Part shown: positions 1 through 64,000 of the stretch, piece after piece | How positions within the stretch are numbered: position 1 is the first letter of the stretch | Layout of the letters: every line of letters starts with the position of its first letter | Source: Pseudaquabacterium terrae | Lineage (GTDB): Bacteria > Pseudomonadota > Gammaproteobacteria > Burkholderiales > Burkholderiaceae_C | Direction: 5' to 3' | Length of the DNA: 64,000 nt | Assembly: GCF_013266755.1 (NCBI RefSeq) | Contig: NZ_JABRWJ010000009.1 | Coordinates: 1 to 64,000, forward strand | Notes under the pieces: model-generated | Database searches by the model: none | Seen by the model: the letters and a program-made list of their open reading frames with translations, nothing else | What the model was told of the DNA's origin: nothing | Made by a program: the position numbers and the translations under genes

Positions 1-349
1 CCTGCGGCTGGGCAAGCTGACGCATCTGCCGGTCTCCCCGTTCGCCGCGGCTATGCCGCGTACTTCAGGCGCGTACGCTCACTGAACGCCGGTTGCCCGT
101 TCCACACGAAACGACGAAGAGCCCATCTTTCCGGCGTTCACCGTAACGTTCGCATCTAAGGACGCCTGCGATCTAGCAACAAGGTCAGGTCAGAGCGAGC
201 GTTTCACTTCGGAGATTCAGACCCTTTGTCGCAACGAAGGTAGCGCTGAGCGCCCCTTCGACGCGAAGCTGGCCATCAACTTTGACTTTCCTGGGAAAGC
301 GCAACCCCGAATCGAAGGGGCGGTAATTCACATCTCCAAACGCGGCGAT
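1..349. other. Gene-poor left edge
   Basis: I see no convincing gene here. A 9-bp inverted repeat (GAACGCCGG at 84-92, CCGGCGTTC at 131-139) could be the stem of a decayed recombination site like the one at 350-475. On the minus strand a 48-codon frame starts at GTG 331 and ends at 185. It lies just inside the attC-like site, where an integron cassette gene would sit, but its GGAG is only 2 nt from the GTG and the protein is not recognisable, so it is not called as a gene. Confidence 0.4.
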
Positions 350-475
350 GCCTAACCCTTCGGTCAACGCGACGTCCACCAGCTACGCGCCAGGGCCGCG
401 AGGCACTCAGGCATATCATGTGCCTCGCGGCCCTGGCGCTCCGCTGGCGGCCGCGCGTTACCTCAAACTACAAGG
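350..475. repeat. attC-like hairpin, possible integron cassette remnant
   Basis: The region opens with GCCTAAC (350-356), which fits the attC R'' box RYYYAAC. It continues with GGTCAACGCG (362-371), whose complement CGCGTTACC (454-462) lacks one base, as in the L''/L' pair with its extrahelical base. Between them lies a perfect 20-bp stem (387-406 with 420-439) and a 13-nt loop. The R' box (GTTRRRY) expected after TCAA at 463-466 is missing, so this is a degenerate site or a look-alike. An IS110/IS1111 transposase fragment, a family that includes attC-targeting members, lies 400 bp away. Confidence 0.35.
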
Positions 476-847
476 GCTTCCCCGTCTGTCAAGCAATAGC
501 TCGCATTTGACGCGTCCTGTCGGAGCGCCAGTTTGATGGTCGGGATCACCTGGGGTGACGTTGAACGCGTTGCCAGCACAAGAGAAGCGGACTGCCAAAC
601 TACAACCGGTCATGTTGCAGCGACTCAAATGCTGCGGACCCTGATGAAAGATGCGCGTCGGGGCTCCATTCGTTAGCCGAGAACGTACGAGGACGTCTCC
701 TGGAGGTGATCGAGCTCTCCCGACGCGGGTCCGAACCCTTGGCTCATCAACGCATCGTCGTCACGCGGTGGAAGAAGTTGCAATGCTCGCGCCGGCTCCT
801 GCGGCGGTGTGGTCGGCGGTGTGGTCGGGACGCGGCTGGCCGAGGCG
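476..847. other. Non-coding flank of the IS fragment
   Basis: No gene is recognised. The stretch contains CATTCGTTAGCC (about 671-682), close to an integron core site, and a tandem 12-bp duplication of GCGGTGTGGTCG (about 803-827). It probably holds the 3' terminal region of the IS110-type element, which ends at 848, but IS110 elements often lack clear inverted repeats and no end could be placed. Confidence 0.3.
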
Positions 848-1597
848 TCAGCCCTGGATCGGCTTGAATTGTTCGCCCTTGGCAAGCACCGCCCAAGCCA
901 TGCGCGCGTTCTTCGCCGCGATGGCGACCACCGCCTTCCAGTAACCGCGTCGCTCGGCCAGCGCGAGGGCCCAGCGGCTGAGCCGATCGGCCTTGCCCTT
1001 GGCTGCAGCCAGCACAGCTCGCGCGCCCATGATCAGCAGCGTGCGCAGGTAATCGTCACCGGCCTTGGTGATCCGTCCGAGCCGGGTTTTCCCTCCAGAG
1101 CTGTATTGGCCTGGCACCAGGCCCAGCCAGGCGGCAAGCTGCCGGCCGTTGCTGAAGTCGTGACCGTTGCCGATCGAGGCCAGCAAAGCGCTGGCGGTGG
1201 TCGCGCCGATCCCCCGCAGCGACATCAGGCGCTGGCTTCGTTCGTCGGCCGCAGCCATCAGGCTGACGTGGCGGTCGTACTCGTCCAGCCGCTCATCGAG
1301 CCGATGGATCTCGCTGAGCGCGTCGCCCACGGCCGTGTTCGCCCACTGCGGCAGGTCTTCCAAGTGCTCGGCGGCCTGGCGCCGAACCGTGGCCGCCTTC
1401 TGCGGCAGCACGATGCCGAGCTCGCTGAGCAGGCCCCGCAGCCGGTTGATCATCCCCGTGCGCTGCTCGACAAAGCCGCGGCGCATGCGGTGCACGCACA
1501 GCCGCGCTTGCGCCGCCTCGGTCTTCACCGGCACGAAGCGCATGTTCGGCCGCTGCACCGCCTCGCAGATCGCCGCGGCGTCGGCCGCGTCGTTCGT
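848..1597 (-). pseudogene. IS110/IS1111-family transposase, 5'-truncated
   Basis: The 248 residues match the C-terminal three quarters of IS110/IS1111 transposases. They begin at NDAADAAAICEAV, part of the N-terminal DEDD catalytic domain, and continue through the helical middle region to the C-terminal Transposase_20 domain (LRGIGATTASALLASIG, then AAWLGLVPGQYSSGGK). The family is about 340 residues, so the first ~90, including the first catalytic acidic residues, are missing. The open frame runs upstream to 1813 but that extension has no transposase similarity. The junction falls at GCCTAAC, a core-site-like heptamer at 1596-1602. The enzyme should be inactive; the remnant marks a past insertion and deletion. 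Confidence 0.85.
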
Positions 1598-1718
1598 TAG
1601 GCCGCATGCCGTCGCAACGCCCGAACTCGACCGCGGCATGTCCGGGCGGCGAGCCGAACAAGAGCGCTCCGCCGATGACGGCAGCAATCGTTGCGGTGCG
1701 TGAGGCGCTGTGAGGCAT
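1598..1718 (-). pseudogene. Truncated start of a secreted protein
   Basis: An ATG at 1718 with GGAG seven bases upstream begins a typical signal peptide: a short polar start, a hydrophobic core (IAAVIGGALLFG) and a likely cleavage after PPGHA. Only about a dozen mature residues remain (AVEFGRCDG). The frame then runs into the IS110 fragment in the wrong phase, giving arginine-rich nonsense. This is best read as the 5' end of a secreted-protein gene whose body was lost when the IS fragment was joined. The original function cannot be told. Confidence 0.5.
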
Positions 1719-1846
1719 GGCGTGGCTCCGATGACGGGCGGAAGAGTTCGCCCAGGCGTTGTTACGCCCAGGTCGAGGTCACCGGATGCGGGGGGCGTCG
1801 AGCCGAAAGTCATGGCGGACTCGACTCACGCGGCCGCGAACCGGCG

Positions 1847-2158
1847 CTACTCCTTCGTCAGAAGCAGCTGTCCCACCTTCTTCATCCGGTCCCGGAGGCC
1901 GCTAGCGATCAACCCGAGTACCCCGGGCAGCTCGATCTCGATCGTTACCGTGGCGTCGAGCACGGTGATGGCCCCAGCGATGGTCTGACCCATCGCCGCG
2001 ATGCCGAAGGTCAAGCGGTCCCCGTCCCAGCGTTCGTTGGAGGCGCCCGTGGTGCCGGGCATCGAGTGGACGAACTTCGCAAAGCCAGTCTCGATTCGGC
2101 GGCGCGCCTCGGCGCGGCCGAGCTGGTGAGGGATGCTGACGGTGAGAGGTGTTGCCAT
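1847..2158 (-). CDS. Polyhydroxyalkanoic acid system family protein
   Basis: A 103-residue protein of the PHA-granule-associated family (PF09650-like), found beside or within polyhydroxyalkanoate-producing genomes. Its exact role is unknown. Visible family traits are a start with a short beta strand (LTVSIPHQLG), the helix AEARRRIETG, the segment GIAAMGQTIAGAITV, and an acidic strand (ATVTIEIELPGVLGL) before a lysine-rich C-terminal helix. The whole protein is polyketide-cyclase/SRPBCC-like in pattern. The gene follows the Tim44-like gene on the same strand with a 48-bp gap. No PHA synthase or phasin is in the window. Confidence 0.75.
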   Translation of the reverse strand: MATPLTVSIPHQLGRAEARRRIETGFAKFVHSMPGTTGASNERWDGDRLTFGIAAMGQTIAGAITVLDATVTIEIELPGVLGLIASGLRDRMKKVGQLLLTKE

Positions 2159-2206
2159 GCGCCGAAGCGTTCTGCGAAGGCGGGCGCCTAAGCCGGAACG
2201 GACGCG

Positions 2207-3154
2207 TCAGGCCGGCGCGTACTGCGCAATGCCGCCGATGGCCCACTCGCGGCTGCCGTCGACGGGCTTGACGAGGTGCCACACCTCGTCGAAGGGCACC
2301 GCCGGCGCGTTCTGGTCCTCGCGGATCAGGCCGTGGAAACGCACGCTGACGATGTGCTGGTCGAGCGTTGCGTCGACATCGAGCACCCGGGCGTCGAGCT
2401 GCACGACATCGGTCTGCTGCGCGGCCTGCCCGCGCTCCTGCAGGTCGAGCCGGAACTGGGCGAACATCTCCGGGGTCGCGAACTGGCGCAGGTCGTTCAG
2501 GTCGCCGGCGTCGTTGGCCGCCTGCATGCGGATGAAGATCAGCTTGGCGATGCGTTCGAAGCCCGGAGCGTCGAAGTCGGCGGGCAGGCCGCGGGCAGTC
2601 GCCGGGACGGCGGCGAACGGCGCTGTTGCAGGGGCAGCCGACGTGGCGCCTCCCGAGCCGAAAGCCGATGCCGATGCCGATGCCGATGCCGATGCCGATC
2701 CGGGAACGCCGCCTGCGCCGGCGCCGGCGAAGCTCATGCCCTGCGGCGCGGCCGCGGCCTGGCCACGTGCGGCCCCGGGACCGAACCGCTTCAGCAGGAA
2801 ACGCAGCGCGAAGAACGCCACCGCAGCGACCAGCAGGATGGTCAGGAAGTTGGCGAACTCCGCACCCATGCCCAGATGACTCATCAGCGCGGCCAGGCCG
2901 AGGCCGGCGGCGAGGCCGGCGATCGGCCCCATCCACGAACGCTTCGGCGCTGCCGCCTGCGGCGCGGCCGCCGCGGCCGGTGCCGCCGCGTTGGGGGCCG
3001 GCTTGGCCGGGGTCGCCTGGGCGTCCTGCGCCGGCGGCGTCTGGCGCTTCATGCCGGAGTTGCGGCCGCCGCCGAGGCGCGAGGCCTCGGCATCTACAGC
3101 GACGAAGCTCAGGCTGCACAGGGCCACGAACACGCTCAACAACAGTCTCTTCAC
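2207..3154 (-). CDS. Tim44-like domain protein, exported
   Basis: A 315-residue protein with an N-terminal signal or anchor segment (residues 1-22), an Ala/Pro-rich linker, two hydrophobic segments (about 75-115: IAGLAAGLGLAALMSHLG, then FLTILLVAAVAFFAL), a low-complexity Ser-Ala linker (about 150-165) and a C-terminal Tim44-like domain (about 190-315) containing FERIAKLIFIRMQAAND and LDARVLDVDATLDQ. Bacterial Tim44-like proteins are inner-membrane anchored with the domain outside. Their function is not established, though the fold resembles NTF2/SRPBCC ligand-binding modules. The Ser-Ala linker is encoded by a hexanucleotide repeat, so its length may vary among strains without frameshift. 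Confidence 0.85.
   Translation of the reverse strand: MKRLLLSVFVALCSLSFVAVDAEASRLGGGRNSGMKRQTPPAQDAQATPAKPAPNAAAPAAAAAPQAAAPKRSWMGPIAGLAAGLGLAALMSHLGMGAEFANFLTILLVAAVAFFALRFLLKRFGPGAARGQAAAAPQGMSFAGAGAGGVPGSASASASASASAFGSGGATSAAPATAPFAAVPATARGLPADFDAPGFERIAKLIFIRMQAANDAGDLNDLRQFATPEMFAQFRLDLQERGQAAQQTDVVQLDARVLDVDATLDQHIVSVRFHGLIREDQNAPAVPFDEVWHLVKPVDGSREWAIGGIAQYAPA
2664..2699. repeat. GCCGAT hexanucleotide tandem repeat (6 copies)
   Basis: Six perfect copies of GCCGAT lie inside the Tim44-like gene and encode alternating Ser-Ala. The unit is a multiple of three, so copy-number change would lengthen or shorten the interdomain linker without breaking the frame. Confidence 0.9.
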
Positions 3155-3251
3155 GTGATGTCTCTCTCGAGCCGGGAGAAAACCCAGCGGTGACTCACTA
3201 TATGGAGCCGCGGGCGGTTATCGCAAGGGTGCTTTCTCCCGCCCCGCCGAG

Positions 3252-4019
3252 CTACCTCGCCGCGTCCAGCCGCACATGCCGCGACGACGCAGTCCCCCCC
3301 ACGTCCTCGAGGCTGTCCGCCGCCGGCCGCTGAAACATCGCCCGCACCCAGCGCGGCCGGGCGGCCGGGAGGACCGCCGGCAGATCGACGTCCGCATGCC
3401 CGCCCGGCGCGATCGTGAAGGTTCTGCGCCACGATCGGGCGCCGGCACGCTGCCATTCCACGGGCGACGTCGGCGAGCTTTCGACGAAGAGCGACTGCTC
3501 GTCGAGCGGAAGCACCAGCGGCTCGGATCCGACGTTCTCGATCCGCACCCGCGGCGGCTCGACTTGCACCAGATCGATTCGCAAGGCACGGTAAGGCCGC
3601 GAGCGCGCCCGTTCGATGATCTTCCGCGCTTCCGCCTTGAGCCGGTCCGCCGCTGGATCGGTCGGCGCCAGCGCGACCACACGCTCCTGCCCAGCGCTCT
3701 TCAGCCGCGCGGTTTGCGCCGGCATGCCCGGCCTCAAACCCGGCGTCGACCCGGCCGGCATCGCCGCGGCGAGCGCCTGCCGTTCCGCTGCGCTCACCTG
3801 GGTGCGGAACACGCCGATGACCCCGCGCTCGATCACCGCCACCGGGGGCTCGTGGTACCAGGTGGCCTGGTCGCCGTCGATCTCGAGGCGGCTGTCAGCC
3901 CCGCCGATGCCCGCGCTCTGGGCATATTCGAACCGGAAGTCCGCTGTCGTCGCGGCCATGTTTTCTCCCATCGCGAGGACCAGCGACGCTGCAGCGCCCA
4001 GGGCAGACCGCCGCTTCAC
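3252..4019 (-). CDS. Hypothetical exported protein
   Basis: A 255-residue protein I cannot assign. The GTG start at 4019 overlaps the TGA of the upstream gene, indicating translational coupling; the frame is open further upstream but would overlap that gene deeply. The N-terminus (VKRRSALGAAASLVLAMG) is signal-peptide-like. The middle is a mixed alpha/beta region with ERGVIGVFRTQVSAAERQALA, and the C-terminal half reads as a beta-rich domain (VRIENVGSEPLVLPLDEQS, then WRRTFTIAPGGHADVDLP). The upstream neighbour has the analogous phrase VGVFETQVPADVVVGLVRLL, so the two are probably distant paralogues. Confidence 0.6.
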   Translation of the reverse strand: MKRRSALGAAASLVLAMGENMAATTADFRFEYAQSAGIGGADSRLEIDGDQATWYHEPPVAVIERGVIGVFRTQVSAAERQALAAAMPAGSTPGLRPGMPAQTARLKSAGQERVVALAPTDPAADRLKAEARKIIERARSRPYRALRIDLVQVEPPRVRIENVGSEPLVLPLDEQSLFVESSPTSPVEWQRAGARSWRRTFTIAPGGHADVDLPAVLPAARPRWVRAMFQRPAADSLEDVGGTASSRHVRLDAAR

Positions 4020-4912
4020 GTCACCAGCACCTCGATGTCGCTCGCGAAGACCCCCCCGACGAATCGCGGCTGCGAGGCGATCGTCGCTTCCCCGCCATAC
4101 GTGCAGTAGCCGGCGCGCATGAAGTGCGGGCCGCCGGCCTGGAACCGGACTTCGGCCGAGCACTCGATCGTCATCTTCGTCCGCGGCCCCATCCACACCA
4201 GGTCGGGCACCGGACGGACGCTCACTTCGAGCGGTACGCGCGCAATCTCCAGCGGCGGCGGCATCTGATCGTCGCGCACCTCCGGCAGGCGGCCGTACAA
4301 CAGCACGAACAGGTCGTCGCCGCCGGCCAGGTGCGCGGGATGCGTCATCCAGTAGCCCTGCGAACCGAAGTTGCCGAAGGCGACCGACACCGCCAGGCGC
4401 GACTCGCCGATCGCGACGCGCTCCGGCGCGGCGAGCATCAGCCCGAGCGTCATCGACGGGTGTTCCTCGGCCCTGGCCAGCAGTGTGGCGAGCTCGCCGA
4501 GCAGCGGCCGCAGGCTGGCGGCGGCGTCCCTGTCGGTCGACGCGAACGTGAACTCCGACACCATGCCACCGGCGACGACGGACAGGCGCATGACCGTGTC
4601 AACCGGTCGGATCTGCGACCGCGGCATCGTCTCGAACGGGTGCGCCTTCAACAGCCGCACCAGGCCCACCACGACATCCGCCGGCACCTGCGTCTCGAAC
4701 ACGCCCACCTGCCGGCCGGGCATGTCGGACAAGGACCGGTGCAAGGCCAGCCGCACCCGGCCATCGCCGGCAATGTCGAGCCGGTCCTCGTGGATGCAGA
4801 TACCCGATTCGGTGCGGCGACCCGAGGTCACCACGCGTTGCACGGCGAAGCCGTCCAGCAGGTGGGCGTCACCCGCCAGGATGCGATCGAACACGGCCTG
4901 CATGGCGCTCAC
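4016..4912 (-). CDS. Hypothetical protein of the OmpA/LysM operon
   Basis: A 298-residue protein with no recognised domain. It lacks a signal peptide and transmembrane segments. The sequence alternates short strands and helices, and residues about 70-95 (RQVGVFETQVPADVVVGLVR) resemble a segment in the next gene downstream, with which it shares a GTGA stop/start overlap. A stretch near the C-terminus (TKMTIECSAEVRFQAGGPHF) looks beta-rich. It is third in a four-gene unit after the LysM and OmpA-zincin genes. Its role is probably tied to theirs, for example as a chaperone, adaptor or immunity-type protein, but nothing in the sequence proves this. Confidence 0.6.
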   Translation of the reverse strand: MSAMQAVFDRILAGDAHLLDGFAVQRVVTSGRRTESGICIHEDRLDIAGDGRVRLALHRSLSDMPGRQVGVFETQVPADVVVGLVRLLKAHPFETMPRSQIRPVDTVMRLSVVAGGMVSEFTFASTDRDAAASLRPLLGELATLLARAEEHPSMTLGLMLAAPERVAIGESRLAVSVAFGNFGSQGYWMTHPAHLAGGDDLFVLLYGRLPEVRDDQMPPPLEIARVPLEVSVRPVPDLVWMGPRTKMTIECSAEVRFQAGGPHFMRAGYCTYGGEATIASQPRFVGGVFASDIEVLVT

Positions 4913-4985
4913 TGGGTAACCTCCGTGCTTCGCACTGCGGTGCGAGCCCCCTTCGGAACGGCCGGGCGGGGGCTCATGAGTGCGC

Positions 4986-7133
4986 TCACACCTTGTCGAC
5001 CACGAGGTAGTCGTAGTCGCGGCCGTACTTGTTCTTGATCGACTTCTTCTTCATGAGATCAGGGAAGGCGTGATAGTGCCGCTTCTTCACCTTGGTGTGG
5101 TCCCGCCCCATGATCGAGTCGTTGTCGATGCCGGCAACTGCACCATCGCCCGAGAGGCCCGGATCGACCGCACCGCCCTTGTACTCGTCCGGGTTGTCCA
5201 TGTGGTGGCCGGCTTCGTGCGCCAGCAAGGTGTCGCGCGGGTCGCCCATGAAGAACACGCCGGCATTGGAGCGGAAGGTTTCGCGGCCGACGCCGATCAC
5301 GTCCGGCCCGTCCACCTCGACCTTGGTCAGCTTCACGTCGACATCCACGTCATAGCGGCAGCAGCGCACCGCGTTGCCTGAGTGGCAGTCCTTGCGGCGC
5401 AACTGGAACACGCCGCTCCATTTGTCGTGCGTGACCTTGACCCACTTCGCGCGCTTGGCGACCAGCGTCGGATCGTCGAAGTTGTAGTCGGCGAACGTCG
5501 TCGGGAACGGTCCACCGCCGGTCGCCGACTGCTGCGGGAAGAACTGCGTGCCCTTCTTGATGAGCCCGACCGCGGTGTAGATCACCGAGTTCGCATCGGC
5601 CGCGGCCTTGAACCCGGCCGGCAGCGCCTTCCATGTCGTGCCGTCGTGGTACTGGTCGGGCATGAACGTATTGCTGCCGGTGACGCGCGCCCAGCGCCAC
5701 CCGCTGCGGCTCGGACCGTTCGTCGCCGTACCGGTGATGCTGAACGAGTTGAGGTCGACCATGTAGGCGCCGAACACCTTCATGATCTTGAATTCCGGAT
5801 GCACCTTGGCCCGGAACTTCTCGATCTTCATCAGGAACTTCGAATCGTTCCCGAATCCGCTCCAGGTCCGATGCTCGGAGAACTCCTCGTCCGGCGCATC
5901 GAGCAGGGCTTCGACCGTCAAGGATTTGCTGCCCGGATCGACCAGCGCCTTGGCCGGGCTGGCCGGGTCCAGCGTGGCATCGATTTCCACCTTGTCGAAG
6001 AAGCTGCTGCCGTTCTTGAAGTCGACATCCTTGACTTCGAACTCGTGGCTCAGTTGCCCGCCCGCGGGCATGACGTCGAGCGGCTTCAGCGTCGACGAAC
6101 CCTGCTTCGCCTTCAGCTGGAAGCGCACCACGACCCCATCGGGCAGGTTGGTGGTGGCCAGCAGCTTGACCTTGTCGCCGCAGAAGGCCTTCTCCGGCTC
6201 GAAGCGCAGGTCCTTGATGAAGAACACCACCGCCTTCGCGCGTTCGCAGGGCGACTCCACCGCTATCCGGTGATAGAAGCGGCAGCCGAAGGTGTTGTGC
6301 GTCTCCTCGAACTCGCGCCGGTCGGCCGACGGGTTGCGCCGGGTCTTCTCGTCGGACCACAGCCGCTTCACGCAGCCCTCGGTGCCCTCCTTCGCGGTGG
6401 GGCATGGCCATTTGCCGGGGCTGACCACCGAACCGGGCCTGAACAGGTAGGCCAGCACGCGCCGGTTCGGCGCGTTCTCGGCGTTGCGCTTCGGGGGGTT
6501 CTGCTGGAGCTGGGCGGTCTCCTTCTGGGAGAACACCAGCAGCGGGTTGAACTCGCCGCAGCCCTGGTAGTCGCCCTTGCCGTCGGCATCGGCGCCCTGG
6601 GCCAGGAAGTCGCCCGGCGTCAGGACCAACTCGCCGCACACCAGGTCCATGTAGGCGCGGAACAGGATCGCGCGGTCGAGGGAGGAGCCGACGGTGGAGT
6701 GCGGATGGCCGAGCGCATCCTGCATCCGGTGGATCGACTTCTGGCCCCACACGTCGCCGCCCATCGAGTGCGGCTTCTTGTACAGCTCTTCCCACATCGC
6801 CTCGCGCCGGATGAGCATCGCGTAGACGGCGATGGCGCGGCGGCCGCTCAGCTCCTTGTTGTACTTGTCGTTGCCCACCGGGTCGGCATGCCCGAACACC
6901 GAGATCGGCGCACCCGGATGTTCGGCCCGCAGCTTGGCGAGCATCTGCATCTCGTCGGCCGCATCGGGCAGGACGAAGGAAGACTCGAACTCGAAGCGGA
7001 CGTCCTTGATGTGCCAGCAGGCCAGCGGCACCAGCGCCATGCGGTAGGTGTTGTGCTTGTCCTCCGTGGTCGGTCCGGCGCGCAGCAGGTGATCGACATG
7101 CAGCGTGTGGGTTCCGGAAACGCCGCCGCTCAT
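4986..7133 (-). CDS. OmpA-domain protein with C-terminal HExxH zincin motif
   Basis: A 715-residue multidomain protein without a signal peptide. Residues about 45-115 form an OmpA-like peptidoglycan-binding domain (VRFEFESSFVLPD, then GHADPVGNDKYNKELSGRRA). A cysteine-containing middle region and a beta-sandwich-like part (about 300-420) follow. Near the C-terminus is LLAHEAGHHMDNPDEY, a zinc-protease HExxH motif with a downstream acidic residue, then DNDSIMGRDH, which resembles a metzincin Met-turn. The order cell-wall binder then protease, without a Sec signal, suits a cargo delivered by a specialised system such as type VI secretion. No VgrG, Hcp or PAAR gene is in the window, so that is inference. 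An alternative is a cytosolic or surface-bound protease of unknown role. Confidence 0.7.
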   Translation of the reverse strand: MSGGVSGTHTLHVDHLLRAGPTTEDKHNTYRMALVPLACWHIKDVRFEFESSFVLPDAADEMQMLAKLRAEHPGAPISVFGHADPVGNDKYNKELSGRRAIAVYAMLIRREAMWEELYKKPHSMGGDVWGQKSIHRMQDALGHPHSTVGSSLDRAILFRAYMDLVCGELVLTPGDFLAQGADADGKGDYQGCGEFNPLLVFSQKETAQLQQNPPKRNAENAPNRRVLAYLFRPGSVVSPGKWPCPTAKEGTEGCVKRLWSDEKTRRNPSADRREFEETHNTFGCRFYHRIAVESPCERAKAVVFFIKDLRFEPEKAFCGDKVKLLATTNLPDGVVVRFQLKAKQGSSTLKPLDVMPAGGQLSHEFEVKDVDFKNGSSFFDKVEIDATLDPASPAKALVDPGSKSLTVEALLDAPDEEFSEHRTWSGFGNDSKFLMKIEKFRAKVHPEFKIMKVFGAYMVDLNSFSITGTATNGPSRSGWRWARVTGSNTFMPDQYHDGTTWKALPAGFKAAADANSVIYTAVGLIKKGTQFFPQQSATGGGPFPTTFADYNFDDPTLVAKRAKWVKVTHDKWSGVFQLRRKDCHSGNAVRCCRYDVDVDVKLTKVEVDGPDVIGVGRETFRSNAGVFFMGDPRDTLLAHEAGHHMDNPDEYKGGAVDPGLSGDGAVAGIDNDSIMGRDHTKVKKRHYHAFPDLMKKKSIKNKYGRDYDYLVVDKV

Positions 7134-7142
7134 GTCGTGCCT

Positions 7143-7769
7143 TCAGCAGCCGTGCACTTCCAGGAGCTTCGCCTGGGTCGCGCCGTCGCACTCGCCGGTC
7201 ACCGGCGTGAGCTCGTGGTCGCACTGGAACTCTTCGACGGCCGACTTCCACTCGTCTTCGTCGACCGGGTCCAGCGCGCGGCGGTAGTAGCCGAGGTTCA
7301 ACAGCCGCGCGAGCTGGCCGGACTTCTCCTCCACCGGGTCGAGATCGCCGATGCCGATGGCGATCTGGTCATCGGTCAGCTCGAGCTTGCCGTTGCGGGC
7401 GGTGCGCGCGATCGCCTTGTCGAGCATGCCGGCGCTGATCGGCTCGCGCGAGGCCGTGCCGTCGATCAGCAGACCCGCCATCGTGTCCGGGATCGGCTCG
7501 CCATCGACCTTCTGCAGCATCACCCGCAGCTTCAGCACCTCTTTCTTCAGCCTGAACTTGTGGCTGGCATCGGTCGGGCGCAGCTCGGTACGCACCTCCT
7601 TGTCCGGGATGAAGACCCTGTCGCCCGGCAGCAGCACGTGGGGGTTCTTGCGCAGTGCCTTCAGCTCCGCGTTCTCCGGATGGTCCCAGATCGTGTGGAA
7701 GTCGTGAAAGCCGGCCCGCTCGGCAATGCTCGAGAGGTGATCGCCTTGCTCGACGACGTGGATGGGCAT
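7143..7769 (-). CDS. LysM and peptidoglycan-binding domain protein
   Basis: A 208-residue protein that begins at once with a LysM domain (residues 3-60: VVEQGDHLSSIAERAGF, then NPHVLLPGDRVFIP). A linker of alternating charged strands follows, and a C-terminal PG_binding_1-like domain (about 155-208: LLNLGYYRRALDPVDEDEW, then GECDGATQAKLLEVHG) ends the protein. There is no signal peptide. Proteins with this exact build often accompany VgrG/PAAR and OmpA-like genes in type VI or contractile-injection loci. The frame continues upstream to a GTG at 7868, but the ATG at 7769 directly precedes the LysM fold and is preferred. It is first in the operon, 9 bp before the OmpA-zincin gene. Confidence 0.75.
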   Translation of the reverse strand: MPIHVVEQGDHLSSIAERAGFHDFHTIWDHPENAELKALRKNPHVLLPGDRVFIPDKEVRTELRPTDASHKFRLKKEVLKLRVMLQKVDGEPIPDTMAGLLIDGTASREPISAGMLDKAIARTARNGKLELTDDQIAIGIGDLDPVEEKSGQLARLLNLGYYRRALDPVDEDEWKSAVEEFQCDHELTPVTGECDGATQAKLLEVHGC

Positions 7770-7864
7770 GGTGAGGGCAGCCTGGCTGGCGAGCGACACG
7801 CCCGCAGGCGCATTGCTCGTTAGACACTCTAGCGAACGGAACGCGGCGCCATGGATGACGTTGG

Positions 7865-8029
7865 TCACCCGGCCTGCGCCAACGCCACCGCATCGGCCCC
7901 CGCCGGAAAGTGAAGCCGCTCCGACGTGTCGTTCACCGCCTGCCGCACCACCTCCGCCACGTCAGCCGGACATGCCACCGCCGAGAAGGCGCCGAGTGCG
8001 CCGACGCCCGCGTTGTTCGTCAGCACGTC
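7865..8029 (-). pseudogene. Short-chain dehydrogenase remnant, internally deleted
   Basis: The frame contains the SDR motif DVLTNNAGVGALGAF fused directly to a typical SDR C-terminus (ADVAEVVRQAVNDTSERL, then FPAGADAVALA and a stop). The Rossmann glycine motif before, and the catalytic Ser-Tyr-Lys block between, are gone. More than 150 residues have therefore been deleted. The fragment abuts a fragment of an AraC regulator on the opposite strand, so both belonged to one divergent pair. Confidence 0.75.
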
Positions 8030-8031
8030 GC

Positions 8032-8121
8032 GACGGCCAGCAGCCGCTCACTTTGCAGGCTGGGGATTTCGTCCTGATGCCGTCGACACCAGGCTTCACG
8101 ATGTCGGGCTTCGGGCCGGTG
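8032..8121 (+). pseudogene. AraC-family regulator fragment (N-terminal cupin)
   Basis: A 30-residue piece reads QPLTLQAGDFVLMPSTPGF followed by TMSGF, which is the conserved strand of the N-terminal cupin domain in AraC-type regulators. No start codon, remaining cupin or helix-turn-helix domain follows. It lies directly against the SDR remnant in divergent orientation, the usual arrangement for an AraC regulator and its SDR target, so one deletion probably removed most of both genes. Confidence 0.6.
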
Positions 8122-8264
8122 GGACCCGCTCCCCAGCCAGGCCCTGCAGGCGCCGTTCGATCGGCCTTCCAGGGCATGGCGGGGCCAGATCCGGAGAAAT
8201 TCGGAAAGACGCTATATTCACCCGCAACCCCAGCGCTTTTCTTCCCGATTTCCCTTCTACGAGA

Positions 8265-8297
8265 AGCACTTAGGTCTCAGGCCTAAGTGCTCTTTTC
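8265..8297 (+). terminator. Stem-loop with T-rich tail before a small gene
   Basis: A perfect 10-bp stem (AGCACTTAGG at 8265-8274 with CCTAAGTGCT at 8282-8291) and a 7-nt loop is followed by CTTTTCTTTT. It has the form of an intrinsic terminator. It lies 29 bases before the ATG of the 91-residue gene, and a possible -10 box (TATATT, 8212-8217) lies upstream, so it could also act as a leader attenuator of that gene. Confidence 0.55.
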
Positions 8298-8325
8298 TTT
8301 TCCATCACCTCCAAGGAGACATCCC

Positions 8326-8601
8326 ATGACTGACCAGACGAATGCAGCGACGGCCGAGCGGGCCGCGCGGGAGGCCGCGGGAGCGCTGGCCATGGAAGAG
8401 AACCTGAAGGCCGTGGCCGAGCTCGCGGACTCTGCCGATCAGCGGCAACAGGCTGAACACATCCGCGGCATCGTCGCCACGACGATCGGCCGGCTGTCCT
8501 CGGATGCGACGGCGGTCACGCACGAGTACGCGGCCCAGTGGAAGGCCTGGGCACTGGGCCTGACCGAAGGCGCCGACGGGGCCGTGCCCTCGGCTACCTG
8601 A
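8326..8601 (+). CDS. Small hypothetical protein
   Basis: A 91-residue acidic, alanine-rich and probably all-helical protein (TAERAAREAAGALAMEENLK, then HIRGIVATTIGRLSSDATAV). The ATG is chosen over an upstream in-frame start because AAGGAG lies seven bases before it. No signal peptide, membrane segment or known domain is seen. The last 8 bp overlap the convergent nitronate monooxygenase gene. The upstream stem-loop with T-rich tail may control its transcription. Confidence 0.6.
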   Translation: MTDQTNAATAERAAREAAGALAMEENLKAVAELADSADQRQQAEHIRGIVATTIGRLSSDATAVTHEYAAQWKAWALGLTEGADGAVPSAT

Positions 8602-9676
8602 ACCCAGCGCCCAGCCGCTCGGCGCCGGCGGCGATCTCGGCCTTCAACGCTGCGACGATCTCCGCCGCGCTCGACACGCCCCGCGCCAGCCGCAGCCCTT
8701 GGCCCGCGAGCAGCGGCGCCCAGTCGGCATCGCCGCTGATGATCGCGGCGCGGTAGAGGTCCTCCGCCGCCAGCGCCTGGTACGGCCAGCCGAGCGGCGG
8801 CTCGCCCGCGGCCTCGACCGCCCGCACCACGCTGTTGCGCACGGCCCGCGCCGGCCAGCCGGTGAGCGCGCGCGTGACGACGGTGTCGGTCTCGTCGGCC
8901 TCGATCAGGCGCTGCCGGTAGGCCGGGAAGGTGCCCGCCTCCAGCGCCAGCAGGAAGCGCGTGCCCAGTTGCGCCGCCTGCGCGCCGAGCACCAGCGCGG
9001 CCAGCACGCCGCGGCCGTCCATCAAGCCGCCCGTCGCGATCACCGGCACCCGGACAGCATCGACCACCTGCGGCAGCAGGGCCATCGTGCCGATCAGCGG
9101 CGGCGCGGTGTCGCCGGGCGGCTCCAGGCACGAACGGTGGCCGCCGGCTTCGCTGCCCTGCGCGACGATCGCGTCGACGCCACCCGCTTCCAGGCGCCGC
9201 GCCTCGGCCACGCTGGTGGCCATCGCGATCACGAAGGCACCGGCGGCCTGGGCGCGCGGCACCAGCGGCGCCGGGTCGCCCATCGCGAAGCCGACCACCG
9301 GCACCCTGGCATCGCAGGCCAGCTCGAATTGCGCGGCCAGCGCCGATGGCGGCAGCGCCAGCGCTGCGGAGCCTGGCGCGAGGCCCCGCTGGGCGCGGCC
9401 GGCATCGAGCACCCGCTGCATGCCGCTGGCATCGGCCGGCGCGGCGCCGGGCGCGGCGAGCAGGAAGTTGACGCCGAAGGGTCGCGTGGTGAGCCGCCGC
9501 ACGGCATCGATCTGCCCGCGCAGCTGCTCCAGCGACAAACGCGCCGCGGCCAGCATGCCCAGGCCGCCGGCGTTGCACACGGCCGCCACCAACTCGGGTG
9601 TCGTCCAGCCGCCGGCCATCGGGGCCTGGACGATCGGAACGTCGAGGCCCAGGCGGGCGCAGAGGGGCGTTTGCAT
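8594..9676 (-). CDS. Nitronate monooxygenase / 2-nitropropane dioxygenase family
   Basis: A 360-residue FMN-dependent TIM-barrel enzyme. It starts with PIVQAPMAGGWTTPELVAAV, the family's first FMN-binding strand, and continues through NAGGLGMLAAARLSLEQL, the central VDAIVAQGSEAGGH (containing the catalytic-region histidine) and VIATGGLMDGRGVLAALVLGA, the phosphate-binding segment. These enzymes oxidise alkyl nitronates such as propionate 3-nitronate using oxygen, which is a detoxification role; some relatives are NADH:quinone reductases. Length is normal and the gene is single. It overlaps the convergent small gene by 8 bp. The precise substrate is uncertain. Confidence 0.85.
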   Translation of the reverse strand: MQTPLCARLGLDVPIVQAPMAGGWTTPELVAAVCNAGGLGMLAAARLSLEQLRGQIDAVRRLTTRPFGVNFLLAAPGAAPADASGMQRVLDAGRAQRGLAPGSAALALPPSALAAQFELACDARVPVVGFAMGDPAPLVPRAQAAGAFVIAMATSVAEARRLEAGGVDAIVAQGSEAGGHRSCLEPPGDTAPPLIGTMALLPQVVDAVRVPVIATGGLMDGRGVLAALVLGAQAAQLGTRFLLALEAGTFPAYRQRLIEADETDTVVTRALTGWPARAVRNSVVRAVEAAGEPPLGWPYQALAAEDLYRAAIISGDADWAPLLAGQGLRLARGVSSAAEIVAALKAEIAAGAERLGAGFR

Positions 9677-9836
9677 TCATGGATCGTAGTCCGTCTATCG
9701 CCCGGCGCGCAGCCGCGCGATGGGCTTCGGTCGGCACCATGGCTCGCCTGATCCCCCGCCATGGCCCGTTCGGGCGATGCCGACTCAGGGCCGGCTCCCT
9801 AGAGTGCAGCGCATCACACCGACAGGACTTGCTCCG

Positions 9837-11834
9837 ATGCACTCCCCCCTTGCCCGATGGGCCACCAGCGCGCTGCTGGCCAGCTTGTTGACCGCCTGCG
9901 GCGGCGGCGGCGAAGACACCGCCACCCCGACCCAGGTTCCCGCAGCCAGCGTGCCCCAGGCCGCCGCACAGGCCCTGACCGCGACCGCCACGCGAAAGCG
10001 GGCCCTCGCCGTCCAGGCCACCGGCCTGGCCGTGTTCGACCCCGAGGCCGCCGCGAACCAGCTGATGGACTTCGCCGAGGCCACCTTCCCGGCCTACTTC
10101 CCGGTCCACGCGTCGACGGCGTCGCTGGCGCCGTTCGTGTATCGCCACTACGGCGCCACCGGCGTCTACCTCGGCGTGGTGCTGGACGACGGCGCGTTCG
10201 TCAAGGGCGGCGTGTACGTGATGGGCGGCGCGTTCGGCAACGACCCGCTGCACGTGGGCCAGGTCACGGACTTCATCACGCCGACGGCGCCCGGCGCGCG
10301 CAGCACGCCGGCCAGCGACAAGGTGCAGGTCGTGCAAGGCAGCAGCACCGCGCTGCGGGTGAACGTCGAACGGCTGAACGGCTTCGGCGGCCCGATGCAG
10401 CTGGCGCTGTCGGGGCTGCCGGCGGGCGTGACGGCCGCGGCGGTGACGGTCGCTCCCGGCGCCGCGTTCGTGGACTTCCAGCTCGTCGCGCAGGCCGCGG
10501 CACCGCATTCGCTTCCGACCACCGCGCTGCTGACGGCCAGCGCGGCGTTCGGCTCGCGCAACGTCGCCGCAAGCGGCAACGTGACGGTCACCGTGCGTGG
10601 CGTCCCCGGCGCGGTCGACACCTCCTTCGGCGGCGGAACGCAGATCACCCCGGTGGCCAACAGCGAGGACTACGCGCATGCGGTTGCCGTGCAGGCCGAC
10701 GGCAAGGTGCTGACCGCGGGCACCACGGCGATCAGCACCGGCACGGTGGTGGCGCTGACGCGCCACCTGCGCGACGGCGGCCTGGACCCGGCCTTCGGCA
10801 CGGGCGGCAAGGTCATCACGCAAGTCGGCGCACGCGGCGACAGCGCCCGCGCGCTCGCCGTGCAGCCCGACGGCAAGATCATCGTTGCCGGCTGGACCGA
10901 TGCCACCGGCATCGACGCCAACTTCCTGGTGCTGCGCTACCTCGGCGACGGCACGCTGGATCCGGCCTTCGCCGACGGCGGCCGCTTCGTGCTGCCGATC
11001 GGCGCCGGCAACGGCACCGACCGCGCCCATGCGGTGGTCGTTCAGAGCGACGGCAAGATCGTCGTCGCCGGCACCACGCTGACGAGCACCAGCGCCAGCG
11101 GCCAGGACTTCGCGCTGATCCGGCTGACGGTCCAAGGCACGCTCGACGCGGGCTTCGGCCAGGGCGGCAAGGTGGTCACGCCGATGCAGACGCACAGCGG
11201 CGGCGATGTGATCTACGCGCTGGCGCTGCCGGTGATCGACGGCGAGGAACGCATCCTCGCCGTCGGCGGCGAAGGCGACTTCATGGCCGCGCGCTACACG
11301 CCGAGCGGCACGCTCGACGCCACCTTCGGCCAGGGCGGCAAGGTCGTCGGCCTGTTCGGCCGCAACATCGGCGCCGCGCGCTCGGTGGTGCTGCTGCCCG
11401 GCGGGCGCATCGTGCTGGCCGGCGGCATCTACAACGACTTCGCCGCCGCGCAGCTGAGCGCCTCCGGCACGCTCGACGCGAGCTTCGGCCAGGGTGGCCT
11501 GGTCACCGTGCCGGTGAGCGCGAGCAACTGGGACAACGCCACCGCCGTGGTGCGCCAGGCCGACGGCAAGCTGCTGCTCGGCGGCTGGAGCTACCGCGAC
11601 AACAGCTCGGCTGGCGACTTCGTCGCGCTGCGGCTGCTGCCGGGCGGCGCGCTGGACACGCAGTTCGGCGAACAGGGCATCGCGATCCGTCCCGTGGCGA
11701 CGGGCACGCGCAGCGACAGCGCGCGCGGCATGGTGCTGCAAAGCGACGACCGCGTGCCGACGGTGCGCGCGATCCTCGGCGGCGAGGTGAGCGGCAGCAA
11801 CTACGACTTCGGCTTGCTGCGCCTGTGGTTGTGA
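9837..11834 (+). CDS. Delta-60 repeat lipoprotein
   Basis: A 665-residue outer-surface or periplasmic lipoprotein. The start at 9837 gives a clean lipoprotein signal (SALLASLLTAC with Cys followed by four Gly). Residues about 60-140 form a small domain (LMDFAEATFPAYFPVH, then YGATGVYLGVVLDDGAFVKGG) seen in other betaproteobacterial lipoproteins. A beta-sandwich follows, and at least six delta-60 repeats occupy about 260-665, each marked by a version of TLDxxFGxGGKV plus ADGKxLxxG. The repeats should close into a beta-propeller. The function is unknown; such proteins are large surface structural or adhesive proteins. Confidence 0.8.
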   Translation: MHSPLARWATSALLASLLTACGGGGEDTATPTQVPAASVPQAAAQALTATATRKRALAVQATGLAVFDPEAAANQLMDFAEATFPAYFPVHASTASLAPFVYRHYGATGVYLGVVLDDGAFVKGGVYVMGGAFGNDPLHVGQVTDFITPTAPGARSTPASDKVQVVQGSSTALRVNVERLNGFGGPMQLALSGLPAGVTAAAVTVAPGAAFVDFQLVAQAAAPHSLPTTALLTASAAFGSRNVAASGNVTVTVRGVPGAVDTSFGGGTQITPVANSEDYAHAVAVQADGKVLTAGTTAISTGTVVALTRHLRDGGLDPAFGTGGKVITQVGARGDSARALAVQPDGKIIVAGWTDATGIDANFLVLRYLGDGTLDPAFADGGRFVLPIGAGNGTDRAHAVVVQSDGKIVVAGTTLTSTSASGQDFALIRLTVQGTLDAGFGQGGKVVTPMQTHSGGDVIYALALPVIDGEERILAVGGEGDFMAARYTPSGTLDATFGQGGKVVGLFGRNIGAARSVVLLPGGRIVLAGGIYNDFAAAQLSASGTLDASFGQGGLVTVPVSASNWDNATAVVRQADGKLLLGGWSYRDNSSAGDFVALRLLPGGALDTQFGEQGIAIRPVATGTRSDSARGMVLQSDDRVPTVRAILGGEVSGSNYDFGLLRLWL

Positions 11835-11846
11835 GCTGATGCGGCC

Positions 11847-11876
11847 CGGCCGGCGTTGGGAAACCGACGCCGGCCG
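11847..11876 (+). terminator. GC-rich hairpin after the lipoprotein gene
   Basis: A perfect 10-bp stem (CGGCCGGCGT with ACGCCGGCCG) and a 10-nt loop begin 12 bases after the lipoprotein stop codon. There is no U-tract, so it is a weak or factor-dependent terminator at best. Confidence 0.4.
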
Positions 11877-11930
11877 CACCCGGTTGTCGATGGCGTACGC
11901 TGGCGCCTCCCGCGCTTTGAACGGCCCGAC

Positions 11931-13177
11931 GTGACGACCCTCAGCCTCGGCCAGATGAAAGGCATCGCGCTCGGCCTGCTGGCCGGCGCGGCGGCACTGT
12001 ATGCCCTCGCCTCCTGGCTGCAGCCGCTGCATCCGGCGTGGGGCTACGTGGCGGCGTTCAGCGAAGCGGCGATGGTGGGCGCGATCGCCGACTGGTTCGC
12101 GGTGGTAGCGCTGTTCCGCCATCCACTGGGCCTGCCGATTCCGCACACCGCGATCATTCCGAGCAACAAGGACCGCATCGGCCGCAACCTGGCGAGCTTC
12201 ATCGTCGCCAACTTCCTCAGCACGCGCCAAGTGCTGGAAAAGTTGAAGCGCTTCGACCCCGGGGCGCGGCTCGCCGGCTGGCTGGTGGCGCCGGGGCATG
12301 CCGAGACCGTGGCGGGCCACCTGGGCGCGACGCTACGCTACGCGCTGGGTGCGCTCGACGACGAGCGCGTGCGGCAGTTCTTTCGCGCGACGGCACTGGA
12401 AGCGCTGGACCGGCTCGACACCGCACGGCTGGCCGGCGAGTGGCTGGGCCTGCTGAGTCACGAGCAGCGCCATCGGCCGCTGCTCGACGCGCTGCTGCGC
12501 AAGCTCGCGGACCTGCTGGACAACGACGAGCTGAAGGCCCGCCTGGCCGAGGTCATCGCCACGGAAGTGAAGTACCTGCGCTTCGTCGGTCTGGACAACG
12601 TGGCCGGGCGCTTCGCGACGACCAAGATGGTGGCGGGCACGATCCGCCTGATCGGCGAGATGGCGGACGACCCCGCGCACCCGCTGCGCGGCGAATTCGA
12701 AGCTTTCATGGCCGGCCTGGTCGTGCGCCTGAAGAATGACGCCGAGCTGCAGCGGCGCATCGAAGCGCTGAAGAACCAGTTGCTCGCCAACCCGGCGCTG
12801 GGCGCCTACCTGCTGGGCCTGTGGAGCGACATCGTGCGCTGGCTGCAGGCCGACCTGAACGGCGACGCGTCGGTGCTGCGTGCCCACGTGGCGACGGCGT
12901 TTCGGATCGTCGGCGAGAAGCTGCAGGCCGACCTCGGCATGCGGACCTGGATCAACGAGCAGCTGCTGGCGGCCGCACCGCAATGGATCGAACGCTACCG
13001 CGAAGACATCCGCCGCTACATCGTCGCGCGGGTCGGTGACTGGAACACCGAAGAGATGACCGACGAGCTCGAGCGCAACATCGGGCGCGACCTGCAGTTC
13101 ATCCGCGTCAACGGCACGCTGGTGGGCGGGCTGGTCGGGCTCTCGATCCACGCGGTGACCGAGCTGTCGCGAGCGGC

Positions 13178-13181
<4 letters not shown>
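11931..13181 (+). CDS. DUF445 family membrane protein
   Basis: A 416-residue protein of the DUF445 (YjiN-like) family. It has an N-terminal membrane segment (IALGLLAGAAALYALASWL), the family hallmark EAAMVGAIADWFAVVALFRHP (about 45-65) and PIPHTAIIPSNKDRIGRNLA, a long helical middle part, and a final hydrophobic segment (NGTLVGGLVGLSIHAVTEL). The role is unknown. The GTG at 11931 is used; an ATG at 11955 is the alternative. The gene ends in a 4-bp convergent overlap with the cyclase-ATPase gene. Confidence 0.8.
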
Positions 13182-16456
<3,275 letters not shown>

Positions 16457-16474
16457 GGACGCGTACCTTCTGGG

Positions 16475-17659
16475 TTAGGCAGCGCGCTCGCCGTCGTCCG
16501 CCGGCGCGAGCTGGCGCACGTGGTCGATGAGCCTGTGCATCTGGGCCGCGTTGCGCACGCCCAGCCGCTGCGCCTCGACCTCGACCTGGCGGCGGATGGC
16601 GTCGAGCTCCTGCGCTGCCTGCGGCAGTTGTTCGACGAGCGCTGCACGCAGCGTCTTGAGCTCTCTCGGCGTGCGTTTCGGCTTCGCATGAAGCGCGCGG
16701 ATGCGCTCGCTGTGCTGGATCGCCAGCGCGGCCGGCAGCGTGAGGATGCCTTCCTCGAGGTCTTCCTCGCCGCCGCCGCCCAGGCGCTTCAACGCGCGCA
16801 CGTCGGCGACGTCGTCGCAGCCGTGGTAGAGCATGCCGAGCAGGCGGCCGAAGCGCCGGTAGCGCTGCGATCGGGCTCCGAGGCAGGCGCAGATCTCGAA
16901 CATCGAGCCGGTGTCCTCGCGCGCCAGGTAGCGCCAGTCGGCCAGGCCCAGCATGCGCATGCTGCGCTTCTTGCCCGGGCGCAGCACGCCGCCCTTGCGG
17001 TTGTGCCACTGCACGCACTCGGCGATGGCCAGGCGCTTCTTCAGCTCGGACAGCAGGCGCAGGTCGAACCGCACCGGGCCGGCGAGGTTGATCGGTTCCC
17101 AGTCGCGGCGCGTGTCGAAGCGCCGCGGAGCGAGCACCGAGGCGCTTGCCCGGTCCTTCGCCGCGCGCCCGTCGCTGCCATCGAACAGCCCGTCACGCCG
17201 CCGTGCCCGCGTCTCGTCGTCGTCGCCGCGCAGATCCGCCGACTCGTCCGGCATCCGGCTCGCGAGCAGGTCGTTGGCACAGGCGTCGATGTAGCCGGCC
17301 ACCATCCACGCGGTCAGCGGGCCGTACTTGGCGTGCAGGGTCAGCTTGTCGCGGCGGGTGGGTGATCCGTCCACGAGGTCGTCGACGATCAGCGTGACGT
17401 TGTGGAACATTTCGACGGCCTGCGCGGCGATGAGCACGCGCTCCGACACCGGCTCGCTCGAGACCGCCCGATGGCAGGCGAACACGGTCAGCGGGCGGAA
17501 GTACTTGGAGCTGCCTTCGAACTGCTGCTTCAGCATCGGGCGCAGGTCGGGATCGCTGTGGCCGACCCAGTGCATGACCCGCTGGCGCAGGCGACTCCAC
17601 TCGGACTCGAGGCCGACCTCGCGGATGACTTCCTGTGGCGTGACCGATGCCATCGGCAT
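16475..17659 (-). CDS. Diverged polyprenyl diphosphate synthase-like protein
   Basis: A 394-residue member of the trans-isoprenyl diphosphate synthase fold. The first aspartate-rich motif is DDLVD (93-97) in HNVTLIVDDLVDGSPTRR, and the second is DDVAD (282-286) in GMLYHGCDDVADV. Both metal-binding motifs are intact, so catalysis or substrate binding is plausible. Differences from ordinary FPP/GGPP synthases are the loss of the GGKRLRP motif (here GSSKYFRP), an acidic residue in place of the Lys before TG (DTGSMFE), and an insert of about 50 charged residues (137-190). It follows the helical protein with no gap and precedes the cyclase-ATPase gene. It is probably an unusual prenyl-chain enzyme, but its product is unknown. 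Confidence 0.7.
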   Translation of the reverse strand: MPMASVTPQEVIREVGLESEWSRLRQRVMHWVGHSDPDLRPMLKQQFEGSSKYFRPLTVFACHRAVSSEPVSERVLIAAQAVEMFHNVTLIVDDLVDGSPTRRDKLTLHAKYGPLTAWMVAGYIDACANDLLASRMPDESADLRGDDDETRARRRDGLFDGSDGRAAKDRASASVLAPRRFDTRRDWEPINLAGPVRFDLRLLSELKKRLAIAECVQWHNRKGGVLRPGKKRSMRMLGLADWRYLAREDTGSMFEICACLGARSQRYRRFGRLLGMLYHGCDDVADVRALKRLGGGGEEDLEEGILTLPAALAIQHSERIRALHAKPKRTPRELKTLRAALVEQLPQAAQELDAIRRQVEVEAQRLGVRNAAQMHRLIDHVRQLAPADDGERAA

Positions 17660-18217
17660 TCAGTCCTTCGGCCGGCGCAGCGGTCCGGCGATCGGCTCCC
17701 GGCCATCCCCACCCCGGCCAAGTACCTCGTCCTGCAGCACCAGCAGTTCCCGCTCGAGCTGCGCGCCCTGGTCGCGAAAGAACTCGCCCACGACCTGCGT
17801 GAAGATGACGACCTGGTTGATCAGCGCTTCGGTGACGGCGGGCGGCGCGTCGGCCTCGGCCTGGTACGCATCGGCGGCCTGCTGCAGCGGCGGCGCGCAG
17901 TCCTGCAGCAGGCGTTGCCAGTCGCGGCCGGTGCGCAGCAGGCAGGCCAGCAAACCGGCCTGCACCTCGATGAAGAGCGCCGCGGCATTGCCGCCGGCGT
18001 GAGCCTGCCGGCGCACACGCTCGGGTTCGATCGACGCGTACTTCGGCGGTGCGGCAAGCTCGTCGTTCGCGTCCAGCCAGCGCTGGCGTTCTTCCTCGCG
18101 AAAGGCGAGGACGGCACGCGCCACGCTCGCCCAGTCGATGCCGGCCTGGCCGAGGTTGAACAGGGTGCCGAGTGCGCGCGAGAGAGCGTCGGCAGTGACA
18201 TCGGTATCCGTGGCCAT
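17660..18217 (-). CDS. Helical hypothetical protein
   Basis: A 185-residue soluble, mostly helical protein (ALSRALGTLFNLGQAGIDW near the start, EALINQVVIFTQVVGEFF near residue 145). It ends in a Gly/Arg-rich tail. No domain is recognised; the amphipathic helices are reminiscent of phasins but the similarity is only general. ATG 18217 is chosen because the longer frame begins within a low-quality leader. It is first in the unit with the prenyl synthase and cyclase-ATPase genes, and divergent from the decarboxylase-like gene. Confidence 0.55.
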   Translation of the reverse strand: MATDTDVTADALSRALGTLFNLGQAGIDWASVARAVLAFREEERQRWLDANDELAAPPKYASIEPERVRRQAHAGGNAAALFIEVQAGLLACLLRTGRDWQRLLQDCAPPLQQAADAYQAEADAPPAVTEALINQVVIFTQVVGEFFRDQGAQLERELLVLQDEVLGRGGDGREPIAGPLRRPKD

Positions 18218-18394
18218 TGCAGCGTCGCGATATTGATTGTTCGTGGCTCTCCGCACGCTATGCAGCAACGTCGTGCCCGATGCGCTGCGCGCATCGTTCT
18301 GTCATGATGACACGTGCCTCTGCCGAGGGCAATGCAGCCTGCGCTGCGTCGGCCTCGGCTCGAATGTGCAGCCTTGTGGAGGGAGGAACCGACG

Positions 18395-20116
18395 ATGGCG
18401 AGCGGAGAGGACAAGAGCGCTTCGATGCCGGATCCTGCTGGGATGATGGCGCAGGCGGTGGCTTCCCTGACGGCTGCCGGGCTGCGGCAGGCCCTGGGTC
18501 TGCCGCCGGACGCCCAGCCCGAAGCCTCGGGCCGTTCGTGGATCGAACGCATGCTGGCCCCGTACCAGCAGACACTCGGGGCGCTTGCCGGCGTGATGCC
18601 TCGCGTGCTCGAGCGGGTCGGCCAGGTGGTCGATTCGGCGAGTGGCCCGCAACTGCTGTTTCGTGCCCGCTCGGATGCCGACGCGAAACGGAACAGTCGC
18701 CCGTGGAGCCACGCCGAGCAGCAGTTCCACCGCTTCATCGAGATGGTCGGCAAGACCGACGCCCCCCTGATGACGACCGAGCTGCTCACACGGCTGCAAA
18801 GGATCGCGGACGCAAGGCAGTTCGCGGCCGCGAAAGACGCACTGCAGACGTTGACCGCGGACGAACGCCGGACCGACCTGCCGCGGCTGCTCGACGAGCT
18901 CAAGCACGAGGTGCGGGCCGACAGGATGCAGGGCTTCGTGAAGGTGCACGAGGCGCTGCAGTGGCTGCTGCAGTCGAAGGCAAAGCCGCTCTCCGCCGCC
19001 TATGCGATGCTGGAGCAGCTCTCCGACAAGCTGGGCGAGCGCTGCTTGCGCGAGCTGAGGCGGCGCGGCGACCTGAACGAGCTGTTGTCCACGGCCGCTG
19101 CCGACAACGCCTGGCTGCAGCCCTTGAGCGAGTGCTTCGCCACGTTCGGCCACCCGCTCTCGAAAGCCGTCAGCGTGGTCCGGTGCGGGCCGCCAAACCG
19201 CTACGAGCTGCTCGTGATGGACCATGGCCTCGATCGCTGGTTCGAGATCCGCCAGGGTGACGGCGCCGCTGCACGCCCCTGGAGTGGCGGCGGCGAGGTC
19301 TACGGCGCCGAAGCGGGCCGCGACTACCTCGCCGGCGCGCAGCGCTACCGGCTGCCGCTGCGCGACCAGGACGCCGCCCAGGGCTTCGCCACGTGGTCGG
19401 TCGACCACCGGCTGGTGCAGGAGTCGCGCGAATGCTTCTCGGTCGATTCAGGGGCCGAGATGCGACCGTTGGACATGGGCGGCGGCCGCACGCCGGTGGC
19501 GCTGTTCTTCGTGCACCACCGCGACACCGACGCCGGCGAATACTACGAACTGGGCTTGGGCTGCTTCGTGGCGCCGCGCAAGGACCCGTTGAGCATGGGT
19601 GTCGCCACGCTCGGCAGCATCCTCGTGTCCACGCGGGAAGGAAAGGAAGTCGGCGAGACCATCTGGGGCTACCGCAAGGAGTACGTGGAACACTGGACCG
19701 TGCTGTATCGGCCGACCCACGTCGAGTGTTGCGTCAAGCTCGACCACGCGACGCTGACGCTGCGGCTGCCGCGCGGCGGCGCGTCGTCGTCTGCCTCGGC
19801 CCTGCCGATGCTGCTGTACACGCGCAAGCCGGCCGACAGCAGCGGGCAGTGGCATCGCAGCGCGCTGATGCGATTCGCTCGCGGCGAGTCGGTGCGCAGC
19901 GCCGGCAGCGGCGTCGAGCTGTCGCTCGAGGTGCAGGACGATTACGCCCATTTGGCCTTCGCTCACCCCTTGCTGGGCGAGCTGTACCGGCTGGGGCTGA
20001 TCGATCAGCTCGGGCGCAGGCGGTCGCAGGCCCTGCATGCGGCCTGGGCGGAGAACGTCAGCACACAGCTCGGCGCGCCGACGCCGGTGCCGTCGCCGCC
20101 GCCGGAATTCGACTGA
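18395..20116 (+). CDS. Acetoacetate decarboxylase-like protein with helical N-domain
   Basis: A 573-residue protein. The ATG at 18395 has a strong GGAGGGAGG upstream. Residues 1-260 are helical and unrecognised. Residues about 350-530 resemble the acetoacetate-decarboxylase superfamily: GCFVAPRKDPLSMGVATLGS, then EVGETIWGYRKEYVEHW, matching the family's EIWGFPKK active-site segment. The first Lys of that pair aligns with a Lys here, but the second is Glu, so classical decarboxylation is doubtful. Relatives of this fold act as cyclase or aldolase-like enzymes. Placement between a prenyl synthase operon and a desaturase-like flavoprotein suggests a biosynthetic role, which is inference. Confidence 0.5.
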   Translation: MASGEDKSASMPDPAGMMAQAVASLTAAGLRQALGLPPDAQPEASGRSWIERMLAPYQQTLGALAGVMPRVLERVGQVVDSASGPQLLFRARSDADAKRNSRPWSHAEQQFHRFIEMVGKTDAPLMTTELLTRLQRIADARQFAAAKDALQTLTADERRTDLPRLLDELKHEVRADRMQGFVKVHEALQWLLQSKAKPLSAAYAMLEQLSDKLGERCLRELRRRGDLNELLSTAAADNAWLQPLSECFATFGHPLSKAVSVVRCGPPNRYELLVMDHGLDRWFEIRQGDGAAARPWSGGGEVYGAEAGRDYLAGAQRYRLPLRDQDAAQGFATWSVDHRLVQESRECFSVDSGAEMRPLDMGGGRTPVALFFVHHRDTDAGEYYELGLGCFVAPRKDPLSMGVATLGSILVSTREGKEVGETIWGYRKEYVEHWTVLYRPTHVECCVKLDHATLTLRLPRGGASSSASALPMLLYTRKPADSSGQWHRSALMRFARGESVRSAGSGVELSLEVQDDYAHLAFAHPLLGELYRLGLIDQLGRRRSQALHAAWAENVSTQLGAPTPVPSPPPEFD

Positions 20117-20138
20117 GCGCGGTCTTGCAGCGAACGCC

Positions 20139-22379
20139 TCACGCCCGCCCGCGTGCGTGCTGGTCCGCCACCCACTGCGCGGCCTGCGCCGCGAGCCCGG
20201 CGCCGATCGCGGGTGCCGCGCCCGCGCTCTGCAATGCCTGCTCGAGATGGAACTGCAGGTCCCGGGGCGTCAGCGCTCGTTCAGGGCAGCGCGCCCACTC
20301 CATCTTCTTGGAAGCGGCATAGGCCATCGCCGCCTGCGGCAGCAGCAATGCCTTGACGGCCTCGGCGCTGGCCAGCGGCAGGGTTTCCGGCTGCAGGATC
20401 GGGATCTCCTCGAACAGCGGGTCGGTGGCGCAGATCTCGGGACGGTCCTCGCGCAGCTGCGCCTGCACCGCGCGCGCGGCAAGCAGGCCGCTGACCACCG
20501 CGCCCTCCACCGTCACGACGCCGATGTCGTTCTCGCAGAAGTCGCCGGCGAGGAACAGGCCCCGCAGCTCCGTGCGGGTCCCGGGGCGCCACGGCTCGCT
20601 GCCGACCTCGTTGATGAACAGCGGCTCGCCGTCGTTCATCTGCAGGTAGGTGCGCGTGAAGTCGATGTCCTCGTCGCGGAAGTCGAAGAAGCGGCGCAGG
20701 TCCTCGATGATGGCGGTGGTGGCTTCGGCCTTGCTCATGCCGTCGATCTTGTAGAAGTCGGTCACGGCCACGCTCAGCTGCGTGGGCCGCCGCCGGCAAG
20801 GGTCAGGGTCGTCGTCATGCCAGGCCTGGGCGTTGTCCATCAGGGTCAGTCCGAGCGCCGACTGGCGCAGCACCATGTGGCTGGGCGGAATGCCGTCGAG
20901 GGGACGCACGAAGTGCAGATCGAGCGACGCGGTGACGGCACTCTGCAGCTTGCGCACGCTCGCCAGCCCCGGCACCGCGGTGCGGAAGTCGAAGGTGATG
21001 CGCGCCAGCGCACTCGGCGGAACGGCGAGCACGATGTAGTCGGGGGTGAACGAACTGAGGCTGGTGTCGCCGGCGGCATCGGCCGGGGCTTCGCCGTCGT
21101 CGGCGACCCTGCGGCCGCCGCGCGAGCGCGGAGCGCCAAGGATGTCCGACGCGCGGACCTCCATTCTCAGCGGGCCAGCGCCCCGGGAGATTCCACGCAC
21201 CTGCAGGCCGCGCCTGATCTTCAGGCCCTTGTCCTTGAGCCGCTCTTCGAACGGTTCGAACAGCGCCGTGTAGCTGTCGCCGTGCAGCACCCAGAGCATG
21301 GGGTCGGGCGCGGCCATGGTGTACGCCACGTACTTGCGATAGGTGTAGGCCGAGCTGAAGTAGGTCGGCACCGCAAACGCCTTCGCGAGCAGGTGCTCGT
21401 GGAAGCGCACGCTCTGCTCGGTGGCGTACCAGCGCGAGCTCAGGAACGCGTGCACGCTGCGCCGGTCCAGGTAGCGCCCGGGGTCGAACTGGTGGCTGAC
21501 CAGGTCGACCATCGAGTACATCCACAGGAACAGGTCGGGCACGGAGGCGGCGCCCGACAGCAGGTTCTCGGCCCCGCGCGAGAAGTCGCCCAGCGTCGTC
21601 ATCACCTGGCTGCGCCGGGCCAGCGGCATCGTTCCGGGAAGCACGTGCACGACCTCGTCATGAGGCCGGAAAGCCGTGCTGCGTTCGAGTCCGACCTCCT
21701 CCATCAGCGCCCAGAAGTTCCGGTACCAATTGAGGAACATGTGATAACAGTGCTCGTGGTACGCGGTATCGGACAGCTCCAGCGCCAGGCGCCCGTCGCG
21801 CCGGTCGTAGATCGCCACACGAAAGGCGAGTGTCAATGCTTCGAGACCGCGGACCTTCACGCCGGTGTAGCAGATCTCCCACTTGTCTCGCGCACCGACG
21901 AGATGGGGTGAGTCGTCGAAGAGACGCGTGACGCGTCTGTGCCCTGGCGGCAAGGTCTCGACCGCGCGGAGCAGTTCCCATTCATCGGCCCAGACGTCGA
22001 GTGCCGGAATCTCGAGGCCCAGGCGCTTCATCACGCCCAGGTAGTGGAACCGCAAGGCTTCGAGGATGAACGCCGGGACCTCGCCCCGGTCCATCGCAGC
22101 GCTGAGCTTGTCGGCGGCGGCCTCGGAGTGGAAGGCGCCCTGGTCGACGTCGATGTACGCCTCGGCCGCTTCCTTCGCCCCGGGCTGCCATTGCTTCCTG
22201 GGGCGCCACAGCGGGATGCGCGCCGGATGGGCGCCCATCTTGCCGCCGAGGTGCATCCGCTCCTCGTACAGCGTGACCTTGTAGCCGCGGTTGAGCAGTG
22301 CCCATGCCGCGGTCAGCCCCGCGATGCCTCCTCCGACGACCGCGACCTTGATCTCGCGCGCCTGCTGATCGTCCGCCAT
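20139..22379 (-). CDS. Phytoene desaturase-like FAD oxidoreductase
   Basis: A 746-residue flavoprotein of the amine oxidase/carotenoid desaturase superfamily. The N-terminus has the FAD Rossmann motif (VAVVGGGIAGLTAAWALL) followed by YEERMHLGGKMGA, typical of desaturases and hydroxysqualene dehydroxylases. The C-terminal FAD motif appears as RGLFLAGDFCENDIGVVTVE followed by GAVVSGLLAARA. A tail of about 90 residues follows. It is longer than the usual 450-550 residues because of an insert in the substrate domain. No signal peptide is seen. It is convergent with the decarboxylase-like gene and divergent from the thioredoxin gene. Substrate unknown, plausibly an isoprenoid. Confidence 0.75.
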   Translation of the reverse strand: MADDQQAREIKVAVVGGGIAGLTAAWALLNRGYKVTLYEERMHLGGKMGAHPARIPLWRPRKQWQPGAKEAAEAYIDVDQGAFHSEAAADKLSAAMDRGEVPAFILEALRFHYLGVMKRLGLEIPALDVWADEWELLRAVETLPPGHRRVTRLFDDSPHLVGARDKWEICYTGVKVRGLEALTLAFRVAIYDRRDGRLALELSDTAYHEHCYHMFLNWYRNFWALMEEVGLERSTAFRPHDEVVHVLPGTMPLARRSQVMTTLGDFSRGAENLLSGAASVPDLFLWMYSMVDLVSHQFDPGRYLDRRSVHAFLSSRWYATEQSVRFHEHLLAKAFAVPTYFSSAYTYRKYVAYTMAAPDPMLWVLHGDSYTALFEPFEERLKDKGLKIRRGLQVRGISRGAGPLRMEVRASDILGAPRSRGGRRVADDGEAPADAAGDTSLSSFTPDYIVLAVPPSALARITFDFRTAVPGLASVRKLQSAVTASLDLHFVRPLDGIPPSHMVLRQSALGLTLMDNAQAWHDDDPDPCRRRPTQLSVAVTDFYKIDGMSKAEATTAIIEDLRRFFDFRDEDIDFTRTYLQMNDGEPLFINEVGSEPWRPGTRTELRGLFLAGDFCENDIGVVTVEGAVVSGLLAARAVQAQLREDRPEICATDPLFEEIPILQPETLPLASAEAVKALLLPQAAMAYAASKKMEWARCPERALTPRDLQFHLEQALQSAGAAPAIGAGLAAQAAQWVADQHARGRA

Positions 22380-22517
22380 CGAACCCTCCGTCCGGTGATC
22401 CGATCGCTCGCGCGTGCCATGGCAGCGGACGGTGCGACCGCGTTTCGACTCTCGGTAGGATATACGCGCCGGTCACGCGATGCACCCTTCCCGGCAGCCG
22501 TTTCACTGGAGGCCCGC

Positions 22518-22883
22518 ATGAGTGCCTACGCGTTCAGGATCGTCGAGACCCTTGGCGAGCTCGAGGCCTTGCGGGCGGAGAGCACGCCGGTCCTGCTCAG
22601 CGCCTACGGCGACGGATGCGGGATCTGCCTGTGCCCCGCAGCGGAAGACGCCATCGCGGCGGCACACGGCGCGAATCTGGTGCTGATCAAGATGAGCGTC
22701 GACGACGTACCGGAGCTCGACGAGCAACTCGGCATCGACACCATTCCGACGCTGCTGCTCTTCCGCAAGAACCGCGCGCGGCGCAAGTTCCACTCCAACC
22801 CCGATGTGAACGGGGCGAACGTCGTGCAATGGCTGGACGACGCACTGGAGCAGCCGAAAGACCTGCCGAGCACGGCGGGGTGA
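22518..22883 (+). CDS. Thioredoxin-like protein
   Basis: A 121-residue cytosolic thioredoxin-fold protein with GGAGG upstream of its ATG. The redox motif is YGDGCGICLCP, a CGIC pair plus an extra Cys two residues later, instead of WCGPC. The cis-proline is present in GIDTIPTLLLFRKN. The missing Trp and extra Cys suggest a specialised reductant or a structural role rather than bulk thioredoxin. It is divergent from the FAD oxidoreductase, with 138 bp between, so a functional link is possible. Confidence 0.75.
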   Translation: MSAYAFRIVETLGELEALRAESTPVLLSAYGDGCGICLCPAAEDAIAAAHGANLVLIKMSVDDVPELDEQLGIDTIPTLLLFRKNRARRKFHSNPDVNGANVVQWLDDALEQPKDLPSTAG

Positions 22884-22884
22884 C

Positions 22885-23307
22885 TCACGGCCTTTGCCGG
22901 AAACGCTCGATCGCCGCGCGCAGGTCCTCGGGAATCTCGACCGCGCGATGGCTGTCCAGGTCGGTCGTCACGATCACCTGCTGTGCCTGCACGCGCTGCG
23001 CACCGTCGGCGCCGCAGCAGTCCAGCGCCAGCGTGAACGAGCGCAGGCCCAGGCGCTCGACCTCGAGGCCCAGCCTCACCGCATCGCCCATGCGGCTGAT
23101 CGCCCGAAAGCCGGTCTGCAGGCTGACCGTCGGCAGGCCGATGCGGCGCTCACCGATCAGCGCGGCATACGGGATGCCGAGCGCATCGCTGACCCAGTCC
23201 TCGACCAGGCCGTTGAAGAGCACGAAGTAGCTCGGGAAAAAGACGATGCCGGCGGGGTCGCAGTGGCTGAAGCGGATGCGCTGCGCTCGCTCGAACCTAC
23301 CGCTCAT
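22885..23307 (-). CDS. Acyl-CoA thioesterase, 4-hydroxybenzoyl-CoA thioesterase type
   Basis: A 140-residue hotdog-fold thioesterase. The motif [19 protein letters not shown] contains the catalytic aspartate context of 4-hydroxybenzoyl-CoA thioesterases (D-x-A-G-x-V-F). It would release an aromatic or short acid from CoA. The ATG overlaps the stop of the preceding SDR gene (ATGA), so the two are translationally coupled. The SDR-thioesterase pair is typical of aromatic acyl-CoA degradation operons such as those for 2-aminobenzoyl-CoA. The substrate is inferred. Confidence 0.8.
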
Positions 23308-24098
23308 GCCATCACCTCGCCGCCCGAGACCGACACCGCCTGCCCGTTGATCGACGCTGCGGCCGGCGTGGCCAGCCAGGCCACCGCATCGGCCACTTCG
23401 TCGGGCTGCACCATGCGGCCCTGCGGGTTGTGGCGCACGAAGGCGGCGCGTGCGGCGTCGGCGCTGCGGCCGGTCTTGGCGACCACCTGGTCGAGGCTGT
23501 GCTGCAGCAATGCGGTCTCGGTGTAGCCCGGGCAGACGGCGTTGACGGTGATGCCCTGCGCCGCCACCTCGAGCGCCAGCGAGCGTGTCAGCCCGATCAC
23601 GCCGTGCTTGGCCGCCGTGTACGCGGCCACGTAGGCGTAGCCGCGCTGGCCCGCGGTGCTGGCAATGTTGATGATGCGGCCCCATCCTGCCGCCCGCATG
23701 TCCGGCAGCGCGGCGCGCATGCAGAAGAAGCTGCCGCTCAGATTGACCGTCAGCATGCGTTGCCACAGCTCGTCGCTGGTGCGATCGAAGGGCGCGCTGT
23801 CCGCCTGGCCGGCGTTGTTGACGAGGATCTGCAGCGGCCCCTGCGCTTCGCGGACTTCGGCGAAGGCGTGCGCCACGGCGGCCGGATCGCCGACATCGCA
23901 GGCGATCGTGCGGGCGACGGCGCCGGGCGGCAGCTCGGCGGCCAGCGCCTGCAGTGCGTCGCGGCCGCGGCCCAGCAGGGTCAAGGTCGCGCCGTCGGCG
24001 GCGAGGCGGCGGGCGATCGCGGCGCCGATGCCGCGCCCCGCGCCGGTGATCAGCGCATGGCGTCCGGCGAGCGGCAGCGAGGGGTTCGAATCAGGCAT
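23304..24098 (-). CDS. SDR-family dehydrogenase
   Basis: A 264-residue classical short-chain dehydrogenase. It has the NAD(P) motif [19 protein letters not shown], the catalytic Ser in [11 protein letters not shown] and YTAAK, and [11 protein letters not shown]. It resembles 3-hydroxyacyl-CoA and 3-hydroxybutyrate dehydrogenases. It is coupled to the downstream thioesterase. A perfect 28-bp palindrome directly abuts the start codon, leaving no room for a normal ribosome-binding site; expression is therefore likely controlled by a repressor binding right at the translation start. Confidence 0.85.
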
Positions 24099-24126
24099 GC
24101 ATTTACTTTAGATCTAAAGTAAATGC
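24099..24126. promoter_or_regulatory. Perfect 28-bp palindrome, MarR/TetR-type operator
   Basis: A perfect palindrome with core ACTTTAGATCTAAAGT, AT-rich in a GC-rich region. It touches the ATG of the SDR gene and contains the stop codon (24114-24116) of the protease gene upstream. A related site (13 of 16 core bases) lies upstream of the ABC-type binding protein at 31420. The length and symmetry fit a MarR- or TetR-family operator. No such regulator gene is in the window. Confidence 0.75.
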
Positions 24127-24569
24127 CCGTCAACAAGCAGGCCGGCGTTGAAGTACGCGTGCAGCCCGATCGCCGGCCCGATGCGGCCGTAGCGTTCCTT
24201 GACGGCGCCCAGCAGCAGCGAGGGCAGCAGCGTCGCGGCGGCCAAGGCGATCGGCCGCGTCGGCAGGTGCGCGGCGGCGAACAGCAGCGAGGCGAGCAAG
24301 TTCGCGATGCTGATGCCGAACCAGGGTCCGGCGCGCCAACGCCGCGCGGCGAGCCACGCTTGCAGCCCGCCGCGAAAGCACCACTCCTCGAGGCACGGAT
24401 AGAGCAGCAGCAGGCACGCCAACCGCCAGCCATCGTCGACGGCCGGCAGGCGGCCCTGCTGCGCCAGCAGCCACCAGCCCGCCGGCGCCAGCAGCACGCC
24501 GGCCACCACCAGGCGGTGGCGGCCGAGCGCCCTTGCCGCTGCGGTCAGCGCCGCCGTCGCGCGCGCCAC
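24114..24569 (-). CDS. CPBP-family intramembrane glutamic protease, CTERM-sorting type
   Basis: A 151-residue membrane protein of the CAAX-protease (CPBP) family. Its catalytic motifs are LEEWCFRGG (EExxxR), FAAAHLPTR and GLHAYFNAG. Four or five hydrophobic segments are visible. The GTG start at 24569 overlaps the end of the tannase gene by 25 bp. That tannase, and its paralogue at 29465, end in a Gly-Gly-Cys-Ser, hydrophobic, Arg-cluster tail. Small CPBP proteases paired with such tails are known as dedicated processing enzymes (the JDVT-CTERM/MrtJ type by my recollection). The likely job is to cleave the tail after membrane insertion. Confidence 0.75.
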   Translation of the reverse strand: MARATAALTAAARALGRHRLVVAGVLLAPAGWWLLAQQGRLPAVDDGWRLACLLLLYPCLEEWCFRGGLQAWLAARRWRAGPWFGISIANLLASLLFAAAHLPTRPIALAAATLLPSLLLGAVKERYGRIGPAIGLHAYFNAGLLVDGHLL

Positions 24570-26290
24570 AGCCCGAAGAACGCGCCCAGCAGCAGCAAGG
24601 GCAGCGACGCATCGCGGCCATCGGCCGACACCGAGCAGCCGCCCGCTTCGAGCTCCGCCGACGCGTCGCTTTCCTCGCAGCGCCAGTTCGCCGGGTTCTC
24701 GCTGTCGCCGCCCGTGTGCACGGTGCGCTTCGGGAACGCGCAGTACGAGCGGTTGTACTTCGTGACGCCGTTCTCGACCAGCTTCGCGGCCAGCCGGTCC
24801 GGCGCCTGCCCGCCCTCGACCCATTCGATCAGCGGCGTCATCGCGTCGATCTGGTGCGGCCCGTAGCCTCCCCAGCAGTGCGCGACGCCGGGCACGAGGA
24901 ACATGCGCCACGCGTCCTGCGTCGCCTTCGCGCCGAGCTTGTCGGCCACCGCGGCGTAGTGGTCGGTGCCCATCACCGGGTTCAGCGCGCCGTCGGCCAG
25001 GCCCCAGAAGGTCAGGATCTTGCCCTTGCGCGCGAAGTACGCGGCCAGGTCGGGCTTCGGGTTCAGGATCTCGTTGATCACCGCCATGCGGTCCGGGTCG
25101 CGGTCGAAGTTGAAGCTCTTCCACGCGTAGTCCGGATCCTGCAGCGGGAAGAAGGCCAGGTACTTCATGAACGATTCGCCCATGCCCGACAGCGCATTGG
25201 CGCCGCGCGGCACGAACAGCCACGGCACCGTCGCGGTCCAGGTCGTCGCGCGCGGGTCGTTCGCCTCGATGCCCCAGGGCTGCGGAAAGGTTTCCCGGCC
25301 TTTGATGCGCGGCCCGCGGTGGATGCGGTCGATCGACGCGATTTCGGCCGGCGTGAAGCACTCGTCGGTGACCGCGCCGGTGCAGCGCGGCAGGTCCTGC
25401 GCCGGGTCGAAATTGCAGGCCAGCGGCTCGCTGACCAGGCCGTCCTTGACGCCGTCCTTCGCATCGCACTTGGCGAGGATGTGCTTGAACAGCACGTTGT
25501 ACTTCGGCAGCGTCAGCGTCGGCGCGGCATCGAGCGCGAGCTGGTTCGACAAGCCCTTCATCATCACGTCGCCCCAGCGCAGCGTCGGCGCGGCGGCGAG
25601 GATGCCGTCGAAGTCCTGCGGATAGCGGTAGGCGCTCATCATGCCCTGGCGGCCGCCGGTCGAGCAGCCGTCCCAGTAGGCGCGGCTCGGCGCACGTGAA
25701 TAGAACTCGCCCGCCAGCTGCTTGGCCAGCACGATGGTCTCGTGCACCGCGCGGTAGGCGTGGTCGATCAGCTTGTCGGGCCGGCGGTGGGCGAAGGTGG
25801 CCAGCGGCTCCTTCGCCGCATCATGGCCGGTGTTCTGGCGCACCGTCGCGAAGCCCTTCGACAGGCCGAGCTCGCGCGTCGGCGCTTCCAGCGAACCATC
25901 GTGGCCCTCGCCGGCGAAGCCGCCGTTGCCGAACATCCAGACGCGGCCGTTCCACTTCGTCGGCAGGTTGATCTCGAAGCTGATCTCGGCCGGGATCACA
26001 CCCTGGATGCGGCAGTGCTCGGGCGCCGTGACGGTCGCCGGCACCAAGCGCGCCGCCAGGTCGATGCCGCCCGGCGTGCGCCGCGTCATCACCGAGCAGT
26101 CGACCGCGGCGACGAAAGGCGTCGCGGTGTAGTTGACGCTCGACTCGGCCGATCGCGCGAAGCTGAACGGGTTCGAGTTGACGGCCACGGCGGGCCCCGT
26201 GGCCGCCGCGAGCAGCGTTGCCGCGATGGCCGGCAGCGTTGTTCGGTGGCGGCGACGCACCGGTTGATCACATGGCGCTTCGAATGGCAT
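24545..26290 (-). CDS. Tannase/feruloyl esterase family protein with GGC-CTERM tail
   Basis: A 581-residue exported hydrolase with AAGGAG before its ATG and a signal peptide (about 1-36). It has the tannase CS-D-HC pattern: catalytic Ser210 in YWDGCSTGGRQG, the acid in GLADGALNPVMGTDHY, and His-Cys in GVAHCWGGYG. The family hydrolyses galloyl, feruloyl or similar aromatic esters and some polyester intermediates. The C-terminus reads GGCSVSADGRDASLPLLLL, then a hydrophobic stretch and RARRRR, a tripartite sorting signal. It shares a 73-bp upstream element with the paralogue at 29465 and diverges from the LysR gene. Confidence 0.85.
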   Translation of the reverse strand: MPFEAPCDQPVRRRHRTTLPAIAATLLAAATGPAVAVNSNPFSFARSAESSVNYTATPFVAAVDCSVMTRRTPGGIDLAARLVPATVTAPEHCRIQGVIPAEISFEINLPTKWNGRVWMFGNGGFAGEGHDGSLEAPTRELGLSKGFATVRQNTGHDAAKEPLATFAHRRPDKLIDHAYRAVHETIVLAKQLAGEFYSRAPSRAYWDGCSTGGRQGMMSAYRYPQDFDGILAAAPTLRWGDVMMKGLSNQLALDAAPTLTLPKYNVLFKHILAKCDAKDGVKDGLVSEPLACNFDPAQDLPRCTGAVTDECFTPAEIASIDRIHRGPRIKGRETFPQPWGIEANDPRATTWTATVPWLFVPRGANALSGMGESFMKYLAFFPLQDPDYAWKSFNFDRDPDRMAVINEILNPKPDLAAYFARKGKILTFWGLADGALNPVMGTDHYAAVADKLGAKATQDAWRMFLVPGVAHCWGGYGPHQIDAMTPLIEWVEGGQAPDRLAAKLVENGVTKYNRSYCAFPKRTVHTGGDSENPANWRCEESDASAELEAGGCSVSADGRDASLPLLLLGAFFGLWRARRRR

Positions 26291-26331
26291 GTTGTCTCCT
26301 TGCTGTTGTGGGTGAGTACGGCGCTGCAAAC

Positions 26332-26404
26332 CATTCTTCGAAGCGCTGCCGGCGCGCGCTATCCGCGGCTGGCGTGGCGGCCGCGCGGCTGTCCGCATCT
26401 GGCG
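26332..26404 (-). promoter_or_regulatory. Shared upstream element, tannase copy 1
   Basis: A 73-bp block 42 bp from the tannase ATG. It contains CATTCTTCGAAG, then GCTATCCGC (26358-26366) and GCTGTCCGC (26388-26396) exactly 30 bp apart, ending in ATCTGGCG. An equal-length block with the same parts lies before the second tannase (31274-31346). The spacing of three helical turns suggests paired regulator-binding sites. Confidence 0.7.
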
Positions 26405-26413
26405 ATCAAGCGT

Positions 26414-26428
26414 GCAACGCTGCGTTGC
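26414..26428. promoter_or_regulatory. GCAACG-N3-CGTTGC palindrome, copy 1
   Basis: A 15-bp inverted repeat (GCAACGCTGCGTTGC) in the tannase/LysR divergent region. The same 6+3+6 pattern recurs twice after the LysR gene (27428, 27498). It is a candidate site for the LysR or another dimeric regulator. Confidence 0.55.
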
Positions 26429-26500
26429 GCTGGTGAAACCGTCGCCTTCGGGCAGCCGCTCTTGACGGCCCCCACCCCGCGCCGGATGCTCGACGCCCAC

Positions 26501-27412
26501 ATGAACACGCTGATGGGCACCGTCGAGGAGCTGATCCTGCTGGCCGAGGTGGTCGAGGCGGGCGGCTTCTCCGCCGCGAGCGGGCGCACCGGCATTCCGA
26601 AGTCGCGCCTGAGCCGGCGCATCGCCAAGCTCGAGGAGCGCCTGGGCGTCGGGCTGATCCGGCGCGATTCGCGCCATTTCGAGGTCACCGAGCTCGGCCG
26701 CCAGCTCTACGAACGCGCCTGCACGATCCGCGAGTCGGCTGTCGAGGCGGTGGGGCTGGCGCAGGACAGCGTCGGCGAACCGACGGGCCTGCTGCGCGTG
26801 GCCTGCCCGGTCGCGCTGGCGACCTCGCTGGTCACCCGCATTGCCGCGTCTTTCGTGCGTCAGTACCCCCGCGTGCAGCTGGCGCTGACGACGACGCTCG
26901 GCGCGGCCGACACGCTGGCCGAGCGCTTCGACGTGATCATCCATCCGAGCGTCGGCGCGCTGCCCGACAGCGACATGGTGGCGCGCCGGCTCGGCGTCGC
27001 GCAGTACGCGCTGGTCGCCACGCCCGAGCTCGCCGACACGCTGGCGCTGCACGATCCCGAGCAGCTGGCCGGGGCCGAGACGATCGGCTGGGACTTCATG
27101 GGGCGGCGCGGGCGCTGGCACCTCGCCGGTCCCGCCGGCCGCACGGCCGACGTCAACGTCAGCGAGCGGCTGTACAGCGACAATCTGCTGGTCGTGCGCG
27201 CTGCCGTGCTCGAAGGGGCCGGCGTCGCGCCGATGTCGCGCTTCCTGTGCCAGTCGGACATCGACGCCGGCCGCTTGCAGGTCGTGCTGCCCGGCTGGGG
27301 TCCGCCGCCACTGACGCTGTACGCGATCTACGGCTCGCGCCGCGCCTTGTCAACGGCCGGCGGCCGCTTCATCAACGAGCTCGTGGCACAGATCGCGGCC
27401 ACCGGCGTCTGA
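26501..27412 (+). CDS. LysR-family transcriptional regulator
   Basis: A 303-residue regulator with an N-terminal winged helix (LAEVVEAGGFSAASGRTGIP, then SRLSRRIAKLEERLGV) and a LysR substrate-binding domain (about 90-295). ATG 26501 is used; ATG 26513 and 26486 are in-frame alternatives and none has a strong ribosome site. It is divergent from the first tannase gene and is surrounded by three GCAACG-N3-CGTTGC palindromes. By position it is a likely regulator of the tannase region, with the inducer presumably an aromatic acid. Confidence 0.85.
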   Translation: MNTLMGTVEELILLAEVVEAGGFSAASGRTGIPKSRLSRRIAKLEERLGVGLIRRDSRHFEVTELGRQLYERACTIRESAVEAVGLAQDSVGEPTGLLRVACPVALATSLVTRIAASFVRQYPRVQLALTTTLGAADTLAERFDVIIHPSVGALPDSDMVARRLGVAQYALVATPELADTLALHDPEQLAGAETIGWDFMGRRGRWHLAGPAGRTADVNVSERLYSDNLLVVRAAVLEGAGVAPMSRFLCQSDIDAGRLQVVLPGWGPPPLTLYAIYGSRRALSTAGGRFINELVAQIAATGV

Positions 27413-27427
27413 GCGGCGTTCATCCGC

Positions 27428-27442
27428 GCAACGTACCGTTGC
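27428..27442. promoter_or_regulatory. GCAACG-N3-CGTTGC palindrome, copy 2
   Basis: The repeat GCAACGTACCGTTGC begins 16 bases after the LysR stop codon and is 70 bp from the third copy, about seven helical turns, upstream of the histidine kinase gene. Confidence 0.55.
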
Positions 27443-27497
27443 GACAGCAGGACGTCGAGCACCTTCCCTCGGCAGCCGCGATCTGCGTTCCGAATCC

Positions 27498-27512
27498 GCA
27501 ACGGTGCGTTGC
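27498..27512. promoter_or_regulatory. GCAACG-N3-CGTTGC palindrome, copy 3
   Basis: The repeat GCAACGGTGCGTTGC lies 86 bp before the histidine kinase start, on the same DNA face as copy 2. The pair may form the control region of the kinase gene. Confidence 0.55.
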
Positions 27513-27598
27513 GCCGGCGTGGTTCGCACTTCGATCGAGTGCTGCCGATACTGGTCTCCACCGCCCGACCCTTCCAGCCCTCACAGCAGGTGATCACC

Positions 27599-28345
27599 AT
27601 GGCAGTAACTTGCACTTGCGAAATGTCCATCCCGGCGGAGATGCTGCAGCGCATCGCCGGCCTCGAGTCGTTCTGCGCGCAGGTGGCGCACGACCTGCGC
27701 GGCACGCTCGGCGGCATTGCCGAGCTGGCCGAGATCGCCCGCTCCGCGCTGTGCGATCAGGACGACGCGCGGCTCGCGCGCCGCGCGCTCCCGCTGATCG
27801 GCGCGCAGGCGCGCTGCTCGTTCGAGATGCTGTCGGCGCTGCTGCGGCTGGCGCAGGCAGGCGGCGGCGAGCTGCAGCCGCAGCCGATCGAGCTCGGCAC
27901 GCTGGTCGCGCAGGTGATCGAGGGGCTGGTGCTGGCCCACGGCGCACAGCCGCTGCCGACGGTGACGGTGGAGGGCACGCCGCCGCTGCACGGCGACCCG
28001 GCGTTGCTGCATGCGGTGATGCAGAACCTGATCGGCAATGCCTTCAAGTTCTGCGCCGGGCGCAGCGACGCCAACGTGCACATCGAAGGCCGGCGCATCG
28101 CCGAGGGCGTGCTGATCAGCGTGCGCGACAACGGCGTCGGCTTCGACGCGGCGCGCGCCGCCGAGCTGTTCGAGCCCTTCAAGCGCCTGCATGGCCACGC
28201 CTTCGCCGGCACCGGCATGGGCTTGTGCATCGTGCGCCAGGCGGTGCAACGCCACGGCGGGCGCATCTGGGCCGAGTCGGCGCCCGGCGAGGGCGCGTGC
28301 TTCTCGTTCGTGCTGCCGGCGCCGCCGGAGTGCACGCCGACCTGA
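27599..28345 (+). CDS. Short sensor histidine kinase
   Basis: A 248-residue kinase with no membrane segment. The phospho-acceptor H-box is QVAHDLRGTLGGIAELAEIA (His at about residue 31). The N-box is MQNLIGNAFKF, G1 is DNGVGFD and G2 is GTGMGLCIV. The N-terminus has only ~25 residues before the H-box, with two Cys (TCTCEM) that might bind metal or sense redox. No response regulator is adjacent; an AraC regulator follows. The input signal is unknown. Confidence 0.8.
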   Translation: MAVTCTCEMSIPAEMLQRIAGLESFCAQVAHDLRGTLGGIAELAEIARSALCDQDDARLARRALPLIGAQARCSFEMLSALLRLAQAGGGELQPQPIELGTLVAQVIEGLVLAHGAQPLPTVTVEGTPPLHGDPALLHAVMQNLIGNAFKFCAGRSDANVHIEGRRIAEGVLISVRDNGVGFDAARAAELFEPFKRLHGHAFAGTGMGLCIVRQAVQRHGGRIWAESAPGEGACFSFVLPAPPECTPT

Positions 28346-28475
28346 TCGGCCCACGGCCGCAGGCCCGTTGTCATGGCCGCGACAGCGGCGGCCGCGGTCT
28401 TCACTCGATACTCGATTGCTTGAGACTTCAAGCAATTCGGCGTCCCGAGTCTCGCCCCGGACAGGTGTTGTGATC

Positions 28476-29477
28476 ATGTCGCGGAACGGATTCGAACCCT
28501 CGGCGCTGCGGGCCCACCGGCTCTTCGAGTCGCACGACCTGGAGCTGACGCGCGAGCGCATCTCCGGCGTGATGCAGCCGCACCGGCTGCTGCCGCGCGG
28601 CGCGCCGGCGGGCCGCCGCGCGCACATGGATTTCGTGCGCATCGACGGCATCGGCATCGGCGCGATCGCCTTCGGCGAGGCGATGCGCGTGGTCGTCGAC
28701 CGGCTCGAGGGCTACCACCTGCTGATGTTCTGCCTGCGCGGCGGCGCGCAGTCGGCCAGCGGCGGCACGGCGCTCGACGTCGGGCCGAACCGCGGGCTGC
28801 TGATCGCGCCGGGCCAGCACTTCGAGGCCGATTTCAGCGCCGATTGCGAGCAGTTCGTGCTGCGCCTGGACAGCGACGCGGTGCAGGCGCACAGCGGGCT
28901 ACCCGGGCTGCAATGGCAGCGCCGCGTCGATCTCGGTGCGCCCGCGCTGCGCCCGCTGCTCGAGACACTGCAGGCGCTGACGACGACGACGGCACTGCTG
29001 GATGCGGCGCGGCGCCAGGCGTTGATCGCCGCCGACGTCGAGCGCCTGCTGATCCACCTGCTGCTGGCCGGGCAGCCGGCGCTGGCGCTGCCCGACCCGG
29101 GCACCGGCACCGAGCGCCGCGGCATCGCGCCCGGCTGCGTGCGCCGCGCCGAGGAGTTCATCGAGGTGCAGCTCGCCTTGCCGCTGCGTTTGGGTGATAT
29201 CGCGCAGGCCGCCGGCGTGCCGGCGCGCACGCTGCACGACGCCTTCGCGCGCTTTCGGGGCATGAGCCCCATGCAGGCACTGCAGCGGCGGCGGCTGGAG
29301 CACGCCCGCGCGCTGCTGCTGCAGCCGGGGCGTGATGTGCGCATCGCCGAGGTCGCGCTCGAATGCGGCTTCGCGCACTTCGGGCGCTTCGCGCTGGCCT
29401 ATCGCCAGCGCTTCCACGAATCGCCGTCGCAGACGCTCACGCGCCGGCGCGGCGAAGCGCTGCGTCAGCCGCGCTGA
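28476..29477 (+). CDS. AraC-family transcriptional regulator
   Basis: A 333-residue regulator with an N-terminal AraC-binding-like domain (about 15-190) and a C-terminal double helix-turn-helix (about 225-325: LRLGDIAQAAGVPARTLHDA, then RIAEVALECGFAHFGRFALA). The ATG at 28476 follows an in-frame GTG two codons before. The 3' end overlaps the convergent second tannase by 13 bp. AraC proteins often bind direct repeats, which fits the paired GCTRTCCGC boxes before both tannase genes. Confidence 0.85.
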   Translation: MSRNGFEPSALRAHRLFESHDLELTRERISGVMQPHRLLPRGAPAGRRAHMDFVRIDGIGIGAIAFGEAMRVVVDRLEGYHLLMFCLRGGAQSASGGTALDVGPNRGLLIAPGQHFEADFSADCEQFVLRLDSDAVQAHSGLPGLQWQRRVDLGAPALRPLLETLQALTTTTALLDAARRQALIAADVERLLIHLLLAGQPALALPDPGTGTERRGIAPGCVRRAEEFIEVQLALPLRLGDIAQAAGVPARTLHDAFARFRGMSPMQALQRRRLEHARALLLQPGRDVRIAEVALECGFAHFGRFALAYRQRFHESPSQTLTRRRGEALRQPR

Positions 29478-31234
29478 ACGGTGGCCCCAAGGCGGCGCCG
29501 CCGCGCGAACCACGCGCCCATCAGCAGCAAGGGCAGGCTGGCATCGCTGCCGTTGCCGGTCGAGCAGCCACCGGCGGCGGCGGTGTCTGGCGCGGCCGCC
29601 GCCGGCGGCTCCTCGCAGCGCCAGCTCTCGGCCTTCTCGGGGTCGCCGCCGGCGTAGGCGGTGCGCTTCGGATACGCACAGTAGGCGCGGTCATAGGTGG
29701 TTGCGCCGTTCGCATCGAGCAGCCGCGCGCGCAGCCGCTCGGGCGCCTTGCCGCCTTCCACCCATTCGATCAGCGGCGTCATGCCGTCGATCTGGTTCGG
29801 CCCGTAGCCGCCGCCGCAGTGCGCCAGGCCCGGCACCAGGAACATGCGGTAGAACGATTGCGTCTCGGCCGCACCGAGCCTGGCCGAGACCGCATCGTGA
29901 TAGTCGGTGCCCATCACGACGTTCAGCGCCGCGTCGGCCCAGCCCCAGTAGGTCAGGATCTTGCCCTTGCGGTCGCGGAAGGCCGCCAGGTCCGGCTGCG
30001 GGTTCAGCAGGCTGTTGATGTGCGCCATGCGGTCGGGGTCGGTGTCGAAGTCGAACTTCGTCCAGTCGTAGGCCGGGTCCTGGTTCGGGAAGGCCCAGTA
30101 CTTCATGTACGACTGGCCGAAAACCGTCAGCCCGTTCGCCGAGCCGGGCAGGAACAGCCACGGCACCGAGGTGGTCGGATGCTCGACGCCCCAGTGCTGC
30201 GGGAAATACTCGCGGCCCTTGATGCGCGGGCCGGCACGCAGCCGCGCCAGCGCGTTGATCTCTGCCTCGGAATAACAATCGTCGCCGGTGGCGCCGGTGC
30301 AGCGCGGCAGGTCCTGCGCCGGGTCGAAATCGCACGCCGGCGGGTGGCTGATCAAGCCGTCGGTGACGCCGTCCTTCGCATCGCATTTGGCGAGCACGCG
30401 CTTGAAGACGTTGGCGAGCTTGGCCTGCGTCAGCGTCGGCGCGCTGTCGAGCGCGCGCTGGTTCGACAGGCCCTTCATCATCACGTCGCTCCAGCGCAGC
30501 GTCGGTGCGCCGGCGAGGATGCCGTCGAAGTCCTGCGGGTAGCGGTAGGCGCTCATCATGCCCTGGCGACCGCCGGTGGAGCAGCCGTCCCAGTAGGCAT
30601 AACTGGCAGAGCGCGCGTAGTAGGTGGCGATCACCTGCTTGGCCAGCACCACGGTCTCGTGCACCGCGCGGTAGGCGTGGTCGATCAGCTTGTCGGGGCG
30701 GTAGTAGGCGAAGGTGGCCAGCGGCTCCTTCGCCGACAGGTGGCCGGTGTCGGTGCGCGCGGTGGCGAAGCCCTTGGACAGGCCGGTCTCGCGCGATTCG
30801 GCTTCCTTCGGCGCATCGTTGTCCTCGCCGGCGAATCCGCCGTTGCCGTACATCCACAGCCGCCCGTTCCACTGCGTCGGCAGGTTCAGCTCGAAACCGA
30901 CCTCCGCCGCAAGGGTGCCGCGGATGCGGCAGTGCTCGGGCGCCTTCGCGGTGGCGGCGATCAGCTGCGCCGACAGCGGAATGCCGTTGGCAAACGTCGT
31001 GTTCATCGCTGCGCAATCGAGCGCGGCACGCAGCGGCGTCGCGGTGTAGGGCACCGACGATTGCGCCGCGAGGCTGAAGCCGCCGGGATTGCCGCGCGAG
31101 GCCAGCGCCTCGCCGGCGCCGAACAGCAGCGGCAACAGCAGCGGCACAAGGCCGAGCGCAGCAGCCAGGCCGCGCCGCCAGCGCGGCAGCGTGGCGTGCG
31201 AGGGGGCGGTGGGGGATACGAAAGACATCGGCAT
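29465..31234 (-). CDS. Tannase/feruloyl esterase family protein, paralogue 2, GGC-CTERM tail
   Basis: A 589-residue exported hydrolase closely similar to the one at 24545. ATG 31234 is preferred over 31276 because AGGAG lies 8 bases upstream and a signal peptide follows (hydrophobic core LAAALGLVPLLLPLLFGAG). Catalytic parts are YWDGCSTGGRQG (Ser about 219), ADAALNVVMGTDYHD and GLAHCGGGYG. The tail reads AGGCSTGNGSDASLPLLLMG, then RRRR, but here eight more residues (LGATVQRG) follow the Arg cluster. It probably shares substrate class, regulation and processing with paralogue 1. Confidence 0.85.
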   Translation of the reverse strand: MPMSFVSPTAPSHATLPRWRRGLAAALGLVPLLLPLLFGAGEALASRGNPGGFSLAAQSSVPYTATPLRAALDCAAMNTTFANGIPLSAQLIAATAKAPEHCRIRGTLAAEVGFELNLPTQWNGRLWMYGNGGFAGEDNDAPKEAESRETGLSKGFATARTDTGHLSAKEPLATFAYYRPDKLIDHAYRAVHETVVLAKQVIATYYARSASYAYWDGCSTGGRQGMMSAYRYPQDFDGILAGAPTLRWSDVMMKGLSNQRALDSAPTLTQAKLANVFKRVLAKCDAKDGVTDGLISHPPACDFDPAQDLPRCTGATGDDCYSEAEINALARLRAGPRIKGREYFPQHWGVEHPTTSVPWLFLPGSANGLTVFGQSYMKYWAFPNQDPAYDWTKFDFDTDPDRMAHINSLLNPQPDLAAFRDRKGKILTYWGWADAALNVVMGTDYHDAVSARLGAAETQSFYRMFLVPGLAHCGGGYGPNQIDGMTPLIEWVEGGKAPERLRARLLDANGATTYDRAYCAYPKRTAYAGGDPEKAESWRCEEPPAAAAPDTAAAGGCSTGNGSDASLPLLLMGAWFARRRRLGATVQRG

Positions 31235-31273
31235 CGAAACAGCTCCTGCGGGTCGGCTTGAGGGGAACCGATT

Positions 31274-31346
31274 CATTCTTCGAAGCCGCTGTCGGCGCGG
31301 CTATCCGCATGCCGCGGGCGCGGCCGGCGGCTATCCGCTTCTGGCG
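31274..31346 (-). promoter_or_regulatory. Shared upstream element, tannase copy 2
   Basis: A 73-bp block 40 bp from the second tannase ATG. It has CATTCTTCGAAG and two GCTATCCGC boxes (31300-31308, 31330-31338) 30 bp apart, ending TTCTGGCG. It matches the block at 26332-26404 in order, spacing and distance to the gene. Confidence 0.7.
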
Positions 31347-31373
31347 GGTTTGCAGGGTTCCAGCACCCGAAAT

Positions 31374-31391
31374 CACTTTAGAGTTAAAGCA
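31374..31391. promoter_or_regulatory. Imperfect ACTTTAGA operator before binding-protein gene
   Basis: The site ACTTTAGAGTTAAAGC matches the core of the 28-bp palindrome at 24099 at 13 of 16 positions. It lies about 30 bp before the start of the ABC-type binding protein and may place that gene under the same repressor as the SDR-thioesterase pair. Confidence 0.6.
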
Positions 31392-31419
31392 TTCAGAGCC
31401 GTTTCACGAAGGAGTCTCG

Positions 31420-32577
31420 ATGAGTGCACGTACCGCCGTGGCCGCTGTCCTGCTCGGCGCACTGGTGTCCGCCGCGGCGCAGCCGGCGCCGAAGCTGAAG
31501 GTCGGACTGATGCTGCCGTACAGCGGCACCTTCGCCGCGCTGGGCACGGCGATCGAGAACGGCTTCCGGCTGCATGTCGAGGAGCTCGGCGGCAAGCTCG
31601 GCGGGCGCGAGATCGAATACGTCAAGGTCGACGACGAGTCCGATCCGGCGAAAGCCGCCGACCACGTGCAGCGGCTGATCCGGCGCGACCAGGTCGACGT
31701 GCTGGTCGGCAGCGTGCACTCGGGCGTGGCGCTGGCGATGGCCAAGGCCGCGAGGGACAGCGGCACGCTGCTGATCGTGCCGAATGCCGGCGCCGATGCG
31801 GTGACCGGCGCGTTGTGCGCCTCGAACATCTTCCGCTCCAGCTTCAGCAACTGGCAGCCCGGCCATGCGATGGGCGAGGTGGTGGCGAAGAAGGGCCACA
31901 AGCGCGTGGTGACGATCACCTGGCATTACGCTGCCGGCGACGAATCGGTGCGCGGCTTCAAGGAGGGTTTCGAGAAGGGCGGCGGCCGCGTGGTCAAGGA
32001 GCTGGTGCTGCCCTTCCCGCAATCGGAGTTCCTCGCACCGCTGGTCGAGATCGCCGCGGCGCGGCCCGATGCGGTCTACACCTTCTTTGCCGGCGGCGGG
32101 GCGGTCAAGTTCGTCAAGGACTATGCGGCCGCAGGCCTGAAGCACCGCATCCCGCTGTATGCCGCCGGCTTCCTGACCGACGGCACGCTCGACGCGCAAG
32201 GCGCCGATGCCGCCAACCTGCTGACCACGCTGCACTATGCGGACGGCCTCGGCACCTCGCGCGACAACATGTTCCGGCTGGCCTACGCGAAGAGCTACAA
32301 GCTGCAGCCCGACGTCTACGCGGTGCAGGGCTACGACGCGGCGCAGATGCTCGGCGTGGGCTTGAGCGCGGTCGACGGCGACATCGGCCGCCGCGATGCC
32401 TTCGTCGATGCGCTGCGCAGGGCCCGCTTCGACAGCCCGCGCGGCGCCTTCAGTTTGTCGAAGGCCCACAACCCGGTGCAGGACATCTACCTGCGCCAGG
32501 TGCGCGGCCGCGAGAACCGCATGGTCGGGATCGCGAGCAAATCATTGGCCGACCCTGCTCGCGGCTGCAGGATGTGA
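31420..32577 (+). CDS. ABC transporter substrate-binding protein (Peripla_BP_6 type)
   Basis: A 385-residue periplasmic binding protein of the branched-chain amino acid/aromatic acid type. It has a signal peptide (about 1-20) and the fold start LKVGLMLPYSGTFAALGTA. The segment YVKVDDESDPAKAADHVQRL and the central VLVGSVHSGVALAMAKAA are typical. AAGGAG precedes the ATG. No permease or ATPase genes are adjacent. Stand-alone members of this type often accompany aromatic-acid catabolic operons. The ACTTTAGA-type site upstream supports co-regulation with the genes at 22885-24098. Confidence 0.85.
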   Translation: MSARTAVAAVLLGALVSAAAQPAPKLKVGLMLPYSGTFAALGTAIENGFRLHVEELGGKLGGREIEYVKVDDESDPAKAADHVQRLIRRDQVDVLVGSVHSGVALAMAKAARDSGTLLIVPNAGADAVTGALCASNIFRSSFSNWQPGHAMGEVVAKKGHKRVVTITWHYAAGDESVRGFKEGFEKGGGRVVKELVLPFPQSEFLAPLVEIAAARPDAVYTFFAGGGAVKFVKDYAAAGLKHRIPLYAAGFLTDGTLDAQGADAANLLTTLHYADGLGTSRDNMFRLAYAKSYKLQPDVYAVQGYDAAQMLGVGLSAVDGDIGRRDAFVDALRRARFDSPRGAFSLSKAHNPVQDIYLRQVRGRENRMVGIASKSLADPARGCRM

Positions 32578-32610
32578 CCCTCGTGGCGGGCCGCGTGCGA
32601 TATTTCGCGC

Positions 32611-33228
32611 ATGGACCGACCGAAACCCTTCTCGATGATCCGCGAGTTCCACCTCGCGGACTGGTTCACGCTGGGCAATGCGTTCTGCGGCGTCGGCGCG
32701 CTGTTCTCGGTGATGACCTTCCTGCAGGTGCACGATCACCGGCACCTGTACTTCGCCTGCGCGCTGATCCCGCTGGCGCTGGTGTTCGACGTGCTCGACG
32801 GCCGCATCGCGCGCTGGCGCCAGCGCGCCTCGGCGATGGGGCGCGAGCTCGATTCGCTGGCCGACGTGATTTCCTTCGGCGTCGCGCCGGCAGCCATTGC
32901 CTACGCCTGCGGCATGCAGGGGCTGTACGACCGCATCGTGCTGGTGTTCTTCGTCGCCTGCGGCGTGTCGCGGCTGGCGCGCTACAACGTCACCGCCGAG
33001 AAGCTCTCCGACGGCGGCGACAAGGTCAAGTACTTCGAAGGCACGCCGATCCCGACCTCGCTGCTGCTGGTGCTGGTGCTGGCCGCCGCGGCCTGGGCCG
33101 GCGCGATCGGCGAGCAGCTGTGGTTCGGCGTGGTCGAGATCGCCGGTTTCAAGCTGCACCCGCTGGTGCTGATGTTCCTGGTGTCGGGCTCGCTGATGAT
33201 CAGCCGGATCCGGATCCCGAAGCTCTAG
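32611..33228 (+). CDS. pssA: CDP-diacylglycerol-serine O-phosphatidyltransferase
   Basis: A 205-residue inner-membrane enzyme that makes phosphatidylserine from CDP-diacylglycerol and serine, the step before phosphatidylethanolamine. The CDP-alcohol phosphotransferase motif D-G-x2-A-R-x8-G-x3-D-x3-D is complete (DGRIARWRQRASAMGRELDS then LAD). Several hydrophobic helices are visible (ACALIPLALVFDVL, IVLVFFVACGVSRLA, SLLLVLVLAAAAWAG). It is shorter than the ~250-residue type II enzymes of relatives, but the core is intact. It is on its own between the binding protein and creA. Confidence 0.85.
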   Translation: MDRPKPFSMIREFHLADWFTLGNAFCGVGALFSVMTFLQVHDHRHLYFACALIPLALVFDVLDGRIARWRQRASAMGRELDSLADVISFGVAPAAIAYACGMQGLYDRIVLVFFVACGVSRLARYNVTAEKLSDGGDKVKYFEGTPIPTSLLLVLVLAAAAWAGAIGEQLWFGVVEIAGFKLHPLVLMFLVSGSLMISRIRIPKL

Positions 33229-33232
33229 CAGG

Positions 33233-33715
33233 TTATTTCAGCGGTATCGGCGTGCCCCGGTCCACCGCGACCGCGGTGACACTGTTCTGCGGCGAGCCCT
33301 CGATCAGGCGCTCCGAATAGGTCAGGTAGACCAGCGCGTTGCGCTTGGCATCGACCATGCGCACGATGCGCAGCTTCTTGAACAGGATCGACAGCCGCTC
33401 GCTGAAGACCTCTTCCTGCTGCGGCAGCGGCTTCGCAAACGAGATGGCGCCAACCTGGCGGCAGGCGATCGAGGCGTCGGACTTGTCCTCGGCCAGGCCG
33501 AGCGCGCCCTTGATCCCGCCGGTCTTGGCGCGCGAGACGTAGCAGGTGACGCCGGGCACCTTCGGGTCGTCGTAGGCCTCGACGACGATCTTGTGGTCGG
33601 GGCCGATCCATTTGAAGACGGTGTCGACCTCGCCGACCGGTTCGGCGCCGGCGCTGCAGGCGGCCAGCAGCAGCAAGGCCGCCCAACGGCCGGCATGCAG
33701 GACGTTCGTTCGCAT
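33233..33715 (-). CDS. creA: CreA family protein
   Basis: A 160-residue exported protein of the CreA family. It has a lipoprotein-like signal ([16 protein letters not shown]) and the family segments [40 protein letters not shown] and [11 protein letters not shown]. The function of CreA is unknown; in E. coli it sits beside the CreBC two-component system, which is absent here. ATG 33715 is preferred over the start five codons upstream. Convergent with pssA, with 4 bp between the stops. Confidence 0.85.
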
Positions 33716-33785
33716 CGTGTTCCCTCTCAAAGTTCGGTCTACGCAGCATGTGGTGCCCGCATTGTGCGGGCGCGCTGCCTGCAGC

Positions 33786-36146
33786 TCAGCCGCGCAGCGG
33801 CGCCAGCAGCTGCCGCACGACCGTCGGCAGCTCGTCGTAGCTGTTGGCCTTGGGCACCAGGCGCAGCACGCCGGCGCGGCGCGCGGCGATGCGCAGCTCG
33901 TCAGAGATGTAGCCGGAATACAGCACGACCGGGAGGCCGGGCCGCAGCTGGTGGATCTCGGTGGCCACGCGCAGGCCGTCGGCGACCGGCATGTTGTAGT
34001 CGGTGACGACGATGTCGTAGCCCTGCGGCTGTTCGCGCACCGCGGCGATCGCCTGCTCGCCGCTGCCGAAGGCGCTGACTTCGTAGCCGCCGCGCTCGAG
34101 CAGGCGCTGCAGCACCAGCAGCATGGTCGGGTCGTCGTCGACGCACAGCACGCGCTCGCCGTGGCCGGCCGCGGCGCCGTTGCCCGCGGCGTGCAGGTCG
34201 GGCTCCAGCGCCGGCAGGTGCAGCGTGAAGCAGCTGCCCTCGCCCGGCGTGCTGTCGATGGCGATCGCGCCGCCGTGTGCCATCACGATGCCGTGCACCA
34301 CCGACAGCCCGAGCCCCGTGCCCTTGCCCACTGGCTTGGTGGTGTAGAACGGCTCGAAGATGCGCGAGCGCGTCGCGGCCTCCATGCCGACGCCGTTGTC
34401 GCGCACGACCAGCCGCACGTGCAGCCCCGGCAGCAGGCCGGGCAGCGTGTGCACCGCGGCGGCATCGAGCCGCACCTCGTCGAGCGCGAGCTCGATGCGG
34501 CCGGCGCGGCCCTCGACCGCGTGCAGCGCATTCGTACACAGATTCATCAGCACCTGGTGCAGCTGCGTCGGGTTGGCCGACACCCGGCAAGGCGCGTCGC
34601 TGCAGCGCACGACGATCGCGCTGCCGGCCGGCAGCAGCGTGCGCATCGTCTGGCCGACCTCCTCGACCACCGATCTCAGCGGCAGCTTGACGTAGGGCTC
34701 GGGTCCCTGGCGGCTGAAGGTCAGGATCTGCGCCACCAGGTCCTTGGCGCGCATGCCGGACTTCAGCAGCTCATCGAGCGCCAGCCGCGCCGGATGGTCG
34801 AGCGCGACATCCTGGCGCGCGAGCACGACGTTGCTGAGCATCGCGCCGAGGATGTTGTTGAAGTCGTGCGCGATGCCGCGCGCCAGCGTGCCCACCGCCT
34901 CGAGCTTGTGCGCTTCGCGCAGCCGCTCCTCGAGCTGCGCGCGGGCCGCCTCGGCGGCGGCGCGGTCGCTGATGTCGCGCACGTTGATCGTGTTGCGCAG
35001 CTGGCCCTGCGCATCGACGTGCACGGCGCAGAAGATCTCCGCCTCGAAAGGCCGGCCGTCGCCGCGGCGCAGGCGCAGCTGGCCCTTGAAGAGCCCCTTG
35101 CGGCGCACTTCTTCGAGCGCCGCTGCGCCGCGCTCGTCGCCCGGATCGATCAGTGCGATGGCGCCCAGGCGCTGCAGCGCCTCGCGGCTGCGGCCGAGCA
35201 TGCCGCAGGCGGCCGGGTTGGCATCGAGGATGCGCCCGCGCATCGCGGTGTAGAGGATGCCGTCGAGGCTGTTGTCGAACAGCTGTTGCAGCAGCTGCTC
35301 GCGTTCGCGCAGGTGTTCCTCGGCCTGCTTGCGCTCGGTGATGCCGGCCAGCCGCAGCACGCAGCCGTCGTCGAGCGGACCGATCTGGGCCAGGAAGTCG
35401 CGCCGGCTGCCGCCGCTGCCCAGCGTGATCTCGCAGCTGCTGCCGCTGGACTGCGACATCGCCGCGCGGCAGCGCTCGTCGAGCGCCAGCTGCGGCCAGG
35501 CCGGAAAGGCTTCGCCGACCGGCAGGCCGGTCGGGTTGTCGACCGCCGCTTCGAGCAGCTCGCCGAACTGCCGGTTGACGACGACGACCAGCCAGTCGAC
35601 CAGGCGGTGCGCGTCGTCGCGCACCGCACGCAAGGCCAGGATGCCGTCGCTGGTGGCGTTGAGCACCGCCTCGAGCATCTGCTGACGCGATTCGAGCGGG
35701 GTGTTGTAGGTCAGCAGGATGACCTCGCCAGTCGCTTCACGCAGCGGCATGATCAGCCGCTCCCAGGTGAAGACGCTGGGCGCGCGGTCGGAAAAGTGCA
35801 CCGTGTACAGCGGCTGGTGGCTGGCCATCACCTCGCGGTAGCGCTGAAGGAAGAAGTCGCCGAGCTCGCCGCCGAACTCCGACACCAGCAGCCCGGTCAT
35901 GTCGAACTGCGCGTGGCGCTGGATGTCGATGCCGTAGTGCAGGTAGCGGAAGTCCGCGCCCTCGGCGCGCAGCAGCATCATCTTGTCGGCCAGCGGGCCG
36001 AGCTGCGCGAGCTCGAATTCAGCCGCCGCCGGCATCGCGCCGGCGCGGTCATGCAAGCTTTGCCAGCGCCGGTACAACGCGACGATCTCGGCGTTGTCGA
36101 CCACCGATTCGATGCCTGCAGACACTTCCTTGTGCCAGATTGCCAT
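33786..36146 (-). CDS. Hybrid PAS sensor histidine kinase with receiver domain
   Basis: A 786-residue soluble signalling protein. An N-terminal PAS-like domain (about 20-150; [18 protein letters not shown]) and two more PAS modules (about 155-275 and 285-395) are followed by a HisKA domain (H427 in [17 protein letters not shown]), an ATPase domain ([21 protein letters not shown]) and a C-terminal receiver ([11 protein letters not shown]; phosphoacceptor Asp in VVTDYNMPV). There is no membrane segment, so the signal is probably intracellular, such as redox or a ligand. No partner output regulator is adjacent. A phosphorelay to a separate Hpt or regulator is expected. Confidence 0.9.
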
Positions 36147-36259
36147 CGCGCGCTTCGAAGCTCGAGACCGCTGACCTCCACGGCCGAGCCAGTGTACGCC
36201 GCGATGCCGGCGCGACGCAGCGCCCTAAAGCGGTGGCGGCAGGCCGGTTCGCGGCCCGA

Positions 36260-37786
36260 TCACATCACCGCGCCGAGCTGCCAGGGCACGAATTCGTTCT
36301 GGCCGTAGCCGTGCTGCTCACTCTTCGAGCGGCGGCCGGATGCGGTGGCCAGCATCAGCCGGAAGATGCGCTCGCCGGCGGCGTCGACCGTCTCCAGGCC
36401 TTCGACGATGCCGCCGCAGTCGAGGTCGATGTCTTCCTGCTGCTTCAGCCACAGCGCGGTGTTGGTCGACAGCTTCAGCGACGGCGCCGGCGCGCAGCCG
36501 TAGGCCGAGCCGCGGCCGGTGGTGAAGCAGATCAGGTTGGCGCCGCCGGCGACCTGGCCGGTGGCCGACACCGGGTCGTAGCCCGGCGTGTCCATGAACA
36601 GCAGGCCGCGCGGGGTCGCCGGTTCGGCGAACTGCAGCACGTCGACCAGCGCGGTCGTGCCGCTCTTGGCGATGGCGCCGAGCGACTTTTCGAGGATCGT
36701 CGTCAGCCCGCCCGCCTTGTTGCCCGCCGACGGGTTGTTGTCCATCTTCATGCCGTGGCGGGCGGTGTAGGCCTCCCACCAGGCGATGCGCGCGAGCAGC
36801 TTGTCAGCAACCAGACGCGACACCGCACGCTGCGTCAGCAGGTGCTCCCCGCCATAGACCTCCGGCGTTTCGCTGAGGATCGCCGCGCCGCCATGGCGCA
36901 CCAGCCGGTCGACCGCCGCACCCAACGCCGGGTTCGCGCTGATGCCGGAATAACCGTCGGAGCCACCGCATTGCAGCCCGACCGTGAGATGCCGCGCCGG
37001 CACGGGCTGGCGCTGCACGCGGTTCGCATCGGCCAGCAGGCCGCCCACCACCTCGATGCCGCGAGCCACGGTCTTCGCGGTGCCGCCGGTCGACTGGATG
37101 TCGAAGACGACCAGGCGCGCCCCTTCGGTGAGCGCTTCCTGCGCGATCAGCCCCTGGATCTGGTTCGTCTCGCAGCCGAGGCCGATCACCAGCACCGCCG
37201 CGAAGTTCGGATGCCGCGCATAGCCGCCGAGGGTGCGCCGCAGCACGCGCAGCTCTTCACCCTCGCTGTCGGTCGCGCAGCCCATGCCGTGCGTCAGCGC
37301 AACCACGCCGTCGACGTTCGGGAAAGGATCCAGCGCCTCGGGATGGATGTCGCGCCGGAAGTGGTCGGCAATCGCTCGCGCGACGGTGGCCGAGCAATTC
37401 ACCGAGGTCAGGATGCCGATGTAGTTGCGCGTGGCAATGCGGCCGTCGGCGCGCACGATGCCGTCGAACGTGGCCGGCTCGGCGACGTGCTCGGTCGGCA
37501 GCGCGCCGCTCCCCGGCTCACCGAACCGCGCGACATCGCTAAACGCCAAATTGTGCGTGTGCACATGCTGCCCTGCAGCAATGGCCTGCGTTGCCGTGCC
37601 GATCACCTGGCCATAGCGGACCACCGCCTCGCCGGGCTGGATCGCGCGCGTGGCAATCTTGTGCCCCGGCGGCACCAGGCCCTGTACGGCGAAGCCTTCG
37701 GCCTCGACCGCCGTGCCGCCGAGCAATTGGCGCCGCGCAATGACGACGTTGTCCGCGGGATGAATGCGGATCACCGCGCCGTTCAC
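36260..37786 (-). CDS. UxaA/GarD family sugar-acid dehydratase
   Basis: A 508-residue dehydratase of the altronate/galactarate family. It has an N-terminal SAF domain (1-95: VRYGQVIGTATQAIAAGQHV) and the catalytic GarD-like part (TRNYIGILTSVNCSATVARA, LTHGMGCATDSEGEELRVLR, GLQCGGSDGYSGISANPA). The fused single-chain form is typical of UxaA. It removes water from a hexonate to give a 2-keto-3-deoxy acid. The start is GTG 37786. It is the last gene of the minus-strand sugar-acid arm. The real substrate (altronate, galactarate or another) cannot be decided from sequence alone. Confidence 0.85.
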   Translation of the reverse strand: MNGAVIRIHPADNVVIARRQLLGGTAVEAEGFAVQGLVPPGHKIATRAIQPGEAVVRYGQVIGTATQAIAAGQHVHTHNLAFSDVARFGEPGSGALPTEHVAEPATFDGIVRADGRIATRNYIGILTSVNCSATVARAIADHFRRDIHPEALDPFPNVDGVVALTHGMGCATDSEGEELRVLRRTLGGYARHPNFAAVLVIGLGCETNQIQGLIAQEALTEGARLVVFDIQSTGGTAKTVARGIEVVGGLLADANRVQRQPVPARHLTVGLQCGGSDGYSGISANPALGAAVDRLVRHGGAAILSETPEVYGGEHLLTQRAVSRLVADKLLARIAWWEAYTARHGMKMDNNPSAGNKAGGLTTILEKSLGAIAKSGTTALVDVLQFAEPATPRGLLFMDTPGYDPVSATGQVAGGANLICFTTGRGSAYGCAPAPSLKLSTNTALWLKQQEDIDLDCGGIVEGLETVDAAGERIFRLMLATASGRRSKSEQHGYGQNEFVPWQLGAVM

Positions 37787-37840
37787 GACAGCACCCCACC
37801 GGCGCCTGCAGGCGGCGCCGGGCTCAGGACGAGCAGCGCC

Positions 37841-38359
37841 TTACAGCTTGGCCACGGCCTTGCGCTTGGCCGCGGTAGCGGCCTTCTGGTACTCCTCTTC
37901 GGCCTCCTTGCGCAGCTCGATGGCCGTGTGCAGCGCCTGCTCGTAGCGCTCCTTGCTGTAGGTGTTCTTGCTGGCGATGTAGACGCTGCGGCGCAGCGGC
38001 TTGTCGCCGAAGCGCGGCAGGTTGACCGAGAAGCTGCACTCCTGCACCGAGCTGCCGCGGCGCTGGCGCAGGATCGGTCCGCTGATGCCCACCGGCAGAT
38101 CGTTCTGCTTGTGCGCACTGACCTTGCGCTGCAGCCCGGTCGGCGCGGGCAGCTTGCGCACCCGCGAACGCAGTTCGACGACGGCCAGGGCCAGCGCAGA
38201 GCGCGCACCCTTGTTGTCGTGCGATTTGTCCGAGAAAAAGCGCGTTGGCGTCCCGTAGCGCAACTGCCAGCCGTGTGTGCTGTGCGAGTCGATGCGCTGG
38301 ACGTGTTCGGGTACGCGACAACGCGCCCCGTACGGCAATGTGATGGTCCTGAACTGCAT
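37841..38359 (-). CDS. Putative AP2-like DNA-binding protein
   Basis: A 172-residue basic protein. It appears to hold two AP2/ERF-like units: one around GWQLRYGTPTRFFSDKSHDN with a following helix, and one around LPRFGDKPLRRSVYIASKNT with a long helix (EQALHTAIELRKEAEEEY). The pattern of three strands then a helix, with aromatic and basic residues, fits bacterial AP2 proteins linked to homing nucleases or phages. It ends in a Lys/Ala-rich tail. No nuclease domain is seen. It is lodged between metabolic genes, so it may be an acquired regulator. Family assignment is tentative. Confidence 0.4.
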   Translation of the reverse strand: MQFRTITLPYGARCRVPEHVQRIDSHSTHGWQLRYGTPTRFFSDKSHDNKGARSALALAVVELRSRVRKLPAPTGLQRKVSAHKQNDLPVGISGPILRQRRGSSVQECSFSVNLPRFGDKPLRRSVYIASKNTYSKERYEQALHTAIELRKEAEEEYQKAATAAKRKAVAKL

Positions 38360-38446
38360 GGCCTGGTTCCCCCAACGGAACACCACACCCTGAGGCCGCC
38401 GATCCCTATCGCCGGCGGCGCGTAGTGCCTGAGCATTGCGCAGCGC

Positions 38447-39313
38447 CTAACCATCGATCAACTCGGGGTTCCACGCATGCACGGTCTGTTCTTGCTCCCC
38501 CAGACCTTCAATGCCCAGGCGCATTCTATCCCTAGGCCTCAAATAGACGGGAGAGGGTTTCTGCCCCATCCCGACACCTGGGGGGGTGCCCGTGCTGATC
38601 AGATCCCCTGGATAGAGGGTCATGAAGCGGCTGATGTAGCTCACCAGCTGGGCGACGCCGAACACCATCGTGCGCGTGCTGCCGTTCTGGTAGCGCTTGC
38701 CGTTGACCTCCAGCCACATGCCGAGTTGTTGCGGATCAGCCACTTCGTCGGCCGTTACCAGCCACGGGCCGATCGGACCGAAGGTGTCGCAGCCCTTGCC
38801 CTTGTCCCAGGTGCCGCCGCGTTCGATCTGGTATTCGCGCTCCGAAACATCGTTGACGACACAGTAGCCGGCCACATGTTGCAGTGCATCGTCGACCGAG
38901 ACGTAGCGCGCCCGCGCGCCGATCACGACGCCGAGCTCGACCTCCCAGTCGGTCTTGACCGAGCCCTGCGGCAGCACCACCGCATCGTTGGCACCGATCA
39001 CCGTGCTGGTGTGCTTGGTGAACAGCACCGGCTCCGACGGCACCGCCAGGCCGGATTCGGCGGCATGGTCTGCATAGTTCAGGCCGACGCAGACGAACTT
39101 GCCCATGCCGGCCCACGGCGGCGCGACGCGGCCGGGCTGCTCGATGATCGGCAGGCTCGACGGCTGCAGCGCGCGCAGCGGCGCCAGCCCCTCGGGCGTC
39201 AGCATCGAGGCGTGCAGGTCGGGGATGACGCCCGACAGGTCACGCACCTGGCCCTCGACGTCGAGCAGGGCCGGCTTCTCGCGGCCCTTGGGGCCGAGGC
39301 GCATCAACTTCAT
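38447..39313 (-). CDS. FAH-family hydrolase, 2,4-diketo-3-deoxy-aldonate type
   Basis: A 288-residue fumarylacetoacetate hydrolase family enzyme. It shows the metal site and catalytic signatures: VGLNYADHAAES, FTKHTSTVIGANDAVVLP, DWEVELGVVIG, and GDLISTGTPPGVGMG. In the non-phosphorylative L-fucose/L-rhamnose/L-lyxonate routes this enzyme cleaves 2,4-diketo-3-deoxy acids to pyruvate plus lactate or glycolate. The adjoining upstream SDR matches the dehydrogenase of that same route, supporting the assignment. AAGGAG precedes the ATG. The alternative is a general acylpyruvate hydrolase. Confidence 0.85.
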   Translation of the reverse strand: MKLMRLGPKGREKPALLDVEGQVRDLSGVIPDLHASMLTPEGLAPLRALQPSSLPIIEQPGRVAPPWAGMGKFVCVGLNYADHAAESGLAVPSEPVLFTKHTSTVIGANDAVVLPQGSVKTDWEVELGVVIGARARYVSVDDALQHVAGYCVVNDVSEREYQIERGGTWDKGKGCDTFGPIGPWLVTADEVADPQQLGMWLEVNGKRYQNGSTRTMVFGVAQLVSYISRFMTLYPGDLISTGTPPGVGMGQKPSPVYLRPRDRMRLGIEGLGEQEQTVHAWNPELIDG

Positions 39314-39344
39314 TCGGAACGCTCCTTGCTTGGTACTTGGGGTT

Positions 39345-40112
39345 TCAGTTGGACCAGCCGCCGTCGATGACTTGCGTCGTACCGGTCGTGAAGGCGGATT
39401 CGTCGCTCGCCAGGTAGACGGCGAGCGCGGCGATTTCTTCGGTGCGGCCGAGCCGGCCCATCGGCTGGCGGGCGACGAACGCGGCCTCGACCTGCGCCAG
39501 CGTCTGGCCGCTGGCCTGGGCCTGCGCGTTGATGCGGTCGCGCAGCGACGGTGATTCGACGGTGCCGGGGCAGATGGCGTTGCAGCGCACGCCGCGGGCG
39601 ACGAAATCCGCGGCCACCGCCTTCGTCAGGCCGATCACCGCGGCTTTCGTCGTGCCGTAGACGAAGCGGTTCGGCGCGCCCTTCAGGCTGCCGGCCACCG
39701 ATGCGATGTTGATGATCGAGGCCTGGTCGCCCTGCTGCGCGCGCTCCAGCATGCCGGGCAGCAGCGCCCTGATCGTGCGGTACATCGAGCGCACGTTGAG
39801 GTCGAAGGCGAACGCCCATTGCTCCTCGCTGCACTCGAGCACCGTGCCGGCGTGCACGAAGCCGGCGCCGTTGAAAAGCACGTCGACCGGGCCGGCGGCG
39901 GCCGCCGCAGCGACGATCGCCGCCGGGTCGGTGACGTCGAGCTGGCGCACGCGGCAGCCGATATCGGCGCGCAGGGTTTCGAGCGCATGGGCGTCGATGT
40001 CGGTGGCCAGCACGTCGGCGCCTTCGCGCACGAAGGCCATCGCCACCGCGCGGCCGATGCCTTGGCCCGCGGCCGTCAGGAACGCGGTCTTGCCCTTGAG
40101 TCTTCCAGTCAT
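39345..40112 (-). CDS. SDR, 2-keto-3-deoxy-L-fuconate dehydrogenase-like
   Basis: A 255-residue SDR. Its sequence (AAGQGIGRAVAMAF, VDVLFNGAGFVHAGT, FDLNVRSMYRTIRA, PNRFVYGTTKAAVIGLTKA, NAICPGTVESPSL) closely follows known 2-keto-3-deoxy-L-fuconate dehydrogenases, which oxidise C4 to make the 2,4-diketo acid. The catalytic Tyr-x3-Lys is YGTTK. The downstream FAH hydrolase would take the product. The gene begins 2 bp after the idonate dehydrogenase stop codon, indicating one transcript. Confidence 0.85.
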   Translation of the reverse strand: MTGRLKGKTAFLTAAGQGIGRAVAMAFVREGADVLATDIDAHALETLRADIGCRVRQLDVTDPAAIVAAAAAAGPVDVLFNGAGFVHAGTVLECSEEQWAFAFDLNVRSMYRTIRALLPGMLERAQQGDQASIINIASVAGSLKGAPNRFVYGTTKAAVIGLTKAVAADFVARGVRCNAICPGTVESPSLRDRINAQAQASGQTLAQVEAAFVARQPMGRLGRTEEIAALAVYLASDESAFTTGTTQVIDGGWSN

Positions 40113-40114
40113 GT

Positions 40115-41155
40115 CTATTCCAGTACCAGTTGAACCTTGGTGCTGCGGCTGCGGTCCAGTGCCAGTTCGAACGCTTCCTGCGAACGCGCCAGCGGCAGCT
40201 GCGCACTGATCAGGGGCCGCACGTCGACACGCCGGCTGCGGATCGCCTGCACGGCCCAGTCGAACTCCAGGTGGGCGCGGAAGCAGCCGCGGTAGTCGAG
40301 CTCGCGCTGCATCAGGCTGTTGGCCGGGAACGGCAGCTCGGGCGGCAAGGTGCCGACCTGCACGATGCGGCCGCCGCGGCGCGTCGCCGCCAGGCAGGTG
40401 GCGAGCGCAGCGGGGTGGCCGGCGGCCTCGATCGTCACGTCGGCGATGTCGCTCAGTTCGGACGCTGGCACCTGGTCCGAGCGCACGGTCCGGTCGGCGC
40501 CGACCTGGCGCGCAATGCCGAGCGCGCGGTCGTTCAGGTCGCAGACGATCACCTGCGCTGCGCCGGCCAGGCGCGCGGCCATCACGCACATCGCGCCGAT
40601 GGTGCCGGCGCCCGTGACCAGCACCGTCTCGCCGATCATCGGTCCGGCGCGGTTGACCGCATGCAGCCCGATCGACAGCGGCTCGGCGCAGGCGATCTCG
40701 CCGAGCGTGATGCCGGGCTCGTCGATCGGCGTCAGCTGGCGCTCGCCCATCACGAAGCGCTCGCGGAACATGCCCTGCGCATGCGGGAAGACGCTGGCGC
40801 TGCCGAGGAAGAACATCTTGCGGCAGAGGTTGCCGCGGCCGGCACGGCAGTAGTCGCACAGGCCACAGGGGTGGGAGGGGTTGATGGCAACCTTCTGACC
40901 GGGTTGCACGCGGGTGACCTCGCTTCCGATCGCGACGACGATGCCCGACGCTTCATGCCCCGGTACGAGCGGCTCCCGAATCTCGAACGCACCCACCCGC
41001 CCATGCTCGAAGTAGTGCATGTCCGAGCCGCAGATGCCACCGGCGCCCAGCCGCAGCAGCACGTCGGTGGGTTTCAGCGGCGGCGCCTCTTCCTGTTCCA
41101 TGCGCAAGTCCAGCTTGCCGTGGATCAGGCACGCCATCGTCCATCGTTTATCCAT
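40115..41155 (-). CDS. Zinc-dependent L-idonate 5-dehydrogenase
   Basis: A 346-residue medium-chain dehydrogenase. Catalytic zinc residues appear in GGICGSDMHYFEHG and VPGHEASG, and the structural zinc four-Cys lobe in CGLCDYCRAGRGNLC. The NAD-binding motif is VTGAGTIGAMCV. The overall pattern is that of L-idonate 5-dehydrogenase (IdnD), which oxidises L-idonate to 5-keto-D-gluconate. Gluconate 5-dehydrogenase and gluconokinase genes in the plus arm complete the route. Sorbitol or threonine dehydrogenase activity is a less likely alternative. Confidence 0.8.
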   Translation of the reverse strand: MDKRWTMACLIHGKLDLRMEQEEAPPLKPTDVLLRLGAGGICGSDMHYFEHGRVGAFEIREPLVPGHEASGIVVAIGSEVTRVQPGQKVAINPSHPCGLCDYCRAGRGNLCRKMFFLGSASVFPHAQGMFRERFVMGERQLTPIDEPGITLGEIACAEPLSIGLHAVNRAGPMIGETVLVTGAGTIGAMCVMAARLAGAAQVIVCDLNDRALGIARQVGADRTVRSDQVPASELSDIADVTIEAAGHPAALATCLAATRRGGRIVQVGTLPPELPFPANSLMQRELDYRGCFRAHLEFDWAVQAIRSRRVDVRPLISAQLPLARSQEAFELALDRSRSTKVQLVLE

Positions 41156-41168
41156 GTTCCTCGCCCTC

Positions 41169-42074
41169 TCAGCGCGGCACGATGCGCGCGCCGGTCAACT
41201 GCTCCTGCGCCTCGACCAGCGAGGGCACGAACTTCTTGCCATGGCCCAGCGCGCTGGCCAGCGTCAGCGACTGGTGCACCGCCTCGCCGACCACCGTCGG
41301 AATCGCCAGCGACTCGGCCAGGTGCGTGTAGTAGCGGATGTCCTTGCGGGCATTGTCGAGCTCGAACTTCAGGCCCGCCAGGTCGCCGTTCAGCGTCTTG
41401 GCCATGGCCTGGAACAGACCGTTGTTGATCGGCCCGGCCGACACCAGCCCGACCAGCTTGTGCAGGTCGATGCCGGCGCGCTGGCCGACCGCGAAGGCTT
41501 CCGCGACCGCCGTGCACAAGGCCTGCGCGATGAAGTTGTTCAGCAGCTTCACCGTGTGCCCGGCGCCCGGCCCGCCGACGTGGAAGACGTTCTCGGCGAA
41601 GCAGCGCAGCACCGGCTCGAGGTCCTGGAACACCGCCTCGTCGGCACCGACCATCACGTTGAGCTTGCCGGCTTCCGCCTCGACCGGCGTGCGCGACAGC
41701 GGCGCATCGACGAAGACCACGCCGGCCGCGGCGCAGCGCTCGCGCAGCCGCGCGCTCGACTCGGGCTCGCTGGTCGAGCAATCGACGATCACCAGGCCGC
41801 GCTTCGCACCGGCCAGCAGACCCAGCTCGCCGAGCACCACCGCCTCGACCTGCGGCGAACCGGTGACGCAGATCAGGACGATCTCGCTGCGCTGCGCCAG
41901 CGCCTTCGCATCGGGCAGCTGCAACGCGCCGGCGGCCAGCAGGTCGGCGACGCGCTCGGTGTTGCGGTGCACAGTCAGACCGAGCTCGTGGCCCTTGCCG
42001 AGCAGGTTCCTCGCGATGCCGTGGCCCATCAGGCCCGATGCGCCGATCAATCCGATGCGTCTGGCTGAATCCAT
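41169..42074 (-). CDS. HIBADH-family NAD(P)-dependent dehydrogenase
   Basis: A 301-residue beta-hydroxyacid dehydrogenase (3-hydroxyisobutyrate/tartronate semialdehyde reductase type). The Rossmann motif is GLIGASGLMGHGIARNL, with Ser in place of a usual Gly. The substrate motif DAPLSRTPVEAEAGKLNVMV and the catalytic Lys in GAGHTVKLLNNFIAQ are present. ATG 42074 has GGGGGTG upstream; a GTG at 42083 overlapping the preceding stop is the alternative. It would reduce or oxidise a small semialdehyde or hydroxyacid in the pathway. Confidence 0.85.
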   Translation of the reverse strand: MDSARRIGLIGASGLMGHGIARNLLGKGHELGLTVHRNTERVADLLAAGALQLPDAKALAQRSEIVLICVTGSPQVEAVVLGELGLLAGAKRGLVIVDCSTSEPESSARLRERCAAAGVVFVDAPLSRTPVEAEAGKLNVMVGADEAVFQDLEPVLRCFAENVFHVGGPGAGHTVKLLNNFIAQALCTAVAEAFAVGQRAGIDLHKLVGLVSAGPINNGLFQAMAKTLNGDLAGLKFELDNARKDIRYYTHLAESLAIPTVVGEAVHQSLTLASALGHGKKFVPSLVEAQEQLTGARIVPR

Positions 42075-42079
42075 AGCGG

Positions 42080-42862
42080 TCACCCCCGCCCGACGAAGGG
42101 CATCTTGGTTGCCATCACGGTCATGAACATCACGTTGGCCGACAGCGGCAGCCTGGCCATCGTCAGGAAGCTCTCGGTCAGCGCCGACATCTCCATGCGC
42201 GGCTCGGGCCGCACGCTGCCATCGGCCTGCGGCACGCCCTGCAGCATGCGCGTGGTCATGTCGCTGGCGACGTTGCCGATGTCGATCTGCCCGACCGCGA
42301 TGTCGAAGGGCCGGCCGTCGAGCGACGCGGTTTTCGTCAGCCCGGTGATCGCGTGTTTGGTCGTCGTGTAGGCGATCGAGCCGGGCCGCGGCGCGTGTGC
42401 CGAGATCGAGCCGTTGTTGATGATGCGCCCACCCTGCGGCCGCTGCGCGCGCATCAGCTTGAAGGCCTGCGACAGGCAGAAGAACGCGCCGTTAAGGTTG
42501 GTGTCGACGGCACGCCGCCAGGTGGCGGCGTCGAGCTCGTCGGGCGTGGCCACCGGCAGCGAGATGCCAGCGTTGTTGAACAGCAGGTCGAGCCGGCCGA
42601 AACGGGTCTTGATCTGCTCGAACAACGCCGCAACCGAGGCCTCGTCGCCGACATCGGCACGGATGGCGACGGCCCGCTCGCCGATGTCACCGAACGGGTC
42701 GCCGGCGGCGGCGATGGCCGCCTGCAGCGCCTCGACCCGTCGGCCGGTGAAGACCACGCGCCAGCCGTCGTTCAACAAGGCGGTGGCGCAGGCCTGGCCG
42801 ATGCCGGAGCCGGCGCCGGTGACGAGGGCGATGCGGTTGTGCGGAGCGGTGCTGCTGTTCAT
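42080..42862 (-). CDS. SDR-family dehydrogenase
   Basis: A 260-residue SDR with TGAGSGIGQACATALL, LLFNNAGIS, the Ser-Tyr-Lys site (NGSISAHAPRP; YTTTKHAITGLTK) and a long C-terminal tail (FLTMARLPLSANVMFMTVMA). Members of this type are annotated as sugar or sugar-acid dehydrogenases. It lies second in the minus arm after the IlvD/EDD dehydratase and 12 bp from it. The substrate is unknown, probably an aldose or aldonate. Confidence 0.85.
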   Translation of the reverse strand: MNSSTAPHNRIALVTGAGSGIGQACATALLNDGWRVVFTGRRVEALQAAIAAAGDPFGDIGERAVAIRADVGDEASVAALFEQIKTRFGRLDLLFNNAGISLPVATPDELDAATWRRAVDTNLNGAFFCLSQAFKLMRAQRPQGGRIINNGSISAHAPRPGSIAYTTTKHAITGLTKTASLDGRPFDIAVGQIDIGNVASDMTTRMLQGVPQADGSVRPEPRMEMSALTESFLTMARLPLSANVMFMTVMATKMPFVGRG

Positions 42863-42874
42863 GCGTCGGGGGTC

Positions 42875-44611
42875 CTAATGGTTGTCCTTGGGAACGAAGG
42901 CGCCACGCTGGCCGCGCAGGAAGTCGAGGTCGGCGCCCTCGTCTGCCTGCAGCACGTGGTCGACGTAGAGTTTCCAATAACCGCTCTGCAACGGCGGCGT
43001 CGGTGGCTGCCAGCCGGCGCGGCGACGTTCCAGCTCGGCGTCATCCACGTGCAGGTGCAGCGAGCGCTTGGGCACATCCAGCGTGATCAGGTCGCCGTTC
43101 TTGACCAGCGCCAGCGGCCCGCCGGCGGCGGCTTCCGGGGCCGTGTGCAGCACCACCGTGCCGTAGGCGGTGCCGCTCATGCGCGCATCGCTGATGCGCA
43201 CCATGTCGGTGATGCCTTTCCTCAACACTTTGGGCGGCAGCGGCATGTTGCCGACCTCGGCCATGCCGGGGTAGCCCTTCGGGCCGCAGTTCTTCAGCAC
43301 CAGCACGCAGTGCTCGTCGACGTCGAGGTTCTCGTCGTCGATGCGGCGGTGGAAGTCGTCGGAATCCTCGAAGACCACGGCACGGCCGGTATGCACCATC
43401 AACTCGGGCGTCGCGGCGCTGGGCTTGATCACCGCCCCGCGCGGCGCGAGGTTGCCGCGAAGGACTGCTATGCCCGCCTTGTCCTTGAACGGCGCGTCCA
43501 TCGACTTGATCACCTTCGGATCGTAGTTCTGCGCCTCGGCGATGTTCGCGCCGACGCTGTGCCCGCTGGCGGTCGGGATGTCCAGGTGCAGCACCGACTC
43601 GATCGCCTTCATCACCGCCGGCAGTCCACCCGCGTAGCAGAAGTCTTCCATCAGGTACTCACCCGAGGGCTGCAGGTTCACCAGGCACGGCAGCTCGCTC
43701 GCCAGGCGGTCGAAGTCGTCGATGGTCAGTGGTACGCCGAGCCGGCCGGCGATCGCGATCAGGTGGATCACGGCATTGGTGCTGCCGCCGATCGCAGCCA
43801 GCGTGCGGATCGCGTTCTCGAAGGCTTCACGCGTCAGGACCTTCGTGATCGTCTGGTCTTCATGCACCATGTCGACGATGCGCCGGCCCGCCGCGCGCGC
43901 CAGCACGTTGCGTCGGCCGTCGACCGCCGGGTAAGCCGCATTGCCGGGCAGCCCGATGCCCAGCGCCTCGACCATGCAGGCCATCGTGCTGGCGGTGCCC
44001 ATCGTCATGCAATGGCCGTGGCTGCGGTGCATGCAGCTCTCGGCCTCGAAGAAGTCCTGCAGCTTCAGCGTGCCCGCGCGCACCTCTTCGCTCATGCGCC
44101 AGACCCCCGTGCCCGAGCCCAGCGTCTGCCCGCGCCAGCGGCCGTTGAGCATCGGCCCGCCGGAGACGCCGATCGTCGGCAGCCCGGTGCTCGCGGCACC
44201 CATCAGCAGCGCGGGCGTCGTCTTGTCGCAGCCGAACAGCAGCACCACGCCATCGATCGGATTGCCGCGGATGCTCTCCTCTACGTCCATGCTCGCCAGG
44301 TTGCGATACAGCATCGCGGTCGGCCGCAGCAGCGTCTCGCCGAGCGACATCACCGGGAACTCGAGCGGGAAGCCACCGGCCTCGTGCACGCCGATCTTGA
44401 CCTGCTCGGCCAAGGTGCGGAAGTGCGAGTTGCACGGCGTCAGCTCGCTGAAGGTATTGCAGATGCCGATCACCGGCCGACCATCGAACTGGTCGTGCGG
44501 GACGCCGCGCCCCTTGACCCAGCTGCGGTACGCGAAACCATCACGATCCTGGCGGCCGAACCACTGCTGGCTGCGCAGCTCCTCGGGCTTCTTTCGAGGC
44601 TTCGAACTCAT
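42875..44611 (-). CDS. IlvD/EDD-family aldonate dehydratase
   Basis: A 578-residue Fe-S dehydratase. Typical segments are GICNTFSELTPCNSHFRTLA, GGFPLEFPVMSLGE, LLFGCDKTTPALLMGAAS and SCMHRSHGHCMTMGTASTM, which carry the cluster cysteines. It groups by eye with L-arabinonate/D-xylonate dehydratases rather than dihydroxyacid dehydratase. It makes 2-keto-3-deoxy aldonates. ATG 44611 is used, since the longer frame to 44656 has no ribosome site. It is first in the minus arm, with a GntR-type operator 46 bp upstream. Confidence 0.85.
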   Translation of the reverse strand: MSSKPRKKPEELRSQQWFGRQDRDGFAYRSWVKGRGVPHDQFDGRPVIGICNTFSELTPCNSHFRTLAEQVKIGVHEAGGFPLEFPVMSLGETLLRPTAMLYRNLASMDVEESIRGNPIDGVVLLFGCDKTTPALLMGAASTGLPTIGVSGGPMLNGRWRGQTLGSGTGVWRMSEEVRAGTLKLQDFFEAESCMHRSHGHCMTMGTASTMACMVEALGIGLPGNAAYPAVDGRRNVLARAAGRRIVDMVHEDQTITKVLTREAFENAIRTLAAIGGSTNAVIHLIAIAGRLGVPLTIDDFDRLASELPCLVNLQPSGEYLMEDFCYAGGLPAVMKAIESVLHLDIPTASGHSVGANIAEAQNYDPKVIKSMDAPFKDKAGIAVLRGNLAPRGAVIKPSAATPELMVHTGRAVVFEDSDDFHRRIDDENLDVDEHCVLVLKNCGPKGYPGMAEVGNMPLPPKVLRKGITDMVRISDARMSGTAYGTVVLHTAPEAAAGGPLALVKNGDLITLDVPKRSLHLHVDDAELERRRAGWQPPTPPLQSGYWKLYVDHVLQADEGADLDFLRGQRGAFVPKDNH

Positions 44612-44656
44612 GCGATTGCTGGCTTTCCCGGAGAGGCAGTGTTGGTGCTCAGGCAT

Positions 44657-44675
44657 ATTATGGTATGACGATTGA
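44657..44675. promoter_or_regulatory. FadR-type (GntR/FCD) operator, copy 1
   Basis: The core TGGTATGACGA (44661-44671) fits the FCD-subfamily consensus TNGTNNNACNA exactly. The 19-bp context matches the inverse of a site at 45690-45708 at 16 of 19 positions. It sits in the divergent region between the dehydratase and hydroxyacid dehydrogenase genes, and the GntR gene at 51639 is the obvious candidate. Confidence 0.7.
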
Positions 44676-44709
44676 CCGAGGACTGAGGTCCAACCCGAAG
44701 GAGAGCCAT

Positions 44710-45657
44710 TTGGACAAGCCCGAGGTGCTGGCGGTCTCCAAGCTGTCGCCGCTGTTCAAGCCGCAGCTCGAAGCCGCCTACATGCTGCACGACCGTCTTC
44801 ACGAGACCGATCCGGCGGCGCTGGCGGACGCCGCGCCGCGCATTCGCGCCATTGCCGCCAGCGGCGAATCGAAGGTGCCGGCCGCGCTGATCGAGCGCTT
44901 GCCGGCGTTGCAAATCATTTCAGTGATGGGCGTCGGTTACGACGGCATCGATGTCGCCGCCGCGAAAGAGCGCGGCGTGATGGTCACGCACACGCCGAAC
45001 GTGCTGAACGACGATGTCGCCGACCTCGCGATCGGCCTGATGCTCAGCGCCGCGCGGCAACTGCCCGCTGCCGACCGCTACGTGCGCAGCGGTGATTGGC
45101 AGCGCGGCGCGATGCCGCTGGCGCGCAAGATGTCCGGCGCGCGGCTGGGGCTGGTCGGCATCGGGCGCATCGGCCAGGCCATCGCGCAGCGCGCCGCCGC
45201 CTTCGGCATGCCGATCGCCTACACCGCGCGCACGCCGCGGGCCGAGCTGTCCTACCGTTATTTCCCCGATGCGCGCAGCCTCGCCGCCGAGAGCGATTTC
45301 CTCGTCATCATCACGCCGGGCGGCGCCGGCACGCGCAAGATGATCGATGCCGCGGTGTTGCAGGCCTTGGGGCCGAAGGGCATCCTGGTCAACGTCGCGC
45401 GCGGCTCGGTGGTCGACGAGGCGGCGCTGATCGACGCGCTGGAGAACGGCACCATCGCCGGCGCCGGGCTCGACGTGTTCGAGAACGAGCCGAACGTGCC
45501 GGAACGGCTGAAGGCGCTGCCGCACGTCGTGCTCGCGCCGCACATCGGCAGCGCCACCGGCCAGACGCGCCAGGCGATGGCCGACCTCGCGTTCGGCAAT
45601 CTGCGCGCGCACTTCGCCGGCACGGCGCTGTTGACGCCGGTGCCCGAGTGCCAATGA
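44710..45657 (+). CDS. D-isomer-specific 2-hydroxyacid dehydrogenase
   Basis: A 315-residue NAD(P)-dependent reductase of the glyoxylate/hydroxypyruvate reductase type. It has GLVGIGRIGQAIAQRAA (coenzyme motif) and the catalytic Arg, Glu and His in NVARGSVVDEAAL, DVFENEPNVP and LAPHIGSATG. The TTG start at 44710 is chosen because AAGGAG lies six bases upstream, whereas the ATG at 44665 lies inside the operator. It would reduce 2-keto or glyoxylate products of sugar-acid cleavage. First gene of the plus arm. Confidence 0.85.
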   Translation: MDKPEVLAVSKLSPLFKPQLEAAYMLHDRLHETDPAALADAAPRIRAIAASGESKVPAALIERLPALQIISVMGVGYDGIDVAAAKERGVMVTHTPNVLNDDVADLAIGLMLSAARQLPAADRYVRSGDWQRGAMPLARKMSGARLGLVGIGRIGQAIAQRAAAFGMPIAYTARTPRAELSYRYFPDARSLAAESDFLVIITPGGAGTRKMIDAAVLQALGPKGILVNVARGSVVDEAALIDALENGTIAGAGLDVFENEPNVPERLKALPHVVLAPHIGSATGQTRQAMADLAFGNLRAHFAGTALLTPVPECQ

Positions 45658-45689
45658 ACTGTGCGGGTAAGTCCGGAACAGTCGATCGA

Positions 45690-45708
45690 TCAATCATCAT
45701 ACGATAAC
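45690..45708. promoter_or_regulatory. FadR-type (GntR/FCD) operator, copy 2
   Basis: The inverse strand reads TCGTATGATGA, ten of eleven positions of TNGTNNNACNA, with flanks matching copy 1. It is 40 bp before the ABC binding-protein gene, so it probably controls the transporter unit. Confidence 0.7.
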
Positions 45709-45748
45709 ACCACTGCGGGCACGGCCCGACACGCAAGGAGACAGTCGC

Positions 45749-47125
45749 ATGCAACCGAAGATCTGGATCACGGGCGCGCTGATCGGCGCGGGCTTGCTGG
45801 CCTCGATGCCGGCCTTCGCGCAGGAAAAACTCACCGTCTGGTGGGGCAAGGGCTTCTACAAGGCCGAGGACGACGCGCTGTTCGCGGCCATCAAGAAGTT
45901 CGAGACCAAGTACCCGAAGGTCAAGATCGAGCTGTCGCTGTATGCGCCGCAGGAAATGATTCCGAAGTCGGTGGCTGCGCTCGATGCCGGCAATCCGCCG
46001 GACGTGGCCTATGGCGATGTCTACGACTTCCAGGTCACCGCCAAGTGGGCCTACGAGGGCAAGCTGGAAGACATCTCCAGCATCATCGATCCGATGCGCG
46101 CCAAGTTCGAACCCTCGGCGCTGTCGACGACCTTCCTCTACAACAACGCCAATCAGAGCCGGGCCTATTACGCCTTCCCGATCAAGCAGCAGACGATGCA
46201 CATCCAGTACTGGAAGGACATGCTCGCCGATGCCGGGTTCAAGGAAAGCGACATCCCGAAGGACTGGAAGGGTTACTGGAGCTTCTGGTGCGACAAGGTG
46301 CAGCCCGCCTACCGCCAGAAGACCGGCAACCGCGGCTTCGCGACCGGCTTTCCGATGGGCGTCGATTCGAGCGATTCGTTCTATTCGTTCCTGACCTTCA
46401 TGGACGCGTACAACGTCAAGCTGGTCAGCGATTCGGGCAAGGTGCTGGTCGACGACCCGAACGTGCGCCAGGGCCTGATCAATGCGCTGACCGACTACAC
46501 GCAGGTCTACAACAAGAGCTGCACGCCGCCGTCGGCCACCAACTGGAAGGACCCCGACAACAACGTCGCCTTCCACAACAAGACCATCATGCTGACGCAC
46601 AACGCGACGATCTCGATCGCCGCGAAATGGCTCGATGATTCGAACAATGGCACCTTGACCGAAGCGCAGCGCACGGCCGCCAAGAAGAACTACACCGAGC
46701 TGATCGCGACCGCCGGCTTCCCGAACAAGCCCGATGGCTCGAAGATGACCTACCGCGCCGCGGTCAAGACCGGCGTGATCTTCAAGGATGCGAAGAACAA
46801 GGCGATGGCCAAGCAGTTCGTCGCCTTCATGCTCGACGACGCCAACCTGACGCCCTACGTCGAAGGCTCGCTCGGCCGCTGGTTCCCGGTGACGAAGGCG
46901 GCGCAGCAAAGCGCGTTCTGGAAGAGCGACCCGCATCGCCTGGTGGTCTACAACCAGTTCATGGCCGGCACGACGCCGTTCGAATTCACGAAGAACTACA
47001 AGTTCACCGTGCTGAACAACGAGAACGTCTGGGCCAAGGCGATGAACCGCATCCTCAGCGAGAAGGTGCCGGTCGACAAGGCCACCGACGAGCTGATCGC
47101 GCGCATCAAGGCCGTCGCCAACTGA
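45749..47125 (+). CDS. CUT1-type sugar ABC transporter substrate-binding protein
   Basis: A 458-residue periplasmic protein with a clear signal peptide (ending MPAFAQ) and the family-1 extracellular binding fold: KLTVWWGKGFYKAEDDALFA, then SVAALDAGNPPDVAYGD, and FHNKTIMLTHNATISIAA. AAGGAG precedes the ATG. It feeds the two permeases and ATPase directly downstream. CUT1 systems take oligosaccharides, polyols or sugar acids. With the surrounding sugar-acid enzymes, a hexonate or a plant-derived acidic sugar is likely. Confidence 0.9.
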   Translation: MQPKIWITGALIGAGLLASMPAFAQEKLTVWWGKGFYKAEDDALFAAIKKFETKYPKVKIELSLYAPQEMIPKSVAALDAGNPPDVAYGDVYDFQVTAKWAYEGKLEDISSIIDPMRAKFEPSALSTTFLYNNANQSRAYYAFPIKQQTMHIQYWKDMLADAGFKESDIPKDWKGYWSFWCDKVQPAYRQKTGNRGFATGFPMGVDSSDSFYSFLTFMDAYNVKLVSDSGKVLVDDPNVRQGLINALTDYTQVYNKSCTPPSATNWKDPDNNVAFHNKTIMLTHNATISIAAKWLDDSNNGTLTEAQRTAAKKNYTELIATAGFPNKPDGSKMTYRAAVKTGVIFKDAKNKAMAKQFVAFMLDDANLTPYVEGSLGRWFPVTKAAQQSAFWKSDPHRLVVYNQFMAGTTPFEFTKNYKFTVLNNENVWAKAMNRILSEKVPVDKATDELIARIKAVAN

Positions 47126-47147
47126 AGCCCTCGAGCGGACGACTCGC

Positions 47148-48011
47148 GTGAGCCACGTTCTCGCCATCCCGGCCGCGCCGGCCGTCCGCAAGGCGCTCAG
47201 TCCCTGGGCCTGGTGGGGGCGCGCGCTGGTCGTGCCCTACCTGCTGATCTTCCTGGTCTTCGTGCTCTATCCGGTCGGCTACGGGCTGTGGCTGGCGCGC
47301 CATCCGGCGAGTTATGCCAAGCTCTTCGACGACCCGATCTTCTTCCGCACCGCGATCAACACGGTGATTTTCGTCGTGATCGCGGTCAACCTGAAGATGG
47401 CGCTGGCGCTGGCGCTGTCGGGCTTCTTCGTGGTGCAACGCTGGTGGATCCGCGCGCTGTCGATGCTGTTCATCCTGCCGTGGGCGGTGCCGTCGATCCC
47501 GACGATCCTGTCGGTGCGCTTCATGCTGAACCCCGAATGGGGCGTCATCAATTCGACGATCTTCCGGTTGACCGGACTCGACGGTCCCAACTGGCTCAAC
47601 GACCCGACGCTGGCACTGAGCTTCTCGATGCTGATGCACATCTGGAAGTCGCTGCCGTTCTGGACGCTGATCCTGATTGCCGGCCGGCTGGCGATTCCGT
47701 CCGAGCAATACGAAGCCGCCAGCGTCGACGGTGCGACGCGCCTGCAGAAGTTCCGCTTCATCACCTGGCCATCGATGCGCGGCCTGTATTTCACGTCGAC
47801 GATCCTGTCGATGATCTGGACGCTGGGTGATTTCAATTCGGTCTACCTCTTGACCGGCGGCGGGCCGGCCGACCTGACGCACGTGCTGGCAACGCTGGGC
47901 ATCCGCTACCTGCGGCTCGACCAGATCGAGCTGGCGATGGCCTCGATCGTCGTCGCGCTGCCCCTGGTCCTGCCGCTGGTCTACGTGATGATGAAGAGGC
48001 TGTCGAAATGA
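47148..48011 (+). CDS. Sugar ABC transporter permease (MalF type)
   Basis: A 287-residue inner-membrane protein with six hydrophobic helices (first LVVPYLLIFLVFVLYPVGYG). The permease EAA loop is YEAASVDGATRLQKFRFITW. GTG start at 47148. The end overlaps the next permease by 4 bp (ATGA). It forms the channel together with that subunit. Confidence 0.9.
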   Translation: MSHVLAIPAAPAVRKALSPWAWWGRALVVPYLLIFLVFVLYPVGYGLWLARHPASYAKLFDDPIFFRTAINTVIFVVIAVNLKMALALALSGFFVVQRWWIRALSMLFILPWAVPSIPTILSVRFMLNPEWGVINSTIFRLTGLDGPNWLNDPTLALSFSMLMHIWKSLPFWTLILIAGRLAIPSEQYEAASVDGATRLQKFRFITWPSMRGLYFTSTILSMIWTLGDFNSVYLLTGGGPADLTHVLATLGIRYLRLDQIELAMASIVVALPLVLPLVYVMMKRLSK

Positions 48012-48853
48012 TCAGCGCGAAGAGGGCCTGGGCCGAGACCCGGCTGCTGCTGATCGGCATTCCGGTCCTGCTGTGGACCATCGTTCCGGTCTACCACCTG
48101 TTCCTGTTCGCGATCTCCGAGCGCGACTCCGCGACGTCCGGCCGGCTGTGGCCGAAGGACCCGACGCTGCAGAACTTCCAGACCGTGCTGCAGCAGCAGC
48201 ACTTCTACCTGAACCACTTCTGGCAGCAGCTCGGCAATTCGCTGATCATCGCCTTCGCGGTGGGCATCCTGACGCTGTTCATCGCCACGACGGCCGCGTT
48301 CTCGATCAGCCGCCTGAAGGTGCGCGGCGGCCGCACGGTGATGAACCTGGCGCTCTTCACCTACTTCATCCCGGCCGCCTTCCTCGCGGTGCCGATGTAC
48401 AAGACGATGGCCAACTATGGCCTGCTGAACAACCGCTGGTCGCTGATCCTGGCGATGGTGACGATCGCGTCGCCGTACTGCATCTGGGTGCTGAAGCAGG
48501 CCTCGGACAAGCTGCCCTGGGAGCTCGACGAAGCCGCGCGCATCGATGGCGCGACGCCGCTGCAGCTGTTCCGCCTGGTCTACGTGCCGCTGATGGTGCC
48601 CTCGCTGGTGGCAGTCGGCACCTATGCGCTGCTGCTGGCGTGGAACGAGTACCTGTACGGCTTCCTGCTGCTGTCGAATGAAACCGATTTGACCCTGGCG
48701 GTCGCGCTGGGCAACTTCCTGGCCGCCGACGATTCGCCGTGGGAGCTGCTGATGGCCACCGGCCTGATCTACGCGCTGCCACCGGCCGCGATCTACTACG
48801 CCTTCAAGCGCTACATGGTGTCCGGCCTCACGGCAGGCGCCGTCAAGTCCTAA
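48008..48853 (+). CDS. Sugar ABC transporter permease (MalG type)
   Basis: A 281-residue inner-membrane protein with six helices and the EAA loop DEAARIDGATPLQLFRLVYV. The ATG overlaps the stop of the MalF-type gene. It pairs with that permease and the ATPase 12 bp downstream. Confidence 0.9.
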   Translation: MISAKRAWAETRLLLIGIPVLLWTIVPVYHLFLFAISERDSATSGRLWPKDPTLQNFQTVLQQQHFYLNHFWQQLGNSLIIAFAVGILTLFIATTAAFSISRLKVRGGRTVMNLALFTYFIPAAFLAVPMYKTMANYGLLNNRWSLILAMVTIASPYCIWVLKQASDKLPWELDEAARIDGATPLQLFRLVYVPLMVPSLVAVGTYALLLAWNEYLYGFLLLSNETDLTLAVALGNFLAADDSPWELLMATGLIYALPPAAIYYAFKRYMVSGLTAGAVKS

Positions 48854-48865
48854 CCCAAATCCGAC

Positions 48866-49942
<1,077 letters not shown>

Positions 49943-49943
49943 T

Positions 49944-50468
49944 GTGGACACCTTGCAGGTCATCGTGATGGGCGTCAGCGGCTGCGGCAAGTCGACGATC
50001 GCGCGTGAGTTGGCGAGCACGCTCGGCGTCGAGTTCGTCGAGGGCGACGAGCTGCATCCGCCGGCCAACGTGCAGCGCATGGCCGCGGGCATCCCGCTGA
50101 CCGACCACGACCGGCGCGACTGGCTGGCCGCGATCGGCGAGCGGCTGGGTGCGGCGCATGCGGCCGGGCGCGGCCTGATCGTTGCCTGCTCGGCCCTGAA
50201 GCGCCGCTACCGCGACGACCTGCGCCAACGCGCACCAGGTCTGAAGCTGGTTCACCTGCACGGCGACCCCCCGCTGCTGGCCGAGCGCCTGCAAGGCCGC
50301 AGCGGCCACTACATGCCACCTTCGCTGTTGCCGAGCCAGCTGCAGGCGCTGGAAGTGCCCGGTGCCGACGAGGATGCGCTGGTGCTCGACATTCGCATGC
50401 CGCCGGCGCGCATCCTGCAGGAGGCGCTGGTCGGACTGGCGGCACAGCTCAAGAGGTCGGCCGCATGA
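49944..50468 (+). CDS. gntK: Gluconokinase
   Basis: A 174-residue P-loop kinase with MGVSGCGKSTIARELA, VEGDELHPPANVQRMAAGIP (substrate region), DHDRRDWLAAIGERL and ACSALKRRYRD. It phosphorylates D-gluconate to 6-phosphogluconate. GTG 49944 is chosen because it directly follows the ABC gene stop; an internal ATG at 49968 would cut the P-loop strand. It overlaps the gluconate 5-dehydrogenase gene by 4 bp, so the two are coupled. Confidence 0.9.
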   Translation: MDTLQVIVMGVSGCGKSTIARELASTLGVEFVEGDELHPPANVQRMAAGIPLTDHDRRDWLAAIGERLGAAHAAGRGLIVACSALKRRYRDDLRQRAPGLKLVHLHGDPPLLAERLQGRSGHYMPPSLLPSQLQALEVPGADEDALVLDIRMPPARILQEALVGLAAQLKRSAA

Positions 50469-51235
50469 TCGACGCGACCACTTTTCGGCTCGATGGGCGG
50501 CTGGCGCTGGTCACCGGCTCGTCGGCGGGCATCGGTTTCGCCGTGGCGCGGGGCCTGGCCGAAGCCGGCGCGACGATTGTGCTGAACGGCCGCGATGCGG
50601 CGCGGCTCGACGCGGCGGCGACCGAGCTGCGGCGCGCCGGCCACACGGTGCACGCCCACGGCTTCGATGTCACGCAGCGCGCGGCCGTCGATGCCGCCGT
50701 CGAGACCATCGAATCGACGATCGGCCCGATCGACATCCTGGTCAACAACGCCGGCATGCAGCGCCGCGGCGTCTTCCACGAATACGATCCGGCCGACTGG
50801 GAGGCGCTGATGCGCACCAACGTCGACAGCATGTTCCACGTCGGCCAGGCGGTCGCACGCCGCATGGTGCCGCGCGGGCGCGGGCGCATCGTCAACATCT
50901 GCTCGGTGCAGAGCGAGCTCGGCCGCCCCGGCATTGCGCCGTATGCCGCGACCAAGGGCGCGGTGAAGATGCTGACCAAGGGCATGGCGATCGACCTCGG
51001 GCCCTACGGCATCACCGTCAACGGCCTGGGTCCGGGCTACTTCAAGACCGAGCTGAACGCCAAGCTCGTCGACGACCCGCAGTTCAGCGCCTGGCTGATC
51101 AACCGCACGCCGTGCCGCCGCTGGGGCGAGGTCGACGAGCTGGCCCCGGCCGCCGTGTTCCTCGCCAGCGATGCGGCGCGCTTCGTCAACGGCCATATCC
51201 TCTATGTGGACGGCGGCGTGACCGCCACACTTTAG
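50465..51235 (+). CDS. idnO: Gluconate 5-dehydrogenase (SDR)
   Basis: A 256-residue SDR with VTGSSAGIGFAVARGLAEAG, NNAGMQRRGVFHEYDP, the catalytic region CSVQSELGRPGIAPYAATKG and NGLGPGYFKTELNA, the typical signature of gluconate 5-dehydrogenases. It reduces 5-keto-D-gluconate to D-gluconate. Together with the idonate dehydrogenase (40115) and gluconokinase it makes an L-idonate route into 6-phosphogluconate. The symbol follows E. coli usage and is by analogy. Confidence 0.85.
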   Translation: MIDATTFRLDGRLALVTGSSAGIGFAVARGLAEAGATIVLNGRDAARLDAAATELRRAGHTVHAHGFDVTQRAAVDAAVETIESTIGPIDILVNNAGMQRRGVFHEYDPADWEALMRTNVDSMFHVGQAVARRMVPRGRGRIVNICSVQSELGRPGIAPYAATKGAVKMLTKGMAIDLGPYGITVNGLGPGYFKTELNAKLVDDPQFSAWLINRTPCRRWGEVDELAPAAVFLASDAARFVNGHILYVDGGVTATL

Positions 51236-51243
51236 GAGCCTCC

Positions 51244-51627
51244 TTGACGACCTTCAGCAAAGTCATCCTGTTCACCGACACCGACGGCCGCGCCCGCTTC
51301 CGTGAAGAAGCCGTGCCCCTGACCGAAGGCAAGCCGGCCGCACGGCTGTCGCCGCTGATGCCCTCGGGCGGCCTGCAGCTGCGCGAAAGCCCGGTCGGCT
51401 TTCGCAGCGAATTTCATTGCACCGACAACCCGCAATGGGTCTTCATCCTCGGCGGGCAGATGGAGATCGGGCTGCAGGACGGCAGCTCGCGGGTCTTCTC
51501 GCCCGGCCAGCATTTCTACTCGGCCGATGTCCTGCCGGCCGGCGCGGCCTTCGATCCGGCCGTGCACGGGCACTGGAGCCGCCAGGTCGGCCCGGATCCG
51601 CTCATCACTGCCTTTGTACGCGGCTGA
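51244..51627 (+). CDS. Small cupin-domain protein
   Basis: A 127-residue single-domain cupin (HCTDNPQWVFILGGQMEIGL, then VFSPGQHFYSADVLPAG). The TTG start has AGGAG six bases before it. The first metal motif is incomplete (only one His), so it may be a non-catalytic binder or a sugar isomerase relative. It is inside the sugar-acid unit, between idnO and the GntR gene. Function unknown. Confidence 0.7.
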   Translation: MTTFSKVILFTDTDGRARFREEAVPLTEGKPAARLSPLMPSGGLQLRESPVGFRSEFHCTDNPQWVFILGGQMEIGLQDGSSRVFSPGQHFYSADVLPAGAAFDPAVHGHWSRQVGPDPLITAFVRG

Positions 51628-51638
51628 ATCGACAAAAC

Positions 51639-52418
51639 GTGGCCACCCACCTACCCGTCATCAAGAACGTCCACGGCAACACGCTGGACGTGCTGGGCGA
51701 GGCCATCGTCGCCGGCCGTTATCCGCCGGGCCTGGCGATCCCGCCCGAGCCGATGTTGTGCGAGGAGCTCGGCATCAGCCGCACCGTCGTGCGCGAAGCG
51801 GTGAAGTCGCTGGTCGCCAAGGGGCTGCTGGTGACCGGGCCGAAACTCGGCACCCGCGTGATGCCCGAGGAACACTGGAACTGGTTCGACCCCGACGTCG
51901 TCGTCTGGCAATCGAAGATCGGCCTGACGCGCGAGTTCCTGCGCGACCTGCAGGAGCTGCGCCGCGTCGTCGAGCCAGCAGCCGTGCGGCTGGCCGCCGA
52001 GCGCGCCACGGCCCAGGACATCGGCGAGATCGAGGTCGCCTTCGCCGGCATGAAGGCGGCGATCGAACAGGGCGGCGACTACGTCACGCACGACCTGCGC
52101 TTCCACCAGGGCCTGCTGCGCGCCTGCCACAACCGCATGTTGGTACAGATGAGCAAGGCGCTCGGCGCGCTGCTGCGCACCAGCTTCGAGATCTCGACCT
52201 CCCGGCCCGACGGTCCTGCCAGCTCGCTGCCGCTGCATCGCGCGGTGCTCGATGCCGTCATCGCACGCTCGCCGCCGCGCGCCGAGCGCGCCATCCTGAC
52301 GCTGATCGACAGTGCGCGCGAGGACATCGAGCAGGTGCTGGCGTCGCGGCGCAAGCTGCCCTCGTTGAGCCAGCCGGCCCCGCCGCTGAAGGCGCGCGTG
52401 CCGTCGATCACCCGCTAA
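51639..52418 (+). CDS. FadR-type GntR regulator (FCD subfamily)
   Basis: A 259-residue regulator. The winged helix is at 10-80 (LAIPPEPMLCEELGISRTVV, then EAVKSLVAKGLLV) and the all-helical FCD effector domain at about 95-235, with metal ligands expected in EVAFAGM, HDLRFHQGLL and LHRAVLDA. The GTG at 51639 is used. FCD regulators bind sugar acids or 2-keto acids. The two TNGTNNNACNA-type sites (44657, 45690) are its likely targets, making it the local repressor of both arms. Confidence 0.88.
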   Translation: MATHLPVIKNVHGNTLDVLGEAIVAGRYPPGLAIPPEPMLCEELGISRTVVREAVKSLVAKGLLVTGPKLGTRVMPEEHWNWFDPDVVVWQSKIGLTREFLRDLQELRRVVEPAAVRLAAERATAQDIGEIEVAFAGMKAAIEQGGDYVTHDLRFHQGLLRACHNRMLVQMSKALGALLRTSFEISTSRPDGPASSLPLHRAVLDAVIARSPPRAERAILTLIDSAREDIEQVLASRRKLPSLSQPAPPLKARVPSITR

Positions 52419-52445
52419 CTTCCGAACGACACGGAGCTTCAATCC

Positions 52446-53453
52446 ATGGATGTGCTGATCACCGGAGGCGCCGGCTTCGTCGGCACGCGGCTGGCGCGCG
52501 AGCTGCTCGGGCGCGGCGAGCTGGACGGCCGCGCCATCCGGCGCCTGGTGCTGGCCGACCAGGTCGCGCCGCCGCCGGCGCTGGCGCTCGATGCGCGCGT
52601 CGAAACACGCGTCGGCGCGCTGCTCGACCAGTGCGCCACGCTGCGCGACGAGCCCTTCGACGCGGTGTTCCACCTGGCCTCGGCGGTCAGCGGCGAATGC
52701 GAGCGCGACTTCGAGCTCGGCCTGCGCTCGAACCTCGACACCACGCGCGCGCTGCTCGACGCGCTGCGCGCCGCCGGCAACGCGCCGCGCCTGGTCTTTT
52801 CCAGCACGATCGCCGTCTTCGGCAACGACGCCCGCCACCCGCTACCGCCGGAGGTGAACGACGACACGCTGCCGGTGCCGCAGACCTCCTACGGCACGCA
52901 CAAGCTGATGTGCGAATACCTGATCGCCGACTACAGCCGCAAGGGCTTCATCGACGGCCGCTCGGCGCGGCTGGCCACCGTCACGGTGCGGCCGGGCCGG
53001 CCCAACGGCGCCGCGTCGTCGTTCTTCAGCGGCATCGTGCGCGAGCCGCTGGCCGGCGTCGAATCGATCTGCCCGGTCGCGCCGGCGGTGCGGCACGGCT
53101 TGTCGTCGCCGCGGCGCACCGTCGAGGGGCTGATCGCGCTCTTCGAAGCCGACCGCGAACACCTGGGCAGCCGGCTGGCGCTGAACCTGCCAGCGCTCAA
53201 TGTGAGCGTGCAGCAGATGCTCGACGCGCTCGAAGCGGTGGCCGGCCGCGCGGTGCGCGACCGCGTGCGCTTCGAAGCCGATCCGGCGATCGTGCGCATC
53301 GTCGACGGCTGGCCCACCGGCGTGATCGCGGCGCGCGCGGCCGCGCTCGGGCTGCGCCCGGAGACCAGCTTCGAGCACGTCATCGCCGCCTACATCGAGG
53401 ACAACGCCGGCGATGCCGCCGCGCTGCGCGGCCTGCCCGGAAGGGGCGCATGA
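52446..53453 (+). CDS. NAD-dependent epimerase/dehydratase, D-erythronate dehydrogenase-like
   Basis: A 335-residue extended SDR with VLITGGAGFVGTRLARELL at the start and the catalytic pattern FSSTIAVFG and YGTHKLMCEYL. It resembles DenD, which oxidises D-erythronate at C2 in tetronate degradation, more than sugar-nucleotide epimerases. The usual partners DenK and DenI are not here. It therefore may act on another aldonate. It overlaps the next SDR gene by 4 bp. Confidence 0.75.
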   Translation: MDVLITGGAGFVGTRLARELLGRGELDGRAIRRLVLADQVAPPPALALDARVETRVGALLDQCATLRDEPFDAVFHLASAVSGECERDFELGLRSNLDTTRALLDALRAAGNAPRLVFSSTIAVFGNDARHPLPPEVNDDTLPVPQTSYGTHKLMCEYLIADYSRKGFIDGRSARLATVTVRPGRPNGAASSFFSGIVREPLAGVESICPVAPAVRHGLSSPRRTVEGLIALFEADREHLGSRLALNLPALNVSVQQMLDALEAVAGRAVRDRVRFEADPAIVRIVDGWPTGVIAARAAALGLRPETSFEHVIAAYIEDNAGDAAALRGLPGRGA

Positions 53454-54190
53454 ACCAGATCGACCTGCGCGATCGTGTCGCGGTGATCACCGGCGGCGCG
53501 CAAGGCATCGGCTACGCCACCGCCGAACGGCTGCTGCAGTCGGGCGCCCGCGTGCTGCTGTGGGACATGGATGCCGATCGGCTGGCCGCGGCGCGCGAGA
53601 CGCTGGCGGCGTTGGGGCCGGTCGACACCGCGGTCGTCGAACTGTGCGACGAAGCCGCGGTCAACGATGCCGCGGCGCGCGCCGGCCGCGTCGACATCCT
53701 CGTCAACAACGCCGGCATCACCGGCGGCAACGCGCCGACCTGGGAGCTCGATCCCGCCACCTGGCGCCGCGTGATCGAGGTCAACCTGATCGCGCCCTAC
53801 CTGACCTGCCGCGCGCTGGTGCCGGGCATGCTGAACGCGGGCTACGGCCGCATCATCAACATCGCCTCGGTGGCAGGCAAGGAAGGCAACCCGAACGCCT
53901 CGCACTACAGCGCGTCGAAGGCCGGGCTGATCGCGCTGACCAAGTCGCTGGCCAAGGAGACCGCGCAGCGCGGCGTGCTGGTCAACGCCGTTGCGCCGGC
54001 CGCGGCGCGCACGGCGATCTTCGACTCGATGACGCCGCAGCACATCGAGTACATGCTCGGCAAGATCCCCATGGGCCGCTTCGTGATGCCGGCGGAGATC
54101 GCTGCGCTCGTCGCCTGGCTGGCCAGCGCCGACTGCTCGTTCTCGACCGGGTCGGTGTTCGATATCTCGGGCGGCCGGGCGACGTACTGA
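53450..54190 (+). CDS. SDR-family dehydrogenase (FabG-like)
   Basis: A 246-residue SDR with ITGGAQGIGYATAERLLQSG, VDILVNNAGITGGN, the catalytic site NIASVAGKEGNPNASHYSAS with Lys following, and NAVAPAAARTAIF. Such FabG-like members in sugar-acid loci oxidise sugars or aldonates. It is the last gene of the plus arm. It is coupled by ATGA to the DenD-like gene, so they probably act in one step sequence. Confidence 0.85.
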   Translation: MNQIDLRDRVAVITGGAQGIGYATAERLLQSGARVLLWDMDADRLAAARETLAALGPVDTAVVELCDEAAVNDAAARAGRVDILVNNAGITGGNAPTWELDPATWRRVIEVNLIAPYLTCRALVPGMLNAGYGRIINIASVAGKEGNPNASHYSASKAGLIALTKSLAKETAQRGVLVNAVAPAAARTAIFDSMTPQHIEYMLGKIPMGRFVMPAEIAALVAWLASADCSFSTGSVFDISGGRATY

Positions 54191-54637
54191 GACGCCACCC
54201 ATTCGAGCGTCAAGTCGCGGCCCGTTGCGGTCGTTCGGCGCCGCATGCAGAGACTGAGCGAGCCAAGGCCACGGGGTACCCGCTGCCGCTCGTGTCCCCC
54301 GGTCGCTCCGCTCCCTCCTCCTCTTACCTCGCTGCAGCGGGTACCCCATGCCCTTGGCAACGGCACCGCGGTGGCACGCGAAGAGTAAATTCCAGGGCCG
54401 TGCCGGATCGGGACGGCAGGGTGTCCTGTGGAGCGAGGTAAGAGGAGGAGGGAGCGGAGCGACCGGGGGACACGAGCGCAACAGGGCACCCTGGCGGCCT
54501 GATCTCGCTGAGTCTTCAATCGCAACGACCGCTCAGGGCCGTGAGCAGACCGTCGCTTCAAGTCCCGACATCGGTCCCGCTCATACCGTGCGCATGCCAC
54601 GCCGGCCGCCGCAGCAAGACGCCACAATGGCCGCACG
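54191..54637. repeat. Nested inverted-repeat intergenic region with two 47-bp copies
   Basis: A 447-bp stretch with no gene. A perfect 47-bp sequence (54287-54333) recurs in inverse orientation at 54432-54478; its purine-rich strand contains GGTAAGAGGAGGAGGGAG. Copy 1 is itself the loop of a 25-bp inverted repeat (54262-54286 with 54334-54358, 23 of 25 paired). Copy 2 is the loop of an unrelated ~13-bp inverted repeat (CAGGGTGTCCTGT with ACAGGGCACCCTG). Outer flanks also pair partly (GCGGTCGTT at 54227 with AACGACCGC near 54524). The same core in two different stems suggests a small mobile or regulatory element. Confidence 0.8.
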
Positions 54638-55420
54638 ATGTCCACGCAGACGCTGCTCTGGATCGACGACCACACGCCGCTGCCGCCGACGCGCCGCGCG
54701 CTCGGACCCGACAGCGAGGCACCGGGGCTGCTGGCCGCCGGCGGCCGCGTCACCCCGGCGCGGCTGGAGGAGGCCTACCGTCACGGCGTCTTCCCCTGGT
54801 ACAGCCCGGGCCAGCCGGTGCTCTGGTGGAGCCCCGATCCGCGCATGGTGCTGCACGTGGCCGACTTCAGGCTCTCGCATTCGCTGCGCAAGACGCTGCG
54901 CCGCTTCGTCCGCGACCCGGCCTGCGAGATCCGCATCGACAGCGCCTTCGCCGCGGTGATGCAGGCCTGCGCCAGCGTGCCGCGTGAGGGCCAGCACGGC
55001 ACCTGGATCGTGCCCGAGCTGCTGCAGGCCTACGGCGCCTGGCATGCATTGGGCCGCGTGCACAGCGTCGAGACCTGGATCGGCGGCGAGCTGGTCGGCG
55101 GGCTCTACGGCGTCGGCATCGGCCGCATGTTCTATGGCGAATCGATGTTCGCCTTCCGCACCGATGCGTCGAAGATCGCGCTCGCCGCGCTGGTCGCCTT
55201 CTGCCGCGCGCACGGCATCGGGCTGATCGATTGCCAGCAGCACACCCGGCACCTGGCCTCGTTTGGTGCGCAGGAAATCCCACGTCCGGCGTTTGAAGCC
55301 CACTTGGCGTACGCGCTGGCCGCGCCGGCACCGCCGACCTGGGCCTATCATTCCGGGCTGTGGGCGCAGCTGGGAATCGGCGCGCCCGCATCCGACCGAA
55401 GCCCTTCCCAGACGGCGTGA
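54638..55420 (+). CDS. aat: Leucyl/phenylalanyl-tRNA-protein transferase
   Basis: A 260-residue enzyme of the N-end rule pathway that adds Leu or Phe to proteins with N-terminal Arg or Lys. Signature segments are [49 protein letters not shown] and [18 protein letters not shown]. The ATG follows a weak site. The end overlaps the arginyltransferase gene by 4 bp (GTGA). The pairing of aat and bpt is common in proteobacteria. Confidence 0.93.
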
Positions 55421-56166
55421 CGCATCCGAAAGAACTCCCGCTCTCGTCGCTGCAGTTCTACGCGACGGCGCCCTACCCCTGCAGCTACCTGCCGGACCGG
55501 CTGGCGCGCTCGCAGGTGGCGACGCCGAGCCACCTGATCCATGCCGACGCGTATTCCGGCCTGGTGGCCAACGGCTTCCGGCGCAGCGGCATGTTCACCT
55601 ACCGGCCCTACTGCGATTCCTGTCGCGCCTGCGTGCCGCTGCGCGTGCCGGTGGCAGCCTTCGAGCCCAACCGCAGCCAGCGCCGCACCTGGAAACGCCA
55701 CGGCCACCTGAAGGCGCGCGTGCTGCGCCTGTGCTTCGTGCCCGAGCACTACCAGCTCTACCTGCGCTACCAGTCCGGCCGCCACGCCGGCGGCGGCATG
55801 GACCACGACAGCGTCGACCAGTACACGCAGTTCCTGCTGCAAAGCCGCGTCAACTCGCGGCTGGTCGAATTCCGCGAGCCGACGCCCGACGGCAGCGGCA
55901 ACGGCGAGCTGCGCATGGTGGCCATCGTCGACGTGCTCAACGACGGCATCTCCGCCGTCTACACCTTCTACGACCCCGAGTACAAGGGCAGCCTCGGCAC
56001 CTACAGCATCCTGTGGCAGATCGAGCAGACCCGGCAGCTGAAGCTGCCGCACGTCTACCTCGGCTACTGGATCGCCGAGAGCATCAAGATGAACTACAAG
56101 GCCGAGTTCCAGCCGCACCAGGTGCTGATCGACGGCCATTGGCAGTCGCCGCCGCAGCCCGCCTAG
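55417..56166 (+). CDS. bpt: Aspartate/glutamate leucyltransferase (Bpt/ATE family)
   Basis: A 249-residue Ate1-like enzyme. It has [20 protein letters not shown], the conserved [20 protein letters not shown] with the active-site cysteines, and [20 protein letters not shown]. Bacterial members transfer Leu to N-terminal Asp/Glu, complementing Aat for ClpAP-driven degradation. The GTG start overlaps the aat stop codon. Confidence 0.92.
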
Positions 56167-56187
56167 CAGCATCCCTACAATCCGGGG

Positions 56188-57282
56188 ATGCCGATTTCCC
56201 CGATTCCCGAGCTCGTCACCGAGCTCGCCGCCGGCCGCATGGTGATCCTCGTCGACGAGGAGGACCGCGAGAACGAAGGCGACCTGGTGCTGGCGGCCGA
56301 CCATGTCAGCCCGGCGGCGATCAATTTCATGGCCAAGCATGGCCGCGGCTTGATCTGCCTGACGCTGACGCGCGAACGCTGCGAACGCCTGCGCCTGCCG
56401 CCGATGGCCACCCGCAACGGCACCGTGCACGGCACCGCCTTCACCGTCTCGATCGAAGCGGCCGAGGGCGTGACGACCGGCATCTCAGCCGCCGACCGCG
56501 CGCGCACCGTGCAGGCCGCCGTCGGCCGCGAGGCCAAGGCCAGCGACCTGGTGCAGCCCGGCCACATCTTCCCGCTGCAGGCGCAGGACGGCGGCGTGCT
56601 GATGCGCGCCGGCCACACCGAGGCCGGCTGCGACCTGGCCTCGATGGCCGGGCTGACGCCGGCCGCGGTGATCTGCGAAATCATGAACGACGACGGCACG
56701 ATGGCCCGGCTGCCGGACCTCGAGGTCTTCGCTGCCGAGCACGGCCTGAAGATCGGCACCATCGCCGACCTGATCGCCTTCCGCAGCCACAACGAGACGC
56801 TGATCGAGCGCGCCGGCGAGCGCGTTCTGCAGACCGCGCAGGGCAGCTTCCACTGCACCGCCTACCGCGACCGCTCGGGCGGCCTGCACCTGGCGCTGCG
56901 CCACGGGCAATGGACGGCGACCGACGAGGTGCCGGTGCGCGTGCACGAGCCCTTCACCGCGCTCGATCTGCTCGACGTGGGCGCTTGCTCGCACTCTTGG
57001 CCGCTGCCGAAGGCGCTGGCCGCGATCCAGGAGGCGCAGCGCGGCGTCGCGGTGCTGCTGAACTGCGGGCACGATGTGAAGACGCTGCTGCCGCAACTGC
57101 TCGGCGACGGCGCCGGTGTCCCTGCGGCGCGCAGCGGCCAGCTCGACCTGCGCACCTACGGCGTCGGCGCGCAGATCCTGCGCGACCTGGGCGTCGGCCG
57201 CATGAAACTGCTCGGCAGCCCGCGCCGCATGCCCAGCATGGTCGGCTACGGCCTCGAAGTCACCGGCTTCGTCACCGCCTAG
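56188..57282 (+). CDS. ribB: 3,4-dihydroxy-2-butanone 4-phosphate synthase with GTP cyclohydrolase II-like domain
   Basis: A 364-residue riboflavin-pathway protein. The N-terminal DHBP synthase domain (1-205) is complete ([40 protein letters not shown]). The C-terminal half resembles GTP cyclohydrolase II but lacks the zinc motif CxxGDxxxSxxCDC; the matching region reads [18 protein letters not shown]. The second activity is therefore probably lost and a separate RibA is needed. No FMN riboswitch fits in the 21-bp gap upstream. ribH follows. Confidence 0.9.
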
Positions 57283-57307
57283 CCACTGAAGAACAACGAA
57301 GGACTGA

Positions 57308-57772
57308 ATGCAAAACGCCAACCAGGGCCGCGCAGCCAACCTCGACGGTGACGGTCTCGCGATCGGCATCGTGCAGGCGCGCTTCAACGCCGAGCTGACG
57401 GCCAAGCTCGCCGAAGCCTGCCTCGCCGAGCTGAAGACGCTGGGCATCGAGCCCAAGCTGATCACCCACGTCACGGTGCCCGGCGCGCTCGAGATCCCGG
57501 TAGCGCTGAAGGCGATGGCCGACAGCGAGGACTACGACGCCTTGATCGCGCTCGGCTGCATCATCCGCGGCGAGACCTACCACTTCGAGCTGGTCGCCAA
57601 CGAGAGCGGCGCCGGCGTCACCCGCGTCTCGCTCGACCACCAGCTGCCGATCGCCAACGCGATCCTGACGGTCGAGAACGAGGCCCAGGCCTGGGCCCGC
57701 GCCGAGGACAAGGGTCGCGATGCGGCGCGCGTCGCGGTCGAGATGGCCAATCTGATGGACGAGCTGGAATGA
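57308..57772 (+). CDS. ribH: 6,7-dimethyl-8-ribityllumazine synthase
   Basis: A 154-residue lumazine synthase, with [58 protein letters not shown] and the catalytic-region segment [17 protein letters not shown]. It makes lumazine from the RibB product and the pyrimidine intermediate. AAGGA precedes the ATG. The stop overlaps the nusB start. Confidence 0.95.
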
Positions 57773-58257
57773 GCGACGCTCCGAAAACGGCCGCGAAGGC
57801 AGCGGCCAAGCCGCCGCGGCCGAAATCGGCGCGCCGCCGCTCGCGTGAGCTGGCTCTGCAAGGCCTGTACGAATGGCTGGTCGGCGGCGCCGAAGTCACG
57901 ACGATCGAGGCCCACATGCGCGAGCAGGAAGGCTTCGACAAGGCCGACCGCGTGCACTTCGATGCGCTGCTGCAGGGCTGCATCGCCGAAGCCGTCGACC
58001 TCGACGCGGTGCTGGCCCGCCACGTCGACCGCAAGACCACGGAGCTGTCGCCGGTCGAGCACGGCGTGCTGCTGATCGGCGCCTACGAGCTGAAGCACTG
58101 CATCGACATTCCGTACCGCGTCGCGATCAACGAGGCGGTCGAGCTGGCCAAGGCCTTCGGCGGCACCGATGGCCACAAATACGTCAACGGCGTGCTCGAC
58201 AAGACGGCCGGCGATCTGCGACCGGTGGAAGTGGCCGCCAAGCGCGCTGCCGGCTGA
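57769..58257 (+). CDS. nusB: Transcription antitermination protein NusB
   Basis: A 162-residue all-helical NusB with [40 protein letters not shown] and [20 protein letters not shown] plus [12 protein letters not shown]. It binds rRNA boxA with NusE. An Ala/Pro/Lys-rich N-terminal extension (~25 residues) precedes the fold. The ribH-nusB coupling is conserved widely. Confidence 0.95.
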
Positions 58258-58264
58258 AGCGCCG

Positions 58265-59443
58265 ATGAAAACCGCGCGCCGGCTCGACCACATCGAGCCC
58301 TTCTACGTCATGGAGTGCGCGAAGGCAGCGTTCGAGATCGCCGCCAGCGCCGAGTGCGACCCGCGCCAGGGCGGCGAGCCGATGATCTTCCTGAACATCG
58401 GCGAGCCCGACTTCACCGCGCCGCCGCTGGTACGAGAAGCCGCCGAGCGCGCGATCCGCGACGGCCGCTCGCAGTACACGCAGGCCACAGGGCTGCCGGA
58501 ACTGCGCGAGCGGCTGTCGCAGTGGTACGCCACGCGCTTCGGGCTGGACATCCCGGCCCGCCGCATCGTCATCACCGCCGGTGCGTCGGCCGCGCTGCAG
58601 CTGGCCTGCCTGGCGCTGTTCGAGGCCGGCGACGAAGTGCTGATGCCGGACCCGAGCTACCCGTGCAACCGCCATTTCGTCGCCGCCGCCGAAGCCGTGG
58701 CGCGGCTGCTGCCGGCGAGCGCGGAACACCGCTTCCAGCTCGACGCCGCGGCTGTCGAGGCCGCCTGGAGCCCGGCGACGCGCGGCGTGCTGCTGGCCTC
58801 GCCGTCGAACCCGACCGGCACCTCGATCCATCCCGACGAGATGCGGCGCATCGATGCCGTCGTGCGCGCGCGCGATGGGGTAACGATCGTCGACGAAATC
58901 TACCTCGGCCTGAGCTACGACGAGACCTACGGCCACAGCGCGCTGCAGCTCGGCGAGCACGTGGTCTCGGTCAACAGCTTCAGCAAGTACTTCAACATGA
59001 CCGGCTGGCGCCTGGGCTGGCTGGTGCTGCCGGAGGCGCTGGTGGCGCCGGTCGAGCGGCTGGCGCAGAACCTCTATATCTGTGCGTCGACGATCGCCCA
59101 GCATGCGGCGCTGGCCTGCTTCGAACCCGAGTCGATCGCCGAATACGAGCGCCGGCGCGCCGAGTTCCGCCGCCGCCGCGACCACGTCGTGCCGGCGCTG
59201 AACCGGCTCGGCCTGAGCGTGCCGGTACTGCCCGACGGCGCGTTCTACGCCTACGCCGACTGCAGCGCGCACCATGCCGACAGCTGGGCGTTCTGCTTCG
59301 AGCTGATGAAGAGTGCGCACGTCGCGCTGACGCCGGGCCGCGATTTCGGCCGCGCCGAGCCGCGCCGCTGGCTGCGCCTGTCGTTCGCCAATTCGATGGA
59401 GCAACTGGACGAGGCTTTGCAACGGCTGACACGCGTGCTGTGA
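58265..59443 (+). CDS. Class I/II pyridoxal phosphate aminotransferase
   Basis: A 392-residue fold-type I aminotransferase. PLP-binding motifs include TAGASAALQLACLALF, DPSYPCNRHFV, SPSNPTGTSI, VDEIYLGLSYD and SFSKYFNMTGWRLGWLV, with the Schiff-base Lys in SFSK. The C-terminal Arg is in RRWLRLSFANS. Substrates of this type include aspartate, aromatic or branched-chain amino acids. It follows nusB by 7 bp, as in related betaproteobacteria. Confidence 0.88.
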   Translation: MKTARRLDHIEPFYVMECAKAAFEIAASAECDPRQGGEPMIFLNIGEPDFTAPPLVREAAERAIRDGRSQYTQATGLPELRERLSQWYATRFGLDIPARRIVITAGASAALQLACLALFEAGDEVLMPDPSYPCNRHFVAAAEAVARLLPASAEHRFQLDAAAVEAAWSPATRGVLLASPSNPTGTSIHPDEMRRIDAVVRARDGVTIVDEIYLGLSYDETYGHSALQLGEHVVSVNSFSKYFNMTGWRLGWLVLPEALVAPVERLAQNLYICASTIAQHAALACFEPESIAEYERRRAEFRRRRDHVVPALNRLGLSVPVLPDGAFYAYADCSAHHADSWAFCFELMKSAHVALTPGRDFGRAEPRRWLRLSFANSMEQLDEALQRLTRVL

Positions 59444-59447
59444 CATT

Positions 59448-59468
59448 TGCACGCCGTGCGGGCGTGCA
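59448..59468 (+). terminator. Hairpin after the aminotransferase gene
   Basis: A perfect 8-bp stem (TGCACGCC with GGCGTGCA) and a 5-nt loop begin 5 bases after the stop codon. No U-tract follows, so termination would be weak. Confidence 0.35.
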
Positions 59469-59551
59469 GGGGTGACAACCGGTAAACATCCGGCACAAGC
59501 CCACGCATTTGGAATCACGGTCTCCCCGCAGCGCCCTTTAAGCTGCGCCCG

Positions 59552-60733
59552 GTGAAGCCAAGCCGCCCCTCCGCCCGCGACATGCCGGCCTTCGCGCCGA
59601 CGCAAATCGATCCGAATCCGCCGCCGCTGGCGCCGGACGAGTGGCCACCGGCCACCTTCGCCGACGATTCGGCGCCGGTGCCGCTGGACCTGATGCCCGA
59701 GCCCAACCAGGGCGAGCCGACGATCGGCCATGTCGGGCGCTATGCGCTGAAGCAGCGGCTCGGCGAAGGCGGGCTGTCGCGCGTCTACACCGCCTGGGAT
59801 CCGATCCTGTCGCGCAACCTGGCGATCAAGACGCTGGAGCTCGGCGCGGTCGGCACGATGCGCGAGACGCTGAACGCGATGATCCTCAACGAGGCCCGCG
59901 CGGTCGCCGGCCTGTCGCATCCGAACATCGTCACGGTCTTCGACGCCGGGCTGTCCGAGCGCGGCGTCTACATCGCGATGGAGCAGCTGCCGGGCCAGGA
60001 CCTGCGCGCGCTGCTCGCCGAAGGCTGGCGCCCCGACGTCTACCGCACCGCGAAGCTGGTGCGCCGCGTCGCCGATGCGCTGACCTATGCGCACGCCAAG
60101 GGCGTGATCCACTGCGACATCAAGCCGGCCAACATCCTGATGGTCGACCAGCGCAAGCCCAAGGTGCTCGACTTCGGCATCGCCCGCATCGCCCACCAGC
60201 CCGGCGCGCCGATGCTCGAAGGCCTGATCACCGGCACGCCGCACTACCTGGCGCCGGAGCAGATCCGCGGCGGCCCGGTCGACGAGCGCTGCGATGTCTA
60301 TTCGCTCGGCGTCGTGCTGTACGAGCTGCTGACCGGCCGCAAGGCCTTCGGCGGCACCTCGCTGACTTCCATCACGCAGGCCGTGCTCGAGGGCAACCCG
60401 GTGCCGGCGCATGCGCTGGTGCCCGGACTGCCGGTCGAGCTGTCGGAGATCGCCAGCCGCGCGATGGCGCTCGACCCGGCACAGCGTTACCCGTCGGCAC
60501 GCGAGATGTCGATGGCCATCCGGCGCTGGCAGGCCCAGGCCGCGGCGCAGGCGCAGGCGACGGCCAGCGCGCACGCGGCCGCCGTCGCGGCCAAGGCCAA
60601 GGCAGCCTCGCCCGCGGCGACCTCCATTCGGCGAGCCACCCGCCGGCGCCGCGGCGTCGCCCTGGCGGCGATGGCTGCGCTCTTGATCCTCGCCGCGACC
60701 GCGGCGCTGCTGTGGCCGGGCGCATCGCCCTGA
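59552..60733 (+). CDS. Membrane-anchored Ser/Thr protein kinase (non-RD type)
   Basis: A 393-residue Hanks-type kinase. A Pro-rich N-terminus (1-60) precedes the kinase domain (about 64-325): glycine loop LGEGGLSRVYTAW, VAIK-Lys in NLAIKTLEL, HCDIKPANIL, LDFGIARI and YLAPEQIRGG. The usual HRD is HCD, making it a non-RD kinase that likely does not need activation-loop phosphorylation. An Ala/Gln-rich linker leads to one C-terminal membrane helix (VALAAMAALLILAATAALLW) with almost nothing outside, so no external sensor is present. GTG start. No phosphatase gene is adjacent. Confidence 0.88.
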   Translation: MKPSRPSARDMPAFAPTQIDPNPPPLAPDEWPPATFADDSAPVPLDLMPEPNQGEPTIGHVGRYALKQRLGEGGLSRVYTAWDPILSRNLAIKTLELGAVGTMRETLNAMILNEARAVAGLSHPNIVTVFDAGLSERGVYIAMEQLPGQDLRALLAEGWRPDVYRTAKLVRRVADALTYAHAKGVIHCDIKPANILMVDQRKPKVLDFGIARIAHQPGAPMLEGLITGTPHYLAPEQIRGGPVDERCDVYSLGVVLYELLTGRKAFGGTSLTSITQAVLEGNPVPAHALVPGLPVELSEIASRAMALDPAQRYPSAREMSMAIRRWQAQAAAQAQATASAHAAAVAAKAKAASPAATSIRRATRRRRGVALAAMAALLILAATAALLWPGASP

Positions 60734-60855
60734 GATGTCAGCCCCCAGCTCACTTCGTTCGCGGCCCCCAAGGGGCGCTCAGTCGGCTCGGGAGCGGCCC
60801 AGCGCCGACTGAGGCCCTGCAGCCGAAGAGCCCTCGGCTATCATCGCCCGGGCCG
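60734..60855 (+). terminator. Intergenic stem-loops before ybgC
   Basis: A perfect 10-bp stem (CTCAGTCGGC at 60778-60787 with GCCGACTGAG at 60804-60813, 16-nt loop) follows a smaller CCCC/GGGG hairpin. There is no U-tract. The GC-rich style resembles intergenic repeats of this bacterial group. It probably separates the kinase transcript from the tol unit. Confidence 0.45.
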
Positions 60856-61281
60856 ATGTCCGCGCCCGTCCCCCTGCCCACCCGCCAGCAGCCGTTCCGC
60901 TACACCGTGCGCGTGTACTGGGAAGACACCGACGCCGGCGGCGTGGTGTTCTACGCCAACTACCTGAAATTCTTCGAACGCGCGCGCACCGAGTGGCTGC
61001 GCTCGCTCGGCGTCCAGCAGCAGGCCTTGCGCGAGACGAGCGGCGCGATCTTCGTCGTCACCGACACGGCGCTGCGCTACAAGCAGCCGGCCCGGCTCGA
61101 CGACCAGCTCGCGATCACCGTCATCGTCGATGAGTTCCGGCCGGCGTCGATGCGCCTGGCGCAGCAGGCCTGGCGCGGCGACGAGCTGCTGTGCGAAGGT
61201 GAAATCCGCATCGGCTGCGTCGACGCCGGAACCTTTCGCCCCTGCCGCATTCCTTCCGCGATCACCACCTTGTTCCAATGA
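60856..61281 (+). CDS. ybgC: Tol-Pal system acyl-CoA thioesterase YbgC
   Basis: A 141-residue hotdog thioesterase with the YbgC motif WEDTDAGGVVFYANYLKFFE and RARTEWLRSLG. It hydrolyses short acyl-CoA or acyl-ACP and is encoded at the head of tol operons. The stop codon overlaps the tolQ start (ATGA). Confidence 0.93.
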   Translation: MSAPVPLPTRQQPFRYTVRVYWEDTDAGGVVFYANYLKFFERARTEWLRSLGVQQQALRETSGAIFVVTDTALRYKQPARLDDQLAITVIVDEFRPASMRLAQQAWRGDELLCEGEIRIGCVDAGTFRPCRIPSAITTLFQ

Positions 61282-61961
61282 ATCAGGATCTTTCCATCGT
61301 CAACCTCGTGCTGCAGGCCAGCCTGGTCGTGCAGCTGGTGATCGCCGGGCTGATGGTGACCTCGCTGGCCAGCTGGACGGTGATCTTCTCGAAGGTCTTC
61401 GGCTTGCGCCGCCTGCGCGGCAACAACGAGGACTTCGAGCGCGAGTTCTGGTCCGGCAAGAACCTGAACGATCTGTACAACGCCGCCGGCACCAAGCCGA
61501 AGACGGCGCCGATGGAGCGCCTGTTCGCCTCCGGCATGCGCGAGTTCCTGAAGCTGCGCGAGCGCCGGCTCGAGGCCGCCTCGCAGCTCGACGGCGCGCG
61601 CCGCGCGATGCGCGCGAGCCTGCAGCGCGAGCTCGACATGATGGAGGGCAGCGTCGGCTTCCTGGCCTCGGTCGGCTCGGTCAGCCCCTACGTCGGGCTG
61701 TTCGGCACGGTGTGGGGGATCATGCATGCCTTCGTCGGGCTGGCGAACGTGCAGCAGGTGACGCTGGCCACCGTCGCCCCCGGCATCGCCGAAGCGCTGG
61801 TGGCCACCGCGATCGGCCTCTTTGCCGCCATCCCGGCGGTCGTCGCCTACAACCGCATCGCGCGCGACATCGACCGCATCGCGATCCAGCTCGAGACCTT
61901 CATGGAAGAGTTCTCGAACATCCTGCAGCGCAATGCCGGCGCGCCTCAGCAGCCGCACTGA
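61278..61961 (+). CDS. tolQ: Tol-Pal system proton channel subunit TolQ
   Basis: A 227-residue inner-membrane protein with three helices: residues about 12-38 (LVVQLVIAGLMVTSLASWTV), then about 130-155 (VGSVSPYVGLFGTVWGIMHA) and about 165-195 (IAEALVATAIGLFAAIPAVV). With TolR it uses proton motive force to drive TolA, for envelope constriction. Coupled to ybgC. Confidence 0.95.
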   Translation: MNQDLSIVNLVLQASLVVQLVIAGLMVTSLASWTVIFSKVFGLRRLRGNNEDFEREFWSGKNLNDLYNAAGTKPKTAPMERLFASGMREFLKLRERRLEAASQLDGARRAMRASLQRELDMMEGSVGFLASVGSVSPYVGLFGTVWGIMHAFVGLANVQQVTLATVAPGIAEALVATAIGLFAAIPAVVAYNRIARDIDRIAIQLETFMEEFSNILQRNAGAPQQPH

Positions 61962-61980
61962 CGCGCACAAGGAGCGTTAG

Positions 61981-62406
61981 ATGCCCGCCGTCGCGTCCCG
62001 AGGTTCGCACCGCCGCCGCGCGGTCAGCGAGATCAACATGGTGCCCTTCATCGACGTGATGCTGGTGCTGCTGATCATCTTCATGGTCTCCGCGCCGCTG
62101 ATCCCCAGCGGCCTGGTCGAGCTGCCCTCGGTGGGCAAGGCGGCGCAGAAGCCGGACAAGGTGATCGAGGTCATCGTCGGCACCGACGAGCGCATCCGCC
62201 TGCGCGTCGACGGCGGTGAACCGACGCCGACGACGATGAAGCAGCTCGGCGAGAAAGTGAAGCAGCTGCAGGCCGGCAATGCGCAGGTTCCGGTGGTGAT
62301 CTCGGCCGACAAGAACGTCAAGTACGAGCAGGTCGTGCAGGCGATGGACCGGCTGCAGAAGAGCCAGATCGCGCGCGTCGGGCTGGCGGTGCGGCAGGGC
62401 AATTGA
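61981..62406 (+). CDS. tolR: Tol-Pal system subunit TolR
   Basis: A 141-residue ExbD/TolR protein. It has one helix with the proton-relay Asp (NMVPFIDVMLVLLIIFMVSA) and a periplasmic domain (VIEVIVGTDERIRLRVDGG, then QVPVVISADKNVKYEQVVQA). GGAGCG precedes the ATG. It pairs with TolQ. Confidence 0.95.
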   Translation: MPAVASRGSHRRRAVSEINMVPFIDVMLVLLIIFMVSAPLIPSGLVELPSVGKAAQKPDKVIEVIVGTDERIRLRVDGGEPTPTTMKQLGEKVKQLQAGNAQVPVVISADKNVKYEQVVQAMDRLQKSQIARVGLAVRQGN

Positions 62407-62416
62407 GGCTTCTCTC

Positions 62417-63208
62417 GTGACCTCGGCCGTCCTCGGTCCGCGCGACATCTGGAAGCCCGAGCAGCCGGGCGGCTTCGGCGTCGGCGCGATGATGGCGCTG
62501 ATCGCGCATGCCGCGCTGGTGGCGATGCTGGCGGTCGGCGTCAACTGGCGCAGCAGCAGCCCGACCGAGACGATCGTCGCAGCCGAGCTGTGGGCCGCGG
62601 TGCCCGAGATCGCCGCACCGAAGCCGGTCGAGCCGCCGCCGCAGCCGACGCCCAAACCGGTCGAGAAGCCCCAGCCCGACCCGCGCATCGAACAGCAGCA
62701 GCGCGACGCGCAGATCGCGATCGAGAAGGCCGAGCGCGACAAGAAGCGCAAGCAGGAAGAGCTCGAGGAAAAGCTCAAGCAGGACAAGCTGAAGGAAGAG
62801 AAGCTCAAGGAAGAAAAGAAGCGCACCGAGCTGGCCGCCAAGATGCGCGAGCAGCAGCTGGCGCGCCTGCGCGACCTGGCAGGCGCCACCGGCCCGGGCG
62901 CGCCGACCTCCACCGGCACCGCCCAGCGCGACGCCGCACCGTCGAAGGACTACGGCGGCCGCATCAAGGCGCGCGTCAAGCCCAACATCCTGCTGACGGC
63001 CGAGATCCTCGGCAACCCGATCGCCGAGGTCGAGGTGCGCTGCGCGCCCGACGGCCGCATCGTCGGCCGCCGCATCGTCACGCCCAGCGGCAACCCGCTG
63101 TGGGACGAGACCGTGCTGCGGGCGATCGACCGCACCGAGGTCTTCCCGCGCGACATCGACGGGCGTGTGCCCTCCCCGATGCTGCTGAAGTTCGCGCGGC
63201 AGGAGTAG
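62417..63208 (+). CDS. tolA: Tol-Pal system protein TolA
   Basis: A 263-residue protein. One N-terminal helix (MMALIAHAALVAMLAVGVNW), a Pro-rich segment, a long charged helix rich in Lys/Glu (about 85-155: RDKKRKQEELEEKLKQDKLK) and a C-terminal domain (about 175-263: IKARVKPNILLTAEILGNPI) follow in the usual order. The helical stalk is short compared with E. coli TolA (421 residues). GTG start. tolB and pal do not follow. Confidence 0.93.
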   Translation: MTSAVLGPRDIWKPEQPGGFGVGAMMALIAHAALVAMLAVGVNWRSSSPTETIVAAELWAAVPEIAAPKPVEPPPQPTPKPVEKPQPDPRIEQQQRDAQIAIEKAERDKKRKQEELEEKLKQDKLKEEKLKEEKKRTELAAKMREQQLARLRDLAGATGPGAPTSTGTAQRDAAPSKDYGGRIKARVKPNILLTAEILGNPIAEVEVRCAPDGRIVGRRIVTPSGNPLWDETVLRAIDRTEVFPRDIDGRVPSPMLLKFARQE

Positions 63209-63226
63209 CGCGAAGACCCCGGCCTG

Positions 63227-63703
63227 CTAACTCCGGATATCCCCGCCGGCGATCCAGCGCCGCAGCAGCCAATGGTCCACTGACCAGCGCCCCGGCCCCC
63301 ACAGCAGCAGCCCGATCAGCAGGCTGCCCCAGAACATGTGCTGCTGCAGCGCAGCGTCGGTGATCTCGGGCAGCGCGATCACCGCAACCGCATTGACGAC
63401 GAACAGCCCCAGCGCGCCGAAGCGGGTCGCGATGCCCAGCGCCAGCAGCAGCGGCAAGACCAGCTCGGCGGCGGTGCCGAGCATCGCGGCCAGCATCGGC
63501 GACAGCAGCGGCACGTGGTACTCGTCCATGAACAGCGCGAGCGTGGTGTCCCAGTCGCGCAGCTTGGTCAGCCCGGAATAGAAGAACACCTTCGCGACGT
63601 ACAGGCGCGCGGCCAGCAGCGCCAGCGGCTGCAGGGCCTCGAGCAGGTGGGTGATGCGCATCGCTGGCACCGCCAGCGCGCGCAGGGTGGAAGTCCCGTT
63701 CAT
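63227..63703 (-). CDS. DoxX family membrane protein (HvfX/BufD-like)
   Basis: A 158-residue DoxX protein with four hydrophobic segments: LLAARLYVAKVFFYSGLTKL, LGTAAELVLPLLLALGI, FVVNAVAVIALPEI and MFWGSLLIGLLLWGPG. The ATG overlaps the stop of the DUF2063 gene (ATGA) and has AGAGG upstream. A DoxX gene directly after a DUF2063 gene is the arrangement of HvfABCX/bufferin operons, which make copper-handling modified peptides, where DoxX is the last member. Confidence 0.85.
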   Translation of the reverse strand: MNGTSTLRALAVPAMRITHLLEALQPLALLAARLYVAKVFFYSGLTKLRDWDTTLALFMDEYHVPLLSPMLAAMLGTAAELVLPLLLALGIATRFGALGLFVVNAVAVIALPEITDAALQQHMFWGSLLIGLLLWGPGRWSVDHWLLRRWIAGGDIRS

Positions 63704-64000
63704 CGTTCCTCTTCTCCGGAAAATTCCAGGCACGGCAGCACCGCTGCCAGCCAGCCGTGCTGCAGCGCCTGCAGCAGCCAGGGTTCGAACTGAAATTCGG
63801 CGCCGGCGGCGTCGAGCGCCAGTGCCAGCGGCCGCGCCGCGAGCAGCGCGGTGGTGAAGGCGGCGTCGGCATCCGCCAGCGCCAGCACACGCGGGCGCCA
63901 GCCTTCGCGCCAGACCAGCGCGTGCTCGCCGGTGCCGGCCTCCAGCGCCGCGCGCACGCGGCTGAAACGGTCGGCCTCGCTGCTGCGGTGCGCGTGCCAG
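63700..64000 (-). CDS. DUF2063 (HvfC/BufC-like) protein, C-terminal part
   Basis: The last ~100 residues of a gene that continues beyond the right edge. The visible part (HALVWREGWRPRVLALADAD, then FTTALLAARPLALAL and FEPWLLQALQHGWLAAVLP) matches the C-terminal half of the DUF2063 family. These proteins are partners of DUF692 multinuclear iron oxidases (HvfB/BufB) that modify precursor peptides. The partner and precursor genes would lie to the right, outside the window. It is coupled to the DoxX gene. Confidence 0.75.
   Translation of the reverse strand, partial: WHAHRSSEADRFSRVRAALEAGTGEHALVWREGWRPRVLALADADAAFTTALLAARPLALALDAAGAEFQFEPWLLQALQHGWLAAVLPCLEFSGEEER

Follow-up and report, generated by a model that had tools for sequence, protein, structure and literature searches.

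A tannase-family ester hydrolase as a probable client of the MrtJ/JDVT-CTERM sorting system in Pseudaquabacterium terrae

Introduction

The locus described here raises the question of why two tannase-like proteins end in the same kind of short C-terminal tail, and whether the small intramembrane protease encoded beside one of them acts on it. The DNA is from Pseudaquabacterium terrae (assembly GCF_013266755.1, contig NZ_JABRWJ010000009.1). The window, that is, the whole stretch analysed, covers positions 1-64,000 of the forward strand (64,000 nucleotides). Its relevant features are the following.

22885..23307, minus strand: 4HBT-type thioesterase, downstream of the SDR gene (Pfam 4HBT_2, 45.9 bits, cut-off 25.5)
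23304..24098, minus strand: SDR dehydrogenase, same strand as mrtJ and downstream of it across a 15-nt gap
24114..24569, minus strand: mrtJ, CPBP (glutamic-type) intramembrane protease, 151 residues from the inferred start (NF033192, PF02517, catalytic residues)
24545..26290, minus strand: tannase 1, 581 residues counted from ATG (PF07519)
24548..24643, minus strand: tail 1, GGCSVSADGRDASLPLLLLGAFFGLWRARRRR (NF033191 JDVT-CTERM and a 33-tail profile)
28353..29477, plus strand: AraC-family regulator, AndR-type (NF041686, 493.2 bits, cut-off 350)
29465..31276, minus strand: tannase 2, 603 residues (PF07519)
29468..29572, minus strand: tail 2, GGCSTGNGSDASLPLLLMGAWFARRRRLGATVQRG (NF033191 below cut-off; 33-tail profile)

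Results and Discussion

The protease and the first tannase

Both tailed proteins belong to the tannase family (PF07519, gathering cut-off 29.8 bits), with scores of 321.8 bits for tannase 1 and 363.7 bits for tannase 2, and the two are 65% identical. The C-terminus of tannase 1 is AGGCSVSADGRDASLPLLLLGAFFGLWRARRRR and that of tannase 2 is AGGCSTGNGSDASLPLLLMGAWFARRRRLGATVQRG. Reading of these ends bears out the tails proposed in the initial annotation: each has Gly-Cys, then Asp, a hydrophobic stretch and a C-terminal Arg cluster, and the membrane stretch comprises 15 residues in tail 1 and 13 in tail 2. Tannase 1 contains the nucleophile motif GCSTGG and, judged by eye, an N-terminal hydrophobic stretch resembling a signal peptide. 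For tannase 2 the inner ATG at 31234 is as likely a start as 31276. Both enzymes probably split aromatic plant esters.

The open reading frame of mrtJ overlaps the 3' end of the tannase 1 frame by 25 nt. Its start is inferred to be the GTG at 24569, giving the 151-residue CPBP protease described earlier, although later GTG codons are possible too. The protein scores 106 bits against the MrtJ model NF033192, for which the curated cut-off is 75 (the aligned part being residues 63-158 of P0001), and 62.7 bits against PF02517. The CPBP residues of the EExxxR, H and HxxxN motifs, also noted before, are all present, and E61, E62, R66, H101, H137 and N141 are invariant across 19 aligned MrtJ proteins including that of the window. 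The MrtJ profile had no match among solved structures at E <= 0.1. A single-protein search of genome contigs with MrtJ gave no match, though relatives turned up by other searches.

Tail 1 scores 32.5 bits against the JDVT-CTERM model NF033191 (curated cut-off 27) and 42.8 bits against a profile for which 33 JDVT tails were taken from 17 genomes other than this one, leaving out the window's own tails. In tail 1, 15 residues separate the conserved Asp from the first Arg. With curated models and an independently built tail profile in agreement, the match of protease and tails exceeds chance. The suggested pairing of a tripartite Cys tail with a small CPBP protease is upheld by the protease and by tail 1. 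Because both pass curated cut-offs, the locus can be assigned at the level of sequence to the known MrtJ/JDVT-CTERM sorting system itself and not to a mere likeness of it, as an unusually clear new example. By analogy, MrtJ is predicted to trim the JDVT tag of the neighboring tannase. The best explanation, which we hold with good confidence, is a JDVT-CTERM/MrtJ pair with a tannase-family ester hydrolase as client, the duplicated tannase being a probable weaker client in trans.

The second tannase

Tail 2 scores 16.0 bits against NF033191, under the cut-off of 27 (12.2 bits in a six-frame search). The profile search of tails and protease proposed in the initial annotation is thus passed by the protease and tail 1 and failed by tail 2. 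Against the 33-tail profile, tail 2 reaches 24.8 bits, and the other tannases of the genus that were tested score at most 4.0. In tail 2, 13 residues separate the conserved Asp from the first Arg, while this spacing is 14-17 in 81 of the 84 other tails measured (it was measurable in 84 of the 87 surveyed JDVT tails). The standing of tail 2 as a client of MrtJ is doubtful: it is below the cut-off, its membrane stretch is short, and mrtJ is not adjacent.

A serious alternative is that tannase 1 is the only real client. The duplicate tannase 2, having no mrtJ of its own and a decaying tail, would then stay unprocessed in the inner membrane or be freed by another protease. The low score speaks for this, and so do the membrane stretch, with two residues fewer than in tail 1, and the position of the gene. 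The AndR-type regulator and tannase 2 are convergent and their 3' ends overlap by 13 nt; the eight extra residues after the Arg cluster of tail 2 (LGATVQRG), correctly noted before, extend into this overlap. In Ramlibacter and Polaromonas, relatives of the regulator converge on mrtJ; in the window the convergent gene is tannase 2, and no mrtJ intervenes. However, tail 2 shares 21 of 27 aligned residues with tail 1, against 3 of 9 aligned positions in the linker, although these numbers are small. It also retains the GC, D and RRRR positions. Extensions past the Arg cluster are also common, the distance from the first Arg to the C-terminal end being 12 residues in tail 2 and 5 to 37 in the 84 other tails. 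We regard this alternative as somewhat improbable. The trees disagree on whether the window's two tannases are sisters: one recovers them as such (support 90/91), and one of C-terminal halves that includes Variovorax, with Polaromonas represented by its long ORF only, does not.

The two-substrate system claimed earlier is plausible, but tail 2 is below the cut-off and shortened. It is less special than was claimed, since more than one client per genome is common: at least two JDVT proteins above the cut-off occur in 16 of 53 other MrtJ genomes.

Occurrence in other genomes

A tannase gene followed directly by mrtJ is found in Ramlibacter sp. WS9, where it is intact, and in Polaromonas sp. P2-4. 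The proteases score 102.6 and 104.8 bits against the MrtJ model and the tannase tails 28.6 and 30.0 bits against the JDVT model, all above cut-off. The reading frame of the Polaromonas tannase is broken near the N-terminus, so this copy may be a pseudogene or reflect a sequencing error. In all four tailed tannases the GGC, D-A, L-P, G and RRRR elements of the tail are identical, while the preceding linker is variable. Both pairs are neighbored by genes for an AndR-type regulator, an SDR and a CoA-ligase and by transporter genes, and the SDR relatives (66-68% identity to that of the window) are encoded no more than about 9 kb away. The relative in Variovorax sp. E3 stops after the tannase domain and has no tail; a motif search found no CPBP gene among its neighbors, and that genome has no JDVT tail above the cut-off.

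The tail is an extra element that has been added to the tannase domain. Among 38 distinct closed tannase ORFs from 21 genomes of the genus, its own included, only the window's two have Cys-hydrophobic-Arg ends; together with the 33-tail profile this rules out a chance end. When the 87 JDVT proteins from the genome survey were compared with a tannase profile, none matched, so tannases are a client type absent from that set; those of Ramlibacter and Polaromonas came from a separate search.

A scan of the own genome for other tailed proteins, also proposed before, found none. With 150 of 162 first-look candidates scored, 16 further weak JDVT matches were read to the ORF ends, and none is a C-terminal Cys-hydrophobic-Arg tail. 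Three (C56:121054, C45:667074 and C4:53296) have PEP-CTERM-like ends by eye and the rest are internal or non-tail. The initial annotation had named such an outcome as one that would refute its reading, but it leaves the pairing unrefuted, given that tannase and mrtJ also occur side by side in two further genera.

It might also be supposed that the tail only anchors the tannase in the membrane at its C-terminus and that the adjacent CPBP protein has an unrelated role. Two genomes that are exceptions to the co-occurrence of MrtJ and tail are in line with this. In G020, a genome of the genus with 95% completeness, a JDVT tail scores a convincing 41.9 bits, yet no protein passes the MrtJ cut-off (the best CPBP match, of 40.6 bits, is encoded elsewhere) and the 9 kb around the tail contain no CPBP motif. 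In G034, a genome of the order with 100% completeness, an MrtJ scores 123.7 bits, and a JDVT match at E <= 0.05 is lacking. However, across 399 genomes of the family, with MrtJ called at E <= 1e-18, a JDVT tail is present in 36 of 38 genomes with MrtJ and in 11 of 361 without it (Fisher p 5e-39, which overstates independence because the genomes are related). In six of these 11 the tail gene has a sub-threshold MrtJ-like match no more than about 2 kb away; in the other five no MrtJ-like gene was found near the tail. The window protease also exceeds the MrtJ equivalog cut-off, tannase and mrtJ are adjacent in three genera with both tail and mrtJ missing at the Variovorax locus, and the Gly-Cys before the helix is invariant in one set of 34 aligned JDVT proteins. 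A plain anchor is very unlikely.

The other sorting systems of the genome were considered as well. Tannase 1 scores 17.8 bits against MYXO-CTERM (TIGR03901, cut-off 20) and 14.2 bits against PFE-CTERM (cut-off 24), and TIGR03901 is not listed for tannase 2, which rules out MYXO-CTERM membership. No GlyGly-CTERM or PEP-CTERM model of NCBIfam is listed for either tannase at E <= 10, a listing from which the HMMER filters drop most matches above about 0.1, and membership in these two systems was rejected as well. The other two CPBP proteins of the genome score 57.1 and 40.8 bits against the MrtJ model, both below 75, and are ruled out as MrtJ; one of them, a CAAX protease, passes the pepcterm_CAAX cut-off with 206.2 bits. 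That a PEP-CTERM or MYXO-CTERM system with another protease serves the tails, for which the PEP-CTERM-like ends, these two proteins and the weak scores of tail 1 might speak, is the least credible reading, given that the models fall below cut-off or are unlisted and neither protein reaches the MrtJ cut-off.

Proposed mechanism

In the preferred reading, a MrtJ/JDVT-CTERM pair with a tannase client, the enzyme would be exported by Sec through its N-terminal signal and would remain in the inner membrane, anchored by the C-terminal helix, its Arg cluster on the cytoplasmic side. The Cys just before the helix may be lipidated, as proposed for MYXO-CTERM, and MrtJ may cut just past this Cys, as suggested by MrtX, releasing the helix. 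The T2SS could then move the lipid-anchored tannase to the cell surface. There it would split aromatic esters, and the acids may feed a cluster of the CoA-ligase, SDR and ABC-transporter type like that beside the relatives. What the sequences themselves show is the family membership of the protease and of tail 1, the addition of the tail, the adjacency in three genera and the co-occurrence of MrtJ with JDVT tails. For the T2SS, the search covered GspE, and the genome has a gene for it (689 bits, cut-off 630).

A wider reading is quite possible, though short of probable: MrtJ would be a many-client sorting enzyme displaying two tannase-family esterases on the cell exterior. There they would carry out the extracellular step in the uptake of aromatic esters, in one pathway with the AndR-type regulator and the SDR, CoA-ligase and transporter genes that neighbor the Ramlibacter and Polaromonas pairs. 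The esterases would be a C-terminally lipid-anchored counterpart of the MHETase-like enzymes.

To our knowledge, the JDVT-CTERM/MrtJ system is known from computation only. It now gains a client whose enzyme activity is easy to assay and whose gene lies beside that of its protease, together with a tail-less relative for comparison. Esterase activity can thus serve as a direct test of MrtJ cleavage, of lipidation and of surface display.

Comparison with known systems

MHETase is anchored through an N-terminal lipid. By sequence, the solved structures that come closest to the catalytic domain are those of MHETase and the tannase-family feruloyl esterases (6qz2 best, with E 1.7e-66). The match spans profile positions 105-566 of 616, so the tail is not included in it. 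Our literature search found no work joining tannase with the cell surface and CTERM.

The rhombosortase/GlyGly-CTERM system of Vibrio cholerae VesB differs in its rhomboid-family protease, and the window tannases have no listed GlyGly-CTERM model. We know of no invariant Cys in the GlyGly-CTERM tag. The likeness, as far as the available source text describes it, lies in a Gly-rich C-terminal tag, a hydrophobic region and positive charges, and in T2SS clients retained at the surface.

The MrtX/MYXO-CTERM system of Myxococcus xanthus TraA is alike in its tail of Cys, membrane helix and Arg cluster and in its related CPBP protease. It serves as the template for the lipidation, cleavage and T2SS export steps proposed above, and according to PMC11980579 the laboratory strain has 35 MYXO-CTERM proteins. 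However, tannase 1 is below the MYXO-CTERM cut-off, and the window protease scores 22.4 against the MrtX model, where 180 is required.

The closest system is MrtJ/JDVT-CTERM (NF033192/NF033191). It differs in that MrtJ is described, in the same text (PMC11980579, citing in silico work), as having a single JDVT-CTERM protein, whereas the window has two tannase paralogues, with tail 2 below the cut-off. It is alike in that the window protease and tail 1 both pass its cut-offs and the protease gene directly follows the target gene.

Protease and Tails of the Tannase Locus

The two tannases of the window lie on the same strand, with tannase 2 located 3.2 kb from the start of tannase 1, in a genome of 8.04 Mb and 56 contigs.

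Genes of the tannase locus
23304-24098, minus strand, SDR dehydrogenase, 15 nt after the protease ORF; a 4HBT-type thioesterase (minus strand) is next after it
24114-24569, minus strand, CPBP protease ORF (MrtJ) of 151 residues with GTG start, 3' of tannase 1 and sharing 25 nt with its 3' end
24545-26290, minus strand, tannase 1 (PF07519)
Between the tannases, LysR-type regulator
Between the tannases, histidine-kinase-like ORF (called by eye)
Between the tannases, AraC-family gene above the AndR cut-off, converging on tannase 2 with an overlap of 13 nt
29465-31276, minus strand, tannase 2 (PF07519), adjoined by the gene for a substrate-binding protein of the ABC transporter kind

The initial annotation had proposed a dedicated C-terminal sorting system of two esterases with GGCS tails and a CPBP protease, and its reading of both tails was confirmed on reading the ORF ends. 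The tannases score 321.8 bits (tannase 1) and 363.7 bits (tannase 2) with the Pfam Tannase model. The protease scores 106 bits with the NCBIfam model of MrtJ (NF033192, cut-off 75), 62.7 bits with the Pfam Rce1-like model, and 22-51 bits, far under their cut-offs, with the other NCBIfam myxosortase models. Tail 1 reaches 32.5 bits with JDVT-CTERM (NF033191, cut-off 27), the sorting tag paired with MrtJ, while tail 2 stays under the cut-off at 16.0 bits. The models thus place the protease and tail 1 but not tail 2, and it is well supported that the pair is a new case of MrtJ/JDVT-CTERM and not a new system.

Co-occurrence of MrtJ and JDVT Tails

Searches for MrtJ gave hits in 3 of the 21 genus genomes (E <= 1e-15), in 17 of 399 order genomes (E <= 1e-16) and in 38 of 399 family genomes (E <= 1e-18); these represent 56 loci in 54 different genomes. 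A JDVT tail (E <= 5e-4) is present in 47 of the 399 family genomes, 36 of them among the 38 MrtJ carriers and 11 among the remaining 361 (Fisher p 5e-39, in a test that ignores relatedness). The two MrtJ carriers of this sample that lack a tail have completeness values of 76% and 70%. Among the 11 genomes outside the MrtJ carriers, six (G451, G525, G598, G672, G734 and G753) show an MrtJ-like match below threshold no more than ~2 kb from the tail gene; the other five have none near it, and one of these, G732, has a 68.7-bit match elsewhere in the genome. Two exceptions lie outside the family sample. The order genome G034 (100% complete) carries MrtJ with no JDVT match at E <= 0.05, and the genus genome G020 has a convincing JDVT tail (L274, G020:C40:5850-5948, minus strand), with no MrtJ above cut-off genome-wide and no CPBP motif in 9 kb around the tail.

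At the 56 MrtJ loci, the tail gene is directly upstream in 21, elsewhere within 7 kb in 18, only elsewhere in the genome in 14, and absent in three (E <= 0.05 for order and genus, <= 5e-4 for family; one non-tail removed and tail 2 added by hand). Of the other 53 MrtJ genomes, 16 encode at least two JDVT proteins by the curated cut-off, and two of these 16 (G284 and G670) carry two MrtJ genes each.

Other CTERM and CPBP genes were found in the window's genome. A CAAX protease lies above the pepcterm_CAAX cut-off at 206.2 bits (G000:C53, L064:5848-6519) and PEP-CTERM-like protein ends were seen by eye; therefore the genome seems to have two CTERM sorting systems side by side. A third CPBP protein (L063:5980-6747) scores 53.9 bits with MrtJ, below cut-off, and its top match is an ABC-permease/CPBP model, far under the cut-off of that model. 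Elsewhere in the window, a protein of 1092 residues (13178-16456, minus strand) matches a TOMM system kinase/cyclase fusion model at 455.8 bits, under the cut-off of 705.75. Sugar-acid catabolism genes were recognized by model match at 33786-44656 (minus strand): a dihydroxy-acid dehydratase family protein above cut-off and, below cut-off, galactarate-dehydratase-like, didehydro-deoxyrhamnonate hydrolase-like and VirA-like sensor kinase matches.

Tannase as a Probable Client

The tail is an addition to the tannase domain. The 21 genomes of the genus, the window's own included, hold 46 PF07519 matches, of which 41 were read to the ORF end (five weak or fragmentary ones were left out), giving 38 distinct closed ORFs once a duplicate row and two ORFs running off a contig end were removed. 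Among these, a Cys-hydrophobic-Arg tail is confined to the two tannases of the window. It is absent from the three other tannases of the same genome, and those of G004:C174 and G014:C103 extend beyond the domain, yet without such a tail.

A profile made from 38 other tannase rows of the genus finds none of the 87 surveyed JDVT proteins (the window's excluded, that of G020 not included) at E <= 1. Four of these proteins are under 400 residues, and 32 are truncated by the edge of a locus or contig, most of them retaining about 500 residues. Among the 25 commonest Pfam families in each of two sets were Ig-like ASH/Cep192 domains (25/53) and the alpha/beta hydrolase Abhydrolase_10 (5/53) in one, and Calx-beta (8/34) and subtilase (6/34) in the other. 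JDVT hydrolases therefore exist, and the tannase is a new client type in this survey. In two different genera the JDVT tail is internal to a longer in-frame ORF (L152:5584-8364, minus strand; L210:1-2349, plus strand), in which the tail is followed by another hydrophobic stretch and then by a thioredoxin-like domain. This arrangement, either a fusion or an in-frame neighbouring gene, resembles a two-part precursor.

A scan of genome contigs with both window tannases as queries gave three loci. The tannases of Ramlibacter sp. WS9 (28.6 bits) and Polaromonas sp. P2-4 (30.0 bits) carry JDVT tails over the cut-off, the only such match in each genome, and are followed 3' by MrtJ above cut-off after 0 nt (102.6 bits) and 2 nt (104.8 bits), respectively. 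In both loci an AndR-type regulator above cut-off converges on mrtJ, and there is an SDR relative (66-68% identity to that of the window) and an ABC transporter whose substrate-binding protein shares ~34% identity with its counterpart next to tannase 2. The Ramlibacter tannase is a single ORF of 575 residues. The frame of the Polaromonas tannase (L279:8845-10663) is broken near the N-terminus, as is that of a benzoate-CoA-ligase-like gene in the same locus (295.8 bits on the larger piece, below the cut-off of 375.25), a relative of which is present in Ramlibacter; the cause may therefore be either a sequencing error or a pseudogene. The Variovorax sp. E3 relative (L280:8935-10556) is broken mid-gene, by either of the same two causes, and ends just past the tannase domain. 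It has no tail and, by motif search at the locus, no CPBP gene beside it, and its genome gives no JDVT match above cut-off. In the four tailed tannases GGC, DA, LP and RRRR are identical; the preceding linker is not.

The Second Tannase Tail

For a window-free profile, 33 JDVT tails were taken from 17 other genomes with MrtJ, after one match internal to its ORF and one non-tail had been removed from an initial 35. This profile gives 42.8 bits for tannase 1, 24.8 bits for tannase 2, and at most 4.0 bits among 39 other genus tannase rows. Against tail 2 as a client stand its sub-cut-off JDVT-CTERM score, its membrane stretch of 13 residues (14-17 in 81 of 84 measured tails; 12, 13 and 19 in the remaining three, one each), and the absence of mrtJ beside tannase 2, at a place where relatives carry it beside the AndR-type gene. 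In its favour, the tail is kept more than the linker (21 of 27 aligned residues equal between tails 1 and 2, only 3 of 9 in the linker), and extra residues past the Arg cluster, as in tail 2, are common among other JDVT tails. A two-client arrangement is probable. The favoured reading is a tannase duplication, one copy losing its mrtJ and perhaps being served in trans; trees did not settle the branching of the two.

Putative Mechanism and Comparison with Known Systems

Among solved structures, MHETase and feruloyl esterases are closest to the catalytic domain, and the neighbouring genes point to aromatic esters as putative substrates. The tannase client type of MrtJ and the probable two-client arrangement merit a bench test.

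For MrtX/TraA, PMC11980579 describes Sec export, after which the helix sits in the inner membrane; Cys lipidation, perhaps by an Lgt-like enzyme and a hypothesis there too; cleavage by the myxosortase beyond the Cys; and transport to the surface by the T2SS. By analogy, the window tannase would be exported by Sec and held by its helix in the inner membrane, the tail Cys might be lipidated, perhaps by an Lgt-like enzyme, MrtJ would cut beyond it, and the T2SS would carry the protein to the cell surface. GspE is above cut-off in the window's genome. PMC11980579 speaks of MrtJ together with one JDVT-CTERM protein, a description that several clients for one protease may extend.
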